Positions 1 to 58,095 of a stretch of DNA of 58,095 nucleotides are shown here, piece after piece (positions within the stretch are counted from its first letter, which is position 1; every line of letters begins with the position of its first letter). The DNA comes from an uncultured Selenomonadales bacterium. Its GTDB lineage: Bacteria; Bacillota; Negativicutes; Selenomonadales; Selenomonadaceae. Made by a program: the position numbers and the translations under genes. The stretch covers positions 1 to 58,095 of the forward strand of contig CAMUZG010000014.1 of assembly GCA_947165145.1 (NCBI GenBank), given 5' to 3'. The notes under the pieces are model-generated. The model had not been told where the DNA came from and made no database searches. It was given only the letters and a program-made list of their open reading frames with translations.

Positions 1-3000
1 TTCATTGGAAATTTCGTCTTCGTCGTCGCCACCGAGAATCGTGACGTTCGCGCCGGAGTTGGTGATTTCGTTGTTTGCGTTGATGAAGACGCTGTCGCCG
101 TAGTTCTCGATGTAGTCCGTGCCGCTGAGTCCTTTAATCGTAAGGTAGTCGACAAAATTTGTGATGTAGTCGTTGTATTCGGTTGCATTGAAGGTTGCGC
201 GATTAATGCCGTTGAGCGTGCCGACCAAATTGAATTCGTATTCGTTGGCATTGCCTTCGATTGCAACGTTCGCCGAGAATCCAGCCGCGTCAAGCGTGAC
301 GGTGCCGTCTTCACCGACGCTGAAGCCGCCCGTGATTGAAGTTATGCCGCTGATTTCAATATCAGCCGTGCCGACGCTGCCGCCCATGAACGTGATTGAG
401 CTTAAGCCGTCGCCGTCGAAATAATCTGCCGTGCGACCGACCATGTAGGAAGCAATGCCGTTGCCGAGCGTCCAATCATCAGCAATCGATTTATCTCTGT
501 CGAGGTTCACGCCGCTGAGACTGAACTTGTAGCCGTTGCCGACAGAAATTGTATCGCCGACATGGAGCTTGTTGAGCGCACTCGCACCGAGCGTGACGAT
601 TTTGTTAACGCTGTCGACGGAGATGTGAGCCGATGAGCTCAAGCCGTGAATCGTGAAGAGCGTCTCATCTGCAGACTGATTTTGGTAAGTGAGGTCGGTG
701 CCGATGAGTGTTGCGCCCGAAGTCGTCCAAGCTTTGTAAGAAATGCTATCGGTGCCAGGATCGTTCCAACCTTCTTCAAGCGTTGCAAGAGGAGCAATGC
801 CTTGGATTCTCAAGCTACCGACGTTAACGCCATTTCCGCCGCCCGTGAGTGTTCCGCCTGAGCTGAGTTTGATGACGTCGCCGACAGTGAAATCTGCAAC
901 TTCAAAGTAAGTTATGCCCGCCGCAACGCTGACGGTGTCGTTGCCCGCGCCGAGAGTGAGATGGTCGCCATTGCCGTTGAGTTGAATGTAATCGGAACCG
1001 CCGCCCGCGTCGATAACGTTGCCATTACCGCAGACGGTGATGTAATCGTTGCCCGCGCCGAGAGTGATGTAGTTGCCCGTCGTCGCGTAGACAGTGTCGG
1101 AGCCTGCGCCCGCGTTGATTCTGTTGCCATTACCGCTGACGCTGATGAAGTCTGCACCGCTACCACCCACGATGAAGTTGGTTGCCGCCGCGAAGATTGT
1201 ATTGGCACCGTCGCTCGCGTCGATTGTGTTGTTGCTACTGCTGACACTGATAAAGTCTGCGTCTTTGCCCGTCGTGATGTAGTTGCCGCCCGTTGCGAAG
1301 ATTGTGTTGGCACCGTCGCCCGCGTCGATTGTGTTGTTGTCACTGGTAACGCTGATGAAGTCTGCGCCACTGCCCACGGTGATAAAGTTTTGATAATGCG
1401 CGATGACAGTGTTGGAGCCGCCGCCCGCGTAGATGAAGTTACAGCTGTTCGCGAAGATTGAATCGTTGCCGTCGCCCGTGATGATTGTGTCGTAGTCGCT
1501 ACTGTATGCGTTGATGATGTTGTTGCCGCCCGCCGCGTTCAACGAGAGTTTCGAGCCGCTTATGGTGATTGTGTCGGCAGTGCTGAGACCCATGAAGCTC
1601 TTGCCGTTGAAGAGACTGTCATACGTGCTTTGCAAGTAGAGCGCGTAGTTGCCGTCGTTGCTGACGACGCTGACGAGTGAATCAAAGCCGTTCGCGAAGA
1701 GATTGGCGTTGTTGCCGTTGACGTTGAAGTTGTTCGTGTTGGTTATGCCGCTGAGTTCAAGTTGCGTGTCGCCGTCGAATTTAGGAACGTAATTGATGAT
1801 GGTTGAGCCGCTCGCTAACGTGAAGCCGTCAGTCATTGCGCCGGTAACATATTTTGCAACGGAAACGCCGTCATGTTTCCAACCTGCGCCGTCGTCGTCG
1901 TAAGCACTCGGACCTGCAACGTTGACAAGTTCAAAGGTGTAGCCGTAATCGCTGGTGATTGAGATGTCGTGCTTGATACCAGTGAGAGCCGTGCTGTCGA
2001 CTTTGACCGTGGTGCCTTCGAGCGTGAGACCCGCCGACGCACCGAGACCGTTAATCGTGAAGATGTTCTGCGGATTCGCGCCCGTGTTCCACGTGAGCTG
2101 ACCATGACTCAACGCCGCGCCCGCAACTGTTTCTTTGCGATAAGAAATCGTGTTGCCGACCGGTGCTGACCAGCCGCTGTTGACCGTCGCGATTGATTCG
2201 ATTCCGTAAATGCTGACGTCGCCGACTTTGATTCCGCCTTCAATCGTCGTGATGTCGCCAGTCAAGCCCGTGATGAGGTCGTCCGCGTTGAAATTGTCAA
2301 CGGTGATGTTCGTGAAGTTGCTCGCGATGTTGATTGTATCAGCCGCAGTGTCGTTGCCGAGGTCGATGAAGTTATCATTGCCCTTGACGTTGAAGATGTC
2401 CGCGCCGCTTTGACCGTAGACTTTCAAGCCCGTGCCGTCAACCGTGATTGTGTCAGCAGTGTCGAGACCGTAGAACGACTTGCCGCCCGTCAGATAGAAT
2501 TCGTAATCGGTGTTGCTGATGACGCTTGCATTGGTGAAGTTTGTAGACGTGAGCGTGATGACTTTATCGTTCGGATTATCAATCGCTGACGAAATGCCGC
2601 TGAGAATGACTTCAGCCGAGCCAACCGTTTCGTTGCGATAATTGATTGCGCCTTCGAGCGTGTACGCGCCTTTGAGCGTTGTCGCCGCGAGTGTCGTCCT
2701 GCCTCCGTCGAGATTGCTCCACATCATGCCCGTGTCGGAATATTTCAAGCCGTCGATAGTTACGGTCTGATTGCCCGACGTGACAGTGATTGAATTGTCG
2801 CTGAACTTGCCGATAGCCGAAATGCCGCCCGCGAACTTGATGACGTCATCAGTGCCGAAATGACTGACGCTGAAGTTGGTGACGCCCGCGCCGACGCTGA
2901 TGATGTCCGCACCATCTTCCACGTCAACAGTCGCGCCGTCGCCGCCGAACAGGTTGACAAGGTCGTTGTCCTTGCCGCCGTCGATGTAAGCGTTGTTGGC

Positions 3001-3110
3001 GTAGTTCGTGATAGTATCGTTGTTGTCGCCGCCGAAGATTGAGGCGTTCGCGCCGCTGTTCGTGAAGATGTCCGCGCCGCTCTGACCATAAATCTTGATT
3101 CCCGCAACGT
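1..3110 (-). repeat. RTX-like glycine-rich calcium-binding motifs in the giant protein
   Basis: In the translated minus frame, clusters of GG/GA-x-G-N/S-D-x-h motifs occur at about 2890-3090 (FGGDNNDTITNY, DGGKDNDLVNLFGG), 900-1560 (a dense run including TVGSGADFISV, NAGAGSDTVYAT and LGAGNDTVSV) and 1-60 (ILGGDDEDEISNE). These resemble hemolysin-type nonapeptide repeats. They alternate with segments such as FTVGDVIKLSSGG that occur in large RTX adhesins. The array continues past base 1. Confidence 0.75.
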
Positions 3111-6100
3111 CGTTGGTGATTGTGTCACCTTTTGCAGTGTCGAGACCATAGAAGACTTTATTCGGAGCCGCGCCGGTAATCGAGAGTTTGTAGCCGCCGT
3201 CGTTGTTCGTGAGAGTCGCGCCGCTGTCCACAAAATAATATGCATTGATAGCCAGACCGTTGTCGATTGTATCGAAGCCGGTGATTCCGTTAACGCCGTT
3301 AATCTGCAGGGAATCAATCGCGCCGACCGTTGCGTGATGAGTATAAGCAGAATCGGAACCTTTCAGCCAGTACGACTCAAGAGACTGCGTGCCGTAAACA
3401 GCGATATTGCCATCTCTTTGTTGCCAAGCGGTAGTCGCAGTTCTCGCGTTATCATCGACAATGACGCCGTCGATTGTCAATTTGAGCGCAGTACTTGTCA
3501 AACCTTCCAAAATCTTCGTGAGCTTGATTTCAGTCGTTTCACCGTCGTTAGTGTCGAGACTGAGCGCGGCTTGTTTCAAATTGACGGTAATGCCCGTGAA
3601 CGTGGAATTGTCGGAGCCTTCAAATTTTATCGTGCCGATTGCGGTATTTGTTGTCGTGTCTGTTATTGTAGCCGTCTTGGTGGCGTTGTCGTAGGTAAGT
3701 GTGAATTCGCCCTTGAGATTTGTGACGTTGAAGAGAGGTTGCGCAGTTCCCGCCGCATTAGCCGTTATCTTTGTCGTGGAAGCTGTGGTCGGGTCTTCGT
3801 AGGTGTAGTATTTGAGGAAAGCGGGCGTCGTGTAGATGTATTTCGTTGAATCGCTTGGATCAGCAGTCAACTCGCCGCCGTTCGACTCTGTTGTGACTTG
3901 ATAAGGCGTCTTGGGAACGTCGTCAGCAACTTTCATCGTGTAGCCCGTGATGGACGTCATGCCGTCTTTATCTTTGGCGGACAATTCGACTTTGCCTGTC
4001 ATGGGCAACATCTCTTCATTGAACGTGAAGATTTTGTTTGCCGCGTCGAACGTGACAAGCGCATTAGCATTGCCAAAGTTGACAGTTTTATTCGGTTGCA
4101 AGCCGCTGATTGTGACGGTTTCGGCTTTCTCTTCCGCATGATAAACGAACGAGTTGATGTCAGATGTATCCGGCGTTATGTAAGCGTTGTTGTGCTCTGC
4201 CGTGTATTCATAGGTGCCGCCAGTACTAGTTTCTTCGAAGGAAGACGACTTGGTAACCGTTCTGAGAGTCTCATCGACAGCAAGCTTGTACGTGATCGTG
4301 TTGTCGGCGTTGTCTTCGAGGTCGGTGATCGTGATTGTTCTAGTCGTTTCGCCGTCAGCAACAGGATTGACAATGTCTAAACTCGTCAGCGTGAAGATGC
4401 CGTTGGTGACGTTGCCAACTTCTACACTGTTGAGCGTGATTTTGCCGTTGTTGTTGCCGCTGACAGTCAAGTTGTCTGCAAGACCGACGATAGTGAATTG
4501 CTGACCGCCGCTTTGCGGATGATAAGTGTAGCCGTTGCTTTCTTCCGTGACGTATTCTTTATGACCGCTCGCCGTGTAGGTGTAGCCGTTGGTGGCGTTG
4601 CCAGTGAAAGCTTCGGAAATCGGGTCGCCCGTGTCTGTCGTTGTGATGTTGCTCGTAATGTCGAGACTGTAAGCGATGCTGTCGCCTGAATTAGTGTCCG
4701 AGAGGGTGATTGCTTGCTCGGCTGCGTTGGGCGATTTGTAGAAGATTGCGTCGTAAAGCGTGACCGTACCTTTGGTGTTGTTTTCACTGAACGCAACCGA
4801 AGCGATTTTAAGATTCGCGGTGTATTCGCTCGGCTCGTACTTGCCTTTTTCTGCAGCGGTGAGATTGGCGAACTGGGCGGCGGTGATTGGCGTGATGTTC
4901 TTGTAGGTGCTGTCGGATTGTTTCTCGTAGTTAGCTTTTTCATCGGCGGGAAGTTCGTTGTATTCTGCTTCGTCAATCGTCGTAGTGCTGAGATAAGCAC
5001 TCGGCTTGTAGTCTGTTTTGTCGCCGCTGAGAAGGTTGTACTCTGCCAGTGAGAGTGTGCGGTCAGCGGAGATGTTTCCGTTTTCGTCCAGCGTAAAGTT
5101 CGTTAAGCCGGTGTTCGCCAATCCGTAGAGTTTAAAGCTTTGTTGACCGTTCGCGTTTTTGTAGCCGACTTGCGTTCCGTCTGTAGACAAGTAGTAGCCT
5201 GCAGCGTTACCTGGTGCTTTGTATGTGAGCGTGCCTGATGAGAACGTAACTTCAGCGGGTTTGTCTGCGCTACTGTCCACGTTTTCATCCAATACAAATT
5301 TGTATTTAGTGTTTCCGCTGGTTTCGTCGGTGAGTGTGATTATACTGTCGCTCACAGAGGGATTTGACGGAAGAGCAAGCCAATAAAGCGTGACGGTTTT
5401 GCTTTCTTTGACAATCTTGCCGTAGTTGGTGCCGCCGTAATACAAAGTGCCGTCACTTAGAACCTCAAGGTCGCCTGCCACGTTGAGAGAGCCCGTGAGC
5501 TTGAGCTTGTCAACGAGACCGGAGTCGCCCACAGTTTCTTTGCCTTTAACGAAAGTGTAGGAGTTGGAATAGGTATCGTCGCCGTCAATTTTATATTCTC
5601 GTGGGTTTTCCACAAATTTATCGACGGATTTGCCAGTCTTGTAAGTGAAAGTAGCAGGGGCGTTACCGCTTGCCGCTGTGTACTCGAATTGTTCTTTGGT
5701 TTCACCGTCGGGATTCAAGAGATCTTTGAATTCTGAGCCGTCTGCTTCGGAGAGCACCAAAATGTAATCGTATTTGCCAGCTTGCTTGTCTTCTAATTTG
5801 ACCGTAAAGCCGTCGGTGTCTGCGTCGTAAGAAGGAAGAGCGGCTTTTTTCGTGAGCGTGATAGTGTATCCGTCATACGTGCCGACAACATTGTTTGCTT
5901 TGTAAGAATCGCCTGTGTAGATTTCGTACTTGTAATTAGCAGTTTTGTGAAGTTTCAAGCCGCTAGCCAAGCCGCTGATTGTACAATAGTCGCCATTGGC
6001 TCTGTTGGTGAGCGGTGTAATTTTCGTGATATAAGTGTTGCCGTTATTGTCCTGCGTCGAAGCAAAGCCCGCAATGAATTCGTCCGTCGTGAAGGTGTAA

Positions 6101-9100
6101 GTGTCACTTTTGCCGCTGACGAGTTCGAGCTTGCCGTCATTGTGTGCGCCCCTGTAGTTCGTTGCAACGTCATTGGCGAGCTTGATTGTGTAATTCGGCG
6201 GATTTGTGGCATTGCCAAAGTCAACGGTTACCTCTTCAGTCCATTCGGTGCCGACTGTGGTTATCGTATCAAGGCTAACCTCGTTACCAGTTTTGAGAGC
6301 GGCGTCGCCAAGAATCGTGATGACAAATTCAGTGATTGCACCAGTGGAGCTGTCACGGACTTCGTCTACTTTGACGTAATTGTTAAGAACTGGTGATATG
6401 GTTTCTTTTTTATTCTGGCGTCCAAAATTCGTCACTTGAGTGATGTGAAGGTTGAAAGACTGTGCTGTATCGTTAGTAATGCCCTCTGAACTGTACGTGT
6501 AGGAAGCGGAGCCTTGTTTGAGATAGTGGGTTGTGGCAGTACTCGAAGTGTAAGTGTAAATGCCGTTTGATTGGTCGGTACTTGTCCAAGGTGTCGTGTT
6601 GGTATTGCCTGTGTTCAGCGCGTCGAGATTGAGCGACAAATCAACCGTCGGTGTTGTCGTATCGATCTGTTCAACTTTAATGTTGTCGCCGTCAGAAACG
6701 TTGAGTGCGCCTTTATCAGTGATTTCGAACGCGTAGCCCGCAATGCCGCTGCCGTCCTGTGCGAGTGTCACGACGAGTGTACCGACTGCGCCTGATTCAC
6801 CTGTGCCACCTTCTGTAGCAGATGCTTTCGTTCCGTTGATTGTGTAAGTTATGGTGCCTTTGGTTGAGTCGTATACGCCGCTGTCGAAAGACAAATCGCT
6901 TGCAAAGCCCGTGAGTTTGAATTTTTCGCCGCCGAACGTGTCGCGTACGCAAGTGATCTCGTTGCCCGACGCCGTGAAATATTTGTCGTTGTAGCTGGGC
7001 AAAGTGATGATGAAGTTGTTGTTATCGTTGTTTTTGGTGACCGTGCCGATGTCATTGATATTTGGTGTTGCGTAGCCGAGAACGCCTTCAGTTGCTGTCA
7101 GTGTGGTTGAAGTGTCGCCGTCTGCGCGGACGAGAGTAATCTTTTCGCCCTTTGCGATGTTATCCGGCAACAAAGATTCATTGATCAGCGTGATGGCGTT
7201 ATTGGTCTCGTCGTAGTAGATTGAGTTGGCAACATCGTTGAACGATGCTTCACTCTTAAGGTTGGTGATTGTGAAGACTTTGGTTGGGTCTTCTTGTTTG
7301 TAGATGTATTTGCTGCCGCTCTTGTAGGTGTAAGCGATTGTGCGATTAGGGGCTTTGTAGGTGTAAGTGCCAGGGGGTTCAGTCTCCTTGAGATCAGGAG
7401 ATGATTCGGTGTAACCACTGTTTGCAGTGTATTCTTCGCTGTATTGGTAGTTAGTGCCGAAATCAAGCGAGTATTCGACTTCGGTGTCGCCGGGGTTTTC
7501 GCCGATAACGTTCGTCAAGACAATCTCAACTTTGCCGTCCGAGTTGAAAGCTTTCAATGCGTCGGTGCTCGTCAGCTTGAGAACAGTCGGAGCCGTCTCG
7601 CCGTCTTTAGCCACGAATTCGCCGAGAGATGTCTCGTGATCGGGGTCGGACTCTGCGTAGATATTGCCATTAACAACAGTCAAGCCGTCCTTGAGACCGG
7701 TGATTGTGAATTGCTGACCGCCCGTCTGCGTATGATAGGTGTATTTGTTATCTTCCGAGGTAAACGTGACGTATTCATCGCGTTTGCTTGCCGTGTAGGT
7801 GTAGCCGTTGGTGCTGTTGCCAATGAAGGTTGCGGCGGTTTGCGTTGTTTCGGAAGTCGTGATTTGTTTACTGTCGACAGCCAAAACGTATTTAATGCCG
7901 TCAACCGTGTTGTCGGTGAGCGTGATTGTTTGTTCGTTTGTAGTGAACGCGGCTTTCTGCAACGTGACGGTGCAATCAACATCAGAGCCGTTACCTGCCG
8001 TGACGCTTTCGATTGTGGCAATGGTGATAGGCTCTTTGGATTTGTAGTTGCTTCCGTCCGCCGTGTATTTGGCTCTGTCGGTCGAGGAAAGTTCTTCCCA
8101 TTGATCCGCAGTGAGTATTTCCGTTGCGGTGATTTCGGTGTCGGTTGCGGCGAAGCCAGTCCATCTGTCTTTCTCCAAACCGATAATCTGGAACGGTTGC
8201 CCGCCGCTTTGTTTGACGTGCGAAACTTCGTTAGTGATGTTGTCGAACGTGAAGTAGTCGCGCCTGGTAATTTTCGCCGTGTAAGTGCATACAAAATCAT
8301 TGCCCGATTCACTGGTTGCGATGTCCGCATTTACCGAACTGTCGTTTGTGCCGTTGTAGAGTTTGCCGCTTGTCGGGTCGTAATCGTTGCTGAATTCGTC
8401 TGTCTTAAAGCTGAGAGTGAGATTCGCGGCGTCAATATTGGTTTCTGTGCCACCAACGTTGCTTTTGCCGCTGAAAGAAATCTTGCCGCCCTCTTGGAGA
8501 TTTTCAACGAAAGATTTGTTGATTTCAACGCTGTAGCTCTGAAGCGTATATTGACCGTCGACAAGCGCGAATGTCGGCGTGACGGTGAACAAACTACTGC
8601 TTTCGCCTGTTGGAACGGTGCTAAAGTTATCAGTGCCGAGCCCGCTGACCGTGACGGTGCCGCTTGTCGCTTGGAAGTGTTTGATGATCTTTTTGTTGTC
8701 GTCTTTAACGGTGTAGTAATCTTTGTAGGTTGCCGTGGTGTAAGTTGCCGTGTTTTCACCAAGGTTGACATTACCATAGCTTTCTGCGGTATCAATGGGC
8801 GGAACGTCATTTGTCAGCTTGTTCACGCCGTCGCCGAGAGCAAGGTTGGTGTACGAACTGCCGTTTTCAGGTGTCAGCTCAATGTCACCGAACTTTGTCT
8901 CGTCAAGAGCGTCTTTGGTGATTGTAACTGTGTTGTCGCTAAGGGTGACTTCAGTCTTGATGCTTGTAAGATCATTTTCGCTGGTGTATCTCAAGCCGCT
9001 GAGCGTGAAGTAAGTATCCTGATTTTCCGCGCTGTGGAAGGTGTATTTATTACTTGTAGACGCGTCCTTCGTCCAAGATTCAGCGCGTTCTTTGAGACCG

Positions 9101-12100
9101 TAAGTTGCCTTGGTGCTGTCAATCGTAATCCATTCAGCCGTGCGGTTGGCAAGTGATGTTGCGGAAGAACTGCTTGCAACCGTATTGCTACCGTTGGTGA
9201 TTGTCAGCGTGCCGGTGGTTGTCATTTCGACAGTCTCTGGCGTTGCGTTAAATGCAGTCCACAGCTCTTGTCTGAGCGTGACATTATAGCCGTCCGTCGC
9301 GTTACCACTGAACGTGCCGAGCGTGACAGTTGTTTCGTCCTTCGTTGCGGTGATAGTGCCGTCATTTTCGACGCTGATTGTGTAGCCAGTGAGGTTGGGC
9401 AATCCCTTGATAGTGAACGGTGTAGTTGAATCGACTGCCGCCGCGAACGTGTAAGTTTTGTTGTCGGTCGTCGTATAGCCTGCAGACTTCGCTTCGGTGT
9501 GGTATTCAAGTGTCGTGCCGTCCGTGCCGTTCGGCTTGAAATGCGCCGCTGTAGTTTGGATTTCCGTCAGACCTGTCAGCGTGTAGTCGCCATCGCTGAT
9601 TGTAATTTGTTCGCCGTCCGTGAGATCGCTAGTGTTCTTCAAGATAGCGGAATTCAGCGTGACTGCTTTATCGTTGACCGTGAGGTAATCGCTGAGTGTG
9701 TAGTTGACGGGAATTGTAGTATTAGCGAGAGCCGTGCCTCTGAGCGTGAACGAGCCTCTGTCCATCTCTGCGGTGTAAGTGTAGGAATTAGTTGCGCCTG
9801 CCGTTGTCGAAGCGAAGTGTTCGCCGACGTAGTTTTTCTTGAATGTGTAGGTGCTGTTAGTGCTGTCGTAGCTGAGCGTGTCAGCCGCAGTCGGAGCCGT
9901 GAGGGAATATCCTTCGATACTCTTGATGGTTGCATTGTTGGTTACGGCGATTGTGCCGAGCGTTGAAGGCAGAGCAGTAGTTTTAATTTCGACTTCATAG
10001 GTGTCTCCGTTCTTGGTGACCGTTACGCTATTGCCGAGAGTGACTTTGGTCGTGTCCGTTGACAAGCCGCTGATTTCAAACGTGTCCTTGTTGGCTTCGG
10101 CGATGTGTGTGACTTTGGTGTTATTATTGGAGCCTTGATTGTAAGCAGGCGTGTAAGCCGAAGTGTAAGTATAAGTGCCGTCGCTTCCAGTTTTCGGTTC
10201 AAGGGTTGCTGTCGTTTCGTTGGGTACCGTCGTTTGGAAAGCAGTGCCATTGCTGTCAGTCAGCGTGTAGGTTTGACTATTTCCGTTCGTCAGCGTGATT
10301 GACTGGTTGTCGCCCAAAGCATTGACGATTGCGTCTGTGAGATTGACTTGATTGTTGGTGCTGTCGACTTTGATGTCGCTGAATGCGTCGGATTTCAGTC
10401 CGCTGAGCGTGAAGAGAGTTGTGCGTTCGACTTTCGCCGTGAATGTGAACGAGTTGTTGTTATTATCCGTCCAGTAATTGTTGGTGTTAGTGCTACTCGA
10501 CAGATAAGTATTCGAGTAAATCCCGTTGTTTTCGGTTGCAGTGCCCCAACCTGCGTTTGCCGACGTTGCTGTTTGCTCAATATTGCTGTCCAGTGTCAAT
10601 GTGTAGTTGTCGCTTGTATTATCAGTCAATGCAACAGTAAAGGTGCCGTTGTCTGTTATCGTGGGCAGAGCGTTTTGATTGAGCACGACTGCATAGGTCG
10701 CCGAGTCGCCTTCGCCAGTCTTCGTGAACGTGCCGATTTCTGTGCCTTTATCATTTTCATCGACATAACCGCTGTAAATTTTGCCGTCGTCAACGGTGAG
10801 TGAGGTGATAGAGCTGTTGAGCCCCGTGAGCTTGAAGAGAACTTCGCCGCCACTTTCAGCAGTCCACGTGTAGGAATTTTTCGCGCCATTAGTCGGAGCA
10901 TAGCCGGCGTTGAAGCTTTCGGTCTTGTACTCGAAAGTGCCGCTACCGTTCAAATAGAAGCCTTCCTGGTCTTTCGAAGTGACTGCCAGCGGATTTTCCA
11001 GCGTGTAAGTGGGACCGTTCGTTGACGTGAGCGAAAGAGTGTCCGATTTTTTCAGGAGACTTTCGGCGATCGAAACTGTGTAGCCGTTCGTCGCGTTGCC
11101 GCCAACCGTGACTTTGCCCGCTTGATTGTTGTCGGTGATGTTCAGACCTGTAAGTTGGAATTTCGCGTAGGTTGAAGCGTCTTGTTCAGCGTGATAGGTG
11201 TATTCATTAGTCGCGTCGCTACTTGTGTAAGCGGAAGTGTGTGCGCCCGTGTAAAGACCGTCGGTTGTCAGCGTGGCAGCGGTTGTGGGAGCCGTAGATT
11301 GTTCATTGAACGCGTTGCCTAATTGAAGGGTGTAGGTAACGGCGTCATTTTCAGTGTCGGTGAGTTTAATGTTGATAGTGCCATTAGTCGGACTAGCTAA
11401 CACGTCAAGGTTGGTGAGCGTGACGGTGCCAGTGTATTTGCCAGGGTTACTGTTATCCGCAACAATTTCAACCGTGCCGAGTGATGTCGCGTTTTGAGCA
11501 AGAGTTTTAGTGCCATCCCCGTTGACGGTCACGTCGGTCGATTTGTAGATATTGTCGTTGTAAACCGTCAAGCCGTCTTTAAGACCGCTGATTGTGAACG
11601 TGGTGGCAGTTGTGCCGTCGTTGTAAGTGAGCGTGTTGGCACTTTTGATGTAGTAAGGGGATGTGGCTTGCGAAGAGTAAGTATAAACATCGTCGTTGTT
11701 TAATTTTGAGAAGGTTGCGCTTTGGTCATTTTTCGCGTCAGTTTCATTGTCGAAGATACGAGAATTTGTTAATTCTGTGGTATCGAAAGTCCAACTGGTT
11801 TGGGAAATTGTAAGTGCACCTGACGTCGGCAGAAGAGTATCTGATTTAATCTTGACTTTCGAGTTGTCTCTGTCAACTTCAATCGTGTTGTCGTTGAGAG
11901 ACGTGTTCACCGTCATACCGCTGATAGTGAACTCTGTTTGAGCCTCTTGCGCCGCTGTGTAGGTGTAAGTGGGTAGAGTATCCGTGTTATCCGTTGTCCA
12001 GTACGCAGATTTTTCTTTGCGTTGATATGTTGCAGTGCCGCCGTTGGGAACAGTATCTTGCTCCCAACCGTATTCATAATCAACAGTGCCATCGGTGGGT

Positions 12101-15100
12101 TTGTTGGTGATTGTGAACGAATTGATTGTAACGCCCGTTTCAGGCGTGACGCTGACAGTGAGCGGATTTGCAGCAGTGGCTTTGGTTGTGTCGATTGCGT
12201 CAGTCTTCAAGCTTATTTCGTAAGATGTGATAGCGTCGTTTTCCGTTGTGAAAGTGATTGTGGCGACGGTTGCGTTGTTGTCTTTGTAGTAAATCTTGCT
12301 GTCACTCTTGCTGTATTCGACAGTGAGACCGCTCTTCAGTCCGCTAATAGTGAAAGCATCAGCCTCCGCGACTTCCGCGTGAGCAGTGTACGTTGTAACC
12401 TTGCCTGTGTCTGTAGTCGTGTAGTAGGCAACGAAATTGGGCAATTTGTATGTGCCGTTGGTGAGCGTGCCGTTATCGCCTGATTGCGGAGTAAGAGCCG
12501 TTGTCGCTATGCCGTTTTCGAGAAGAAAGCCGTAGCCTTCATCGTTAGTGTCGTCGACAAAGGTAACTGTATTGCCTTCCGTCGTGGGCAGAACGTTGCT
12601 CGTAAGCGTGACAGTTTTATTTTCGGTGTCGACTGTGACGTTGGTGTCGAGAGTGGGCGTACACGTCAAGCCTTTGACTTTAAAGGTGTCGTAAGTATCT
12701 TCTTTGTGGATGGTGTAGGTGTTGCTGTTTTGAAGAACGTATTTGTCAACGTGTCCCTGCGTGAAGGTGTAGACGCCTGTTGCGTCGTCGTCGACATGCT
12801 TGAACGTTGCAGGTGTTTCGTTAGGAGCAGATGTATCCGTGTTGCCGAAAACTGTCGCGTTGAATGCCAAAGTGTAAGTGGTTGAGCCTGTGCTACTGAA
12901 AGTAACTGAGCCGTTGCCCGCGTCATAATCTTTAATCGCGGCGGTGTTCGACAACGTGACGGTGTTATCGCTGATTGTGCCGACTTCGGTGCCGTCGCTG
13001 AGTTTGATTGAGCCATTGCTAATTTCTAAGCCACTGACGAGACCGTTGATAGTGAAACCGCTACCGTTTCTCGCCGCGTAGTAGGTTGCACTGTTGCCGC
13101 TGATGTTGATACCTTCAGCTTGCTCGCCGCTCGTGTAGGTGTAGTTGCCTGTGCCTTGATTGTTTTCGTCTTTGGTCTCGGTAAACGACGCGTTGCCTAA
13201 TGTGTTTTCTACTGTACCGAGATAGCCTGCCATGCCCGTCGCGAGTTGGAAGGTTGCATCGTTAAGCGGAGTGAGTGTGATAATGCCGTTCGTCGAGTTG
13301 AATGCCTTTTCCGTCAAGTAAACGTTACCGTTGCTGTCGACATAGGCGATTGTATCATTGCCGCTCTTTATGGTGCCGTTCGTGGCAGAGAAAGTTTCCG
13401 TCAAATTAGAGAGATTGCCGCCGCTGAGCGTGAATTGTTCGCCGCCCGTCTTTGCGCTGAAAGTAGCGGTGTTGCCGCTGATCGTGAGACCTGCTTCTTT
13501 GCCGGCTCGCGTGTAGGTGTAAGTTGTGTTATTTGTTGAAGAAAAACTTTCATCAATGTTGGCTACTTGTTTGAGGTAATTTGTTCCGTCGCCCTCCGCT
13601 AATGTGAAGCCGTCCGTGGTGGTGAGCGTGATTGAACCGTTGCCGCTACTGAACGCGTCCGCCGTGAGATAAACGTTGTTGCCTTCGACTTTGGCGATTG
13701 TTTTGTTGTCGAGCGTGATAACTTCGTCATCAGAAACAGAGCCGTCTGAATCTGCCGATATGCCGCTGAGCGTGAACGTCTTGCCGCCGTCTTGCGCGTA
13801 ATAAGTGACGGTCTTGTCGTTAAGGTTGTAGTATGCTTTGGTGCCGCCCGACGTGTAGACGCCTTCTTTAGTGAATGACGCGCTAATCGGAGTTGCTGTT
13901 TGATTAATGTCGTTAGCAAGAGCCAAAGAGTATTGAACGCTACTGTCTGTGCTGAGTTCGATTGTTCCGTTGTTTTGGAGTTGCGATAAAAATTTATCGT
14001 TCAGCGTGAAAGTGTAGCTGTCAATGGTGCCGTCGGAATTGTTGTCAACAATTTCAACTGTGCCGATGATGTCGCTGCCCTGCATGAGCGAAATTTTTGT
14101 TTTGTCGGTGTTGCTGACGACAGCAGTCAAAACTTTGGTAGTATCTAAATCGAAGCCCGTGACGTTGAGCGTGAACGATGCGCCGCCAACAGCCTCATGA
14201 GGCGTGTATGTGTTGCCGTCCTGCGTCCAATAAGCCGCATAAGTCGGAGCTTTGAACGTAAATTTGTTATTAGTATTGTCGAAGCTGAACGTGGGATTTT
14301 CACTGACCGTTTTGAAAGCCCCGCTGTTGTCTATGCCGTCAATGCTGAAGTTGTAAGTGTTATCGTTGTCGGTCGTGCTGAACGTAATCGGCGAAGTGTT
14401 GCTGTTGATTGGCGTAGGCAGAGCCGAAGATTTCAGCGTGACATTGTAACCGCTGATTGTGAAGTAATTGCTTATGTTGTCTGAGGTAAAGTGGGCGTCG
14501 TTGTCCAAATTAGTCAAGCCCGAAACCGTGAACGTGGCGTGTTGAGCGGGCTCAGCGTTGGCTTGATAGGTGTATTTGAGACTTCTGGCTTTATCCTCGG
14601 ATTTGACGAAACCTGCAGGCGTGTAGCCTTCGGTGTAAGTGTATGTGCCCGCCTCAACTTTAGTCAACGAAGTCGGGACTGCTTCCTTAATTTTATCTCC
14701 GGCATTCAACACAAAGTAGACGCTATCACTGGAAGAAAACGTAAGACTACTTTCGCTACTCTCTGTAGGAAAATAGGTTAAACCCTTTTCGTTCAACGTG
14801 ACGATGAATGTATTCGAGCTGAAAACAACCGTGCCGACAATGTCGTTGTCGAATTTGATGCTGTTGCCGTCGACCGAGAGATTTGCGGTTGCAGGTACAT
14901 TTATCAGTCCGCTGATAGTGAAAGATTTACCGTCGCTACTAGCGGGAGTGTAGAGAATGCTTTCTCCTTGAACCGTGTAGCCTTTATTTGTGCCCCCCGA
15001 CGTGTAAGTAAGAACGCTGTTGTCATTCGAAAGTTTCGCGGTTTTAGCAGATGGTTGGCTAAGGGAAGTATTTATAAATTCAACCGTGTAGCCGTCGGGT

Positions 15101-16194
15101 TTAGTGACTGTGACATCGGTGTTATTGAGCGCATTGTCATTCAAGTTGCTGATTGTTAATTTCGTGCCGGCGAGGGAAACTGTACCAACTACGTTGTTGT
15201 TAGCGTCATATATGCTATTGCCTATGATAGTCGCGTTGGGATTCAAGCCGCTGATTGTGAAGGTTGCCGCGCCGTAAACCGTGAGCGTATTGTTGCCCTC
15301 GACGCTGTAGCCCTGCGGTATCTCATAGGTGAAATCGTTAAACGTCGTAGCGAAAATTTCGCTGGTTGCCAAAGAATACAAACTGTTCGTCAACGTTACG
15401 TCTAATTTAACGGTGTTTGCAATAGCCGCGAGGTTCGCCGTGTTGACGGTAACGGCTGTATTGTCAACAGATACGATAACGTTGCCGTTGGCGTCTGTGA
15501 TTGTGGTGCCGTCGATTGTCAGACCAGTAGGCAGTCCGCTGAGCGTTGACTGTGTTATCGTGGTGCCCGCCGAATATAAGACGTAATTGCCGTTGTTATC
15601 CTCAACCCATTTTGCAGTTGTGCCGCCCTCCAACGCAAAGCTGTAATCGTTGCCTTGTATGGCGAGATTATTGGTTATGGCAGTATTCACTGCCTCGTCA
15701 GTGAGAATTATCTTATTATTCGCAGTGTCGACTGTGACGTGGTTTTTAATCAAATTCCAGATTTCTGAAGTCAAATTGTTGATATTGATTTTGGTTTCTG
15801 TTCCGCTGGCTGCTATGTAGGTGTATTCCCCGTTGCTACCAGTAAAGCTTGCGGTGGAGGGCACTGTCAGCGTGCCGTTGTTAGTGTTTTCAACAGCTTT
15901 ATACTCTATAGAATCGCTACCATCAACAACGAACATGTAGCCGCTAACAGTTCTTCCGCCTTCTAAGCAAAGATATTTGCCAGTACTCGGTAAGACATCG
16001 TTTAAAACCTCAGTGGTGAACGTTATGGTTTTGTTGGTGACATCAACAGTTATACCACTAGTTACAAGTTCTTCTGGACTATTAACGGAATAGGTGTTGC
16101 TACTTTCATCATAACTTGCTTCATAAATTTTAGTTGGTTCTGTTGGGTCAAAAGCGTAAACCTTTTCATATAGGTCTATGAAATAATAACTCAT
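1..16194 (-). CDS. Giant repetitive RTX-like surface/adhesin protein, C-terminus beyond the left edge
   Basis: A single frame is open from an ATG at 16194 to base 1 (5398 codons) in every stretch I translated, and no stop is seen. The start follows a strong SD (AGGGAGGGATC). The protein begins MSYYFIDLYEKVYAFDPTEP and has no signal peptide, which fits type I secretion by a C-terminal signal (inference; that end is outside the window). Residues about 200-4000 are a long chain of units of roughly 110-160 aa. Each carries a YTYT-like stretch, then FTISGL or FTLSGL, then beta-rich Thr/Asn/Val sequence. From about residue 4360 the protein becomes glycine/aspartate-rich with RTX-like motifs (LGAGNDTVSV, NAGAGSDTVYAT, DAGGGSDYIQL), as in calcium-binding beta-rolls. 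A role as an adhesin or surface-layer-like protein is inferred from this architecture. The antisense strand carries several long open frames, which are coding shadows. Confidence 0.9.
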   Translation of the reverse strand, partial: MSYYFIDLYEKVYAFDPTEPTKIYEASYDESSNTYSVNSPEELVTSGITVDVTNKTITFTTEVLNDVLPSTGKYLCLEGGRTVSGYMFVVDGSDSIEYKAVENTNNGTLTVPSTASFTGSNGEYTYIAASGTETKININNLTSEIWNLIKNHVTVDTANNKIILTDEAVNTAITNNLAIQGNDYSFALEGGTTAKWVEDNNGNYVLYSAGTTITQSTLSGLPTGLTIDGTTITDANGNVIVSVDNTAVTVNTANLAAIANTVKLDVTLTNSLYSLATSEIFATTFNDFTYEIPQGYSVEGNNTLTVYGAATFTISGLNPNATIIGNSIYDANNNVVGTVSLAGTKLTISNLNDNALNNTDVTVTKPDGYTVEFINTSLSQPSAKTAKLSNDNSVLTYTSGGTNKGYTVQGESILYTPASSDGKSFTISGLINVPATANLSVDGNSIKFDNDIVGTVVFSSNTFIVTLNEKGLTYFPTESSESSLTFSSSDSVYFVLNAGDKIKEAVPTSLTKVEAGTYTYTEGYTPAGFVKSEDKARSLKYTYQANAEPAQHATFTVSGLTNLDNDAHFTSDNISNYFTISGYNVTLKSSALPTPINSNTSPITFSTTDNDNTYNFSIDGIDNSGAFKTVSENPTFSFDNTNNKFTFKAPTYAAYWTQDGNTYTPHEAVGGASFTLNVTGFDLDTTKVLTAVVSNTDKTKISLMQGSDIIGTVEIVDNNSDGTIDSYTFTLNDKFLSQLQNNGTIELSTDSSVQYSLALANDINQTATPISASFTKEGVYTSGGTKAYYNLNDKTVTYYAQDGGKTFTLSGISADSDGSVSDDEVITLDNKTIAKVEGNNVYLTADAFSSGNGSITLTTTDGFTLAEGDGTNYLKQVANIDESFSSTNNTTYTYTRAGKEAGLTISGNTATFSAKTGGEQFTLSGGNLSNLTETFSATNGTIKSGNDTIAYVDSNGNVYLTEKAFNSTNGIITLTPLNDATFQLATGMAGYLGTVENTLGNASFTETKDENNQGTGNYTYTSGEQAEGINISGNSATYYAARNGSGFTINGLVSGLEISNGSIKLSDGTEVGTISDNTVTLSNTAAIKDYDAGNGSVTFSSTGSTTYTLAFNATVFGNTDTSAPNETPATFKHVDDDATGVYTFTQGHVDKYVLQNSNTYTIHKEDTYDTFKVKGLTCTPTLDTNVTVDTENKTVTLTSNVLPTTEGNTVTFVDDTNDEGYGFLLENGIATTALTPQSGDNGTLTNGTYKLPNFVAYYTTTDTGKVTTYTAHAEVAEADAFTISGLKSGLTVEYSKSDSKIYYKDNNATVATITFTTENDAITSYEISLKTDAIDTTKATAANPLTVSVTPETGVTINSFTITNKPTDGTVDYEYGWEQDTVPNGGTATYQRKEKSAYWTTDNTDTLPTYTYTAAQEAQTEFTISGMTVNTSLNDNTIEVDRDNSKVKIKSDTLLPTSGALTISQTSWTFDTTELTNSRIFDNETDAKNDQSATFSKLNNDDVYTYSSQATSPYYIKSANTLTYNDGTTATTFTISGLKDGLTVYNDNIYKSTDVTVNGDGTKTLAQNATSLGTVEIVADNSNPGKYTGTVTLTNLDVLASPTNGTINIKLTDTENDAVTYTLQLGNAFNEQSTAPTTAATLTTDGLYTGAHTSAYTSSDATNEYTYHAEQDASTYAKFQLTGLNITDNNQAGKVTVGGNATNGYTVSIAESLLKKSDTLSLTSTNGPTYTLENPLAVTSKDQEGFYLNGSGTFEYKTESFNAGYAPTNGAKNSYTWTAESGGEVLFKLTGLNSSITSLTVDDGKIYSGYVDENDKGTEIGTFTKTGEGDSATYAVVLNQNALPTITDNGTFTVALTDNTSDNYTLTLDSNIEQTATSANAGWGTATENNGIYSNTYLSSSTNTNNYWTDNNNNSFTFTAKVERTTLFTLSGLKSDAFSDIKVDSTNNQVNLTDAIVNALGDNQSITLTNGNSQTYTLTDSNGTAFQTTVPNETTATLEPKTGSDGTYTYTSAYTPAYNQGSNNNTKVTHIAEANKDTFEISGLSTDTTKVTLGNSVTVTKNGDTYEVEIKTTALPSTLGTIAVTNNATIKSIEGYSLTAPTAADTLSYDSTNSTYTFKKNYVGEHFASTTAGATNSYTYTAEMDRGSFTLRGTALANTTIPVNYTLSDYLTVNDKAVTLNSAILKNTSDLTDGEQITISDGDYTLTGLTEIQTTAAHFKPNGTDGTTLEYHTEAKSAGYTTTDNKTYTFAAAVDSTTPFTIKGLPNLTGYTISVENDGTITATKDETTVTLGTFSGNATDGYNVTLRQELWTAFNATPETVEMTTTGTLTITNGSNTVASSSSATSLANRTAEWITIDSTKATYGLKERAESWTKDASTSNKYTFHSAENQDTYFTLSGLRYTSENDLTSIKTEVTLSDNTVTITKDALDETKFGDIELTPENGSSYTNLALGDGVNKLTNDVPPIDTAESYGNVNLGENTATYTTATYKDYYTVKDDNKKIIKHFQATSGTVTVSGLGTDNFSTVPTGESSSLFTVTPTFALVDGQYTLQSYSVEINKSFVENLQEGGKISFSGKSNVGGTETNIDAANLTLSFKTDEFSNDYDPTSGKLYNGTNDSSVNADIATSESGNDFVCTYTAKITRRDYFTFDNITNEVSHVKQSGGQPFQIIGLEKDRWTGFAATDTEITATEILTADQWEELSSTDRAKYTADGSNYKSKEPITIATIESVTAGNGSDVDCTVTLQKAAFTTNEQTITLTDNTVDGIKYVLAVDSKQITTSETTQTAATFIGNSTNGYTYTASKRDEYVTFTSEDNKYTYHTQTGGQQFTITGLKDGLTVVNGNIYAESDPDHETSLGEFVAKDGETAPTVLKLTSTDALKAFNSDGKVEIVLTNVIGENPGDTEVEYSLDFGTNYQYSEEYTANSGYTESSPDLKETEPPGTYTYKAPNRTIAYTYKSGSKYIYKQEDPTKVFTITNLKSEASFNDVANSIYYDETNNAITLINESLLPDNIAKGEKITLVRADGDTSTTLTATEGVLGYATPNINDIGTVTKNNDNNNFIITLPSYNDKYFTASGNEITCVRDTFGGEKFKLTGFASDLSFDSGVYDSTKGTITYTINGTKASATEGGTGESGAVGTLVVTLAQDGSGIAGYAFEITDKGALNVSDGDNIKVEQIDTTTPTVDLSLNLDALNTGNTNTTPWTSTDQSNGIYTYTSSTATTHYLKQGSASYTYSSEGITNDTAQSFNLHITQVTNFGRQNKKETISPVLNNYVKVDEVRDSSTGAITEFVITILGDAALKTGNEVSLDTITTVGTEWTEEVTVDFGNATNPPNYTIKLANDVATNYRGAHNDGKLELVSGKSDTYTFTTDEFIAGFASTQDNNGNTYITKITPLTNRANGDYCTISGLASGLKLHKTANYKYEIYTGDSYKANNVVGTYDGYTITLTKKAALPSYDADTDGFTVKLEDKQAGKYDYILVLSEADGSEFKDLLNPDGETKEQFEYTAASGNAPATFTYKTGKSVDKFVENPREYKIDGDDTYSNSYTFVKGKETVGDSGLVDKLKLTGSLNVAGDLEVLSDGTLYYGGTNYGKIVKESKTVTLYWLALPSNPSVSDSIITLTDETSGNTKYKFVLDENVDSSADKPAEVTFSSGTLTYKAPGNAAGYYLSTDGTQVGYKNANGQQSFKLYGLANTGLTNFTLDENGNISADRTLSLAEYNLLSGDKTDYKPSAYLSTTTIDEAEYNELPADEKANYEKQSDSTYKNITPITAAQFANLTAAEKGKYEPSEYTANLKIASVAFSENNTKGTVTLYDAIFYKSPNAAEQAITLSDTNSGDSIAYSLDITSNITTTDTGDPISEAFTGNATNGYTYTASGHKEYVTEESNGYTYHPQSGGQQFTIVGLADNLTVSGNNNGKITLNSVEVGNVTNGIFTLTSLDIVNPVADGETTRTITITDLEDNADNTITYKLAVDETLRTVTKSSSFEETSTGGTYEYTAEHNNAYITPDTSDINSFVYHAEEKAETVTISGLQPNKTVNFGNANALVTFDAANKIFTFNEEMLPMTGKVELSAKDKDGMTSITGYTMKVADDVPKTPYQVTTESNGGELTADPSDSTKYIYTTPAFLKYYTYEDPTTASTTKITANAAGTAQPLFNVTNLKGEFTLTYDNATKTATITDTTTNTAIGTIKFEGSDNSTFTGITVNLKQAALSLDTNDGETTEIKLTKILEGLTSTALKLTIDGVIVDDNARTATTAWQQRDGNIAVYGTQSLESYWLKGSDSAYTHHATVGAIDSLQINGVNGITGFDTIDNGLAINAYYFVDSGATLTNNDGGYKLSITGAAPNKVFYGLDTAKGDTITNDVAGIKIYGQSGADIFTNSGANASIFGGDNNDTITNYANNAYIDGGKDNDLVNLFGGDGATVDVEDGADIISVGAGVTNFSVSHFGTDDVIKFAGGISAIGKFSDNSITVTSGNQTVTIDGLKYSDTGMMWSNLDGGRTTLAATTLKGAYTLEGAINYRNETVGSAEVILSGISSAIDNPNDKVITLTSTNFTNASVISNTDYEFYLTGGKSFYGLDTADTITVDGTGLKVYGQSGADIFNVKGNDNFIDLGNDTAADTINIASNFTNITVDNFNADDLITGLTGDITTIEGGIKVGDVSIYGIESIATVNSGWSAPVGNTISYRKETVAGAALSHGQLTWNTGANPQNIFTINGLGASAGLTLEGTTVKVDSTALTGIKHDISITSDYGYTFELVNVAGPSAYDDDGAGWKHDGVSVAKYVTGAMTDGFTLASGSTIINYVPKFDGDTQLELSGITNTNNFNVNGNNANLFANGFDSLVSVVSNDGNYALYLQSTYDSLFNGKSFMGLSTADTITISGSKLSLNAAGGNNIINAYSSDYDTIITGDGNDSIFANSCNFIYAGGGSNTVIAHYQNFITVGSGADFISVTSDNNTIDAGDGANTIFATGGNYITTGKDADFISVSSSNNTIDASDGANTIFAAATNFIVGGSGADFISVSGNGNRINAGAGSDTVYATTGNYITLGAGNDYITVCGNGNVIDAGGGSDYIQLNGNGDHLTLGAGNDTVSVAAGITYFEVADFTVGDVIKLSSGGTLTGGGNGVNVGSLRIQGIAPLATLEEGWNDPGTDSISYKAWTTSGATLIGTDLTYQNQSADETLFTIHGLSSSAHISVDSVNKIVTLGASALNKLHVGDTISVGNGYKFSLSGVNLDRDKSIADDWTLGNGIASYMVGRTADYFDGDGLSSITFMGGSVGTADIEISGITSITGGFSVGEDGTVTLDAAGFSANVAIEGNANEYEFNLVGTLNGINRATFNATEYNDYITNFVDYLTIKGLSGTDYIENYGDSVFINANNEITNSGANVTILGGDDEDEISNE
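3900..15600 (-). repeat. Tandem beta-strand repeat region of the giant protein
   Basis: Degenerate units recur every 330-480 bp. The easiest landmark is the codons for FT(I/L)SGL, seen on the + strand as variants of ccgctgattgtgaa. Examples lie near 15250, 14915, 13755, 13420, 12340, 11930, 11580, 10068, 9000, 7690 and 6905. Units differ too much to be recent exact duplications. Some carry a sub-repeat with an Asp/Glu-rich helix-like stretch (for example AEYNELPADEKANYE and AAQFANLTAAEKGKYE, near 4850-4980). Confidence 0.8.
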
Positions 16195-16609
16195 GAATGG
16201 ATCCCTCCCTAAAAAAATTCCGTTTATTCTGATTGTTTCTTCGATACGGCGACTTGAAGACTGTCTTCGGGAACGCGACCGGGGCTGTTCCCGGTGCAGT
16301 GAAGTTAGCTGAGTCTGTCGCTCGAAAAAACGTTGGCTACCTCGCTTATGAAATTTGTGGCAGTAATCGAACCTTGCTTGCGATTTGGACGCGCTGATGA
16401 CGTTTGGTCGTCGAAGTGATTCGTGAGTCTCCTTTCTGTCGCTGGTTGTCGCTCGCCTTGCCGAAATTCGATTGTCGCCTTCTTACGCGTGATATAAATT
16501 ACGGCGATTAACTCCGAAAATACAATCGAAGAAATCGCCGAGTATCTTTAGATAAAGTGTCATGAGCATCGGTCCTTCCGCTCTGAAGACATAAATGCAA
16601 ATTTTATCA
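16195..16609. other. Intergenic region / long 5' leader of the giant gene
   Basis: No convincing gene lies here. If the minus-strand promoter at 16610-16639 is used, this is an untranslated leader of about 410 nt before the giant ORF. It contains a 6+1+6 dyad GAAGAC-T-GTCTTC at 16256-16268 and an inverted repeat CGGGAAC/GTTCCCG near 16274-16301. I do not recognise a riboswitch family. Confidence 0.5.
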
Positions 16610-16639
16610 ATTTTACCTTGTGAAATATTTCGCCGTCAA
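16610..16639 (-). promoter_or_regulatory. Putative sigma-70 promoter for the giant surface protein gene
   Basis: On the minus strand, TTGACG (16634-16639) is followed by an 18-nt spacer and TAAAAT (16610-16615). It is the best promoter-like match upstream of the giant ORF and leaves a long leader. Not experimentally supported. Confidence 0.45.
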
Positions 16640-16677
16640 GATTTACTTATCGAATTTTAATGCAGAATTTGTTTCCG

Positions 16678-16706
16678 TTGTAAAGTTGCCGCCGAAATGT
16701 TAGACT
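16678..16706 (+). promoter_or_regulatory. Putative promoter of the DUF4127 gene
   Basis: TTGTAA (16678-16683), 17-nt spacer, TAGACT (16701-16706), lying 44 nt before the start codon. The same -10 variant TAGACT is seen in front of rplS. Confidence 0.45.
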
Positions 16707-16750
16707 TGCGGACGTCAGCTTAAAGCTCAAAAATTGGAGGACAACAATTC

Positions 16751-18343
16751 ATGCTGAAAAAATTTTTTTTATTGCTCGTCGCGCTGATGTTGGAATTCGG
16801 CACGGCGTCCGCCGCTCAAAAAATTTTGTTCATACCGCACGACGATAGACCCGTTTCATGTCAACAGCCCGCCGAAGTCGTTGAGCAGCTCGGTTACGAA
16901 ATTTTGATGCCGTCGCCCGAAATGTTGACGCGTCCCGAAGAATTATGGCGTTGGCTCGAAGAAAATGCACCGTCAGCAAATGCGGCTGTCGTGTCGTCGG
17001 ACGCACTTCTTTACGGCGGATTGTTCGCTTCCCGCAAACACGAGATACCTGCCGATGAACTCGTTGCCCGCGTCGAGAATTTCGCCACGTTGCGCAAGAA
17101 CAATCCAAACCTGCAACTGTACGTTTTCGGCTCGTTAATGCGCACACCGTCGGCTGGCACGGTCGGCGACATTGAAGAGCCCGATTATTACGGTCAACAC
17201 GGCGCGGATATTTTCAATTATACAAGATTGCTCGACAAGCAGGAAATTGACACGCTCACCTACGAAGAATATCGGACGCTCGACGAACTCAATAAAAAAA
17301 TTCCCGCAGACGTTTTGGACGATTGGTTTGCCCGCCGTAAGAAAAATTTATCCGCCACGAAAAGATTAATTGACTTCGCCAACGACAACATCATCAACTG
17401 TTTCATTGTCGGGCGCGACGATAACGCTCCGCTCAGTCAAACTCACCGCGAAAATCGACAACTGACGGCTTACATGACTGAACTTGAAATTCCAAAGACA
17501 AAGGCGCAATCTCATGCGGGTATCGACGAATACGCAATGTTGTTGCTGGCTCGTGCCGTCAACGATTTGCGCGACGAATTCCCCGTTGTCTACGTGCAAT
17601 TCAACAGCGGCGTTGGTGCCGATACGATTCCAGCCTATTCTGATGAGACGTTGGGGCAATCTGTTCGCGACGAAATTTTTATTGCCGGCGGACTTGTTGC
17701 CGAGAATCCCGAACGCGCCGATTTTGTCCTGTTCGTCAACACAGACGTCGACGGTCAAACTTATCACACGCACAACAGTTTTCCACCGATGACGTTGACT
17801 AAGAGCGAGAAGAAATTTTTACGGCGCAACGCAAGATATTTCGCGTCGCTGGTCGAATCTGCCGTCAAAAAAAAATATCCCGTTGGTGTCGCCGATGTCA
17901 CCTTCGCGAACGGCGCGGACAACGAGTTGATGACTGCTTTGCGGAAAAAAAATTTACTGTTCAAGTTGCAAGCATACGGCGGCTGGAACACTGCCACGAA
18001 CACTACGGGCTTTGTATTGGGGACTGGCATGTTGGCAAAGAGCATGAGCCGCGACGCCCGCAACAAATTGCTTGCCCGCCGTTATCTTGACGATTGGGCT
18101 TATCAAGCGAACGTCCGCACGCAAATCGCCGCTGAACTTGCCGAACGTCCCGACGGTCTGTCGATTTACATTGACTTGGGAGAACATGCCGCTGACATTG
18201 AAACGCGAGAAACTAAACTTATGCGCAAGTTTGCAGAAAAAAATTTGCCGCACTTCGACTTCCTGAAGAATTTCACCGTGACGAATCCTTATCGCCGAAT
18301 GTTCGAGTGCGAAATTCACTTCGGCTCAAAGACAAGTAGATGA
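16751..18343 (+). CDS. DUF4127 family protein, exported
   Basis: This is a 530-aa protein starting at ATG 16751 behind the SD TTGGAGG. Residues 1-21 (MLKKFFLLLVALMLEFGTASA) form a typical signal peptide, so the protein probably acts outside the cytoplasmic membrane. The mature part opens with ILFIPHDDRPVSCQQP, followed by SSDALLYGGLFASR, characteristic of the DUF4127 family, whose biochemical function is not established. The length agrees with the family. It stands apart from the translation genes that follow: an 83-bp gap contains a promoter for rbfA. No operon partner suggests a pathway. The family assignment is by motif recognition; I assign no function. Confidence 0.85.
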   Translation: MLKKFFLLLVALMLEFGTASAAQKILFIPHDDRPVSCQQPAEVVEQLGYEILMPSPEMLTRPEELWRWLEENAPSANAAVVSSDALLYGGLFASRKHEIPADELVARVENFATLRKNNPNLQLYVFGSLMRTPSAGTVGDIEEPDYYGQHGADIFNYTRLLDKQEIDTLTYEEYRTLDELNKKIPADVLDDWFARRKKNLSATKRLIDFANDNIINCFIVGRDDNAPLSQTHRENRQLTAYMTELEIPKTKAQSHAGIDEYAMLLLARAVNDLRDEFPVVYVQFNSGVGADTIPAYSDETLGQSVRDEIFIAGGLVAENPERADFVLFVNTDVDGQTYHTHNSFPPMTLTKSEKKFLRRNARYFASLVESAVKKKYPVGVADVTFANGADNELMTALRKKNLLFKLQAYGGWNTATNTTGFVLGTGMLAKSMSRDARNKLLARRYLDDWAYQANVRTQIAAELAERPDGLSIYIDLGEHAADIETRETKLMRKFAEKNLPHFDFLKNFTVTNPYRRMFECEIHFGSKTSR

Positions 18344-18354
18344 AAAATTTAGGT

Positions 18355-18383
18355 TTGAATTGACTGCCGAAATTTTTTATAAT
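18355..18383 (+). promoter_or_regulatory. Putative promoter of rbfA-nrnA-truB
   Basis: TTGAAT (18355-18360), 17-nt spacer, TATAAT (18378-18383), located 43 nt before the rbfA ATG. The perfect -10 and correct spacing make this one of the better promoters in the window. Confidence 0.6.
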
Positions 18384-18426
18384 TGATTTGCGACAACAGC
18401 AACCAATTTTTCAGAGAGGTACAATC

Positions 18427-18828
18427 ATGGCAAAACAACTTAGAATCGAAAAACTTCAAGAACTCATCAAGCAGGAAATGAGCAAAATGCTTCTCAACGA
18501 CCTGAAAGACCCGCGAATCGGTTTCGTGACGGTGACGGACGTCGAAATGACAGGCGACTTGCGCGAGGCAAAAATTTTCGTCAGCGTGATGGGCGACGGC
18601 GATAAAGTCAAAAATTCGCTCGACGGACTCAACAGCGCACTCGGTTTCATTCGCCGCGAAATCGGGCAAAGAATTCGTCTGCGCTTCACGCCGGAAATTT
18701 CTTTTGCACTCGATACGTCACTCGATTACGGCGACCACATTCAAAAACTTTTGCTTCAAGTGGAAGGGGAACGTACAAATGTTGATAACACTTCAGCAAG
18801 CCGCGCAGAAAATCCGCTCGGTCAATAA
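18427..18828 (+). CDS. rbfA: 30S ribosome-binding factor RbfA
   Basis: A 133-aa protein that assists late maturation of the 30S subunit by binding near the 5' end of 16S rRNA. The start ATG at 18427 (MAKQLRIEKLQE) is chosen because AGAGAGG lies just upstream; an in-frame ATG at 18388 lacks an SD. The KH-like fold signature is visible in KDPRIGFVTVTDVEMTGDLREAKIFVSVMG, split here as KDPRIGFVTVTDVEM and GDLREAKIFVSVMG. Its 3' end overlaps the start of nrnA by 50 nt, indicating translational coupling. In most Firmicutes infB lies directly upstream; here it is absent and a DUF4127 gene sits there, so the usual nusA-infB-rbfA operon is split. Confidence 0.95.
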   Translation: MAKQLRIEKLQELIKQEMSKMLLNDLKDPRIGFVTVTDVEMTGDLREAKIFVSVMGDGDKVKNSLDGLNSALGFIRREIGQRIRLRFTPEISFALDTSLDYGDHIQKLLLQVEGERTNVDNTSASRAENPLGQ

Positions 18829-19720
18829 AATTTTGGTGACGGCACACATTATGCCCGACGGCGACGCAATCGGCTCGACGCTCGCGGCAATGATGATTCT
18901 TCGCTCAATCGGCAAGGACGCTCAAGTTTACATTGACGACAGCGTCAGAAAAAATTTGCACGCGTTGCCGAGTTTTAACGAGATACGCCGACCGACAGCC
19001 GACGAAACTTTTGACGCAGAACTTCTGCTGATTCTCGACACTTCCGCCGAAAGGATTGGCAATGTCCGCAAGCTCACCGACGCGCCGACTTTGAATATCG
19101 ATCATCACGTCACGAACAGCGGTGCTGAGGTCGACGAACTTTATCTTGAGCCCGACGCCGCCGCGACTTGCGAAATAATTTTCAAACTCGCCCGCGAACT
19201 CAACGCGACGATTACGCCCGAAATTGCAACGTGCCTTTACACGGGGCTTGCGACGGACACGGGCTTTTTTCAATTCAGCAACACCAGCGCGGAAACTCTC
19301 GCCATTGCCTCGGAGCTCATCGCGTGCGGCGTCAGTCCGAATTTCATTTCCGAACAGATTGAAAGCAAATCGCTTGCCGAAGTTCTCGGACTGGCTCACG
19401 CGCTCAGTACGCTCAAAATGTATTTCGACGACAAAGTTGCCGGCATGATGATTGACCACGAGGCTTCCAAGCAGTTCGAGTCGACCGAAGGCTTTATCGA
19501 CGAAATTCGCGTAATTGATACCGTTGACGTGGCGTTTTTGATAACGGAGAAGGCACCGAACTTTTGTCGCGTGAGCATGCGTTCAAAGGGCGTCGACGTA
19601 TCGAAAATTGCCAACGTGCTCGGCGGCGGCGGTCACATTCGCGCGGCAGGTTGTTCGTTAAAAATGTCGCTTGCGGACGCGGAAAAAACTTTGATTGCGG
19701 CGATAGGCTCGGCGATATGA
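18779..19720 (+). CDS. nrnA: DHH-family bifunctional oligoribonuclease / PAP phosphatase NrnA
   Basis: A 313-aa cytoplasmic phosphoesterase. The family degrades very short RNA oligonucleotides and dephosphorylates 3'-phosphoadenosine 5'-phosphate. The DHH domain shows the metal-binding series TAHIMPDGDAIGS (H23, D27, D29), LILDTS (D87) and NIDHHVTN (D108-H109-H110). The C-terminal DHHA1 domain ends in the nucleotide-binding GGGGHIRAAGC. The start ATG at 18779 lies inside rbfA behind GGGGAACG; earlier in-frame starts would add 25 residues unlike the family. The stop overlaps the truB start (ATGA). The order rbfA-nrnA-truB is classical for Firmicutes. Confidence 0.93.
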   Translation: MLITLQQAAQKIRSVNKILVTAHIMPDGDAIGSTLAAMMILRSIGKDAQVYIDDSVRKNLHALPSFNEIRRPTADETFDAELLLILDTSAERIGNVRKLTDAPTLNIDHHVTNSGAEVDELYLEPDAAATCEIIFKLARELNATITPEIATCLYTGLATDTGFFQFSNTSAETLAIASELIACGVSPNFISEQIESKSLAEVLGLAHALSTLKMYFDDKVAGMMIDHEASKQFESTEGFIDEIRVIDTVDVAFLITEKAPNFCRVSMRSKGVDVSKIANVLGGGGHIRAAGCSLKMSLADAEKTLIAAIGSAI

Positions 19721-20574
19721 ACGGCGGCTTTATCAACCTGAACAAGCCCGCAGGTATGACAAGTCACGACGCCGTTAATCGCGTGCGGAAAATTTTTTTG
19801 ACGCGGAAAGTCGGGCATGCCGGAACACTCGACCCGCAAGCTTCGGGAGTTTTGCCGATTGCCGTCGGACGCGCGACGAAGTTCATCGAATATCTTGCCG
19901 ATTGCGACAAAAGTTATCGGGCGGAAATTTTGTTCGGCACCGCGACTGACAGCGGCGACCTTGACGGCGAAATCGTTGCTCGCGCAGAAAATTTCATCAT
20001 GCCGAACGTCGACGACATCAACGCCGCGCTGAAATTTTTTGTCGGGGAAATTGACCAGACTCCGCCGAAGTTCTCCGCGATAAAAATTCACGGACGCAAA
20101 GCTTACGACCTTGCCAGAAAAAATTTGGCGTTTGAAATGCCGATTCGCCGCGTGAAAATTTTTCGCTTGGAACTCGTCGACCTCAACGAAAATTCCGCGA
20201 CGATTGACCTTGACTGCGGCAAGGGCACGTACATTCGCAGCTTGGCGGTTGATTTGGGCGAACGGCTCCATTTGCCCGCGACGCTGAAAAATTTGATTCG
20301 GACTCGTGTCGGCGACTTCAACTTGAATGACGCGCTGACTTTCGACAATCTCGACCTGCGCGGACTTCTGCCGATTGACGCGTGCTTGAATCATCTGCCG
20401 ATGTTTGAGCTTGCCGAACATAGAGTTCGCGCCTTCGTGAACGGTTTGCCCACGACGATTGACCATGCCGACGAAAAAAATCTGCGTGTCGTCTCGAACG
20501 GACAATTTCTCGGCGTTGGACGGATTGAACGCGGTGAGCTTCGTTCGTCGAAAATAATTTCCTGCGCCGATTGA
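19717..20574 (+). CDS. truB: tRNA pseudouridine(55) synthase TruB
   Basis: A 285-aa enzyme that makes pseudouridine 55 in the T-loop of tRNAs. The start ATG at 19717 overlaps the nrnA stop as ATGA, giving MNGGFINLNKPAGMTSHDAV. The catalytic motif HAGTLDPQASGVL supplies Asp39, and Tyr (KSYRAEILFG) and RNA-binding motifs follow (GTYIRSLAVDLGE). The C-terminal segment is short and PUA-like. The promoter of rplS begins within the last codons and stop region of truB. Confidence 0.95.
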   Translation: MNGGFINLNKPAGMTSHDAVNRVRKIFLTRKVGHAGTLDPQASGVLPIAVGRATKFIEYLADCDKSYRAEILFGTATDSGDLDGEIVARAENFIMPNVDDINAALKFFVGEIDQTPPKFSAIKIHGRKAYDLARKNLAFEMPIRRVKIFRLELVDLNENSATIDLDCGKGTYIRSLAVDLGERLHLPATLKNLIRTRVGDFNLNDALTFDNLDLRGLLPIDACLNHLPMFELAEHRVRAFVNGLPTTIDHADEKNLRVVSNGQFLGVGRIERGELRSSKIISCAD

Positions 20575-20600
20575 CAGCGACAAAATTTTTATGTTAGACT
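20571..20600 (+). promoter_or_regulatory. Promoter of rplS and short leader
   Basis: TTGACA (20571-20576), 18-nt spacer, TAGACT (20595-20600). The -35 box overlaps the truB stop codon. The leader of about 60 nt to the rplS start includes a small GAGG/CCTC hairpin near 20612-20623. Firmicutes rplS genes often carry an autoregulatory L19 leader; the similarity here is only positional. Confidence 0.6.
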
Positions 20601-20667
20601 TTGCAAATCGTTGAGGCGTTCCTCTGCGTGCGGGCATGAACGTCGGACAAAGATGGGAGGACTTAAC

Positions 20668-21015
20668 TTGAATATCATCGAACTCATTGAACGCGAACAA
20701 CTTCGCGAGAATATCCCGCAATTTGCGCCTGGTGATACCGTTCGTGTTCACGCCAAAATCGTTGAAGGCAACCGCGAACGTATTCAGATTTTTGAAGGCG
20801 TTGTTATCGGTCGTCAAGGCAGCGGTGTCCGTGAAATGTTCACTGTTCGCAGAATTTCTTACGGCGTCGGCGTCGAACGCATGTTCCCTGTACATTCTCC
20901 GCGTGTCGACAAAATCGAAGTTGTTCGTCGCGGCGCAGTTCGTCGTGCGAAACTTTACTATCTGCGCAAACTCACGGGCAAAGCTGCTCGTATCAAAGAG
21001 AAGAAGCAAAAATAA
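20668..21015 (+). CDS. rplS: 50S ribosomal protein L19
   Basis: A 115-aa ribosomal protein at the 30S/50S interface. The TTG at 20668 behind GGGAGGAC gives the family-typical N-terminus [13 protein letters not shown]; an upstream in-frame ATG at 20611 would add 19 unrelated residues. The conserved core [19 protein letters not shown], the [19 protein letters not shown] stretch and the basic tail [15 protein letters not shown] are present. A strong terminator follows. In many genomes rplS follows rimM-trmD; those genes are not adjacent here. Confidence 0.97.
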
Positions 21016-21034
21016 TTTCGGGCGACTGCTCATC

Positions 21035-21071
21035 AAAAAATCCCTCGGACTTGACGTTCGGGGGATTTTTT
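21035..21071. terminator. Bidirectional terminator between rplS and ilvE
   Basis: AAAAAATCCC pairs with GGGATTTTTT, extended by a GC-containing inner stem and a 5-nt loop. A-tract and T-tract flanks let it work for rplS (+) and ilvE (-). Confidence 0.85.
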
Positions 21072-21074
21072 CAA

Positions 21075-21106
21075 TTTGGAATTAGGAATTTGGAATTTGG
21101 AATGTG
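21075..21106. repeat. Short heptamer repeat (TTAGGAA/TTTGGAA type)
   Basis: Tandem variants of ggaatta/ggaattt between the rplS terminator and the ilvE stop codon. The same family occurs near 30646, 44401, 45651 and 51158. Confidence 0.7.
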
Positions 21107-21111
21107 AAATT

Positions 21112-22188
21112 TTAATACTCGCCGGCAACCTCGATAAAGCCGAAAGTGTCCTCGACTTCGCCGACATGCAAACCTTCAATGAAATCGTACATCTTCTGCG
21201 CGAAGGCACCGATTTTTCCGTCGCCGATAACGTAATCATGATCTTTGTAGCGCAAGACGCCGACGGGCGAAATTACAGCCGCAGTGCCGCTACCGAAAAC
21301 TTCTTCCAAGCGACCATCTTCCTGCGCGGCAATCACTTCGTCAATCGAAATTCTGCGTTCGACAACGGGCATTCCCCAAGCTTTTGCGATTTGATTGACA
21401 GTGCGACGCGTGATACCGTCAAGAATCGACGTCTGAATCTGCGGCGACGGTGAGACAATCTCGCCGTTAATCTTGAACAAAATGTTCATCGAGCCGACTT
21501 CCTCAATGTACTTGCGTTCGACGCCGTCAAGCCAAAGAACTTGGTCAAAACCGATTTCGTGAGCGACAAGCCCCGCGTGAAGACTCGCCGCGTAATTGGC
21601 AGGAGTTTTGGCAGCACCGAGACCGCCACGAACCGCACGGACGTATTTGTCCTCGACGAGAATTTTGACGGGCGCGAAACCGTGAGCGTAGTACGCCGCG
21701 ACGGGCGACATGATAATCATAAACTTGTACTTTTTGCTGACGCTGACGCCCAAAACCTCATCAGTGGCAAAAACGAATGGGCGAATGTACAGGCTTTGAC
21801 CTTTCTCGGTCGGTATCCAATCTTTGTCAATGTCGACAAGTTTGAGCAAACCTTCATGCGCAACGTCAAACGGGATTTCGGGAATGTCGAGAATTTTGGC
21901 GGAACGATTGAGACGTTGCAAATGGTCTTTCGCGCGGAAGATGACGGCTTTGTTGCCTTGACGATAAGCCTTCATGCCCTCGAAAATCGCTTGACCGTAG
22001 TGGAGCGTTGCGTTTGCCGGGTCGATAGAAATTTTTTCGTGTGGAACAATGCGGGCGTCGTGCCAACCTTGCGCGGTGTCATAATCCAAAACGAACATAT
22101 AATCGGTAAAGTGCGTGCCGAATCCGATTTTAGAAACGTCAGGCTTTGTCTTGAAAGTTTTAGCCTCAACGAATTTGATGTCAGCCAT
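21112..22188 (-). CDS. ilvE: Branched-chain amino acid aminotransferase
   Basis: A 358-aa fold-type IV PLP aminotransferase that transfers amino groups between glutamate and leucine, isoleucine or valine. The PLP lysine is Lys194 in GGLGAAKTPANYAAS. Other family motifs are YGQAIFEGMKAYR, RPFVFATDE and the phosphate-binding region FGSGTAAVISPVG. The length matches the larger BCAT type (about 340-360 aa) rather than the 300-aa IlvE type. The start ATG at 22188 follows AGGAGG. The gene lies 18 nt after the P-loop/Asp23-like gene and probably shares its transcript. Confidence 0.92.
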   Translation of the reverse strand: MADIKFVEAKTFKTKPDVSKIGFGTHFTDYMFVLDYDTAQGWHDARIVPHEKISIDPANATLHYGQAIFEGMKAYRQGNKAVIFRAKDHLQRLNRSAKILDIPEIPFDVAHEGLLKLVDIDKDWIPTEKGQSLYIRPFVFATDEVLGVSVSKKYKFMIIMSPVAAYYAHGFAPVKILVEDKYVRAVRGGLGAAKTPANYAASLHAGLVAHEIGFDQVLWLDGVERKYIEEVGSMNILFKINGEIVSPSPQIQTSILDGITRRTVNQIAKAWGMPVVERRISIDEVIAAQEDGRLEEVFGSGTAAVISPVGVLRYKDHDYVIGDGKIGAFAQKMYDFIEGLHVGEVEDTFGFIEVAGEY

Positions 22189-22206
22189 TAAAAATTCCTC
22201 CTAAGT

Positions 22207-23067
22207 TCAAAAAAATTTTCTGCGTGAGCTCGGTCGCGGCTCAATGTACAGCGCGCGAACGCTTATGTCAACCGCGTGAACAATCATGCCCGTTGTAAAT
22301 TCGACTGCCTCGCGAACTTTGCTTTGTGTCTGCCTAATCAGCGTCGGAATGTGGTTGCCGTAGCTCAAGACGACTTCGCAGGAGATTGTTAAGCCGCGGT
22401 CATTGTCGCCGTTTCGCAGATGTTTGACCGTCACGTTCTTCAAAGTCTTGACGAATTCGCGCGCCTTGATGATTTTCTCGACGATTAATTGAATAACTTT
22501 GTCGTCGATAATTAGTTTGCCGTAGTAGCTGAAGACGGGTCTGACGATTGATTTTTCACCGAGTTTGCGCCGACGAACGTTCGACTGCTTGAAGATTGAT
22601 TGCAACGGATTGACAAGATAGCCTGAAAAGTGCGGCTTGAGTTCGATTGTCGGCACGGGGATGATGTGCTTGCCCTCCTTCAGGCGGTGGAATTGTGCAG
22701 TTGCAATTTCGGAGCGCGACGCGATGTCTTCAATGCGAATGATGAGTTGGATTGACGGGAGTTTAAGTTTCTCCGTGATTTTGCGAACCATGCTTTCGGA
22801 CGTGCCGATGACTAAAATTCTGTGTGGCTGTATCTTTTGAATTGCTTCGCGAACGTCTTCGGCATGACCGGGCAGAACAAAGATTGCACGTCGTACCGCC
22901 ATGATTTTACTTTTCTCCGTCTTCGCCGATTCGCCGGCGATGATGTGACCGTCTTTAATCAAAATGCCGTCGTCGATGATGGCGTCAGCGTTGTAGTCGC
23001 GGGCGACTTGCAGGGCGCGATGACTTTTGCCGGTGCCGCTCGGTCCGACCAATGCAATCACGTCCAT
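22207..23067 (-). CDS. P-loop ATPase with C-terminal Asp23/Gls24-like domain
   Basis: A 286-aa protein starting at ATG 23067 behind GGGAGGTG; the longer frame to 23100 lacks an SD. Residues 1-20 carry a Walker A motif (ALVGPSGTGKSHRA). The next half has nucleotide-kinase-like features (DAIIDDGILIKDGHIIAG, RILVIGTSESMVRKI). The last 100 residues (VIQLIVEKIIKA, GLTISCEVVLSYGNHIPTL, VREAVEFTTGMIVHAVDISV) resemble Asp23/Gls24 envelope-stress proteins. A kinase-like ATPase fused to such a domain suggests a regulatory or envelope-stress role, but this is inference. Next to ilvE. Confidence 0.7.
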   Translation of the reverse strand: MDVIALVGPSGTGKSHRALQVARDYNADAIIDDGILIKDGHIIAGESAKTEKSKIMAVRRAIFVLPGHAEDVREAIQKIQPHRILVIGTSESMVRKITEKLKLPSIQLIIRIEDIASRSEIATAQFHRLKEGKHIIPVPTIELKPHFSGYLVNPLQSIFKQSNVRRRKLGEKSIVRPVFSYYGKLIIDDKVIQLIVEKIIKAREFVKTLKNVTVKHLRNGDNDRGLTISCEVVLSYGNHIPTLIRQTQSKVREAVEFTTGMIVHAVDISVRALYIEPRPSSRRKFF

Positions 23068-23366
23068 AAGAACACCTCCCCTCAAAAAATATTTTGCCAC
23101 AAAGTCAATTCAAATGCAATGTGGGGCGTGACTTGTGCAGTGTTTTCGCAAACGAAGCGTTGAAATTGAATTCAAATTTGATGATCAACTTTTCTTTTGC
23201 GTGCCCAAAAGAAAAGTTGCAAAAGAAAAAGGCACCTCGCAGGGGCGTTCAGTCGTAACGAATCCAATGTTGTGACTACTCGTGGCTCATAGTGCCGTCA
23301 AATGAAACATCCTGTTTCAGTTGCCGGCGGGGAGCCGACATCCCTGTCGGCTCCAAAGTTCGTCAA
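23068..23366. repeat. Intergenic region with three strong hairpins
   Basis: No gene is seen. It contains a perfect 14-bp inverted repeat with a 6-nt loop (arms 23186-23199 and 23206-23219, CAACTTTTCTTTTG and its complement), a 7-bp hairpin TGAAACA/TGTTTCA (23303-23319) and a 10-bp hairpin GGAGCCGACA/TGTCGGCTCC with loop TCCC (23331-23354). None has a clear T-tract, so they look more like dispersed palindromic repeats than terminators. The last two could protect or end the recN transcript. Confidence 0.6.
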
Positions 23367-24989
23367 TCAGTTCAAAGCGATTTTGAATTTTTTTGCCGAC
23401 GCAATCATTTCGCGGGCGTTCTTCAATGATACAGCTGATTCTTCGCCCGAAGCCATGCGCGATATTTCGGCGACACGTCCAATTTCGTCAAGCGGTGTGA
23501 TTTTCGTGACAGTGCGCCCGTCAAGCTCTGACTTGATTATCTGCAGGTGAACGTCCGCCATGCTTGCGATTTGTGCCAAATGTGTGACACACAGCACTTG
23601 TCGACCGCGCGCGACTTTGGCGATACATTCAGCGACTGTCTTTGCCGTCACGCCGCCCAATCCCGCGTCGATTTCGTCGAAAACCATTGTTGACGCTGAG
23701 TTTTCGCGACCAGCCGTCACTGCTTTGATTGCCAACGAGATTCTCGACAGTTCGCCGCCGCTCACGACTTTCGACAGGGAAAATTTTTCTTCGCCGATGT
23801 TCGCGCTGAAAAGTATGTCGACCGTGTCGCCGCCGCGTGATGATAATTTTTCTGCCGCCGTCACGACGATTTCAAATTGTGCGTGAGACATGCCCAATCG
23901 CCGAATTTCCCGTTCAATCGCCGTGCTCAACGATTTCGCCGACGTTAACCGCATTTGCAACAGGTTCGCCGCGCAGATTTTTGTTTGACGTTCGAGTTCG
24001 GTGATTGTCCGCTGTAGTTCCGAAATGTCCGCGTCGAAGTTTTCTGCCGAAGAAATTTCTTCGCGAATCGTTGTCAGCCGCCGCAAAATTTCGTTGACCG
24101 ATGCGCCGTACTTTTGCTTGAGCTTGAAAATCACGTCAGCCCGCGCATGAAGTTCGTCGAGACGTTCGGGCGAAAAATCCAAATCCTCGCCGTAATCGCG
24201 AACTTCGTCGTAAGCCTCGCGCAACAAAATTTCAGCGTCCTCCAAAAGTTTTCGCGCCGAATTCAATTTATCGTCGTAACGCGCCACGTCGTCCAAATTC
24301 TTCGCCACGTGAGCCAATGCCGTCAAAATGTCGCCGTCGCCGTCATTGAGCAACTGCGCGGACTGTCGAACGTCCTCGGCAATTTTTTCGGCGTGCGACA
24401 ACTTTTTAATCTCCGCGTCAATCAGGTCGTCCTCGTCAGGTTTAAGATGTGCCGAAGAAATTTCCCGTGCCTGCCAACGCAAAAAATCCAGTCGCTGAAG
24501 ATTGTCCGTCCGCGCAGATAATTTTTTCTCCAACGTTCGCGATTGAGCCGTCAGCGCACGATAAAGCCGCCGAAAATTTTCAAGCTCGCGCAAAATTTTT
24601 TCGTCGTCAATCAACGCGTAGATATTTTCTTCGCGAAGGAGTGCCAAATTTTTATTTTGCCCGTGAACGTCAACGAGTGTTGCGCCGATTTTTTTCAGTG
24701 CCGCCAAAGTTATCGGTTTGCCGTCAACCGTGACGGAATTTTTCGTTGTGCGCGAAATCGTCCGCTCAATCGTCAAGCCCGTCGAAAATTTTGCTTCGAC
24801 ACGCAGGAAGTCTGCGCCTTTGCGAATTTGGTTGACGCCGACGCGATTGCCGAGGATTGTGCCGAGCGCGTCAATCAGAATCGATTTGCCCGCACCGGTT
24901 TCGCCCGTCAAGATGTTGAGCCCGTTGCCGAACTCGACCGTGACATTTTCAATCAGCGCGAAGTTTTCAACCGTTAAAGTCGTCAGCAT
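23367..24989 (-). CDS. recN: DNA repair protein RecN
   Basis: A 540-aa SMC-like ATPase acting early in double-strand-break repair. The N-terminal Walker A motif is GETGAGKSILIDALG (from about residue 29). Long coiled-coil arms span roughly residues 150-380 (for example LTTIREEISSAENFDADISE). The C-terminal ATPase half shows the signature VVSGGELSRISLAIK and Walker B TMVFDEIDAGLGG. The length is close to the usual 550-570. It starts immediately after the pyrE stop (TAA then ATG), so translation is coupled to the pyrimidine genes; an arginine repressor gene, often beside recN in Firmicutes, is absent here. Confidence 0.95.
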   Translation of the reverse strand: MLTTLTVENFALIENVTVEFGNGLNILTGETGAGKSILIDALGTILGNRVGVNQIRKGADFLRVEAKFSTGLTIERTISRTTKNSVTVDGKPITLAALKKIGATLVDVHGQNKNLALLREENIYALIDDEKILRELENFRRLYRALTAQSRTLEKKLSARTDNLQRLDFLRWQAREISSAHLKPDEDDLIDAEIKKLSHAEKIAEDVRQSAQLLNDGDGDILTALAHVAKNLDDVARYDDKLNSARKLLEDAEILLREAYDEVRDYGEDLDFSPERLDELHARADVIFKLKQKYGASVNEILRRLTTIREEISSAENFDADISELQRTITELERQTKICAANLLQMRLTSAKSLSTAIEREIRRLGMSHAQFEIVVTAAEKLSSRGGDTVDILFSANIGEEKFSLSKVVSGGELSRISLAIKAVTAGRENSASTMVFDEIDAGLGGVTAKTVAECIAKVARGRQVLCVTHLAQIASMADVHLQIIKSELDGRTVTKITPLDEIGRVAEISRMASGEESAVSLKNAREMIASAKKFKIALN

Positions 24990-25568
24990 TTATTTTTTGC
25001 CCGTGGAGCCGCGTTTGGTGAGCGGGACACCGTCTTTGCACAACGGACAATCTTCGGGCGTGTAAGTCTCAACGTCCATGTGAAGCAGCGCGAAACTCGG
25101 CACATCGTCGAAAGTGGCTTTGCCGCCCGACCTGTCAACTAACATCGCAACCGCAACGGGGACGCCGCCGAACTTTTTGACGACGTCAATGACTTCGCGA
25201 ACCGAGCCGCCCGTCGTGACAACATCCTCGACGATAAGAACGCGTTCGCCTTCGTGCAACGTGAATCCGCGCCGAAAAGTCATTACGCCGTCGACGCGTT
25301 CAGTGAAAATCGCGCGGGTGCCCAAAGCTTTGCCGGTCTCATGAGCCAAAATTATTCCGCCCGTCACGGGTCCGACAACAGTTTCAATCTGTGCGCCTTT
25401 AAAATGTTCAGCAATCGCTTTGCAAAGTTTTTCAGTCATTTCGGGGTGTTGGAGCACGTTGAATTTCTCGACGTAATGCGGCGAGTGTCGGAGAGATGTC
25501 AGCAAAAAATGCCCAGTCATTATCGCGCCTGTCTCAACCAACAAGTCGTAAACTTCTTTTTCGGTCAT
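24990..25568 (-). CDS. pyrE: Orotate phosphoribosyltransferase
   Basis: A 192-aa enzyme converting orotate and PRPP to OMP, the fifth step of UMP synthesis. The PRPP-binding motif is VLIVEDVVTTGGSV; a phosphate/catalytic-loop region is seen around ERVDGVMTFRRGF. The form resembles the 190-aa archaeal/Firmicutes type, with a C-terminal CPLCKDGVPLTKRG extension that contains a Cys pair. The start ATG at 25568 overlaps the pyrF stop (ATGA), showing coupled translation with the next enzyme of the pathway. Confidence 0.94.
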   Translation of the reverse strand: MTEKEVYDLLVETGAIMTGHFLLTSLRHSPHYVEKFNVLQHPEMTEKLCKAIAEHFKGAQIETVVGPVTGGIILAHETGKALGTRAIFTERVDGVMTFRRGFTLHEGERVLIVEDVVTTGGSVREVIDVVKKFGGVPVAVAMLVDRSGGKATFDDVPSFALLHMDVETYTPEDCPLCKDGVPLTKRGSTGKK

Positions 25569-26275
25569 GATAAAACGTCTCCCATCTCTGCCAAAATTTT
25601 TAAAGCCGCCTCGCGTGGATTTTGTGCTGCTCGAATCGGTCGCCCGATTACCAAATGCGTCGCGCCGTTTTGAAGTGCCGCTGCCGGTGTCGAAATTCTG
25701 CTTTGGTCGTCAATGTTCGCGCCTGCAGGTCTGATTCCAGGTGTCACGATTAAAAAATTTTTTCCGCAAGCGTCGTGAATTGATTTTGCTTCCTGCGGTG
25801 ACGCTACAACGCCGTCAAGCCCCGCCGATTGTGCAAGTTTCGCGAACTCAACGACTTGCTCAGAAATTTTCAATGCACCGCACCATTCCGCTTGATTTAT
25901 GCTGGTCAAGACTGTTACCGCAATCAATTTCGGTTTTTCGACGCCGCGACGTTCGGACTCGTCACGCAAAGCATCAGCGGCAGTTTTCATCATCGTGTAG
26001 CCGCCCGAAGCGTGCAGGTTCAAAATATTTGCGCCGAGACTCATCAACGAACACATTCCGCCCGCAACGGTATTCGGGATGTCGTGAAGCTTGAGGTCAA
26101 GGAAAATTTTTTTGTCTTGCGACTTGAGCCAATCCACGACGCTCGGTCCGACGCTGTAAAAAAGTTCCATGCCGACTTTGTAAAAGTTCACGCTGTCGCC
26201 GAGTTCGTTGACCAGATTTTTCACGTCGTCGAACGTGTGGAAATCCAGCGCGATAATCAATCTTTCGTCTGCCAT
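25565..26275 (-). CDS. pyrF: Orotidine 5'-phosphate decarboxylase
   Basis: A 236-aa TIM-barrel enzyme that decarboxylates OMP to UMP. The catalytic Asp-x-Lys-x-x-x-Asp series is in FLDLKLHDIPNTV (D60, K62, D65), with D11 in IIALDFHTF and the phosphate site IVTPGIRP and GRPIRAA. The start at 26275 follows GCGGAGGTG. It precedes pyrE with ATGA overlap. Other pyr genes (carAB, pyrB, pyrC, pyrD) are not in the window. Confidence 0.95.
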   Translation of the reverse strand: MADERLIIALDFHTFDDVKNLVNELGDSVNFYKVGMELFYSVGPSVVDWLKSQDKKIFLDLKLHDIPNTVAGGMCSLMSLGANILNLHASGGYTMMKTAADALRDESERRGVEKPKLIAVTVLTSINQAEWCGALKISEQVVEFAKLAQSAGLDGVVASPQEAKSIHDACGKNFLIVTPGIRPAGANIDDQSRISTPAAALQNGATHLVIGRPIRAAQNPREAALKILAEMGDVLS

Positions 26276-26339
26276 GTCAGCACCTCCGCAAAAAAGTTTA
26301 TCCGAAAAATTCTTTGCCGTGTTTTAAATTCCTGCGCGG

Positions 26340-26771
26340 CTAAAAATTTCGGTTCTGCATTCCCAATTCCAATGTGTGCCAAGCTAAAGTTGCGCATTTA
26401 ACGCGGGCAGGCATTGTCGAAATATTTTTCAAAGCCGCAGCTTCGTCGAGGGCGTCAAGTTCGGTGTCATCAGTGACTTCGCCGTGAATCATCTTGATAA
26501 AAAGTTCCGCAAGGCGTTTGGCTTCTTCGACGGTCTTGCCGCGCATAAGTTCAATCATCATGTCTGTCGACGCCTGCGAAATCGCGCAACCACTGCCGCT
26601 GAACGCCGCATCTTTTATCACGCCGTCAACAACTTCAAGCTCCAAAGTTATTTCATCGCCGCAAGTGGGATTGTGTCCGCGTTCTTTAATCGTCGCGTTC
26701 GGCAACGTCCGCCGATTTTCCCGAGATTTGCTGTGTTCGGCGATTAGTTCGGTGTAAATGTCTTCAAGCAA
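26340..26771 (-). CDS. sufU: Fe-S cluster assembly scaffold SufU
   Basis: A 143-aa SufU/IscU-type protein that accepts sulfur from a SufS-type cysteine desulfurase during Fe-S cluster assembly. Three zinc/cluster-ligand cysteines are visible: C37 in NPTCGDE, C62 in GSGCAISQAS and C126 in RVKCATLAW. The region between C62 and C126 has the SufU-type insertion. I prefer the TTG at 26771 because GGAAGTGA lies upstream; an alternative GTG is at 26780. It overlaps the end of the glycosyltransferase gene by 8 nt. No sufB, C, D or S gene is in the window, which is unusual because Firmicutes normally keep sufU within the suf operon. Confidence 0.88.
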   Translation of the reverse strand: MLEDIYTELIAEHSKSRENRRTLPNATIKERGHNPTCGDEITLELEVVDGVIKDAAFSGSGCAISQASTDMMIELMRGKTVEEAKRLAELFIKMIHGEVTDDTELDALDEAAALKNISTMPARVKCATLAWHTLELGMQNRNF

Positions 26772-29700
26772 AATAATCACTTCCGTCGAAAGATTTTTTG
26801 AGTTCGGGCGCGATAATCTTTTCGTCGCTCACGAAGGCGTCAATCCACGCGTCAACGAAAATTTCATCAATCGGCACGCGCAAAAGTATATCGCCGAAAA
26901 TTTCCGTCACGTCGCGGCAAAAATCTTTCACGCCATCGAAAATTTTATTCGCCTCGTCGAAATGTTTTTGTCCCGCCGCAATGCAAATCGTCTTGAGCAG
27001 TGCGCGTTCGCTGATGTCAACGAGAAAAGTTTTGTCGTCAATCGACACTGACTCCGCGACCGCCGCAATCGGTTGAATGTCCAATTTTTCCGCGACGAAT
27101 TGATAAAGTTGCAACAACGCTTGAGCCTCGCGCGGGAAGACGATTCGTTTGATGTTGGATTCCGTCGCGTGAATCAGTTGCAATGTGAACGTCAGCAGCG
27201 GCACGCCGTACAGCCAACGACCGAGTTCGCGGAAGTTCGTGACGATTAGGCGGTGAGTGTTCTCGGTGAGTGCGGCTCTCAATCGGAACGGGCTTTGAAA
27301 ATTTTTCGCAAGCTCGACGCCTAAACAAATTCCCGCATAAAGTGACATGTCGCCGCCAATACTTTCAAGCAACACTCGCCCGAACGGAACATGCGAAAAC
27401 AAATTCAACGCGCTCATCAAATGATAAATGCCAAAGTTCCTGTCGCCTGGAAATTGAGCGTCGCTGGTCTCGTTGCTGCCGACGTGAATCAATTTCCCGC
27501 TGAAGCCTTGGTTCGCAAGGTGATTCCAAAGTTCGGCGGTGTCTTTGCGTTGACCGGTCTCGCAGGAAATTAAAAATTTGTTGCAACCCGTGACGCCGCA
27601 TTTTTTCAGCAGACGTTTCAAATCCGACGTGCGCAGGCAAGTATCCTCGATTAACCAAACTTCGTGCCCACGACGAACAATTTCGCGGAACCACTCGACA
27701 AGCTCTTCACGCGGCAGACAAAGCTTGAGTTCGGTTGAAATTTCAAGCTCGCGAATTTTTTTGCAGGTCACGTCGTCCAAATTGGTTAGTTCGTCAAAAC
27801 TGCGGTAAATCTCCGTGATTGTTACGTCGCCGCCCTTTTTATGTCGTGCATGACGTTCGGCAGTCTCGCGCAGTGTCGGAAAGTCAAAATCGCGTCCGAG
27901 CAAATCCTCGACCTTGAAGCGGATAATTTCGTTAACGTGGCTTTGTTTGGCTACGTAACGCATGATCAGCGTATCGAACACGGCGAAACTGGTTATATCG
28001 CCCTGCGCAAGGAGCCATTCAAATTCGGTTACGTTGCAGTTGCGGGAGAAGAGATATTGCCAAATATTTTTGCTACCGAAGTTGACGGTATAAGCGTCGC
28101 TGTCGGGCGCGAATTCGTAATACTTCATGCCTTCGGACTTCGCCGCCAACAAAATCGAACGTTCAAAGGCGTGGGCAATCGTGCCGTCATTTTGAGCCAA
28201 TTCGGGCGGGAAATCGTCTATCGTCAAATTCAGCGCGAAAAATTTTTTTAAAGCCCGCGTTCTTGCCCAAAACATCGTGCCGGCTGGGAAGTCGAAGTAA
28301 TCGGTTTTGTTCGGCGAAATGCCCGCTCTGTTCAGCAACGCTTGACCGACGGCGCGATTCGACATCCACGTGAACGACGGATAAGGTATACTCTCCGACG
28401 GTCGCGGATAAATTACACCGACATCATCATCAGCAACGAACGCCGCAAAAATTTTCCCGACACGTTCCGGCGAACCGAGCAAAGCCTCAAAAAGATAATC
28501 GCGCCAAATTTTTTGGTCACTGCCCTTGTACAAAGATTTTTTCGAGTGAATGTGCGCAACGAAATCGTAAGCGGGAACCAAATCGCCGAAGCCGACAAGG
28601 AACGGCGCAACATCACGACCACGATTCGGCACGACACGCACAATGCATTTCTCGACGTTGGGGATTTTTTCAAACGCGGCACGAACATCATCAGCGGCGG
28701 TCTCATCGATTATCGAAATGAGCGCGTCGAATTTGTAAGGCATGTTCGCGCAGTAACTCGCCATGTCTTCAAGCAGGTCAAGATAAAAAATGTGCGCTTG
28801 AATTGCAATCTTGCCAGGCTGTTCGTGAAATTCGTCGACGAAAAATTTTTCATCGCCCAAAACAAAATCCTTCGGATCAACGTCACTCGGCTCAACCTGC
28901 CACAACTTCGTCATTTGCCAATTCCGATAACGCTGAGTGCCCTTCAACAGCGGCGCGAACGTCGTGTAAAATTTGTCCTTAAGTTCTGACTTCGTGTCGT
29001 CGGCAAGCGGCAACGCCTTGTAAAACAATCTGACAGCGGAAAGGGCTTTGTCGCGATTGTTGTAGTTGAGCCACTCGCGGAAAGCGTGAATCGGCGCGGA
29101 CAACTTTTTTTCGTTGGCGGCGGTCAGCAAGTGATTCAAAGGTTCAATCGTCTTGTGGAGTTCGTCGTTGCGGGCGGCAAGCTGTTCGTTCTCCGCGACG
29201 AGATTTTTTATTTTGTTGTCGACGATTGGCGCGAAGCCTCGTTTCTTTTCGCCGAAGACTTCAAAAATCACGCGGTCGGACAAATCGTCAACGTCGAAAA
29301 AAATTTGCGGGTCGCTCGTCGTCCAAAAGCAAAGAAAATCGTCAAGCGTCTCGTCAGCATTACTGGCGGAAATTTCGTGAGCCACGCCGTTAATCAGCAC
29401 GTGATTTATCTTGACGGCAATGCGCTTGATGTCGGGGTCGAAACGCAGACGTTTGACATGGCGATTGACGTTGAATTCGATTCGACCGTAAAATTTCCGC
29501 GAAGGGTCGACGCTGATAATTTTCGCCGCAACTTTTTCAAAGCCGTCATCGTCGCCAACATAAATTTCCGCGTGGAGCATCGACAGCTTTTGCTCAAGAT
29601 TGAACACGTCGAAAGTCCCGCTGTCACGGAGAAAAGTTTTTTCGTCGTAGCCGTAGAGTTTTTTAATCTGCGCGGCGTCATCGGGCGAACTCAACAATTC

Positions 29701-30648
29701 TTTCAGCAAGCAGAGACCAGCCAGATTGAACGCAGCGATTGCGTTACTTTCGCGAGCAAGGCACATTTGCGCAAAGGCGTAGCGGCGATTGATTTGCCCG
29801 TCAACAACGAACTTTTGAGCTTCGGGGAAGACTTCCAGAAAAAATTCGTCGTCGGTGAAGTTGTCGGCGAATTCCCGCGCAATGAAGAAAAATTCCGTGT
29901 CCGCCCTAACGAGCCTGTCAAACGTCGTCGCGGAAGTGTTCTCTTGCCGTGTTCGCCGCAATCTGAATTTCGTCAAGCGTTCGGGCAAAATGAACAGTTC
30001 CGCATGAAAACACAGCCTAACCCACATCAAATAATCGGGCAGTTGCCAAAAGCCGTGCACGTCCAGCAATCGGAAATTTTCGTAAGCTTCGCGCCGCAAC
30101 ATCGCCGACGGGTGACAAAGACAATTCGCGTTGTAAAAAAAATAATTCAGCCACTCGGCACGCGAACGATTTTTTTGGTCGAAAACATTTTTATAAGCGT
30201 CGCCGCGAGCCAACTCCTGCACGTTACCGCGCTCATCAACGAATTCAGCCCACGTGAAACACGCCGCGTATTTCGGATTGGCTTCGAGAAAGGCAACTTG
30301 CTTTTCGAGTTTGTCGGGAGCCCAAAGGTCGTCGGAATGATGTACCGCGATATATTTGCCCCGCGCAGATTTGACGGCGTCGCGTATGGCGATAACCGGT
30401 CCGCGATTGACTTCGTAGAGAAAAGTTTTAATGCGCGGGTCGTCGTAAGTCTTGATTATCTCGCGACTGTTATCCGCCGAGCCGTCGTCGATTATCAGCA
30501 ATTCAAAGTCCGCGAACGTCTGATTGAGCACGCTGTCAATCGCCGCCGCAATGTACGCCGCATGATTGTAGCTCGTCAAAATCACGCTGACCGTCGGGAG
30601 GTTTGAGCTTTTAGCTTTTAGATTTGAGGGCGTCGTGTCCGTAATCAT
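26764..30648 (-). CDS. Trimodular glycosyltransferase: GT2 + RgpF-like + HAD-like
   Basis: A 1294-aa cytoplasmic protein. Residues about 15-250 are a family 2 glycosyltransferase (VSVILTSYNHAAYIAAAIDS, ELLIIDDGSADNS, HHSDDLWAPDK). A helical stretch near 490-520 may be coiled coil (NLVAENEQLAARNDELHKT). Residues about 620-850 match RgpF/rhamnan-synthesis proteins (IAIQAHIFYLDLL, NRGRDVAPFLVGFGD, HIHSKKS, FPAGTMFWARTRAL). Residues about 890-1110 look like a HAD phosphatase/mutase module (SFAVFDTLIMR, WLIEDTCLRTSDL, KLIHVGSNETSDAQFPGD). This combination suggests assembly of a cell-surface polysaccharide. The ATG at 30648 is chosen because its SD (GAGGAATTAGG) lies in the heptamer repeat; the frame extends to 30669. 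No other polysaccharide genes are adjacent. Confidence 0.82.
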   Translation of the reverse strand: MITDTTPSNLKAKSSNLPTVSVILTSYNHAAYIAAAIDSVLNQTFADFELLIIDDGSADNSREIIKTYDDPRIKTFLYEVNRGPVIAIRDAVKSARGKYIAVHHSDDLWAPDKLEKQVAFLEANPKYAACFTWAEFVDERGNVQELARGDAYKNVFDQKNRSRAEWLNYFFYNANCLCHPSAMLRREAYENFRLLDVHGFWQLPDYLMWVRLCFHAELFILPERLTKFRLRRTRQENTSATTFDRLVRADTEFFFIAREFADNFTDDEFFLEVFPEAQKFVVDGQINRRYAFAQMCLARESNAIAAFNLAGLCLLKELLSSPDDAAQIKKLYGYDEKTFLRDSGTFDVFNLEQKLSMLHAEIYVGDDDGFEKVAAKIISVDPSRKFYGRIEFNVNRHVKRLRFDPDIKRIAVKINHVLINGVAHEISASNADETLDDFLCFWTTSDPQIFFDVDDLSDRVIFEVFGEKKRGFAPIVDNKIKNLVAENEQLAARNDELHKTIEPLNHLLTAANEKKLSAPIHAFREWLNYNNRDKALSAVRLFYKALPLADDTKSELKDKFYTTFAPLLKGTQRYRNWQMTKLWQVEPSDVDPKDFVLGDEKFFVDEFHEQPGKIAIQAHIFYLDLLEDMASYCANMPYKFDALISIIDETAADDVRAAFEKIPNVEKCIVRVVPNRGRDVAPFLVGFGDLVPAYDFVAHIHSKKSLYKGSDQKIWRDYLFEALLGSPERVGKIFAAFVADDDVGVIYPRPSESIPYPSFTWMSNRAVGQALLNRAGISPNKTDYFDFPAGTMFWARTRALKKFFALNLTIDDFPPELAQNDGTIAHAFERSILLAAKSEGMKYYEFAPDSDAYTVNFGSKNIWQYLFSRNCNVTEFEWLLAQGDITSFAVFDTLIMRYVAKQSHVNEIIRFKVEDLLGRDFDFPTLRETAERHARHKKGGDVTITEIYRSFDELTNLDDVTCKKIRELEISTELKLCLPREELVEWFREIVRRGHEVWLIEDTCLRTSDLKRLLKKCGVTGCNKFLISCETGQRKDTAELWNHLANQGFSGKLIHVGSNETSDAQFPGDRNFGIYHLMSALNLFSHVPFGRVLLESIGGDMSLYAGICLGVELAKNFQSPFRLRAALTENTHRLIVTNFRELGRWLYGVPLLTFTLQLIHATESNIKRIVFPREAQALLQLYQFVAEKLDIQPIAAVAESVSIDDKTFLVDISERALLKTICIAAGQKHFDEANKIFDGVKDFCRDVTEIFGDILLRVPIDEIFVDAWIDAFVSDEKIIAPELKKSFDGSDYFA

Positions 30649-30680
30649 TCCTAATTCCTCATTCCACATTCCTAATTCCC
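30605..30680. repeat. Heptamer repeats at the FabH/glycosyltransferase junction
   Basis: Tandem aattcct/cattcct variants at 30646-30680, and a second heptamer run (agctttt) at 30605-30628 inside the start of the glycosyltransferase gene. The element encodes the last residues of the FabH-like protein (IRNVE and stop) and supplies the SD of the glycosyltransferase gene. Confidence 0.7.
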
Positions 30681-31672
30681 GAAAGGTCAGCGATACAACC
30701 CGCCCAGCTCAATCCGACACCAAAGCCCGCCAACATCACGCGCCGCAAATTTTCAGCACCGTGAGATTTGACGACCTGTTCAATCGCAAGCGGCACGCTA
30801 CCCGAAACGATATTGCCCGTCGTCGTGATGTCGTTGTGAAATGGCACGTCGTTTAAGTCGGCTTTGTCGCGCAGGTACGTCATCATGAATTTGTTCGCCT
30901 GGTGGAAAATGCAGTAGTCCAATTCGGCGCGAGTGAGCTTTGCCGCAGTCAACACGTCGTCAACGAGCTTGGGCACTTCCCGCAACGTGAAATATGTTAT
31001 CGCCATGCCGTCCATAAAGACTTCGTAATTGGAGCGGAAATTTTTTTTGTCGTCCGTCGCGAAGACTTCGGGATTGTCGCGCGGCATGAGTCGACTGCCG
31101 CCAACGGGAATTATCAGCTTGTCGAAACGTGAACCGTCACTGCCGAACACGAACGCGCTTAAACTCGGTTTATCGTCGTCGACAGCCTCAATCCACGTTG
31201 CAGTTGCTCCGTCGCCGAAAAGCGGTCGTGTCGACGTGTCGCGGACGTTGATATATTTCGTGTAGACGCTCGACGTGAGAAATAAAATTTTCCGTGCCAA
31301 ACCGCTCTCGATAAAACTTTTTGCAACGGCAAGACCGTAAACGTAGCCCGAACAGCCCAACGCAATGTCCATTGTCCCGACGTTTTTGCCGAGCCCAAGG
31401 CGGCTTTGTATGTGCGCGGCGGTGTGCGGCATTTGATAATCGGGGTGTTGCGTGCACAGCAAAATAAAATCTGTCCCGTCACGGTCAAGCTTGTTTTCGG
31501 CGAAAAGTTTTTCTGCTGCGGCAAATGCCAAATCTCCCGCTGATTCGTCTGCTGTCGCGATGTGCCGACTTTTCACGCCGATTTTCTTCATGAAGCGTGA
31601 GTCAACGATTTCCGAATTTTTTTCAATCTGCGCGGGCAGGTAAGACGTTATCGCCCGTATCTTTGCAAACAT
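30659..31672 (-). CDS. Beta-ketoacyl-ACP synthase III family protein (FabH-like)
   Basis: A 337-aa thiolase-fold condensing enzyme with the full KAS III triad: C107 in ALGCSGYVYGL, H257 in IFHQANKF and N287 in TTGNIVSGS. This family condenses acyl-CoA with malonyl-ACP. The ATG at 31672 behind a perfect GGAGGTGA is chosen; the frame extends 20 residues further without support. The gene lies 10 nt before the glycosyltransferase and not beside fab genes, so it may be a specialised paralogue making a modified acyl group for a surface polymer rather than the housekeeping FabH (inference). Its C-terminus (GIRNVE) is encoded by the heptamer repeat. Confidence 0.85.
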   Translation of the reverse strand: MFAKIRAITSYLPAQIEKNSEIVDSRFMKKIGVKSRHIATADESAGDLAFAAAEKLFAENKLDRDGTDFILLCTQHPDYQMPHTAAHIQSRLGLGKNVGTMDIALGCSGYVYGLAVAKSFIESGLARKILFLTSSVYTKYINVRDTSTRPLFGDGATATWIEAVDDDKPSLSAFVFGSDGSRFDKLIIPVGGSRLMPRDNPEVFATDDKKNFRSNYEVFMDGMAITYFTLREVPKLVDDVLTAAKLTRAELDYCIFHQANKFMMTYLRDKADLNDVPFHNDITTTGNIVSGSVPLAIEQVVKSHGAENLRRVMLAGFGVGLSWAGCIADLSGIRNVE

Positions 31673-31730
31673 CACGTCACCTCCTGCTAATGTCAATTCG
31701 CTTGCCGCCACGAAAATTCCTTTACAAATC

Positions 31731-31763
31731 AAAGAACCCCGAGTTTGCCGCTCGAGGTTCTTT
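31731..31763. terminator. Bidirectional terminator T0 at the left end of the small-peptide array
   Basis: AAAGAACCCCGAG pairs with CTCGAGGTTCTTT (one mismatch) around a 7-nt loop. It has almost the same stem as T2 at 32388-32420, marking it as part of the repeated module. Confidence 0.75.
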
Positions 31764-31810
31764 TGTCGCTGTTAAGCAGTGTTCACGTTATGTTGGTTGT
31801 CTTATTAGAC
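31733..31810 (-). ncRNA. Predicted antisense RNA 0 (orphan antitoxin half-module)
   Basis: A minus-strand promoter (TTGCAA at 31839-31844, 16-nt spacer, TACGTT at 31817-31822) reads left through GTGAACACTGC to terminator T0. By analogy with the other modules it would be antisense to the start of a toxin gene located further left, where the FabH-like gene now lies. No cognate toxin is present. 31776-31811 matches the collapsed third module (32578-32613) in about 32 of 36 bases. Confidence 0.5.
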
Positions 31811-31816
31811 GTTTGA

Positions 31817-31878
31817 AACGTATCACAGCGCGAACAACTTGCAAGCCGTTTGCTTTGTAAAATATTTTCTTGTATACT
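31817..31878. promoter_or_regulatory. Back-to-back divergent promoter cassette A
   Basis: Leftward: TTGCAA (31839-31844), 16 nt, TACGTT (31817-31822). Rightward: TTTGCT (31849-31854), 18 nt, TATACT (31873-31878). The two -35 boxes are 4 nt apart. The same layout is kept in cassettes B and C. Confidence 0.6.
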
Positions 31879-31928
31879 TCCTTCGGCGTCATCAGACCCC
31901 AATCTCAAAAGAAAGGGGGTGATTGTCG

Positions 31929-32009
31929 ATGTTCTCGACGTTCCTGGTAATGGTCGCGGCAGGTGTGGTTACTCACCTCATCTGCAAATGGTTGGACCGC
32001 CGCTTGTAA
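31929..32009 (+). CDS. 26-aa hydrophobic peptide, Fst-like type I toxin candidate (module 1)
   Basis: ATG 31929 follows AAAGGGGGTGATTGTCG. The peptide has one membrane span (STFLVMVAAGVVTHLIC) followed by a charged tail KWLDRRL. This plan, a single helix ending in a W-L-D/N and basic residues, matches type I toxins of the Fst/Lpt family from Gram-positive bacteria, which damage or disturb the cytoplasmic membrane. It has its own promoter (cassette A) and terminator (T1). The next cassette drives a predicted antisense RNA over T1 that includes a 24-nt copy of this start region (20 of 24 bases alike). Toxicity is inferred, not shown. Confidence 0.7.
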   Translation: MFSTFLVMVAAGVVTHLICKWLDRRL

Positions 32010-32059
32010 GCGATGACACAGCCTGAAGGTTAACGCTCACCCTGAAAAGCGCGCAACAT

Positions 32060-32139
32060 CAAGAAACCCCCGATGACAGCCGGGGGTTTCTCTTTTTGTG
32101 ATTGTCTTTGCTCTCGACGTGTGAAATGACTAACTTCAC
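32060..32139 (-). ncRNA. Predicted antisense RNA 1 (antitoxin of module 1)
   Basis: Promoter TTGCAA (32169-32174), exactly 17 nt, TATATT (32146-32151) on the minus strand. The transcript of about 80 nt ends at T1. Its segment opposite 32098-32121 matches the toxin 1 SD/start region (31919-31942) in 20 of 24 positions, so it could base-pair with the ribosome-binding site as Fst-type antitoxins do. Confidence 0.6.
32062..32097. terminator. Bidirectional terminator T1 (module 1)
   Basis: AGAAACCCCCG pairs with CGGGGGTTTCT around an 8-nt loop, followed by a T-tract on the + strand and TTCTT on the - strand. It would end both the toxin 1 mRNA and antisense RNA 1. Confidence 0.85.
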
Positions 32140-32145
32140 GTTCAA

Positions 32146-32208
32146 AATATATCACAGCGCGAATAACTTTGCAAGCCGTTTGCTTTGTAAAAAATTTTCC
32201 GCTAAAAT
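32146..32208. promoter_or_regulatory. Back-to-back divergent promoter cassette B
   Basis: Leftward: TTGCAA, 17 nt, TATATT. Rightward: TTTGCT (32179-32184), 18 nt, TAAAAT (32203-32208). It drives antisense RNA 1 and toxin 2. Confidence 0.65.
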
Positions 32209-32256
32209 GAACTCGTGCGTACTCTCCTCTTTACCCGCGGAAAGGAGGTGAAAACA

Positions 32257-32349
32257 GTGCTCACGATAATCGCGGCGACTGTCGCAGCAAACGTAGCCTC
32301 GGGAGTCATCCTGTACTTCGTTTACAAATGGCTTGACGGTCGAAAGTAA
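32257..32349 (+). CDS. 30-aa hydrophobic peptide, Fst-like type I toxin candidate (module 2)
   Basis: GTG 32257 follows a perfect AAAGGAGGTGA. The peptide begins MLTIIAATVAANVASGVILY, continues FVY and ends KWLDGRK. It is a paralogue of the module 1 peptide: the membrane helix sequence has diverged but the KWLDxR tail is kept. It sits between cassette B and terminator T2. A copy of its start region (ACAATGCTCACGAT...) recurs beyond T2 at 32432-32450 (16 of 19 identical) and is transcribed in antisense from cassette C. Toxin function is inferred from peptide form and gene layout. Confidence 0.7.
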   Translation: MLTIIAATVAANVASGVILYFVYKWLDGRK

Positions 32350-32385
32350 AAAAGCCTTATAGTTATCGTTAATCTTCAAAACGAA

Positions 32386-32464
32386 TCAAAGAACCCCGAG
32401 TTCGCAGCTCGGGGTTCTTTTTGTGCGTACCACAATGCTCACGATATTAGTTGTCTTATCAGAC
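32386..32464 (-). ncRNA. Predicted antisense RNA 2 (antitoxin of module 2)
   Basis: Promoter TTGCAA (32494-32499), 17 nt, TATATT (32471-32476) on the minus strand. The transcript of about 80 nt ends at T2 and contains ATCGTGAGCAT, complementary to the start of the module 2 peptide. Confidence 0.6.
32388..32422. terminator. Bidirectional terminator T2 (module 2)
   Basis: AAAGAACCCCGAG pairs perfectly with CTCGGGGTTCTTT around a 7-nt loop, with T-tracts on both strands. Near-identical to T0. Confidence 0.88.
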
Positions 32465-32470
32465 GCCTGC

Positions 32471-32533
32471 AATATATCACAGCCACCGCGCTTTTGCAAG
32501 CCGTTTGCTTTGTAAAAAATTTTCCGCTAAAAT
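32471..32533. promoter_or_regulatory. Back-to-back divergent promoter cassette C
   Basis: Leftward: TTGCAA, 17 nt, TATATT. Rightward: TTTGCT (32504-32509), 18 nt, TAAAAT (32528-32533). The rightward promoter now leads to the collapsed module 3. Confidence 0.6.
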
Positions 32534-32565
32534 ATGTCCGCCACTGTTGACCTTCTCGTTTTTGA

Positions 32566-32666
32566 AGGAGGTGAAAGCAGTGTTTACGTTGTATTGGTTG
32601 TCTTATCAGACGCTTGAAATATATCACAGCGCGAAAATTTTTGCAAGACTCAAGTCATCGCTTTGA
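32566..32666 (+). pseudogene. Collapsed third toxin-antitoxin module
   Basis: The SD (GAAGGAGGTGA) and start codon (GTG 32580) of a third toxin gene are kept. The sequence then passes directly into the antitoxin-side repeat (TTGGTTGTCTTATCAGACGC) and the leftward promoter D (TTGCAA 32641-32646, 17 nt, TATATT 32618-32623). The toxin body and terminator are missing. This is what a deletion between the two direct repeats of one module would leave. The remaining 28-codon frame is not toxin-like. Confidence 0.65.
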
Positions 32667-35600
32667 CTTTGCTCTCGATAAATTTTATCTCGTCGTCGCT
32701 CAATTTGTATTTCCGATAAAGTTGCGCGTCTATCTCGGCAATGCTCACGCTCCAATCTATATCCGACGCCGAACTGAAATCTTGCAGCGGTACCTTCGAC
32801 CACGTTGCGGGCGGATTGTGCTGTGTGACCTTCAGAATGCCCAACATTACGCGGCAAAACTTGCTCTTTATGTATGCTATGCAGGCGTCCGCTTCCGCAC
32901 GCGTATCGAACGCTCCGACGCTGATAAACGTCTGTGTGCTGCCGACAAGCGGCGAGCCGACAAGCGGCGAGCCGACAAGCGGCGTACTAACCACTTCGCC
33001 CAATGCTCCGCTACCGTTGGAGTCGGGAACAAAAACTTTAAATTTCTCCAAACTCTCGTGGTAAGTTACATAATCGCGGCGCACCCATTTAAAAACGCGT
33101 TCATTATTTTTTCGCCCGTAAAGCTGAATATATTCGTGTCCGTCGTTAGGTTTGGCGTCAAAGAAAATTTCTGGCATTAAATCAAAAACGTTTGACGACA
33201 CCTGATATTGGTTGCCCTTGCTGAAATTTTTTATCGCGTTGGGAAAATCTTTGTGAGCTTTTGGCGTCAAGCTGTAAGCCGTGCGTGAATACATAATTTT
33301 GCTGAGCGGTTGAAAGTTCGGATTGTCGACGACAACTTTTTGATGAATGCTTTCAAGCTCTTTAAATGGTATATGCGTGCCAATCGGACCTAATTTTTTC
33401 GTGGCGTCGAATTCAGTTATCGCAATGCCGCCTTTGATGTCAGACGTCGGGAAAAGTTCTTGCCCGTTTGGATAATATTTGTTAACGTTCACGTGCGGGT
33501 CGTTAAGAAATTTTTCGGCAAAGTCGCCAGGGGTCGCGCCTGCATTTGAAAGAAATCGTGCAGGGTGAATCAAGCTTGCGTTTTCGGTGAGATTTTTGTT
33601 GTACGCCGTTTGAATGAACAGATGATAGACTGGTGACGCGTAAGTTTTGTTATCGCCACTGCCGGCGGTTTGATATGGCGGATTGCCGACGACTCCGTGA
33701 AAAAACATTTTGCCGTCTCCTTTGTCCCAAAAAGATTTTTCGGTAATGCGGTCGATGAAACGCGAAGGAATATTTTTGAGTTCGGTGATCAAGTTGTCGT
33801 AACAACGCGCGTTGACGGTGCCGTCGCGGTAGCCTCCCAAAGTCCGACGAGTGATTTTCTCCGCCATGGGCGTCTTGCAGATGACAAAAACGTTTTCGGC
33901 AACTGTCATATCCCACAGCCGATAAAGGCGTTCAAAGTCGTAATTCACTTCGTCAAGTTTGAGCTCGGCAAGTCTTGCGCGATAAATGCTGTAGGCAACG
34001 TAAAGCGGATAAAGCCCCGTCTTCGAGTTAATCTCCAAAATTTTTTTGTCGGGCGTGAAAAGCGTCGTGGGAATTTGTCGCGGATTGTCGAGAATATCGG
34101 TGTGCGTTTCGTCGAAGAAATCGTAACCGCCGAAAACCGCGCTCAAATGCAGATTGACAACTCGCCACGGCGTGAGAACGGTTTCCTTGTCGGGATTTTT
34201 GAACGTTGCGAAAATCTCGGCTAATTTCTTGACGCGAGCGGTCGGCTTGAGTTCGTCGGCACGTTTGGCGAAATTGCGAATTCTGCGCCCTGCGGCAATG
34301 AAAACGTCTTTGTCGTAGTATTGAATGAATTTGGCGAAAAGTTCCTTGGTGATACCTTTCGGCATGAATTCAGCCCAGCTAGCGTCGTCGATAAGTTCGG
34401 CGAACTTGTCAATGCTGATGTCGTCGTCAAATGGAACGTCCGCACCGTAAATCAGTAACGGCATACGAATCGACAGTCCGCGCAGATTGGAAATTGCGGC
34501 GTCACGAAGTTTGCGTCGTCGACGAGCTTCAAGTTCTTCGGGCGTCGGTTCACGATTAAGTTCTTTGCCGAGTTGCTTACGTTCGGTGGGTGACAAGCCT
34601 TGGTTGTTGACGACAACATCCGCAGATTTCTTTTGAGCTTTGGAACTGCCGATAATCGCGTTGAGTGTCGAGAAGTCCGGCAGGTCTTCATCAGTGAGCG
34701 TCAACAATTTGTCGTTGTCGTAAAGATAATTGTCCTCGAAACCGTTGCGAACGACGCGTTCGGCTTGAGCGCGTTTAAGCTTCTGCATGAGATTGTTTGC
34801 GTTAATCGGATTCATGCGCGAGCCTTCGACGGCAATGACGGGGCAAAATTTCACGAAGTCGGCGACAAGTTCTTTGTCGGTCGAAGAAATATTTCCTGCG
34901 CGGGCGGAGATTTTGAGCGATTCGGCGATAACTTTCAACGTTCTGTCTGGCGCGAAGTCGAAGACGTAGCAATTCGTTTTGACGACGCCGCCTTTATCGC
35001 ACGGGCTTTGAACGCGGAAAATCGTCTGCATGTAGCTCATCGCGGAAGTTTTGCTGTTGTCGCCATTGGAGCCGGTCAATATGAAGACAGCAGACCATTC
35101 GGGGACTGTGACGCCCGTAGTGAATCGTCCGCAAGACAGCGTAATTGTGTAGTCGTTTTCGCGGATGGCGTCGTGTACAATCTCAATATCTTCGACTTTT
35201 CCGCCGTCGCCGTCGCCCGCAACGTTGACGATTTTGAACGCGTGAAAAACTTTGTGATGTTGCAAAAGTTTGCTTAGCTCACGAGCCGCCTCGACGCCCG
35301 GCACAATCCAAAAGGTATGTCGGAACTGTTCGCGCCATTCGGGACGGGAAAACGGATAATTATTGTCGTCGCGCTTGACGAGCAGGTCGAGAAAACTTTT
35401 AACGTCGTCTTCGTGAACGAACCGTCCGCCGTCAGTATTGAAGAATTCGCGGAAACTGAAGGCAATTTCTTCCTCGTCGTCGAGATAAAATTTTTGCAAA
35501 ATGTCGCCCAAGTCGTAAGTCAAAATATTCATCTGCGGCAATTCGGCGTAGGGGTTGTAGTCTAAAGGATATTTCTCCGCGAATTCGGCTTTGGCGCGTT

Positions 35601-36546
35601 GTTCGTCGACGTAATTCCACGTGTAGACGTTGTCGCTGTCGAAATCGCTGATGATGTTAAACGGCGTGCCGCTGAGCTTGAGAACTTTGCTGTTCGGCTT
35701 GACGAGCATTTTAAAAACATTCTCGCCGAGTTCAGTCTGTGTGCCTTCGTGCGCCTCGTCGACGATAACGCAATCCCATTTCGTCTTGAACAGCAAGGTA
35801 TTCTTTTTGATATTGCCGCCAACGATTTCGGAGCCGCGCAGGTCTTGAATTGACGCGAAGTAGACGAAATTTTTTTTGTCGGCAAGCAGTTCATTGAGCG
35901 TCGAGCCGTGATTTTTGGAGCCGTAAGAAAAATTTTTATCGTCGCCAAAAATTTTGTCGAAGTCTTCAAACCAATTCTCGTCGACAACGGGGCGGTGCGT
36001 GATGATGATTGTCTTGGTGAAATTCATGCGGCGAACGACTTCCAACGCGCAAATCGTCTTGCCGAATCGCATTTTGGCGTTCCAGAGAAATTCTTTGCCG
36101 TGAGCGAAGTACGCGACGGTTTTGCTGACAGCTTCCTCCTGTTCGGGTCTCAAAATAATTTCTTCGCGAATCTTTTTGCGGTGGATAAAATGTTTGCCCT
36201 GCTTGACGGCGGCGATTGCGCGTTTAACGGTTTGCAAATCGACACGGAACCATTCGCGGGCAGTCGTATTATTCGGCGGAGTTTTTTTGATACCAGAACG
36301 TTCAAGCTGGTTGTGAACGTCCGTATCGCTGAAGGTTTTGCCGTTTTGGTCGACGGCAAGTTCTGTGTGCAAAAGTTTGAAATAAATTCCTGCGGTGCGC
36401 GTGTATTCTCTGATTCGTTTGTTGGCAGCGGCTTCAAGGTCGTTGCCCGTGAGCGTCGTCTCGCCGATTTTGAGCAGTCCACGATGTTCGCTGTCAGGTA
36501 TCCCGAACACGTAAATCAATTTCTGCCGAGCAACTTGATAACTCAT
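32650..36546 (-). CDS. Restriction-modification protein: GIY-YIG-like nuclease, DEAH helicase, NPPY methylase region
   Basis: A 1298-aa protein. The ATG at 36546 overlaps the upstream gene's stop (ATGA); a longer frame to 36600 is unlikely. Residues 1-90 look GIY-YIG/T5orf172-like (LIYVFGIPDSEHRGLLKIGE). Residues about 140-560 are a superfamily 2 helicase/translocase: Walker A-like NAKMRFGKTICALE, DEAH box CVIVDEAHEGTQ, motif III KLSGTPFN. The C-terminal 400 residues contain the adenine-methylase catalytic motif GVVGNPPYQTAG and an Eco57I-like target-recognition region with three SPLVG repeats. I see no clear SAM-binding motif I before NPPY; it may be supplied by the partner gene. This is a restriction system acting on foreign DNA. 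Confidence 0.82.
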   Translation of the reverse strand: MSYQVARQKLIYVFGIPDSEHRGLLKIGETTLTGNDLEAAANKRIREYTRTAGIYFKLLHTELAVDQNGKTFSDTDVHNQLERSGIKKTPPNNTTAREWFRVDLQTVKRAIAAVKQGKHFIHRKKIREEIILRPEQEEAVSKTVAYFAHGKEFLWNAKMRFGKTICALEVVRRMNFTKTIIITHRPVVDENWFEDFDKIFGDDKNFSYGSKNHGSTLNELLADKKNFVYFASIQDLRGSEIVGGNIKKNTLLFKTKWDCVIVDEAHEGTQTELGENVFKMLVKPNSKVLKLSGTPFNIISDFDSDNVYTWNYVDEQRAKAEFAEKYPLDYNPYAELPQMNILTYDLGDILQKFYLDDEEEIAFSFREFFNTDGGRFVHEDDVKSFLDLLVKRDDNNYPFSRPEWREQFRHTFWIVPGVEAARELSKLLQHHKVFHAFKIVNVAGDGDGGKVEDIEIVHDAIRENDYTITLSCGRFTTGVTVPEWSAVFILTGSNGDNSKTSAMSYMQTIFRVQSPCDKGGVVKTNCYVFDFAPDRTLKVIAESLKISARAGNISSTDKELVADFVKFCPVIAVEGSRMNPINANNLMQKLKRAQAERVVRNGFEDNYLYDNDKLLTLTDEDLPDFSTLNAIIGSSKAQKKSADVVVNNQGLSPTERKQLGKELNREPTPEELEARRRRKLRDAAISNLRGLSIRMPLLIYGADVPFDDDISIDKFAELIDDASWAEFMPKGITKELFAKFIQYYDKDVFIAAGRRIRNFAKRADELKPTARVKKLAEIFATFKNPDKETVLTPWRVVNLHLSAVFGGYDFFDETHTDILDNPRQIPTTLFTPDKKILEINSKTGLYPLYVAYSIYRARLAELKLDEVNYDFERLYRLWDMTVAENVFVICKTPMAEKITRRTLGGYRDGTVNARCYDNLITELKNIPSRFIDRITEKSFWDKGDGKMFFHGVVGNPPYQTAGSGDNKTYASPVYHLFIQTAYNKNLTENASLIHPARFLSNAGATPGDFAEKFLNDPHVNVNKYYPNGQELFPTSDIKGGIAITEFDATKKLGPIGTHIPFKELESIHQKVVVDNPNFQPLSKIMYSRTAYSLTPKAHKDFPNAIKNFSKGNQYQVSSNVFDLMPEIFFDAKPNDGHEYIQLYGRKNNERVFKWVRRDYVTYHESLEKFKVFVPDSNGSGALGEVVSTPLVGSPLVGSPLVGSTQTFISVGAFDTRAEADACIAYIKSKFCRVMLGILKVTQHNPPATWSKVPLQDFSSASDIDWSVSIAEIDAQLYRKYKLSDDEIKFIESKVKAMT
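32941..32985 (-). repeat. Three 15-bp in-frame repeats in the R-M gene
   Basis: gccgacaagcggcga occurs three times in tandem (32941, 32956, 32971; the last with a final t), encoding SPLVG units in the C-terminal region. The unit is a multiple of 3, so copy-number change would alter spacing but not the reading frame. Confidence 0.9.
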
Positions 36547-37310
36547 TTTCTCCCGCCTTCTATAATTTCTTTGAACGTTTCGACTTTGCGAGTGCGCCAA
36601 TCGATTATCTTGCAGAGCTGAATCGGCTTTGGCGTCGAATTGTTTTCAAAATCAAATGAGCCTTGCGGATTTGTATCTTCGTAGGGAATTGTGCACTCCA
36701 AGCCGTCCATCTGCCAAAAATTCCACGAGATAATCTCGGCGATTTCAGTCCAAAAATTTTCGGGCGGCTTAATTGAAAATTTCATCGCAAAATATTCGAC
36801 AACCGTATCGAAAATATTTCGTCGCGCCAAAAAAAGATTGTCGCCTTGAAATTCGTAGCCGTAAACGCTCTGCACCGCGCGAATCGTCAGTTGCGTCCAA
36901 TCGTTGACGGTCGAATATTCTTTGCGGATAAAGTTCAGCTTTCTGTCGAGCAAACCGACGCGTTTGTCAATCGGGATGTATTCGCCCGTGACGGCGTTGT
37001 AGCGGCTTGTGATGTATGGAGCCTCGCCGCAAGTGATTTCCAAAAATTTTGCGTCAATGTATTCTTCGGGCACACCCGGATTTGCGTCAACCAAATCGTT
37101 TTGAATTTCGCAGACGTTCGGCGGCGTGAAAATTTCTGCGCGGGTTTTCGTGCGAAGTTTTTGCAGCTCACGATTTTTTTCGTGGCGCGGGACAATCAAA
37201 TCAATTTGCTTAAAAAGAATCTCCTGCTGTCCGTGTTCGGCATTTGCCCAGAGAATATTTTTGCCGGTCGTTTGGTCGAGCAGGAGAATTTTTAAAATTT
37301 CATCAGTCAT
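36543..37310 (-). CDS. Restriction-modification system subunit M (methylase-like)
   Basis: A 255-aa protein encoded directly before the large R-M gene with an ATGA overlap. It contains AEIFTPPNVCEIQNDLVD and KFLEITCGEAPYITSRYN, resembling the N-terminal motif X/motif I part of adenine methylases (FTP... and a degenerate D/E-x-x-x-G-E-APY), and a Trp-rich C-terminal part (FWTEIAEIISWNFWQMDG). Such proteins are annotated as restriction endonuclease subunit M beside DEAD/DEAH R-M proteins. It probably completes the methylase whose NPPY motif lies in the partner (inference). The gene starts 15 nt after secA, without a good SD. Confidence 0.72.
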   Translation of the reverse strand: MTDEILKILLLDQTTGKNILWANAEHGQQEILFKQIDLIVPRHEKNRELQKLRTKTRAEIFTPPNVCEIQNDLVDANPGVPEEYIDAKFLEITCGEAPYITSRYNAVTGEYIPIDKRVGLLDRKLNFIRKEYSTVNDWTQLTIRAVQSVYGYEFQGDNLFLARRNIFDTVVEYFAMKFSIKPPENFWTEIAEIISWNFWQMDGLECTIPYEDTNPQGSFDFENNSTPKPIQLCKIIDWRTRKVETFKEIIEGGRK

Positions 37311-37325
37311 TGTAAATGTCTCGAA

Positions 37326-39989
37326 TTATTTGTTGCGTCCACAGCAGTTTTTATATTTTTTTCCACTGCCGCAGGGACAAGGATCATTGCGCCCGACTTT
37401 TTTGCCGTCAGCAGTTTTGGCACGCTTATTGCTTTCGGCAGGAGAAGTCTCATCGCCGTGAGATGCCCGCGCAGTTTGCAGACGGTCGGCAACTTTGGCT
37501 TGTTCGCGGCGAACAACTGATTCAGCCTCGCGAACGTCTTTAGCAGTCGGTTCGGGCGGCGTGTCGTCGACTCTTATCGGTTGCAAGTCTTCGTCGGAAT
37601 CGTCTTCGACTTCGGGCGGCTGTTCATTCTGCACAACTGCCACGTGATACATTGTCGCGGCGATTTGGTCTTGGATTTCGGCTTCCATTTCCTCGAACAT
37701 TGCCAACGCCTCAATTTTGTATTCGACGAGCGGCGCACGTTGACCGTAAGCACGTAAATTGATTCCTTCGCGCAACATGTCCATGTGGTCGAGATGTTCC
37801 ATCCATTTGTTGTCGACGATTCGCAGCATGACGACTTTTTCAAGTTCGCGCATAATCAGTGGTGTGAACATTGCCTCGCGCTGACGATAAGTATCTTCCG
37901 CCAATTTTTCAAGGTGCGTTTTGAGTTCGTCGCGGCTCATGTTCTGCAACTCTTCAAGCTTCAGCGAACCGACTGGCGCGAAAATTTTTTCTGCGTCCTT
38001 GATGAGCTCGTCAAGCTGCCACTCTTCGGGATAAAGTTTTTCGTTGGCGTACTGATTCATTTCCGCCTTGATGATGTGATTGACCATGCCGCGAATGTTG
38101 TCGCGAAGATTGTCGCCGCGAAGAATTTTCCGCCGTTCACCGTACATGATTTCGCGTTGCTGATTCATAACGTCGTCGTACTCAAGAACGTGCTTGCGAA
38201 TGTCGAAGTTGCGAGCCTCAACTTTCTTTTGCGCGTGTTCAATCGACTTGGTTATCAGCGTGTGTTCAATCGGCTCGTCCTCTTCCATGCCAAGCTTGTC
38301 CATGATTTTGGCGATTGCGTCCGACGCGAACAGTCTCATCAAATCGTCTTCCAACGAAATGTAAAATCGCGATTCACCGGGGTCACCTTGACGTCCCGAA
38401 CGTCCGCGCAACTGATTATCGATACGCCGCGATTCATGACGCTCCGTGCCGATGATGAACAATCCGCCGAGTTCGGGCACGCCGTCGCCGAGTTTAATAT
38501 CAGTGCCGCGTCCAGCCATGTTCGTTGCAATCGTGACTGCATTGCGTTGACCGGCGTCCGCGACGATTTGAGCTTCCTTCTCGTGGAATTTGGCGTTCAA
38601 GACACTGTGCGGAATGCCGCGTTTTTTAAGGTAGCCGCTGAGTTCTTCGGACTGTTCAATCGACGTGGTGCCAATCAAAACGGGCTGACCTTTGGCGTGA
38701 ACTTGTTCGACGGTGTCAGCGACGGCTTTGTATTTGGCGCGTTTGTTCTTGTAAACGACGTCGGGGTGATCGATTCGGCGGACGGGTTTGTTCGTTGGAA
38801 TAACGATGACGTGCAACTTGTAAATCTTGATAAATTCGTCTTCCTCAGTCTTTGCGGTACCTGTCATGCCCGCGAGTTTGTCGTACATGCGGAAATAATT
38901 TTGGAAAGTGATTGTCGCCAAAGTCTGCGATTCGCGCTGAATCCGAACGCCTTCTTTAGCCTCAATCGCCTGATGAAGTCCGTCGGAATATCTGCGACCC
39001 GCCATCAATCTGCCCGTGAATTCGTCGACGATGATAATTTCGTTATCGCGCACGACGTAATCGCGGTCACGTTTCATGAGAGCTTTAGCACGCAACGCGG
39101 CGGTGAAGCAGTGCGAGTACTCGATATTTTCGGGCGCGTAAAGGTTTTGAATTCCAAGGAAACGTTCAATCTTCGGGATAACATCATCATTCGGCGCAAC
39201 GGTCTTTTGTTTTTCGTCGACTTTGTAATCTTCGCCTTCTTTGAGATTTGCGACGGCACGAGCCATAACAGAATAAATTTCCGTGGACTTCGCGCCGGGT
39301 CCGCTGATGATTAACGGCGTGCGAGCCTCATCAATCAAAATCGAGTCAACCTCGTCGACGATAGCATAATGCAACGGACGCTGAACCATTTGTTCTTCGT
39401 GAACGACCATGTTGTCGCGCAGATAGTCGAAGCCGAATTCGTTGTTGGTGCCGAAAGTCACGTCGCAACCGTAAGCAAGCTTGCGTTCGGGAAAATCCAT
39501 GTCGTGCAGAATCAAGCCTACCGTCAAGCCGAGAAATTGATAAAGTTGCCCCATCCATTCGCTGTCGCGGCGAGCAAGATAATCGTTGACGGTGACCATG
39601 TGGACGCCTTTGCCTTCGAGCGCGTTCAAATAGACGGGCAACGTTGCGACTAGCGTTTTACCTTCACCGGTTTTCATTTCAGCGATTTTGCCTTCGTGAA
39701 GACACATGCCGCCCATTAGCTGAACGTCGAAATGTCTCATGCCCAAAACTCTGCGCGACGCCTCACGACAGACAGCAAACGCTTCCGGCAAAATGTCATC
39801 AAGAGTTTCGCCCGCGGCAAGTCGTTCGCGAAATTTGTCGGTCGACGCGGTGAGCTTGTCGTCGGTGTAATTCTGCATTTGACTTTCCAGCTCGTTGATT
39901 TTATCGACAGTCTTCTGCAGACGTTTGATTTCCTTTTCGTTGTTGTCGCCCAAAAATCGTTTTAAAAAATCAAATCCGAATCCGAACAA
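37326..39989 (-). CDS. secA: Preprotein translocase ATPase SecA
   Basis: An 887-aa motor that drives proteins through SecYEG. The TTG at 39989 behind AAAGGAG gives an N-terminus beginning [15 protein letters not shown]; the ATG at 40025 lacks an SD. DEAD-motor motifs: Walker [19 protein letters not shown]-type box [27 protein letters not shown] and [13 protein letters not shown]. The C-terminus carries the zinc/SecB-binding motif [17 protein letters not shown]. Length and order of domains are standard. The downstream R-M genes follow closely. Confidence 0.97.
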
Positions 39990-40015
39990 GGCAATCACTC
40001 CTTTCAATTTTCGCC

Positions 40016-40044
40016 ATGATAGCAAAAAAAAATCGTCGCCGCAA
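40016..40044 (-). promoter_or_regulatory. Putative extended -10 promoter of secA
   Basis: On the minus strand, TTGCGG (40039-40044), 17 nt, then TGC-TATCAT (extended -10, TATCAT at 40016-40021), 26 nt before the start codon. The same TGC-TATCAT occurs upstream of the ABC operon. Confidence 0.5.
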
Positions 40045-40110
40045 ATTTTTCGACAACGTTAAGCTTTGCTGAAAAATTTTTGAAAAGTCGAAGACACGGA
40101 AAAAGATTCG

Positions 40111-40119
40111 TGATAAAAT
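40111..40119 (+). promoter_or_regulatory. Putative extended -10 promoter of the DUF445 operon
   Basis: TG-A-TAAAAT at 40111-40119 is an extended -10 box with no good -35, 38 nt before the TTG start of the first DUF445 gene. Confidence 0.4.
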
Positions 40120-40157
40120 ATCGGCGTCCACGACAACGACACGAGGGAGGGACTTTT

Positions 40158-41540
40158 TTGCAGAACAAAACCAAGGCGACGGCGACTTTGGCAACAAGCG
40201 CATTGCTTGCGGTTTCGACACTGCCGGAAATTTCGCCGCTGAAATTCATTTTGACGGGCGCAACGGGCGGATTCGTGCTCGGCTTGCTAAATCACGGATT
40301 TTTAGCGGCGACAATCGGCGGTATGGCGGACTGGTTCGGCGTGACGGCACTTTTCCGCAAACCATTGGGGATCGGCTTCCACACGGAAATTTTGCGTCGC
40401 AATCGCGCTCGAATCATGGACGCAATCGTCGAATTCGTCGGCACCGACCTTTTGAACACGAAAAATATCATGGAGACAGTCCGCGACGAAAACACGGCAA
40501 AACTCCTGATTGAATTTTTTGAGCAGAACAAAGGACGCATTAAAACAAAAATTCTCGTGCGGGAAATTTTGACCGAACTTTTCAGCGGACTCGACACGAA
40601 AAATATTGCCAAGGGCGTCGCGCCGATTCTCGAATCAGAAATAAAACATCTCGACGCGCAAAAACTTTTCGACGCTGTTTTAAAAGTCGTAACGAACGAT
40701 CAACACAGTCGAAAAATTTTAATCGCGCTCCTCGACACGGGACATAAAATTTTGCGCAGTCAGCACATGCAAGCCGAAATTCTCAACAAGATAACCGAAT
40801 TGCGCACGGCTTACGAAGGCGATTCGGCGGGACGCGCTCTCGTGCTCAGCTCAATGGATTTGACCGATGAAAAAATTTTGAAGATACTCAACGAGACGGT
40901 CGAGAAGAAAATCAGCGACGCTGAAAAAATTCTCAACGCTAGCGGCATGATTGACAGCGAGACTGCCAACGCTGCCAACGAAATGATAAAAACTTTCAGC
41001 GGATTTGTAAACTCGGCGGCGGGCACGCTCAACACCAAAAAATTTCTCGACGACCTCAAAAATCTTTTCATGCAGAAATTCGACGCGGCAAGCTTTATCA
41101 AAACGTGGCTTGATGTCAACGTCAAAGGCGAGACTGACCCGAAAATTTTGGAGAAATTGCGCCGTCAGCAAGCCGCTAATCCGAACGTCCCGCTGATTGT
41201 CGAAGTCGACCGCAAGCCCGTCATTTGGAAGGACGCTGTTGATTTTCTCGTCGACGCGAAGATTGACGAATTCATCAAGAGCACGTCGCAACAGAAGAAA
41301 TTCGATAAGCTCATCAAAAGTTTTATCGAAAATCTGCTTGACGAGTACCGCGAACAAATTCCGGCGATGATTCGCGAACGGCTCGACAAATTCAGCGACG
41401 ATGAGCTTACCGAATTTGTTGAAGGGCACGTGGCGGACGATTTGCAGATGATTCGTATAAACGGCTCGGTTTGCGGCGCGATTGTCGGCATGGCGTTATT
41501 TATCGTCTCGCAAATAATTGAGCATATCGTGAGCCGTTGA
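40158..41540 (+). CDS. DUF445 family membrane protein (first copy)
   Basis: A 460-aa protein. The TTG at 40158 has an excellent SD (GAGGGAGGGA); the frame is open upstream to 40080 but that part is basic and unsupported. A hydrophobic N-terminal hairpin (about 25-65) includes the family signature GGMADWFGVTALFRKPLG followed by FHTEI. A long, charged, largely helical middle follows, and a C-terminal membrane helix (AIVGMALFIVSQIIEHIV) preceded by IRINGSVCG. The function of DUF445 is not established; membrane-anchored proteins with a large soluble domain. First gene of a three-gene operon with a Tat flavoprotein and a second DUF445 protein. Confidence 0.85.
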   Translation: MQNKTKATATLATSALLAVSTLPEISPLKFILTGATGGFVLGLLNHGFLAATIGGMADWFGVTALFRKPLGIGFHTEILRRNRARIMDAIVEFVGTDLLNTKNIMETVRDENTAKLLIEFFEQNKGRIKTKILVREILTELFSGLDTKNIAKGVAPILESEIKHLDAQKLFDAVLKVVTNDQHSRKILIALLDTGHKILRSQHMQAEILNKITELRTAYEGDSAGRALVLSSMDLTDEKILKILNETVEKKISDAEKILNASGMIDSETANAANEMIKTFSGFVNSAAGTLNTKKFLDDLKNLFMQKFDAASFIKTWLDVNVKGETDPKILEKLRRQQAANPNVPLIVEVDRKPVIWKDAVDFLVDAKIDEFIKSTSQQKKFDKLIKSFIENLLDEYREQIPAMIRERLDKFSDDELTEFVEGHVADDLQMIRINGSVCGAIVGMALFIVSQIIEHIVSR

Positions 41541-41573
41541 GGCTATAAAAATTTTTAGGAGGCTGTTTAAATT

Positions 41574-43055
41574 ATGGCACAAGGTTTTTCTATTCCGATT
41601 TCGCGCAGAGACTTGCTGAAATTGGCGGGCGTGACTGCGGCGGGCGTCGTCTTGAGTGGCACACAATCTATTGAGGCGGCGGAAAAAATTTCGGGCGACT
41701 CGATAAAGTACGGCGACAAAAAAATTCCCGTGCTCTGTTCGGTTGATGTCTGTGTTTGCGGCGGCGGACCTTCAGGCACGGCTGCAGCTGTCAATTCTGC
41801 TCGCAACGGCGCGAAAACTCTTCTAATCGAACGCGGCATTGCTCTCGGCGGACTCGGTGTACTCGGTTGCGTTTATCCGTTCATGGACACGCACGCGCCC
41901 AACTCCGACACGCCTTACGTTGCCGAACTCAAACAGCGTCTTCGCGACAAAGGTATTGAACCTTTCGACGGCGTCACGCAACAGACTTGGCACAATCCCG
42001 AAACGCTTGCGCTGATTCATGATGAGATGTGCGAAGAGGCGGGCGTTAACATTCTTTATCAAACGGTTGTCGTCGACGCGCTGACTTCGGGCGGAAAAAT
42101 TTCTGTGGCGATAATTCAGACCATTGCGGGACTTGCGGCGATTAAGGCGAAAACTTTCATTGACGCGACGGGTGACGCTTACCTTGCACGTAGCGCGGGC
42201 GTTGACCATGAACGCGGCTACGAAAAGACCGGAAACAATCAACCGCTGAGTTTCAGATTCGAGATGGGCGGCATTGACGCTGAACGACTTTATCAACACG
42301 TGGCGATTGAACTGCAGGAAGATTGGTGCAAGTCAAAGTTGCCTTACTTTGAAATTGCCGAAGCCATGCACCGTAAGCAACGCTACAAGTTGGAAGCGTT
42401 AATGGCTCGCGGCGTCGAAACAGGCGAAATTACTCAAGAAGAAGCCGAATATATGCAAGGCTACATGATTATCGGCAAGAACGGCGTCATGAGCATGAAT
42501 TGCCCCGAAATTCCCGTCAAGTTCAGCGCGACCGACCCGATAAGCTACAGCAAAGCCGTCACTTTCGGACGCAAGATGATGCGCAACATTGCCCGCTATC
42601 TGATTAAACATTTGCCAGGCTTTGAGAACGCGTTCATCAGCCGCGAAGCCGCAATGCTCGGTGCCCGCGAATCGTGGCGTATCAAAGGCAAATATTATCT
42701 TGTCGAGGACGATTATCACGACCAAAGCCGATTTGCCGACGCGGTTTGTCGAACTGCTTGGTTTATCGACGCTCACGGCGAAAAAATTTCCGAAAAACTT
42801 CCCAAGGGCGGTTTTTATGAAATTCCCTATCGTTCGCTCGTCAGCGACAAAGTTTCAAATTTAATCGTCGTCGGCAGATGTATCAGCGCGAGTTTCATTT
42901 TGCAGGCGTCGATGAGAATTCAAGCTACTTGCGCGAGTATCGGCGAGGCGGCGGGAATTGCGGCGGCTTACGGCTTGAAAAGCAACGTCGCGGCTAATGC
43001 GATTGATTGGGCGAAAATTCCCGCCAAAGTTCGCAGTTACGTCAGCGCAGGTTAA
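41574..43055 (+). CDS. Tat-exported FAD-dependent oxidoreductase
   Basis: A 493-aa flavoprotein starting at ATG 41574 behind TAGGAGG. Residues 1-36 are a twin-arginine signal (PISRRDLLKLAGVTAAGVVL), so the protein is exported folded with its cofactor. A Rossmann FAD-binding motif follows (VCVCGGGPSGTAAAVNSARN, about residues 58-77), then LIERGIALGGLGVLG. The C-terminus has the second FAD-contact region (NLIVVGRCISASFI and ATCASIGEAAGIAAAYG). This fits the FAD_oxidored family (PF12831). The substrate is unknown. It lies between two DUF445 membrane proteins in the same operon (gaps of 33 and 23 nt), which suggests they act together at the membrane. Confidence 0.88.
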   Translation: MAQGFSIPISRRDLLKLAGVTAAGVVLSGTQSIEAAEKISGDSIKYGDKKIPVLCSVDVCVCGGGPSGTAAAVNSARNGAKTLLIERGIALGGLGVLGCVYPFMDTHAPNSDTPYVAELKQRLRDKGIEPFDGVTQQTWHNPETLALIHDEMCEEAGVNILYQTVVVDALTSGGKISVAIIQTIAGLAAIKAKTFIDATGDAYLARSAGVDHERGYEKTGNNQPLSFRFEMGGIDAERLYQHVAIELQEDWCKSKLPYFEIAEAMHRKQRYKLEALMARGVETGEITQEEAEYMQGYMIIGKNGVMSMNCPEIPVKFSATDPISYSKAVTFGRKMMRNIARYLIKHLPGFENAFISREAAMLGARESWRIKGKYYLVEDDYHDQSRFADAVCRTAWFIDAHGEKISEKLPKGGFYEIPYRSLVSDKVSNLIVVGRCISASFILQASMRIQATCASIGEAAGIAAAYGLKSNVAANAIDWAKIPAKVRSYVSAG

Positions 43056-43078
43056 CTCCTTAAAGAAGGTGAAAATTT

Positions 43079-44356
43079 TTGAACAGATGGAACACGGCGG
43101 ACACAACGCTCCTTTGTGCGGCAATGTTCTTTTTGGCGTCGGTCGGCTTCAAAATAGTTTTCCCAAGCAACATCATCGCGGAAGGCTTGCTGTTCGTGAC
43201 GGAGGCGGCACTCGTCGGCGGCATTGCGGACTGGTTCGCGGTCACTGCGCTCTTCAAAAAACCGCTAGGCTTCCCGTTCCACACGGCAATTCTACCGCGT
43301 CGCAGAAAAGATTTCGTCAAGGCGTCGGTTCTCATGGTTCAGCAAGAATTTTTTTCACGTCGAACGATTTTCAAAAAGCTCGGTGACTTCAAGCTCATGC
43401 CGCGAATCACACGCTACCTTGCACGCGAAGAAACTCGCAAGCTTGTCACCACGGAACTTTTTAACGTCGTCAAGAAATTTGTTGCCGCGCAGGACAAGGA
43501 GACGCGTTCAAAAGCCGTTGCCAACGAATTGCGCCGAATTATTCGCGACATTCCTGCGCAGAGTTTGATTGACGATTTCGGCTCGCATTTCAAGCGCAAC
43601 GATAAAGACAAGGAAATTTTCGTTGGTATCGTCCAGGCAATGCGCAAGACTGCCGCGAAGCCCGAAACTTGTGACAAACTGCAATCAATCCTTGAAGAAT
43701 ACGCCAACCAACGAACGCAGGACATGGGCGGATTCTCGATTTTGATGGCTGGTCTCGCGCAGATGTTGGACTTGGTGAACTTTGAAGAGGCGGCACGGAT
43801 CATGCAAGTTCAACTGCTCAAACTCCTCGATGAACTCGCCGCTGATACGCCACTGCAACGCCGCACGCTCAACGAATGCCGCTTGAAAATTTCCGAACTG
43901 ACCGGCACGCCCGAATTCAAAGACTTGGTCGAACGAATTCAAATCGACGCCGCAAAAGCTCTGCCGCTCGAAGAAACAATCGAACTTGCGCTGATTCATT
44001 TGGAAAATCAACTGCGTTCGCCCGACAAAAAAAATCTCGGCGGGCTGTTAATGAAAATTTTCGACGAAGAGTACAGCAGATTTCTAAAACTTTTGAGCGA
44101 AGACAGCAAATCAAAGCTCGCGTTTGAAAAATTTATCGACGAACTGACGGCACGCGCCGCGCTCCACGCTCAACCGCTAATCGGAACTGTCGCAAAGTCC
44201 GCGCTAGATCGTCTGACCGAAGAACAGCTGAACAATCTCGTCTACGACAAGGCGGAACAAGATTTCATTTGGATTCGGCTCAACGGCTCAATCGTCGGCA
44301 GCGTCGTCGGGCTTGCGATATTTATCCTAATCAAGGCGTCGGGCTTGAGCATTTAA
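43079..44356 (+). CDS. DUF445 family membrane protein (second copy)
   Basis: A 425-aa paralogue of the protein encoded at 40158. TTG 43079 follows AAGAAGGTGA. It has an N-terminal membrane hairpin with GGIADWFAVTALFKKPLG followed by FPFHTAILPRRR, a long helical central part, and a terminal IRLNGSIVG then VVGLAIFILIK membrane helix. The two copies share the ends but differ strongly in the middle. Last gene of the operon; a shared terminator follows. Role unknown. Confidence 0.85.
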   Translation: MNRWNTADTTLLCAAMFFLASVGFKIVFPSNIIAEGLLFVTEAALVGGIADWFAVTALFKKPLGFPFHTAILPRRRKDFVKASVLMVQQEFFSRRTIFKKLGDFKLMPRITRYLAREETRKLVTTELFNVVKKFVAAQDKETRSKAVANELRRIIRDIPAQSLIDDFGSHFKRNDKDKEIFVGIVQAMRKTAAKPETCDKLQSILEEYANQRTQDMGGFSILMAGLAQMLDLVNFEEAARIMQVQLLKLLDELAADTPLQRRTLNECRLKISELTGTPEFKDLVERIQIDAAKALPLEETIELALIHLENQLRSPDKKNLGGLLMKIFDEEYSRFLKLLSEDSKSKLAFEKFIDELTARAALHAQPLIGTVAKSALDRLTEEQLNNLVYDKAEQDFIWIRLNGSIVGSVVGLAIFILIKASGLSI

Positions 44357-44364
44357 ATCAGCTT

Positions 44365-44432
44365 GTAGGTTTTAGGTTTTAGGTTTTAGGTGTTGGATTT
44401 TTAATTCCACATTCCTAATTCCTAATTCCTAA
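44365..44432. repeat. Heptamer repeats (TTTTAGG and TTCCTAA runs)
   Basis: Four copies of ttttagg-like units (44365-44390) followed by aattcct units (44402-44432), between the second DUF445 gene and the terminator. Confidence 0.75.
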
Positions 44433-44433
44433 T

Positions 44434-44481
44434 AAAAAAAATTCCCCGTTACTCGCAATGAGCAGCGGGGAAAATTTTTTT
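44434..44481. terminator. Bidirectional terminator between the DUF445 operon and mtlD
   Basis: AATTCCCCG pairs with CGGGGAA, extended inward to GTTACTC/GAGCAGC, with an A-tract on the left and a T-tract on the right. Confidence 0.85.
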
Positions 44482-44497
44482 ATGGTGAGACAAAGTG

Positions 44498-45631
44498 TCA
44501 GATGTTGGCTTTGATGAGCGCGAACAGCTTGGAATATGGCGTCACGCTCGTGAAATGAGTTATCGCGGCGTCAATGCCATTCGCCTTGATGAAGTCTTGA
44601 ACTTCGACGGCTTCCTTGTCCTCGGCGTAATCGAACTTCAGCGCGGCGGCAATGACCTTCGCCAAAGCAGCGGGTTTTCTGCCACTCTCGATGAGTTGCG
44701 TTGCGGGACTGACCAGACGATCTGCGGCGGAAAGTTTACGTTTCGGACCACGAGCCACGCGCGTAACTTCGTCGCTGATTTCGGGATTCTTGAAACGCAT
44801 TTCGGTCGTCATGACGTATTTCTGATGAACAATCGGGTCAAAGCCGTACTTGTCAATCAACAGCGCGGAAGTCTCAGCCCAAACGGCACGTGCGGCGGCA
44901 ACAATGTCTTCGTCGCGCATGGCGGAACTGATGTCGGGCAGACCTTTTTGATAGGCGAGATAGGCAATCGACGCGTGACCCGTGTTGACGGTGAAAAGTT
45001 TGCGTTCGATGTATGCGCCGAGATTGTCGACAAGCGTCATGCCTTTGATTGCGGGCAGTTCGCCGACAACGCCGTTAGAATCAACGTCCCATTCTGCATA
45101 GGGTTCGACCTTGACCAAAAGTTTTTCGTAATTCTTCTGCAACGGGACAATCCTATCAACAGCCGCGTCGGGGAAGCCGATTAACTTGTCGACAACGGGT
45201 TTAACGTCGTCCGCCAAATTCTGATAGACGAAATTTTTCAGCACGGTTGAGCCGCCGACCATGTTTTCGCAAGCGATGATGTTGAGCGGAGTTTTGTTGA
45301 CAGCAACGCGTTTCGTGAGACCTTTGGCGATGTTCGGCGCGATGAATTTCAAGATGTTCGGACCGATTGCCGTTGTTACAATGTCAGCCTCGACGATAGC
45401 GTCAAGTAGGGCGTCAAGGTTTTCATTGCTGTTGATTGCGCTGACGTTCTCGACCAAAGTTTTTTCAGCCTCGCCGAAGATTTGAACGTTGTATTTGCCG
45501 AGCGTGTTGATGTCGTCGACGAGCGGAGCCGCAACGTCCACGAACGCCACGTGATAGCCGGCTTGACTGAGCAACAATCCGATAAAGCCGCGTCCGATAT
45601 TGCCCGCGCCGAAGTGTACAGCCTTTTTCAT
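44498..45631 (-). CDS. mtlD: Mannitol-1-phosphate 5-dehydrogenase
   Basis: A 377-aa NAD-dependent polyol dehydrogenase that oxidises mannitol 1-phosphate to fructose 6-phosphate. The Rossmann motif is HFGAGNIGRGFIG (residues 6-18). Further family motifs are AVNKTPLNIIACEN, FPDAAVDRIVP, the catalytic-lysine region PAIKGMTLVDNL, and NTGHASIAYL. Length 377 is within the usual 380-390. SD GGGAGGTCG. It lies 102 nt after mtlA and is separated from it only by the heptamer repeat; together they form the mannitol uptake and oxidation pathway. Confidence 0.95.
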   Translation of the reverse strand: MKKAVHFGAGNIGRGFIGLLLSQAGYHVAFVDVAAPLVDDINTLGKYNVQIFGEAEKTLVENVSAINSNENLDALLDAIVEADIVTTAIGPNILKFIAPNIAKGLTKRVAVNKTPLNIIACENMVGGSTVLKNFVYQNLADDVKPVVDKLIGFPDAAVDRIVPLQKNYEKLLVKVEPYAEWDVDSNGVVGELPAIKGMTLVDNLGAYIERKLFTVNTGHASIAYLAYQKGLPDISSAMRDEDIVAAARAVWAETSALLIDKYGFDPIVHQKYVMTTEMRFKNPEISDEVTRVARGPKRKLSAADRLVSPATQLIESGRKPAALAKVIAAALKFDYAEDKEAVEVQDFIKANGIDAAITHFTSVTPYSKLFALIKANI

Positions 45632-45650
45632 GATACGACCTCCCTTTTGT

Positions 45651-45733
45651 CAATTAGGAATGAGAAATTAGGAATTAGGAATTGGGACGCGGTTTTTAAT
45701 TCCAAATTCCAAATTCCTAATTCCAAATTGAAT
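45651..45733. repeat. Inverted heptamer repeats between mtlA and mtlD
   Basis: On the + strand a run of attagga units (45654-45689) is followed by a run of aattcc units (45700-45731) in the opposite sense, so the transcript can fold into an AU-rich hairpin. The run begins 5 nt from the mtlA stop codon. Confidence 0.7.
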
Positions 45734-47614
45734 TCAGCCTTTTGTGAACATGTCGAAGAGAACTTGCGGGTCTTTCGTCGTGTAAGCCTTCTTCAAGTCT
45801 TCCTCGGAATATTCCATGGTGATTGTCGCCAAGTTCGCGATAATCGCAAGATGATCATCGCCTTTGCCCGCGATACCAACGATAAGGTGCGCAGTGTTCT
45901 CGTCGGAGAATTTGACGCCGTTGGGATATTGCATGACGACGAGACCCGTTTTGATGACGTGTTTCTTAACAGCGTTTTCGCCGTGAGGTATCGCAATTCC
46001 TTGTCCGATGTAAGTTGAAATGTCGCGTTCACGAGCCAACATGCCTTCGATATATTCGCGTTCAACGTAGCCGCTCTTGAACAGGAGTTCGCCCGCCGCA
46101 CGAATCGCATCTTCTTTGCTGACGGACTTCAAGCCGACTTTGACGTTTTCTTTAAGCAAAATACCTTCTTTGAGCGCGGTAGATTCTTCAACGCCGCCGG
46201 ATGAATCAGAACTTACGCCGCCGCCACGGAGACGTTCGCTGATGATGTCGTAGACGTTGTTGTTCGTGAAGTCTTTAACCCAAATGTGTTCAGCTTGCGG
46301 AGAATCAGCGCGTGCACGTTCAGCAAGTTTTTCGTGACTGACGACGATTTGAGCGTCCTTGGGAATGTTGCCGATTGCGAAGTTTTTAACGGTGATATTC
46401 TTGTAGCCGTCCTTGTGAAGTTTTTTGCGGAGAGCAGCCGCGCCGAGTGCACTTGAGCCCATACCCGCGTCGCAAGCGTAAGCGATGAATTTGATGTCTT
46501 TGCCGGCAACTTGTTTTTCGTCGGAGGAAGCTTGACCTTTCGACGCCGCTTTCATGGATTTCATATTGGCTTGAGCCGCTTCGAGTGCATCTTCTTTTTC
46601 GGCATCAGCAGCCGCCGTTGCCTTGATGAAGACAGACGAAATCGCGAAACTTACACCTGCCGCCGCCGCGACTGCCGCAACGTTAGCGAAGTACGCGCCT
46701 GGTGCTGTCATTGCCATTATCGCGATAAATGAGCCTGGAGCTGCGGGAGCAACGAGACCGCCGTTAAGCATTGTCAACGTAAAGACGCCTGTGATACCGC
46801 CCGCCATAACCGCAAGAATCAGCGTGGGTTTCATGAGAACATACGGGAAATAAATTTCGTGAATGCCGCCGAAGAAGTGAATGATGACCGCGCCTGGAGC
46901 CGAGCCTTTTGCATTGCCGACACCGAACAGCGAGTACGCAAGCAGTACGCCGAGACCGGGACCGGGGTTCGATTCAATCATGAAGAAAACCGATTTGCCG
47001 ACTTCCTGAGCTTGTTGCATACCGAGCGGAGTGAAGACGCCGTGGTTGATTGCGTTGTTGAGGAACAAAATTTTCGCGGGCTCAACCAAGACTGAAACAA
47101 TCGGCAAAAGTCCCGCGCTGACGATTGCACCGACAGCCGACGCCAATCCGTCCGTCAAACTCGACACCAACGGACCAACGAAACTGTAAGCCGCGCAGGC
47201 GAGAATGCCGCCGATAATGCCCGCCGAGAAATTGTTGACCAACATCTCGAAGCCGCCGGGGATTGAGTCTTGCGCCGTCTCGTCGAATTTTTTAATTGCA
47301 ACGCCGCCGATAGGACCCATAATCATTGCGCCCATAAACATGGGAATGTCCGTGCCGACGATGATGCCCGCTGTAGCAATCGCGCCGACAACACCGCCGC
47401 GGTGACCGTAGACGACTTCGCCGCCCGTGAAGCCGATAAGCGTCGGGAGCAACCATTTCGCCATTGGTCCGACCAATTCTGCCAGACCCTCGTTAGGAAT
47501 CCAGCCTGCAGGGATAAAAAGTGCCGTGATGAAGCCCCAAGCAATGAACGCTCCGATATTGGGCATGACCATTGCGCTGAGGAAGCGACCGAATTTTTGC
47601 ATCGCCTCTTGCAT
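45734..47614 (-). CDS. mtlA: PTS mannitol-specific transporter IICBA
   Basis: A 626-aa fused PTS permease that imports and phosphorylates mannitol. The ATG at 47614 follows TTGGAGGTG; a TTG 15 nt upstream contains the SD itself and is rejected. IIC (1-340) has many membrane spans and the mannitol signature HFFGGIHEIYFPYVL. IIB follows a Lys/Ala-rich linker, with phosphorylated Cys381 in AYACDAGMGSSALG. IIA is C-terminal with His544 in GIAIPHGENAVKKH. All three domains are intact, so only general PTS enzymes I and HPr are needed. No MtlR-type activator is encoded in the window. Confidence 0.96.
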   Translation of the reverse strand: MQEAMQKFGRFLSAMVMPNIGAFIAWGFITALFIPAGWIPNEGLAELVGPMAKWLLPTLIGFTGGEVVYGHRGGVVGAIATAGIIVGTDIPMFMGAMIMGPIGGVAIKKFDETAQDSIPGGFEMLVNNFSAGIIGGILACAAYSFVGPLVSSLTDGLASAVGAIVSAGLLPIVSVLVEPAKILFLNNAINHGVFTPLGMQQAQEVGKSVFFMIESNPGPGLGVLLAYSLFGVGNAKGSAPGAVIIHFFGGIHEIYFPYVLMKPTLILAVMAGGITGVFTLTMLNGGLVAPAAPGSFIAIMAMTAPGAYFANVAAVAAAAGVSFAISSVFIKATAAADAEKEDALEAAQANMKSMKAASKGQASSDEKQVAGKDIKFIAYACDAGMGSSALGAAALRKKLHKDGYKNITVKNFAIGNIPKDAQIVVSHEKLAERARADSPQAEHIWVKDFTNNNVYDIISERLRGGGVSSDSSGGVEESTALKEGILLKENVKVGLKSVSKEDAIRAAGELLFKSGYVEREYIEGMLARERDISTYIGQGIAIPHGENAVKKHVIKTGLVVMQYPNGVKFSDENTAHLIVGIAGKGDDHLAIIANLATITMEYSEEDLKKAYTTKDPQVLFDMFTKG

Positions 47615-47658
47615 GTCAAACACCTCCAAAAAAATAATACCTTGTAAAACTTACGCTC

Positions 47659-47687
47659 ATTTTAAACGCCCGACAGTACACTTGCAA
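47659..47687 (-). promoter_or_regulatory. Putative promoter of the mtl operon
   Basis: Minus strand TTGCAA (47682-47687), 17 nt, TAAAAT (47659-47664), 45 nt before the mtlA start. Confidence 0.55.
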
Positions 47688-47788
47688 GCTAAACACATTG
47701 CGCGGCGTCCGTTGGTTTTATGGACAATTTTTCACAGCACAACAACTAGAGCGAGTTGGTAAACTTGGAACTATCATGTGACGCGGAA

Positions 47789-47867
47789 TTTTTTCGTATG
47801 ACAAGGCGTCAGCACGCCGACGTAGTAAGCTACGTCAAGTGCGCAACAACGCAGTCAGACTGAAAAA
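47789..47867. repeat. Cloverleaf-like inverted-repeat element
   Basis: Imperfect terminal inverted repeats (TTTTTCGTATGAC at the left, GTCAGACTGAAAAA at the right) enclose three hairpins: GGCGT-cagc-ACGCC (47805-47818), GACGTAG-taag-CTACGTC (47819-47836) and GCG-caacaa-CGC (about 47841-47852). It lies in the otherwise empty divergent region between mtlA and glyQS. It may be a small palindromic repeat/MITE-like element or an unrecognised structured RNA. The rest of 47688-47929 shows nothing clear. Confidence 0.5.
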
Positions 47868-47929
47868 TAACCGTCACTGTTAAATTGTACTAACAGACTC
47901 TAGCCCGCCGTCCGTGACGAACTCAAAGT

Positions 47930-47958
47930 TTGACATTGCAATCTGCTTTTGCTATAAC
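47930..47958 (+). promoter_or_regulatory. Promoter of glyQS
   Basis: TTGACA (47930-47935), 17 nt, TATAAC (47953-47958) with an extended TGC before the -10 box. The remaining leader is about 27 nt, so there is no room for the T-box regulator often found on Firmicutes aminoacyl-tRNA synthetase genes. Confidence 0.75.
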
Positions 47959-47990
47959 AAGCGGTAACTTTTACTAAGGAGGTCACTCGC

Positions 47991-50900
47991 TTGAAGTATC
48001 AGGAATTAATCTTCGCCCTGCAAAAATTTTGGGCGGACAAGGGCTGCATTTTAGCTGAACCCTACGACGTTGAAAAAGGCGCGGGCACAATGAACCCGTT
48101 TACATTTTTGCGCGTACTCGGTCCCGAACCGTGGAACGTCGCTTACACCGAACCTTCTCGCAGACCGGCTGACGGTCGTTACGGCGACAATCCAAATCGT
48201 CTTTATCAACATCATCAGTTGCAACTTATCATGAAGCCGTCGCCCGACAACATTCAAGAGCTGTACCTTGACAGTCTCGCCGCAATCGGCATTGAAGCTA
48301 CTAAGCATGATATTCGTTTCGTCGAGGACAACTGGGAATCTCCGACGTTGGGCGCGTGGGGTCTCGGTTGGGAAGTTTGGCTTGACGGCATGGAAATCAC
48401 GCAGTTCACCTACTTTCAGCAAGTCGGTAGCCAAGACATCAAACCTGTCGCCGTAGAAATCACTTACGGGCTTGAACGGCTTGCGATGTACATTCAAGGC
48501 GTCGACAACGTTTACGACGTCGAGTGGGCGGAAGGCGTCACTTACGGCGATGTTTTTCATCAAAATGAATTTGAGCAATCGAGTTACGCTTTTGATTTGA
48601 GCGATGAGGATTTGCTCTTCGATTTGTTTGAAAAGTACGAGGCGGAGGCTGTTCGCGTCATCAAGCTCGGTTATGTTCACCCCGCTTACGATTACGTTTT
48701 AAAATGTTCGCACACGTTCAATCTGCTTGATGCTCGCGGTGCAATCAGCGTCAGTGAGCGGACGGCTTTTATCGGGCGTGTGAGGAAGTTGGCTCGCATG
48801 TGTGCCGAAGTTTATCTTCAACAGCGCGAAAAGCTCGGCTACCCGTTGCTTAGAGAGGTTAATAGGTTATTAGGTCAAGAGGTTAATAGTAACGACACTA
48901 CTAATAACCTAATAACCTATTCACCTAATAACCTGCTCCTCGAAATCGGCACGGAAGAAATTCCCGCTCACGCAATGCCCGCCATTCTCGACCAACTCAA
49001 AACTTTGGCAGAAAAAGCTTTGTCCGACGCACGAATCACTTTCGGCAACGTTCGCACACTCGGCACGCCGCGCAGATTGTCATTGCTCGTTGACGACGTG
49101 GCAACAGCTCAAGCCGACGTTCAGGAAGAAAAACGCGGACCTTCAACGAAAATCGCATTCGACGCGGAAGGTAAACCGTCCAAAGCGGCAATCGGTTTCG
49201 CACGCGGGCAAAAAGTCAATCCCGAAGATTTAATCACTCGCGACGGTTACGTTTACGCTGTGATTCGCGAACAAGGCAAATCGTCCGCCGAAATTTTCAA
49301 GACGCTCCTGCCGAAAATTATCTGTGATTTGAGCTTCCCGAACAACATGCGCTGGGGCAATCTCGATTTCAAATTCATTCGTCCGTTGCGTTGGATTGTC
49401 GCGCTGTTCGGCGACGAAATTATTCCGTTTGAAGTTGCAGGCGTCAAGAGCAGTAGAACTTCTCGCGGGCACAGATTTTTACATGCGGACGACGACGTTG
49501 CTTTGGCTGACGGCGACATTGCAAGCTCCGATATGCGCAACGACTTCGATTCAGCCGATAAGCCTTTGCCCGATGAAAAATACATTCTCCGCAACGATTT
49601 TGAACGCGACGAGGCTCAAGACACTCAATCGCCCGAACTCAGTCCGTTGCAATACGAAACGCGCAATGAAGTTCATCTCGGCGAATTCGACATCAAGACT
49701 GCGGCTGATTACGTTGCCGACTGCGAGAAAAATTTTGTTATCGTAGACCAAATCAAACGCCGTGACATGATTACCGCGCAGATTAACGCCGTTGCGGAAG
49801 CTCAAGGCGGTGTCGCCGAAATCACCGACGATCTGTTGGAAGAAGTTCTTTACCTTGTCGAATATCCAACTGCGCTTGCCGGTTCGTTCGACGAAAAATA
49901 TCTTGCGTTGCCCGCCGAAGCCGTTATAACGCCCATGCGCGACCATCAACGTTATTTCCCCGTCAAGAACGCTGACGGTAAGCTCATGCCGCTTTTCATC
50001 ACGATTCGCAACGGCGGCAAAGATTATCTCGACGTTGTTCAGCACGGCAATGAACGCGTTTTGAGAGCCCGACTTGAGGACGCGCAGTTCTTCTTCAACG
50101 AGGACAGAAAAAAATCGCTCGAAGCTCATCGCGACAAACTCAAGACCGTCGTTTTCCAAGAAGGTCTCGGCACTGTCTACGAGAAGACCGAACGTCTGGT
50201 TAAGCTTGTCGAAAAAATTTCCGCAATGCTCGGCGTCGACGCTACAAATGTGATTCGTGCGGCGGAACTTTCAAAAGCTGATTTGGTCACGGGCATGGTC
50301 ACCGAATTCACGGAACTGCAAGGCATCATGGGACGCGAGTACGCCAAACTTGACGGCGAAGTTCCCGAAGTCTGCGCGGCGATTGATGAACATTACATGC
50401 CGAGATTTGCGGGCGACACGTTGCCGCAGACGACTGCCGGAAAAATTTTGTGCATTGCCGACAAAATCGACAACATTGTCGCGACGTTCAGCCGCGGTTT
50501 GGTGCCGACTGGTTCGCAAGACCCGTTCGCCCTTCGCCGTCAAGCGTTGGGTATCGTGAATTTGCTGACGAGTGCGCGTTGGTCGCTGTCAATCAGTGAA
50601 ATTGTCGACCTTGCGATGAATTTGCTCAACATCACCGATAAAGTCGGGCGCGAACAAATTCAGCATGAAGTCGCGGATTTCATTCGTCTGCGTGTCAAAA
50701 ATGTTTTGAGCGGCTCGACTCGTTACGACGTGATTGACGCAGTGCTTGACGACGTGGACGACGTTTTTGCGGTGACGTTGAAGGCGACGGCTGTCGAACA
50801 ATTCCTTGCGACGCCAGACTCGACAAAGACAATTCAATCGTTCGTGCGCGTGAGCAACCTCGCGAAGAAAGCCGAATCAACCGAACTCAACGCCGAACTT

Positions 50901-51155
50901 TTCACGCTCGACGCGGAAAAAGTTTTGTCGGGAGCGTTCGCGGCAATCAAAGTCGCGGCGGACGAACTCATTGCCAAAAAAGATTTCCTCGGTGCGCTCG
51001 ACGTGCTCAAGAAAATTTCCACGCCGATTGATTCGTTCTTCGATTCGGTTATGGTCATGGACGAGAACTTGACAATCAGAGCGAACCGCCTGGCGTTGTT
51101 GAAGTCGATTGACGATTTGACGGCGAAAATCGCGGACTTCGGCAAGATTGTATAA
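47991..51155 (+). CDS. glyQS: Glycyl-tRNA synthetase, alpha and beta subunits fused
   Basis: A 1054-aa cytoplasmic enzyme charging tRNA-Gly. TTG 47991 follows AAGGAGGT. Residues 1-288 are the catalytic alpha subunit ([56 protein letters not shown]). Residues about 315-1054 are the beta subunit ([59 protein letters not shown], an HD-like region and a C-terminal anticodon-binding part). Most bacteria encode these as separate glyQ and glyS. The joining segment (289-314) is translated from a repeat element. A further acidic insertion of about 60 residues lies at about 497-563, between GHRFLHADD and IKTAADY. Confidence 0.95.
48861..48921. repeat. Inverted repeat encoding the GlyQ-GlyS linker
   Basis: AATAGGTTATTAGGT (48861-48875) and its exact complement (48907-48921) form a 15-bp stem with a 31-nt loop. 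An octamer-like ctaataac repeat continues to 48935. Other frames contain several stops; the glyQS frame alone is open. Confidence 0.85.
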
Positions 51156-51157
51156 AT

Positions 51158-51216
51158 CTGGAATTCAATTCCTAATTCCCAATTCCTAATTCCTAATTCC
51201 TAATTCCTAATTGCTA
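51158..51216. repeat. Heptamer repeats at the glyQS/pgeF 3' ends
   Basis: At least six aattcct units lie between the convergent glyQS and pgeF genes. The pgeF stop codon and its last codons (I-R-N-stop, from AATTAGGAATTAG) lie inside the repeat. No terminator hairpin is seen. Confidence 0.8.
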
Positions 51217-52030
51217 AAAGTGCGGCGATTCGTCCTGTGTTGTCGTGCTTATTTTTTTGCGCGTCACGATAAGAAAAATACCACGAACTTTCGCAACAAG
51301 TGCATTCGCCCGCCACGTCGATATTTTCTTCAGGAACGCCGACTTCAACGAGCTGAAGAACATTCGCACGCCACAGGTCAAGAAAAATTTTCCCGTCGCG
51401 TTCAAGCAAAAGTTCGCCGTGATTCGCGGGGAAAGCAGCCTTGCATTTGTCGACGACCGCGCTGCCGACTTCGTAGCAACACGAGCCGATTGACGGAGCA
51501 ATTCCAATCAGACAATCTTGCGGACGCGTCCCGAATTCGTCAGACATCGTGAGCAGAGTTTTCGCGGCAATTTTTTTTAGTGTGCCCTTCCAACCGCCGT
51601 GAGCCAAACCAATCGCACGGTTCTCCGTGTCGACAAAAAAAATCGGGACGCAATCGGCAAAGCACAACATCAGCGGCAAATTGGGCGTGTTCGTGATAAG
51701 AGCGTCGGTTTCGGGAATCGAATCGGCGTAATTGTTGCAACCGCACCCGCGATAATTTTCGTCGACGCGAAAAATTTTGTCGCCGTGAACTTGATTGGGC
51801 GTGACAATATCCGCGACATTGAAGCCCAGCGATTGCACGAAAAGTTTGCGATTTTCGAGAACATCAGCGGGATTATCGCCGACATGCAACGCAAGATTCA
51901 AGCTGTCGAACGGCGGCTTGCTCACTCCGCCGAGACGCGTCGAAACTGCGTGCGTGACCAAATCGTCGGGGAACGTTGAAAATTTTCCCTGCCAAAGATT
52001 ATTTTCCGTGCGTTTCAAAAAGTAGCTCAT
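51200..52030 (-). CDS. pgeF: Laccase-domain protein / peptidoglycan editing factor PgeF (YlmD/YfiH family)
   Basis: A 276-aa cytoplasmic metalloenzyme. The family has purine-nucleoside phosphorylase/adenosine deaminase activity and is also linked to fidelity of peptidoglycan precursor synthesis. The catalytic zinc ligands are all present: H82 in TPNQVHGDKI, C127 in LMLCFADCVPI and H144 in GLAHGGWKGT. ATG 52030 behind GAAAGGAACG gives MSYFLKRTENN; the frame runs 55 codons further upstream without support. The C-terminus (LLAIRN) is encoded partly by the heptamer repeat. Standalone gene, convergent with glyQS. Confidence 0.9.
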   Translation of the reverse strand: MSYFLKRTENNLWQGKFSTFPDDLVTHAVSTRLGGVSKPPFDSLNLALHVGDNPADVLENRKLFVQSLGFNVADIVTPNQVHGDKIFRVDENYRGCGCNNYADSIPETDALITNTPNLPLMLCFADCVPIFFVDTENRAIGLAHGGWKGTLKKIAAKTLLTMSDEFGTRPQDCLIGIAPSIGSCCYEVGSAVVDKCKAAFPANHGELLLERDGKIFLDLWRANVLQLVEVGVPEENIDVAGECTCCESSWYFSYRDAQKNKHDNTGRIAALLAIRN

Positions 52031-52117
52031 GAAATCGTTCCTTTCAAATGAATTCGCCGTCATCTTAACACAAATCTCAAAGCCGCGCAGAAAAAATTTT
52101 TCTACCACGAAAATTTC

Positions 52118-52126
52118 TGCTATAAT
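52118..52126 (+). promoter_or_regulatory. Putative extended -10 promoter of the ACT-domain operon
   Basis: TG-C-TATAAT (52118-52126) is a perfect extended -10; the -35 region is weak. The dyad of the adjacent 53-bp repeat begins 13 nt downstream, where a repressor could block transcription. Confidence 0.55.
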
Positions 52127-52139
52127 CTTTACGAGGTGG

Positions 52140-52192
52140 CAACGTGACGTTGCATCCAATTTTCGTGCCGTGACGTTGTGACTTGTCGAAGT
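52140..52192. repeat. 53-bp repeat, copy 3, with dyad CAACGT-G-ACGTTG
   Basis: Starts with the 6+1+6 dyad (52140-52152) followed by CATCCAAT, and ends with the hairpin-like GACTT-gtcg-AAGT(C). It is 43 of 53 identical, without gaps, to the two perfect copies at 57949 and 58043. Confidence 0.75.
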
Positions 52193-52238
52193 CAATCTCC
52201 GCGCTCATGCTCATAAAATTTTTGGAAGGATGATAACC

Positions 52239-52508
52239 TTGAAACTTATCGTGACAGTTGTCGGCAAAGACCGCGTCGGAATTATCGCCGCCGTGACAAA
52301 AATTCTCGCCGATAACAACGTCAACATTCTCAGCATTAACCAAAACATTTTGAACGGCTTTTTCAACATGATTCTTTTCGCGGAAGCCGGCGAAAGTAAA
52401 ATTCGGCTCGTCGACCTGCAACAGAAATTGCGCGAACAGGGCGAAGCTATCGGCGTCGAAATTAAAACTCAGCACCAAGACATCTTCGACGTTATGCACA
52501 AGATTTGA
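52239..52508 (+). CDS. ACT domain-containing protein (UPF0237 family)
   Basis: An 89-aa protein consisting of a single ACT domain (LIVTVVGKDRVGIIAAVTKI, NVNILSINQNIL), a small-molecule-binding fold common in amino-acid-regulated proteins. I prefer the TTG at 52239 because the SD GGAAGG then lies at a normal distance; the ATG at 52230 would be right next to it. Length 89 equals the usual family size. It is followed after 12 nt by the UPF0210 gene, a pairing conserved in many bacteria; the ACT protein may regulate it. The 53-bp repeat lies in its leader. Confidence 0.88.
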   Translation: MKLIVTVVGKDRVGIIAAVTKILADNNVNILSINQNILNGFFNMILFAEAGESKIRLVDLQQKLREQGEAIGVEIKTQHQDIFDVMHKI

Positions 52509-52520
52509 GGTGGCGCGACG

Positions 52521-53879
52521 TTGATTACCATTGAAGACATTCTTGAAACGAATCAAATGATAACAGTCAACAAACTCGACGTGCGAACGATAACAATGGG
52601 AATTTCTCTGCGCGATTGTGCTCACCCGAACCTGCGCGACTTCTGCCGCAACGTTTACGACAAAATCACTCGAACCGCAGAATTTCTCGTCAAGACCGGC
52701 GAAGAGATTGAGTCCGAATATGGCGTACCGATTATCAACAAACGAATTTCCGTCACGCCCATTGCCATTGTCGCTGAAAGTTGCAAGGCTGAAAGTTACG
52801 TGCCGATTGCCGAGACTCTCGACCGTGCCGCTAAAGAAGTTGGCGTAAATTTTATCGGCGGATTCAGCGCGCTCGTTGAAAAAGGTTACACGTCGGGCGA
52901 CAGGATTTTGATTGAGTCGATACCGCAAGCTTTGGCGGCGACCGATTTGGTTTGCAGTTCGATTAATCTTGCGTCGACCAAAGCGGGAATCAACATGGAT
53001 TGCGTCCGTGAAATGGGCGAAGTCATCAAACGTACCGCCGAACTTACCCGCGACAAACAGGCTATCGGTTGCGCGAAACTCGTTGTCTTCGCGAACGCGC
53101 CGCAAGATAATCCGTTCATGGCTGGAGCGTTCCACGGTGTCAGCGAACCCGATACCGTCATCAACGTCGGCGTCAGCGGTCCCGGCGTCGTCAAACACGC
53201 GTTGGAAGACATGAAAGGCGCGAACTTCACCGAGATTGCCGAGACGATTAAAAAGACTGCGTTCAAAATCACCCGCGTCGGTCAACTCGTTGCTCAAGAA
53301 GCGTCGCGGCGATTGGGCGTTCCGTTCGGCATAATCGATTTGTCGTTGGCACCGACTCCCGCTGTTGGCGATTCTGTTGCGAGAATTTTGGAAGAAATGG
53401 GTCTCGAAGCTTGCGGAGCACCCGGCACGACGGCGGCACTTGCCTTGTTGAACGACGCTGTTAAAAAAGGCGGCTTGATGGCGAGTTCACACGTCGGCGG
53501 CTTGAGCGGCGCGTTTATCCCCGTCAGCGAAGACGAAGGCATGATTGCGGCTGTCAAACGCGGCTCGTTGTCGATTGAAAAGCTTGAGGCGATGACGTGC
53601 GTCTGTAGCGTTGGACTCGACATGATTGCTGTCAGCGGCGACGTGAGCGCGTCGACATTGAGCGGAATTATTGCGGACGAAGCGGCAATCGGCGTCGTCA
53701 ACAACAAAACAACCGCTGTGAGATTGATTCCCGTGCCTGGCGCGAAAGTCGGCGATATTGTCGAATACGGCGGTTTGCTCGGCTACTGTCCGATTGTCCC
53801 AGTGAATAAGTTCAGTTCGGAAGCGTTCATTGCTCGCGGCGGAAGAATTCCCGCACCCGTCAGAAGTTTGACGAATTAA
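52521..53879 (+). CDS. PFL family protein (UPF0210/DUF711)
   Basis: A 452-aa protein of the DUF711/UPF0210 family, whose fold is related to glycyl-radical enzymes but which lacks a known activity. TTG 52521 follows GAGGTGG. Recognisable family segments are [60 protein letters not shown] and, near the C-terminus, [18 protein letters not shown]. Full length, no break. Second gene of an operon with the ACT-domain protein; ends at a strong terminator. Confidence 0.9.
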
Positions 53880-53896
53880 TTTCAAAGATACAAATC

Positions 53897-53933
53897 AAAA
53901 GCACCCGCCGAATTGTCGGAAGGTGCTTTTTTG
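53897..53933. terminator. Bidirectional terminator between the UPF0210 gene and dedA
   Basis: AAAAGCACC pairs with GGTGCTTTT, with an inner CCG/CGG stem and a T-tract on the + strand. Confidence 0.85.
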
Positions 53934-53951
53934 TTTGCGTATGTTGAGTAA

Positions 53952-54542
53952 TCAGCGGCGGCGACGGAAGTAGAGCCAAGCAATAATCACGACGCTCACC
54001 GCAATGAATGCCAAGCTGAATTCGTGCCCGATTTCCAAGAGATATTCCCAGTTGTCGCCGAGCATCCAGCCCGCCCAAAGTATCAGCGCAGTCCACGGCA
54101 ACGAGCCTGCGAACGTGTAGAACAGAAATTGCTTGAAGTTCACGCGAGCGAATCCTGCCGGCAATGAAATGAACGTTCGGACAACAGGTAACATGCGGCT
54201 GAAAAATACTGCGCGGATACCGTACTTGTCGAACCACTTTTGCGCCAAATCGACGTGAGATTTTTTTATGAAGAAATATTTTCCGTACTTGTCGACGAAT
54301 TTCCGACCACCAGTCGCGCCGACGACGTAAGCAAAGATTGAACCCGCCATGCCGCCGATCATGCCCGCAATCATCGCGCCGGTGAACGTCATTTTGTCCG
54401 CGCTGACCAGATAACCTGCGAAACCTAAAATCAATTCACTCGGAACAGGAATGCAAGCATTTTCCATTGCCATTAAGACGCCGACCGCGAAATATCCCCA
54501 CGCGTCAATAAAATTCAGGAAAGCTTGAGAAATTTGTTCCAT
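53952..54542 (-). CDS. DedA family membrane protein (VTT domain)
   Basis: A 196-aa integral membrane protein of the DedA/SNARE-associated family, several members of which move undecaprenyl phosphate or phospholipids across the membrane. Visible features are the re-entrant N-terminal motif FAVGVLMAMENACIPVPSEL, GYLVSADKMTFTGAM, and the family motif FFSRMLPVVRTFISLPAGFA, followed by several spans (WTALILWAGWMLGDNW and SLAFIAVSVVIIAWLYFRRR). It starts 3 nt after the trpB stop, so the two are co-transcribed, though no functional link is known. Confidence 0.88.
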   Translation of the reverse strand: MEQISQAFLNFIDAWGYFAVGVLMAMENACIPVPSELILGFAGYLVSADKMTFTGAMIAGMIGGMAGSIFAYVVGATGGRKFVDKYGKYFFIKKSHVDLAQKWFDKYGIRAVFFSRMLPVVRTFISLPAGFARVNFKQFLFYTFAGSLPWTALILWAGWMLGDNWEYLLEIGHEFSLAFIAVSVVIIAWLYFRRRR

Positions 54543-54545
54543 GCG

Positions 54546-55766
54546 TCAAAAATCCTTGAAGTTGTCGCCGTAGCCGTAATGTTCGATAACGTAATCGACA
54601 TCTTTATCGCCGCGACCGCTCAAGTTCACGAGAATTGAACCTTTGCCCATCTCTTTGGCACGGCGCATTGCGTAAGCGAGTGCGTGCGAACTTTCGAGTG
54701 CGGGAATAATTCCTTCGTAGCGACTGAGTTTGAAGAAAGCGTCGACAGCCTCCAAGTCCGTCGCGGTGTCGTAATTGACGCGACCGATTTCGCGCAGAAA
54801 AGCATGTTCGGGACCAACTGACGGATAATCGAGACCGCTTGCGATTGAATAGACTGGCGCGGGCTCACCGTCGGGATTTTTAAGCATAATCGAATCAAAA
54901 CCGTGCATGACGCCTTCCGAGCCGTAACTCATTGACGCGGCATGATCGCCGAGTTTATCGCCACGACCGAGCGGTTCGACGCCGACAATTTCCACGGGGT
55001 CATTGATGAACGGCAGGAAGAATCCGATTGAATTGGAGCCGCCGCCAACGCAGGCAGTCACGACATCAGGCAGAAAACCCATCATTTCTTTGAACTGTTC
55101 GCGAGCCTCTTCGCCGACAACCATTTGAAAATCGCGCACCATCATCGGGAACGGATGTGGACCGACAGCCGAGCCTATGCAATAAATCGTGTCTTTGTAA
55201 TTCTCCATGTAGTCTTCAAACGCGGCGTCGACAGCCTCTTTGAGCGTCTTGAGACCTTTCGAGACTGGAACGACCTTTGTGCCGAGAATTTTCATGCGGG
55301 CGACGTTGGGGGCTTGTTTGGCAATGTCGACTTCGCCCATGTAAATTGTACAGTCAAGACCGAAGAACGCAGCGGCAGTCGCTAAAGCAACACCGTGTTG
55401 ACCTGCGCCCGTTTCGGCAATGATGCGTTTCTTGCCCATGAATTTCGCCAGAAGACCTTCGCCCATGCAGTGATTGAGTTTGTGCGCGCCCGTATGATTC
55501 AAGTCTTCGCGTTTGAGGTAAATTTGACAGTTGCCGAGCATGCGGCTGAGTCTTTCGCAATGATAGACGGGAGTCGGGCGACCTTGAAATTCGCGACGAA
55601 TGCGGCGGAGTTCGCTGATGAATTGCGACGAGTGGCAGATTGTCAAGTAAGCCTGCGTTATCTCTTCCATTGCGGGAACGAGCTGTTCAGGCAGATATGC
55701 GCCGCCGAAACGTCCGAAACGTCCCGATTCCGACGGATAATTTTTCAAGTAAGTCGAGTAGTCCAT
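54546..55766 (-). CDS. trpB: Tryptophan synthase beta chain
   Basis: A 406-aa PLP enzyme joining indole and serine to give tryptophan. PLP lysine K96 is in [16 protein letters not shown], the catalytic Glu is E118 in [12 protein letters not shown], and the phosphate-binding loop is GGGSNS (241-246). The [10 protein letters not shown] version differs from the common HKINN..GQ, as in a subgroup of stand-alone TrpB. No trpA or other trp gene is adjacent, so it may serve indole salvage or pair with a distant TrpA. ATG 55766 follows CGGAGG. A Trp-containing leader ORF lies just upstream. Confidence 0.93.
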
Positions 55767-55774
55767 TTATAAAA

Positions 55775-55852
55775 CCTCCGATAAAATTTTACGTGTGATT
55801 GATTTTGAGCGTCACCAAACTTTCTTGGGTGCCGAAGCACCCCACGTAAAAT
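55775..55852 (-). promoter_or_regulatory. Leader inverted repeat overlapping the trpB ribosome-binding region
   Basis: In the mRNA, ATTTTACGTG (55852-55843, inside the leader ORF, including its first Trp codon) is exactly complementary to CACGTAAAAT (55795-55786), which lies 5 nt before the trpB SD (55780-55775). Between them is a GGGTGC-TTCG-GCACCC hairpin. Ribosome stalling at the Trp codon would melt the long pairing. This suggests translation-dependent control of trpB by tryptophan. Confidence 0.45.
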
Positions 55853-55880
55853 ATTTCTCGGAGAAAATTGCGTAAATCAT
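55812..55880 (-). CDS. 22-aa leader peptide with two Trp codons upstream of trpB
   Basis: ATG 55880 follows a very good AGGAGG with an 8-10 nt gap. The peptide starts MIYAIFSEKYFTW and ends PKKVW; Trp codons are at positions 13 and 22, the latter directly before the stop. It ends 45 nt before trpB. Two Trp in 22 residues next to a tryptophan synthase gene is what a trp leader peptide would look like. It has no membrane segment and no similarity I recognise, so the product is probably not functional in itself. Confidence 0.55.
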   Translation of the reverse strand: MIYAIFSEKYFTWGASAPKKVW

Positions 55881-55957
55881 GATTGTGATACCTCCTAAAA
55901 CAAACTGCGCGGCAATATTCGTCAAGCATGATTTAAATCCTGCAGGCGGCGAAAAAT

Positions 55958-57175
55958 TTATTCGTAGCGCAGTGCGTCAATCGGGTCGAGACGTGCGGCT
56001 TTTCTCGCGGGCAACAGTCCGAAAAATACTCCGACAAACAATGCGAAGCCGAAACTTATAATAATGCTTTGAACGCTGATAACCGTGTTGAAATTCGCGA
56101 ACTTCGTTATGAGTTGCGCGGCACCAACGCCGATTACAATGCCGATTATCCCGCCGATTACGCTAATCATTGTCGACTCGATGAGAAATTGCAGCATGAT
56201 GTTGCTGTAGGTCGCGCCGATTGCTTTGCGGATACCGATTTCGCGAGTGCGTTCCGTCACGGAAGCAAGCGTGATGTTCATAATGCCGACGCCGCCGACG
56301 AACAGCGATATTCCCGCAATCGCGCCGAGGAACAGCGTTATCATTGTCGACATTGACGACATTGTCTCCATTATGCTTGTTAGGTTGCGCACGTTGAAAT
56401 CGTCTTCCGCGCCCGAACGAATCCTGTGCCGTTGCCGCAAAAGTTTTTCGATGTTGCTTTGAACTTCGTCCATTTTGTCAGCGGCGGCGACTTGCACATT
56501 GATACTTTGAACGTAAGTTACGCCGATTAAACGTTCCTGCGCTGTCGTCAGCGGAATCAGAACAACGTCGTCTTGGTCTTGCCCGCCGCTGGAACTGCCT
56601 TTGCTGTTGAGGACGCCGATAACCGTGTAAGGCGCGTTGCCGATACGAATTTTTTTGCCGACTGGATTGACGCTCGCGAAAAGATTTGCCGCAACGGTCG
56701 CGCCGATGACTGCCACGCGATTGCGAACGTCAACGTCGTGTTCGCTGAAAAAAAGTCCGCTCTTCAGCTCCAAAGATTGAATCGCGACGTATTCGGGGAC
56801 AACGCCCGTTATTGACGAATTCCAATTCTCGTGACCGTAGACAACTTGAGTGCTCGTGCGCACGGTCGGCGAAACGTAGGAAATATCTTTGATTTTTTCT
56901 TTGATTGCCTCGGCGTCGTTGTAAGTTAGCGTTGTGATTGAACCTGCCGCGCCACGTGGTCCGCCGCGATTGGAACTGCCTGGCATGATTATCAACATGT
57001 TCGAGCCCAGTCGCGAAAACGATTCCATCATATTTTTCTGCAAGCCCATACCAATACTGACCAGCGCGATGACGCTCGTCACGCCGATGATAACGCCCAG
57101 CATTGTCAGGAACGTGCGAAGCTTGTTCGCCGTCAAACTCAGCCACGCCATTTTTAAAAGTTCGGTGAAAAGCAT
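55958..57175 (-). CDS. ABC transporter permease, MacB/FtsX type
   Basis: A 405-aa permease with four membrane spans: one at residues about 15-40 (TMLGVIIGVTSVIALVSIG), then a large external MacB-type periplasmic core (about 45-280), then three C-terminal spans (ITLFLGAIAGISLFVGGVGI, STMISVIGGIIGIVIGVGAA, IIISFGFALFVGVFFGLLPA). The signature PARKAARLDPIDALRYE ends the protein. ATG 57175 follows GGAGG; the TTG 12 nt earlier contains the SD. Together with the ATPase encoded 18 nt upstream it forms a mechanotransmission-type ABC system for export of peptides, lipoproteins or drugs. The HlyD-like adaptor usual for MacAB is not seen and might lie beyond the right edge. Confidence 0.9.
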   Translation of the reverse strand: MLFTELLKMAWLSLTANKLRTFLTMLGVIIGVTSVIALVSIGMGLQKNMMESFSRLGSNMLIIMPGSSNRGGPRGAAGSITTLTYNDAEAIKEKIKDISYVSPTVRTSTQVVYGHENWNSSITGVVPEYVAIQSLELKSGLFFSEHDVDVRNRVAVIGATVAANLFASVNPVGKKIRIGNAPYTVIGVLNSKGSSSGGQDQDDVVLIPLTTAQERLIGVTYVQSINVQVAAADKMDEVQSNIEKLLRQRHRIRSGAEDDFNVRNLTSIMETMSSMSTMITLFLGAIAGISLFVGGVGIMNITLASVTERTREIGIRKAIGATYSNIMLQFLIESTMISVIGGIIGIVIGVGAAQLITKFANFNTVISVQSIIISFGFALFVGVFFGLLPARKAARLDPIDALRYE

Positions 57176-57193
57176 TTGAACCTCCAAAATTTT

Positions 57194-57907
57194 TCAAACG
57201 ATGTCGATAACTTCGTCGCTGTGCGCCGTCAAGATGTCTTTGGTGATTTGCCCGTCCTTGACGAGAATTTGACGGTCGGCGGCCTGCGCGATGTCGGGTT
57301 CGTGCGTCACTAAGATTATCGTTGAGCCAGCGGCGTGCAAGTCGCGGAAGATTTGCATTATCTCCAGCGTCGATTTCGTGTCGAGATTGCCTGTCGGTTC
57401 GTCTGCCATGAGTATTGCCGGTTTCATTGCGATTGCTCTTGCGATTGCGACGCGTTGACGTTGCCCGCCAGAAAGTTCCGTGGGCAGATGTTCCGCGCGA
57501 TCCGACAACGAAACTTTTTCCAAAGCCTCGCGTGCCAATGCAAGCCGTTGCTTTGAACTCAAGCCGGCGTAGACTGACGGCAACGCGACATTTTCTAAGC
57601 TCGTGAGACGCGGCAGCAGGTTGAAGTTTTGGAAGACGAAGCCAATAGTTTTATTTCTGATTCGCGCCAATTCGTCGTCCGAAAGCCCGCTGACTTCTTG
57701 TCCAAGTAACTTGTATGAGCCGGAAGTCGGGCGGTCGAGGCAGCCGAGAATATTCATCAGCGTTGATTTGCCCGAACCCGAAGGTCCCATCAGCGCAACA
57801 AACTCACCCTCGTCAATCCGCAAGTCAACGCCGTTGAGCGCGGCGACAGTTTCCGAGCCCATTTTGTAAAGTTTTTTCACGCCCGTGATTGTGACGACAT
57901 TCGCCAT
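57194..57907 (-). CDS. ABC transporter ATP-binding protein, MacB/LolD type
   Basis: A 237-aa ATPase partner of the permease. Walker [10 protein letters not shown] (41-49), Q-loop [19 protein letters not shown], signature [15 protein letters not shown], Walker [13 protein letters not shown] and the H-loop ILVTHEPD are all intact. ATG 57907 behind AAGGAGAAAA gives [14 protein letters not shown]; upstream codons run into the 53-bp repeat. Two copies of that repeat lie in the leader and promoter, suggesting control shared with the ACT-domain operon. Confidence 0.93.
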
Positions 57908-57948
57908 AAAAATTTTCTCCTTGAAGATTTTTCCAAGCAACGTGACAA

Positions 57949-58001
57949 CAACGTGACGTTGCATCCAATGGTCGCGATTCAACGTGTTGACTTGTCGAAG
58001 T
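57949..58001. repeat. 53-bp direct repeat, copy 1
   Basis: Identical over 53 bases to copy 2 (58043-58095), 94 bp away. It begins with the dyad CAACGT-G-ACGTTG and ends TGACTTGTCGAAGT. It lies in the leader of the ABC operon. Confidence 0.95.
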
Positions 58002-58028
58002 CTTTAACCGCGCCTAAACGTTTTGCCG

Positions 58029-58037
58029 ATGATAGCA
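58029..58037 (-). promoter_or_regulatory. Putative extended -10 promoter of the ABC operon
   Basis: TGC-TATCAT on the minus strand (TATCAT 58029-58034), identical to the secA -10. A dyad CAACGT-G-ACGTTG lies 8 nt upstream, where a bound regulator would cover the promoter. Confidence 0.45.
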
Positions 58038-58042
58038 AAAAG

Positions 58043-58095
58043 CAACGTGACGTTGCATCCAATGGTCGCGATTCAACGTGTTGACTTGTCGAAGT
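58043..58095. repeat. 53-bp direct repeat, copy 2 (reaches the right edge)
   Basis: Perfect copy of 57949-58001. Its dyad (58043-58055) lies in the spacer/-35 zone of the putative ABC promoter. The window ends exactly at its last base, so further copies may follow. Confidence 0.95.

Follow-up and report, generated by a model that had tools for sequence, protein, structure and literature searches.

Small-ORF modules and promoter cassettes in the window

The window, the whole 58,095-nucleotide stretch analysed here, comes from an uncultured Selenomonadales bacterium, probably an inhabitant of the rumen. Between positions 31731 and 32666, two plus-strand open reading frames (ORFs) encode peptides of 26 and 30 amino acids with the C-termini KWLDRRL and KWLDGRK. 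We call these toxin 1 (31929–32009, ATG start) and toxin 2 (32257–32349, GTG start). Each is preceded by a Shine–Dalgarno (SD) sequence, AAAGGGGGT at 31912–31920 and AAAGGAGGT at 32241–32249, and the best 19-residue hydropathy values are 2.03 and 2.06. Coordinates and sequences were read again and agree with the original prediction of two SD-preceded ORFs ending in KWLDxR. A minus-strand gene of 1316 amino acids (32650–36600), combining T5orf172, a ResIII helicase and an Eco57I-type methylase, abuts the array with its 3′ end. The restriction-modification (R-M) locus also holds a second methyltransferase-like gene (36543–37310, minus strand, 255 amino acids), which matches MTase_II (E = 2.5e-62) and no Pfam family.

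A promoter cassette is present four times (repeat families D1, 61 nt with four occurrences, and D2, 41 nt with three), and all four copies described earlier, with TTGCAA boxes on the minus strand and TTTGCT boxes on the plus strand, were located again. Predicted plus-strand promoters precede toxin 1 (31849–31878, TTTGCT-18-TATACT), toxin 2 (32179–32208, TTTGCT-18-TAAAAT) and a collapsed third module (32504–32533, TTTGCT-18-TATACT/TAAAAT type). On the minus strand, promoters are predicted for an orphan antitoxin 0 (31817–31844, TTGCAA-16-TACGTT, start 31844) and, each as TTGCAA-17-TATATT, for antitoxin 1 (32146–32174, start 32174), antitoxin 2 (32471–32499, start 32499) and antitoxin 3 (32618–32646), with its −35 box starting 3 nt beyond the stop codon of the R-M gene. 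A consensus scan found 3 promoter-like sites, the minus-strand trio with 17-nt spacers, against 1.2 (sd 1.0) in shuffles. The corresponding terminator scan, in which T2 scored on the minus and T1 only on the plus strand, found 4 terminator-like sites against 1.4 (sd 1.0). The terminators had been called near-identical; this holds for T0 (31731–31763) and T2 (32388–32420), which share 90 per cent identity over 41 nt, but T1 (32062–32091) differs in sequence.

Three minus-strand antitoxin RNAs are predicted to end at these terminators: antitoxin 0 at T0 (31731–31810), antitoxin 1 at T1 (32062–32139) and antitoxin 2 at T2 (32388–32464). The start region of each toxin recurs past its terminator, much as first proposed. 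The plus-strand direct repeat of module 1 (family D6) spans the start codon at 31919–31941 and returns at 32098–32120 in the template for antitoxin 1, with 20/23 positions identical; that of module 2, read from the sequence, lies at 32254–32268 and again at 32432–32446 in the template for antitoxin 2 (14/15 identical). Family comparison also places a conserved 3′ UTR hairpin in each toxin mRNA (plus strand, 32030–32051 and 32363–32383), with two-sided changes at 3 of 5 predicted pairs among 38 sequences, a sample of roughly one in three of the 111 modules that includes the window. Each of antitoxins 0–3 has a predicted 5′ hairpin, whose sequence differs in antitoxin 1; across the family at least 4 pairs were found in 45 of 80 leaders, several of them shortened by the extraction window.

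In predicted pairing, antitoxins 1 and 2 each prefer their own toxin over the other one. Antitoxin 1 reaches −41.0 kcal/mol with toxin 1, against −23.0 for toxin 2 and −21.8 for the remnant of module 3, and antitoxin 2 reaches −39.1 kcal/mol with toxin 2 and −23.5 with toxin 1. Specificity in the window has exceptions: the pairing of antitoxin 2 with the remnant is stronger still (−50.2 kcal/mol), and antitoxin 3 pairs moderately with both toxins (−33.0 with toxin 1, −33.1 with toxin 2). The best partner of antitoxin 0 is also the remnant (−54.8, compared with −15.6 for toxin 1 and −19.6 for toxin 2). This collapsed module (32565–32611, plus strand, with D1 and D5) consists of an SD/start segment (32565–32588) fused to an antitoxin-type segment and contains no toxin ORF; the toxin partner of the R-M-adjacent antitoxin is gone. 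These signs of decay, the orphan antitoxin at the left and the collapsed module at the right, were overlooked in the first description. We read the window array as tandem par/Fst-like modules that are partly decayed.

The modules had also been described as chained, and one cassette does serve toxin n and antitoxin n−1. Tandem duplication of a convergent module yields this arrangement, and tandem modules also occur in Streptococcus. No match to the cassette DNA elsewhere in the source genome had an E value below 0.11, and no family toxins beyond toxins 1 and 2 were found by alignment. An Rfam scan of the window gave zero matches at gathering thresholds, and a Pfam search with the window peptides gave one weak match (13.2 bits; cut-off 26.6).

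The peptide family and its antisense repeats in relatives

The window peptides belong to a family of single-helix peptides of 20–38 amino acids; toxins 1 and 2 match the family HMM at E = 3.5e-17 and 6e-13, each being itself in the seed set. The search of related genomes that had been suggested for such peptides returned matches at E ≤ 1e-3 in 121 genomes out of 189 from one taxonomic family, probably the Selenomonadaceae, and in 19 of 30 genera; an order-level search again covered 189 genomes, every one in this single family. Toxin 2 alone matches 45 of 66 genus genomes at E ≤ 1, several of the weakest matches lying inside long unrelated frames. Lack of ORF conservation had been named as grounds for rejecting the toxin–antitoxin (TA) reading. 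The peptides are instead under purifying selection, with a median dN/dS of 0.22 and dN below dS in 99 per cent of 476 peptide-gene pairs. A phage origin was considered and rejected: 147 viral_contigs stretches fit the peptide pattern, and none encodes a relative by tblastn.

Similarity to known Fst toxins is weak but consistent, with 20 of 51 relatives matching the Fst model at E ≤ 1. The window peptides fail the 26-bit cut-off of NCBIfam NF033608 (17.1 and 13.0 bits), as do two Streptococcus relatives (19.0 and 19.2 bits); a relative passes in 1 of 66 genus genomes, scoring 29.2 bits in one search and 31.3 in another. The NCBI Fst model therefore misses most peptides of this family. Other models gave weak matches among the 51 relatives, including NCBI CD_typeI_toxin in 12 (best E = 0.0015) and, in Pfam, Ldr_toxin in 10 and Fst_toxin in 3, the best Pfam match (E = 6e-4) being to a VTT-domain model.

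The Fst/Ldr superfamily is characterized, in the portion of PMC7472228 drawn on here, by a hydrophobic helix followed by a conserved Trp and a charged C-terminus, with a P/D/S/TxxxG helix motif as a majority but non-universal feature. Among 111 genus modules classed A, B or AB by repeat topology (below), 107 have a Trp near the C-terminus and 106 have at least two charged residues (K, R, D, E or H) from the Trp onward; both window peptides share the two features. The P/D/S/TxxxG motif occurs in 46/111 and is missing from both window peptides; toxin 2 reads NxxxG, and toxin 1 has neither form. That the small ORFs encode regulatory or signalling membrane peptides would fit window peptides that fall under the Fst cut-off and whose toxicity is predicted only, yet one genus relative exceeds that cut-off and the modules have a par/Fst layout with cognate antisense repeats. 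We regard this alternative as quite improbable.

The repeats were examined in 80 and 60 regions chosen by hand as a subset of the genus and family match lists. The count of repeats began with 219 ORFs, reduced to 200 by removing identical copies and to 181 by requiring an SD sequence. A cognate-specific copy of the start region lies downstream in 117 of the 181 modules, with non-cognate rates of 2.5 and 0.9 per cent measured in windows slightly unlike those of the 181-module count. This copy sits past a terminator-type hairpin and before an opposing promoter, which is the par/Fst architecture. Among 97 usable genus modules, a downstream repeat matching the module's own toxin start with a score of 12 or more was present in 74 of the 85 without an IIKWLD-type ending (1.0 per cent of non-cognate pairs) and in 0 of the 12 with one. 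In a wider window, which within arrays also includes the start of the next module, scores of at least 12 were reached by 77/98 cognate, 52/481 non-cognate and 7/490 shuffled comparisons. The 88 convergent modules carry terminator-type hairpins on the toxin strand in 81 cases, on the antitoxin strand in 70 and on both in 63; shuffled controls gave 9/264 on the toxin strand. A predicted antitoxin promoter matching at least 9 of 12 positions is found in 80 of the 88 (6.1 per cent in shuffles).

A second arrangement, topology B, has the matching repeat upstream and divergent from the same promoter cassette (37/181). Six modules match on both sides (AB class), and 19 carry no repeat on either side. 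On a weakly resolved tree of 139 peptides, all with fewer than 40 residues, the A and B labels change 13 times, compared with at least 26 times in 50 shuffles. Judged from these genomes, the upstream, divergent topology is new beyond the original prediction. The reading of the window as an Fst-like type I TA locus gains from the Fst-model similarity, cognate-specific repeats, terminator hairpins, antitoxin promoters and purifying selection. Across genomes, the circumstantial evidence that the system is real is strong, and an array that works in the way described appears very probable.

Linkage to restriction-modification genes

Genes to the right of the arrays are R-M-like in 30 of 72 cases (one gene at L084 being counted twice) compared with 4 of 71 to the left, where R-M-like means a match to any of five reference sequences and R-M types other than that of the window were recognised only after inspecting the neighbours. 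Among 29 codirectional R-M-like neighbours, the antitoxin −35 box starts 2–5 nt after the R-M stop codon in 21 cases and overlaps the codon in another 6. The junction recurs beside at least two different types of R-M enzyme, and the left neighbours of 29 R-M-linked clusters fall into 27 families. Arrays joined to R-M 3′ ends are, by this comparison, also new beyond the original prediction. The fourth minus-strand promoter of the window, abutting the R-M stop codon, had been overlooked, as had the second topology.

In the reverse test, R-M matches were found in 65 of the 189 genomes and the best 30 homologue loci were taken, 28 of which had a usable 3′ flank. The toxin family occurs just past the R-M stop codon in 15 of these 28 (window included), on the opposite strand in 15/15, and in 13 of the 15 the 3′ end of the nearest toxin copy falls between +158 and +181. 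The toxin copy closest to the R-M gene looks degenerate at two loci (L255 and L260). At L107 and L124 we rejected the view that the cassette's leftward arm drives the R-M gene, no such promoter being visible by eye in the 96–100 nt between the toxin and the R-M start.

The toxins and R-M genes may have no functional tie, type I TA arrays and defence genes both gathering at variable intergenic sites and the junction reflecting insertion or copying history. Of the 72 right neighbours, 42 match none of the five references; several arrays come after apparent core genes, judged by eye (murA-, glnS- and porin-like); no toxin was detectable beside 13 of the 28 R-M homologues; and in one case (L053) the 3-nt junction adjoins a gene outside the R-M-like set. 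This reading fits less well with a −35/stop junction that recurs in at least two R-M types with varied left neighbours, or with a reverse test in which every toxin lies opposite to the R-M gene and its antitoxin is hence codirectional with it. We take the absence of a tie seriously as a possibility, short of probable.

Among 30 KAS loci, scored within 1.5 kb, two have toxins but no R-M gene and two have the reverse; therefore, neither depends on the other. The flanks of these loci (up to 1.5 kb) contain no SecA match that would mark an empty site, with KAS beside SecA. A minD-like gene adjoins ten arrays.

The array could also be selfish, a locally duplicating addiction unit kept by post-segregational killing, with neighbours exploiting its terminators and promoters. 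The window shows what such a unit would leave behind, namely tandemly duplicated modules, one that collapsed between repeats and an orphan antitoxin; an apparently frameshifted toxin copy at L127 and the AB-class modules with a repeat on both sides fit as well. Since purifying selection on the peptides and the preference for the R-M-side position both suggest more than drift, we consider this account unlikely.

A possible guard of restriction-modification

The wiring that we propose begins with each toxin mRNA running rightward to its terminator, while the antitoxin RNA would run leftward from the next back-to-back cassette to the same terminator. Through its single-stranded part, the antitoxin would base-pair over the SD and start codon of the toxin in its own module and prevent translation, and the conserved 3′ UTR hairpin may help to keep the toxin mRNA silent. 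Because the last −35 box lies at the R-M stop codon, R-M transcripts could read through into the codirectional antitoxin, and R-M transcription would then supply antitoxin as well. Should the R-M locus be lost or its transcription be turned off, for example by a phage, the short-lived antitoxin would decay and the longer-lived toxin mRNA would be translated.

That many relatives have arrays at the exact ends of R-M genes suggested a sanction of this kind, in which the toxins may punish the cell when restriction is lost or fails. Considered by itself, a guard or addiction role for R-M is possible, at somewhat less than an even chance. Taken together, we think it likely that the locus is a decayed tandem par/Fst-like array at an R-M 3′ end, with an addiction or guard device as its most likely function. 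More tentatively, the R-M mRNA might carry antitoxin in its own 3′ end, such that R-M expression restrains the toxin chain and R-M loss, shut-off or phage inhibition of transcription triggers it, with the wiring flipping between convergent and divergent through the repeated bidirectional cassette.

The closest known relative is par/Fst (RNA I–RNA II of Enterococcus faecalis pAD1 and its chromosomal relatives), which, in the portions of PMC7472228 and PMC4147584 drawn on here, shares with the window a single-helix peptide in which a Trp precedes a charged tail, toxin and antitoxin RNAs that converge on a bidirectional terminator (in the window by prediction from sequence) and direct repeats, whose pairing in par/Fst blocks ribosome binding. 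Unlike par/Fst, the modules described here form chained arrays with common back-to-back promoters and a junction at R-M 3′ ends, include a divergent second topology among related modules, and in the window encode peptides below the Fst cut-off that lack P/D/S/TxxxG. Arrays of the Streptococcus mitis group (L134 and L138) resemble the window in having a downstream repeat and modules in tandem, most of them spaced by about 343 nt, and their peptides are 70 and 62 per cent identical to toxin 2 over 23–26 residues. At L134 there are 244–245 nt between tandem modules, a figure for spacing alone, as promoters were unscored there. The Streptococcus loci differ in matching none of the five R-M-like references and in having nearly identical repeats in neighbouring modules, so their cognate specificity is weaker.

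Topology B recalls tisB/istR-1, shoB/ohsC and zor/orz, whose toxin families we take to be different from the window's. In these systems, as far as the consulted part of PMC4147584 describes them, toxin and antitoxin are likewise divergent and pair through a matching segment, but the antitoxin binds within a long 5′ UTR and not at the start codon. The type I TA modules beside CRISPR arrays in C. difficile are convergent and adjoin a defence locus, as here, although it is CRISPR arrays that they adjoin and not an R-M stop codon, and their toxins have 50–53 amino acids and are described, in the section of PMC6563280 used, as lacking homology to known type I toxins. CreTA, a guard of CRISPR-Cas, parallels our proposal in being an RNA antitoxin tied to a defence system whose loss frees toxicity; it differs in that the Cascade complex is required (PMC12737573), whereas here the antisense supply would come from R-M transcription. 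The physical linkage to a defence locus that a guard implies is seen both in the R-M neighbours and in the reverse test. Searches on R-M with type I TA or guards, tandem Fst, T1TAdb and type I TA in Negativicutes and Selenomonas (the last matching mainly unrelated microbiome work) covered few subscription papers. Among the matches listed, none linked Fst arrays to R-M genes and none described an Fst toxin whose antitoxin is divergent.

If the proposal is true, RNA-based guarding extends from CRISPR-Cas to restriction-modification. The comparison also provides a bacterial family with more than 100 natural modules in which sequence reveals antisense specificity, and, as both topologies are present, sometimes within one genome, the origin of convergent and divergent type I systems from one another becomes testable.

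The chained array in the window

Chained short modules occupy positions 31731-32646 of the window, and there we recovered the toxin ORFs, promoter cassettes, and start-region repeats of the original prediction. Toxin 1 (31929-32009, 26 aa) and toxin 2 (32257-32349, 30 aa) both read rightward behind a strong Shine–Dalgarno sequence (SD). All four cassettes carry a predicted leftward promoter (TTGCAA, 16 or 17 nt, then TATATT or TACGTT), and three of the four a predicted rightward one (TTTGCT, 18 nt, then TATACT or TAAAAT). Three terminator-type hairpins span 31731-31763, 32062-32091, and 32388-32420. Second copies of the start regions of toxin 1 (32098-32120) and toxin 2 (32432-32446) each sit beyond a terminator and ahead of the next leftward promoter, giving both modules a convergent layout (topology A).

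Pairing energies were computed for the predicted RNAs from their 5′ portions. Toxin 1 is the best computed partner of antitoxin 1 (−41.0 kcal/mol; toxin 2 gives −23.0), and antitoxin 2 favors toxin 2 over toxin 1 (−39.1 vs −23.5 kcal/mol). Computed pairing is also strong between antitoxin 2 and a remnant at 32565-32588 (−50.2 kcal/mol) and moderate between antitoxin 3 and toxins 1 and 2 (−33.0 and −33.1 kcal/mol), so specificity is imperfect. The same remnant is the best computed partner (−54.8 kcal/mol) of the antitoxin predicted from the leftmost cassette. The array is decayed at its left and right ends. In the remnant, an antitoxin-type segment follows directly on an SD and start region with no toxin, as if a third module had collapsed between its two repeats.

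Relatives of the peptides proved widespread in the taxonomic family. With toxin 2 as query, 45 of 66 genus genomes matched at E ≤ 1, some of the weakest matches lying in long unrelated frames. At E ≤ 1e-3, an alignment of 51 peptides had matches in 121 of the 189 genomes from this family, spread over 19 of its 30 genera; at E ≤ 1e-6 it matched 13 of 398 genomes in an even sample of the phylum, among them the window genome itself and three more from its family. Named records with relatives include Selenomonadaceae/Selenomonadales MAGs (titles mention red deer, goat, and sheep sources), Streptococcus mitis and its relatives, Granulicatella, and an Oscillospiraceae MAG. These records suggest that the window's organism probably belongs to the Selenomonadaceae and comes from the rumen. 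The peptide ORFs are under purifying selection: the median dN/dS over 476 pairs of genes from the genus was 0.22, with dN below dS in 99 per cent. Twenty of the fifty-one peptides matched the NCBIfam Fst model (NF033608) at E ≤ 1, and its cut-off of 26 bits was passed in only one of sixty-six genus genomes, by a peptide scoring 31.3 bits. Length classes in the alignment (A1) are separated by roughly four helix residues, near one helical turn. One apparently frameshifted toxin copy (L127:5408-5485) lies in an array beside two intact copies.

Antisense repeats and two topologies

The antisense repeat is real. Among 98 modules, 77 cognate comparisons scored at least 12, a level also reached by 52 of the 481 non-cognate comparisons and by 7 of the 490 that used shuffled sequence; in arrays, the search window behind these counts extends over the start of the following module as well. 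When the search was narrowed, 74 of 85 modules lacking an IIKWLD-type ending reached 12, vs 1.0 per cent of off-diagonal pairs; the cognate repeat had a median rank of 0, and the 74 were unchanged at every threshold from 9 to 12. The repeat's letters vary between modules, yet each copy follows its own toxin's start codon, so the copies have changed together.

Hairpins with at least eight pairs and a T tail follow the toxin on its own strand in 81 of 88 convergent genus modules (9 of 264 shuffles), on the opposite strand in 70, and on both in 63. In thirty-eight sequences of a separate 3′ UTR hairpin (consensus TTAkCGTTA-loop-AAAACG), two-sided changes occur at three of five pairs. Of the 88 convergent modules, 80 have a leftward promoter with a score of 9 or more out of 12, compared with 6.1 per cent of shuffles. 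The cognate repeats, terminator hairpins, and antitoxin promoters in relatives all support the original reading of an Fst-like type I toxin–antitoxin (TA) system.

Many modules lacking a downstream repeat carry one upstream, roughly 90-165 nt before the start and on the far side of a leftward promoter in the same cassette (divergent, topology B); by eye, some sequences have a terminator-type hairpin further upstream. The 181 SD-bearing modules comprise 117 A, 37 B, 6 with both, 19 with neither, and 2 at contig ends. Split by origin, these are 123 from the genus (83 A, 23 B, 4 both, 11 neither, 2 at contig ends), 38 from other genera of the family (19 A, 14 B, 5 neither), and 20 from named loci (15 A, 2 both, 3 neither). 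Non-cognate pairs reached the threshold of 11 in 2.5 per cent of 1914 downstream and 0.9 per cent of 1895 upstream comparisons. A peptide tree of 139 rows, itself weakly resolved, shows 13 changes of the A/B label, vs at least 26 in 50 shuffles. In a map made by hand, topology A is also present in eight of fifteen genus genomes bearing B. In a chain of near-identical modules, each cassette would serve its left and right neighbors, so that losing one end or the other would leave an A or a B module.

Restriction-modification genes and other neighbors

To the right of the window array, on the minus strand, lies a restriction-modification (R-M) gene (32650-36600) with T5orf172, ResIII, and Eco57I domains, which matches PADLOC type IIG and type II methyltransferase models. 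Homologues occur in 65 of 189 genomes at E ≤ 1e-60. Among 76 toxin clusters in fetched genus loci, the antitoxin-side neighbor was R-M-like in 30 of 72 cases and the other in 4 of 71. The Fisher p of 3e-7 is descriptive only, since related loci are non-independent, one gene is counted twice, and references were partly chosen afterwards (four of five R-M types were picked after neighbors had been inspected). Besides the window enzyme, the R-M-like neighbors comprise a fused enzyme joining methylase and specificity parts (its best PADLOC model is type IIG, E 3e-240), Eco57I-like methylases of shorter length, a single type II methylase, and a single protein that weakly matches candidate defence families.

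At the junction, the −35 box of the antitoxin lies at the R-M stop codon in 27 of 29 codirectional cases, beginning 2-5 nt past it in 21 and overlapping it in 6; no such box was present at the remaining two loci, L088 and L114. One codirectional neighbor that is not R-M-like (L053) has the same 3-nt junction, and at others the promoter is further off (e.g. 9 nt at L110, 12 at L129, and 16 at L056). The reverse test covered the 30 best R-M homologue loci, 28 with a usable 3′ flank; toxin-family ORFs lay in 15 of these flanks (window included), always opposite the R-M strand. The nearest toxin was at +158 to +181 in 13 of the 15, at +301 in the window, and at +292 in L271. The toxin copy closest to R-M appears degenerate in L255 and L260, and one locus beyond the 15, L267, has the promoter without a toxin. 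An insensitive scan found no terminator between R-M stop and repeat in any of 25 R-M cases, and from R-M stop to toxin stop, where one is expected, found one in just 10 of 25.

Left neighbors of R-M-linked clusters fall into 27 families among 29, some ORFs possibly being spurious; five loci (the window, L055, L080, L086, and L117) share a site upstream of a KAS III gene, so there are fewer distinct sites than 27. That variable KAS site (window 30659-31731 and loci L282-L311) carries, within 1.5 kb, R-M plus toxins in 3 of 30 cases (window included), toxins only in 2, and R-M only in 2. At L081 a protein resembling, by eye, a nucleotidyltransferase comes next.

Toxin clusters flank a fused type IIG-like gene on both sides at L107 and L124. 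Within the window R-M gene, tandem 15-nt repeats (32944-32984) encode SPLVG units near the enzyme's C-terminal part, and the L096 neighbor has a similar run; copy-number change here might affect target spacing. Window positions 1-16700 hold only odd, repetitive ORFs, which resemble shadow frames of one very long, repetitive reading frame that continues beyond the left end.

Ten arrays (L052, L059, L060, L064, L078, L089, L097, L099, L106, and L125) adjoin a minD-like gene, a stable array site without R-M; six have an SLH-porin-like gene on their other flank (gene names by eye). Further array neighbors resemble, by eye, porin, flagellin, and housekeeping genes. Guarding R-M therefore cannot be the sole role.

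Proposed mechanism and known systems

Antitoxin RNA would mask the SD and start codon of its own toxin and stop translation, as par of pAD1 does (PMC7472228, PMC4147584). Transcription readthrough from R-M could supply extra antitoxin; were the locus lost or its transcription blocked, the longer-lived toxin mRNA would no longer be restrained. We infer toxicity, readthrough, and RNA half-lives from the par precedent and the layout.

Known systems (PMC7472228, PMC4147584, PMC8167048, PMC12737573, PMC3874152, PMC6563280) include the par/Fst layout, a set of three Ldr repeats in tandem in E. coli, the divergent tisB/istR-1, shoB/ohsC, and zor/orz, type I TA modules of C. difficile that lie beside CRISPR, and CreTA; a kinship in role between R-M and TA systems is also described. 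The chain layout originally proposed stands, but chaining alone is unremarkable: Streptococcus L134 has four modules in tandem, with inter-module regions of 244, 245, and 374 nt. L138, also from Streptococcus, has an array of three Fst-like toxins, and two peptides of such arrays score 19.0 and 19.2 bits, under the NCBIfam cut-off. In the accessible parts of the literature on type I TA, tandem Fst, and R-M guards, we found no description of an Fst-like toxin that is linked to R-M or has a divergent antitoxin. The points of specialist interest are the array's link to R-M genes and the switch between two wirings.
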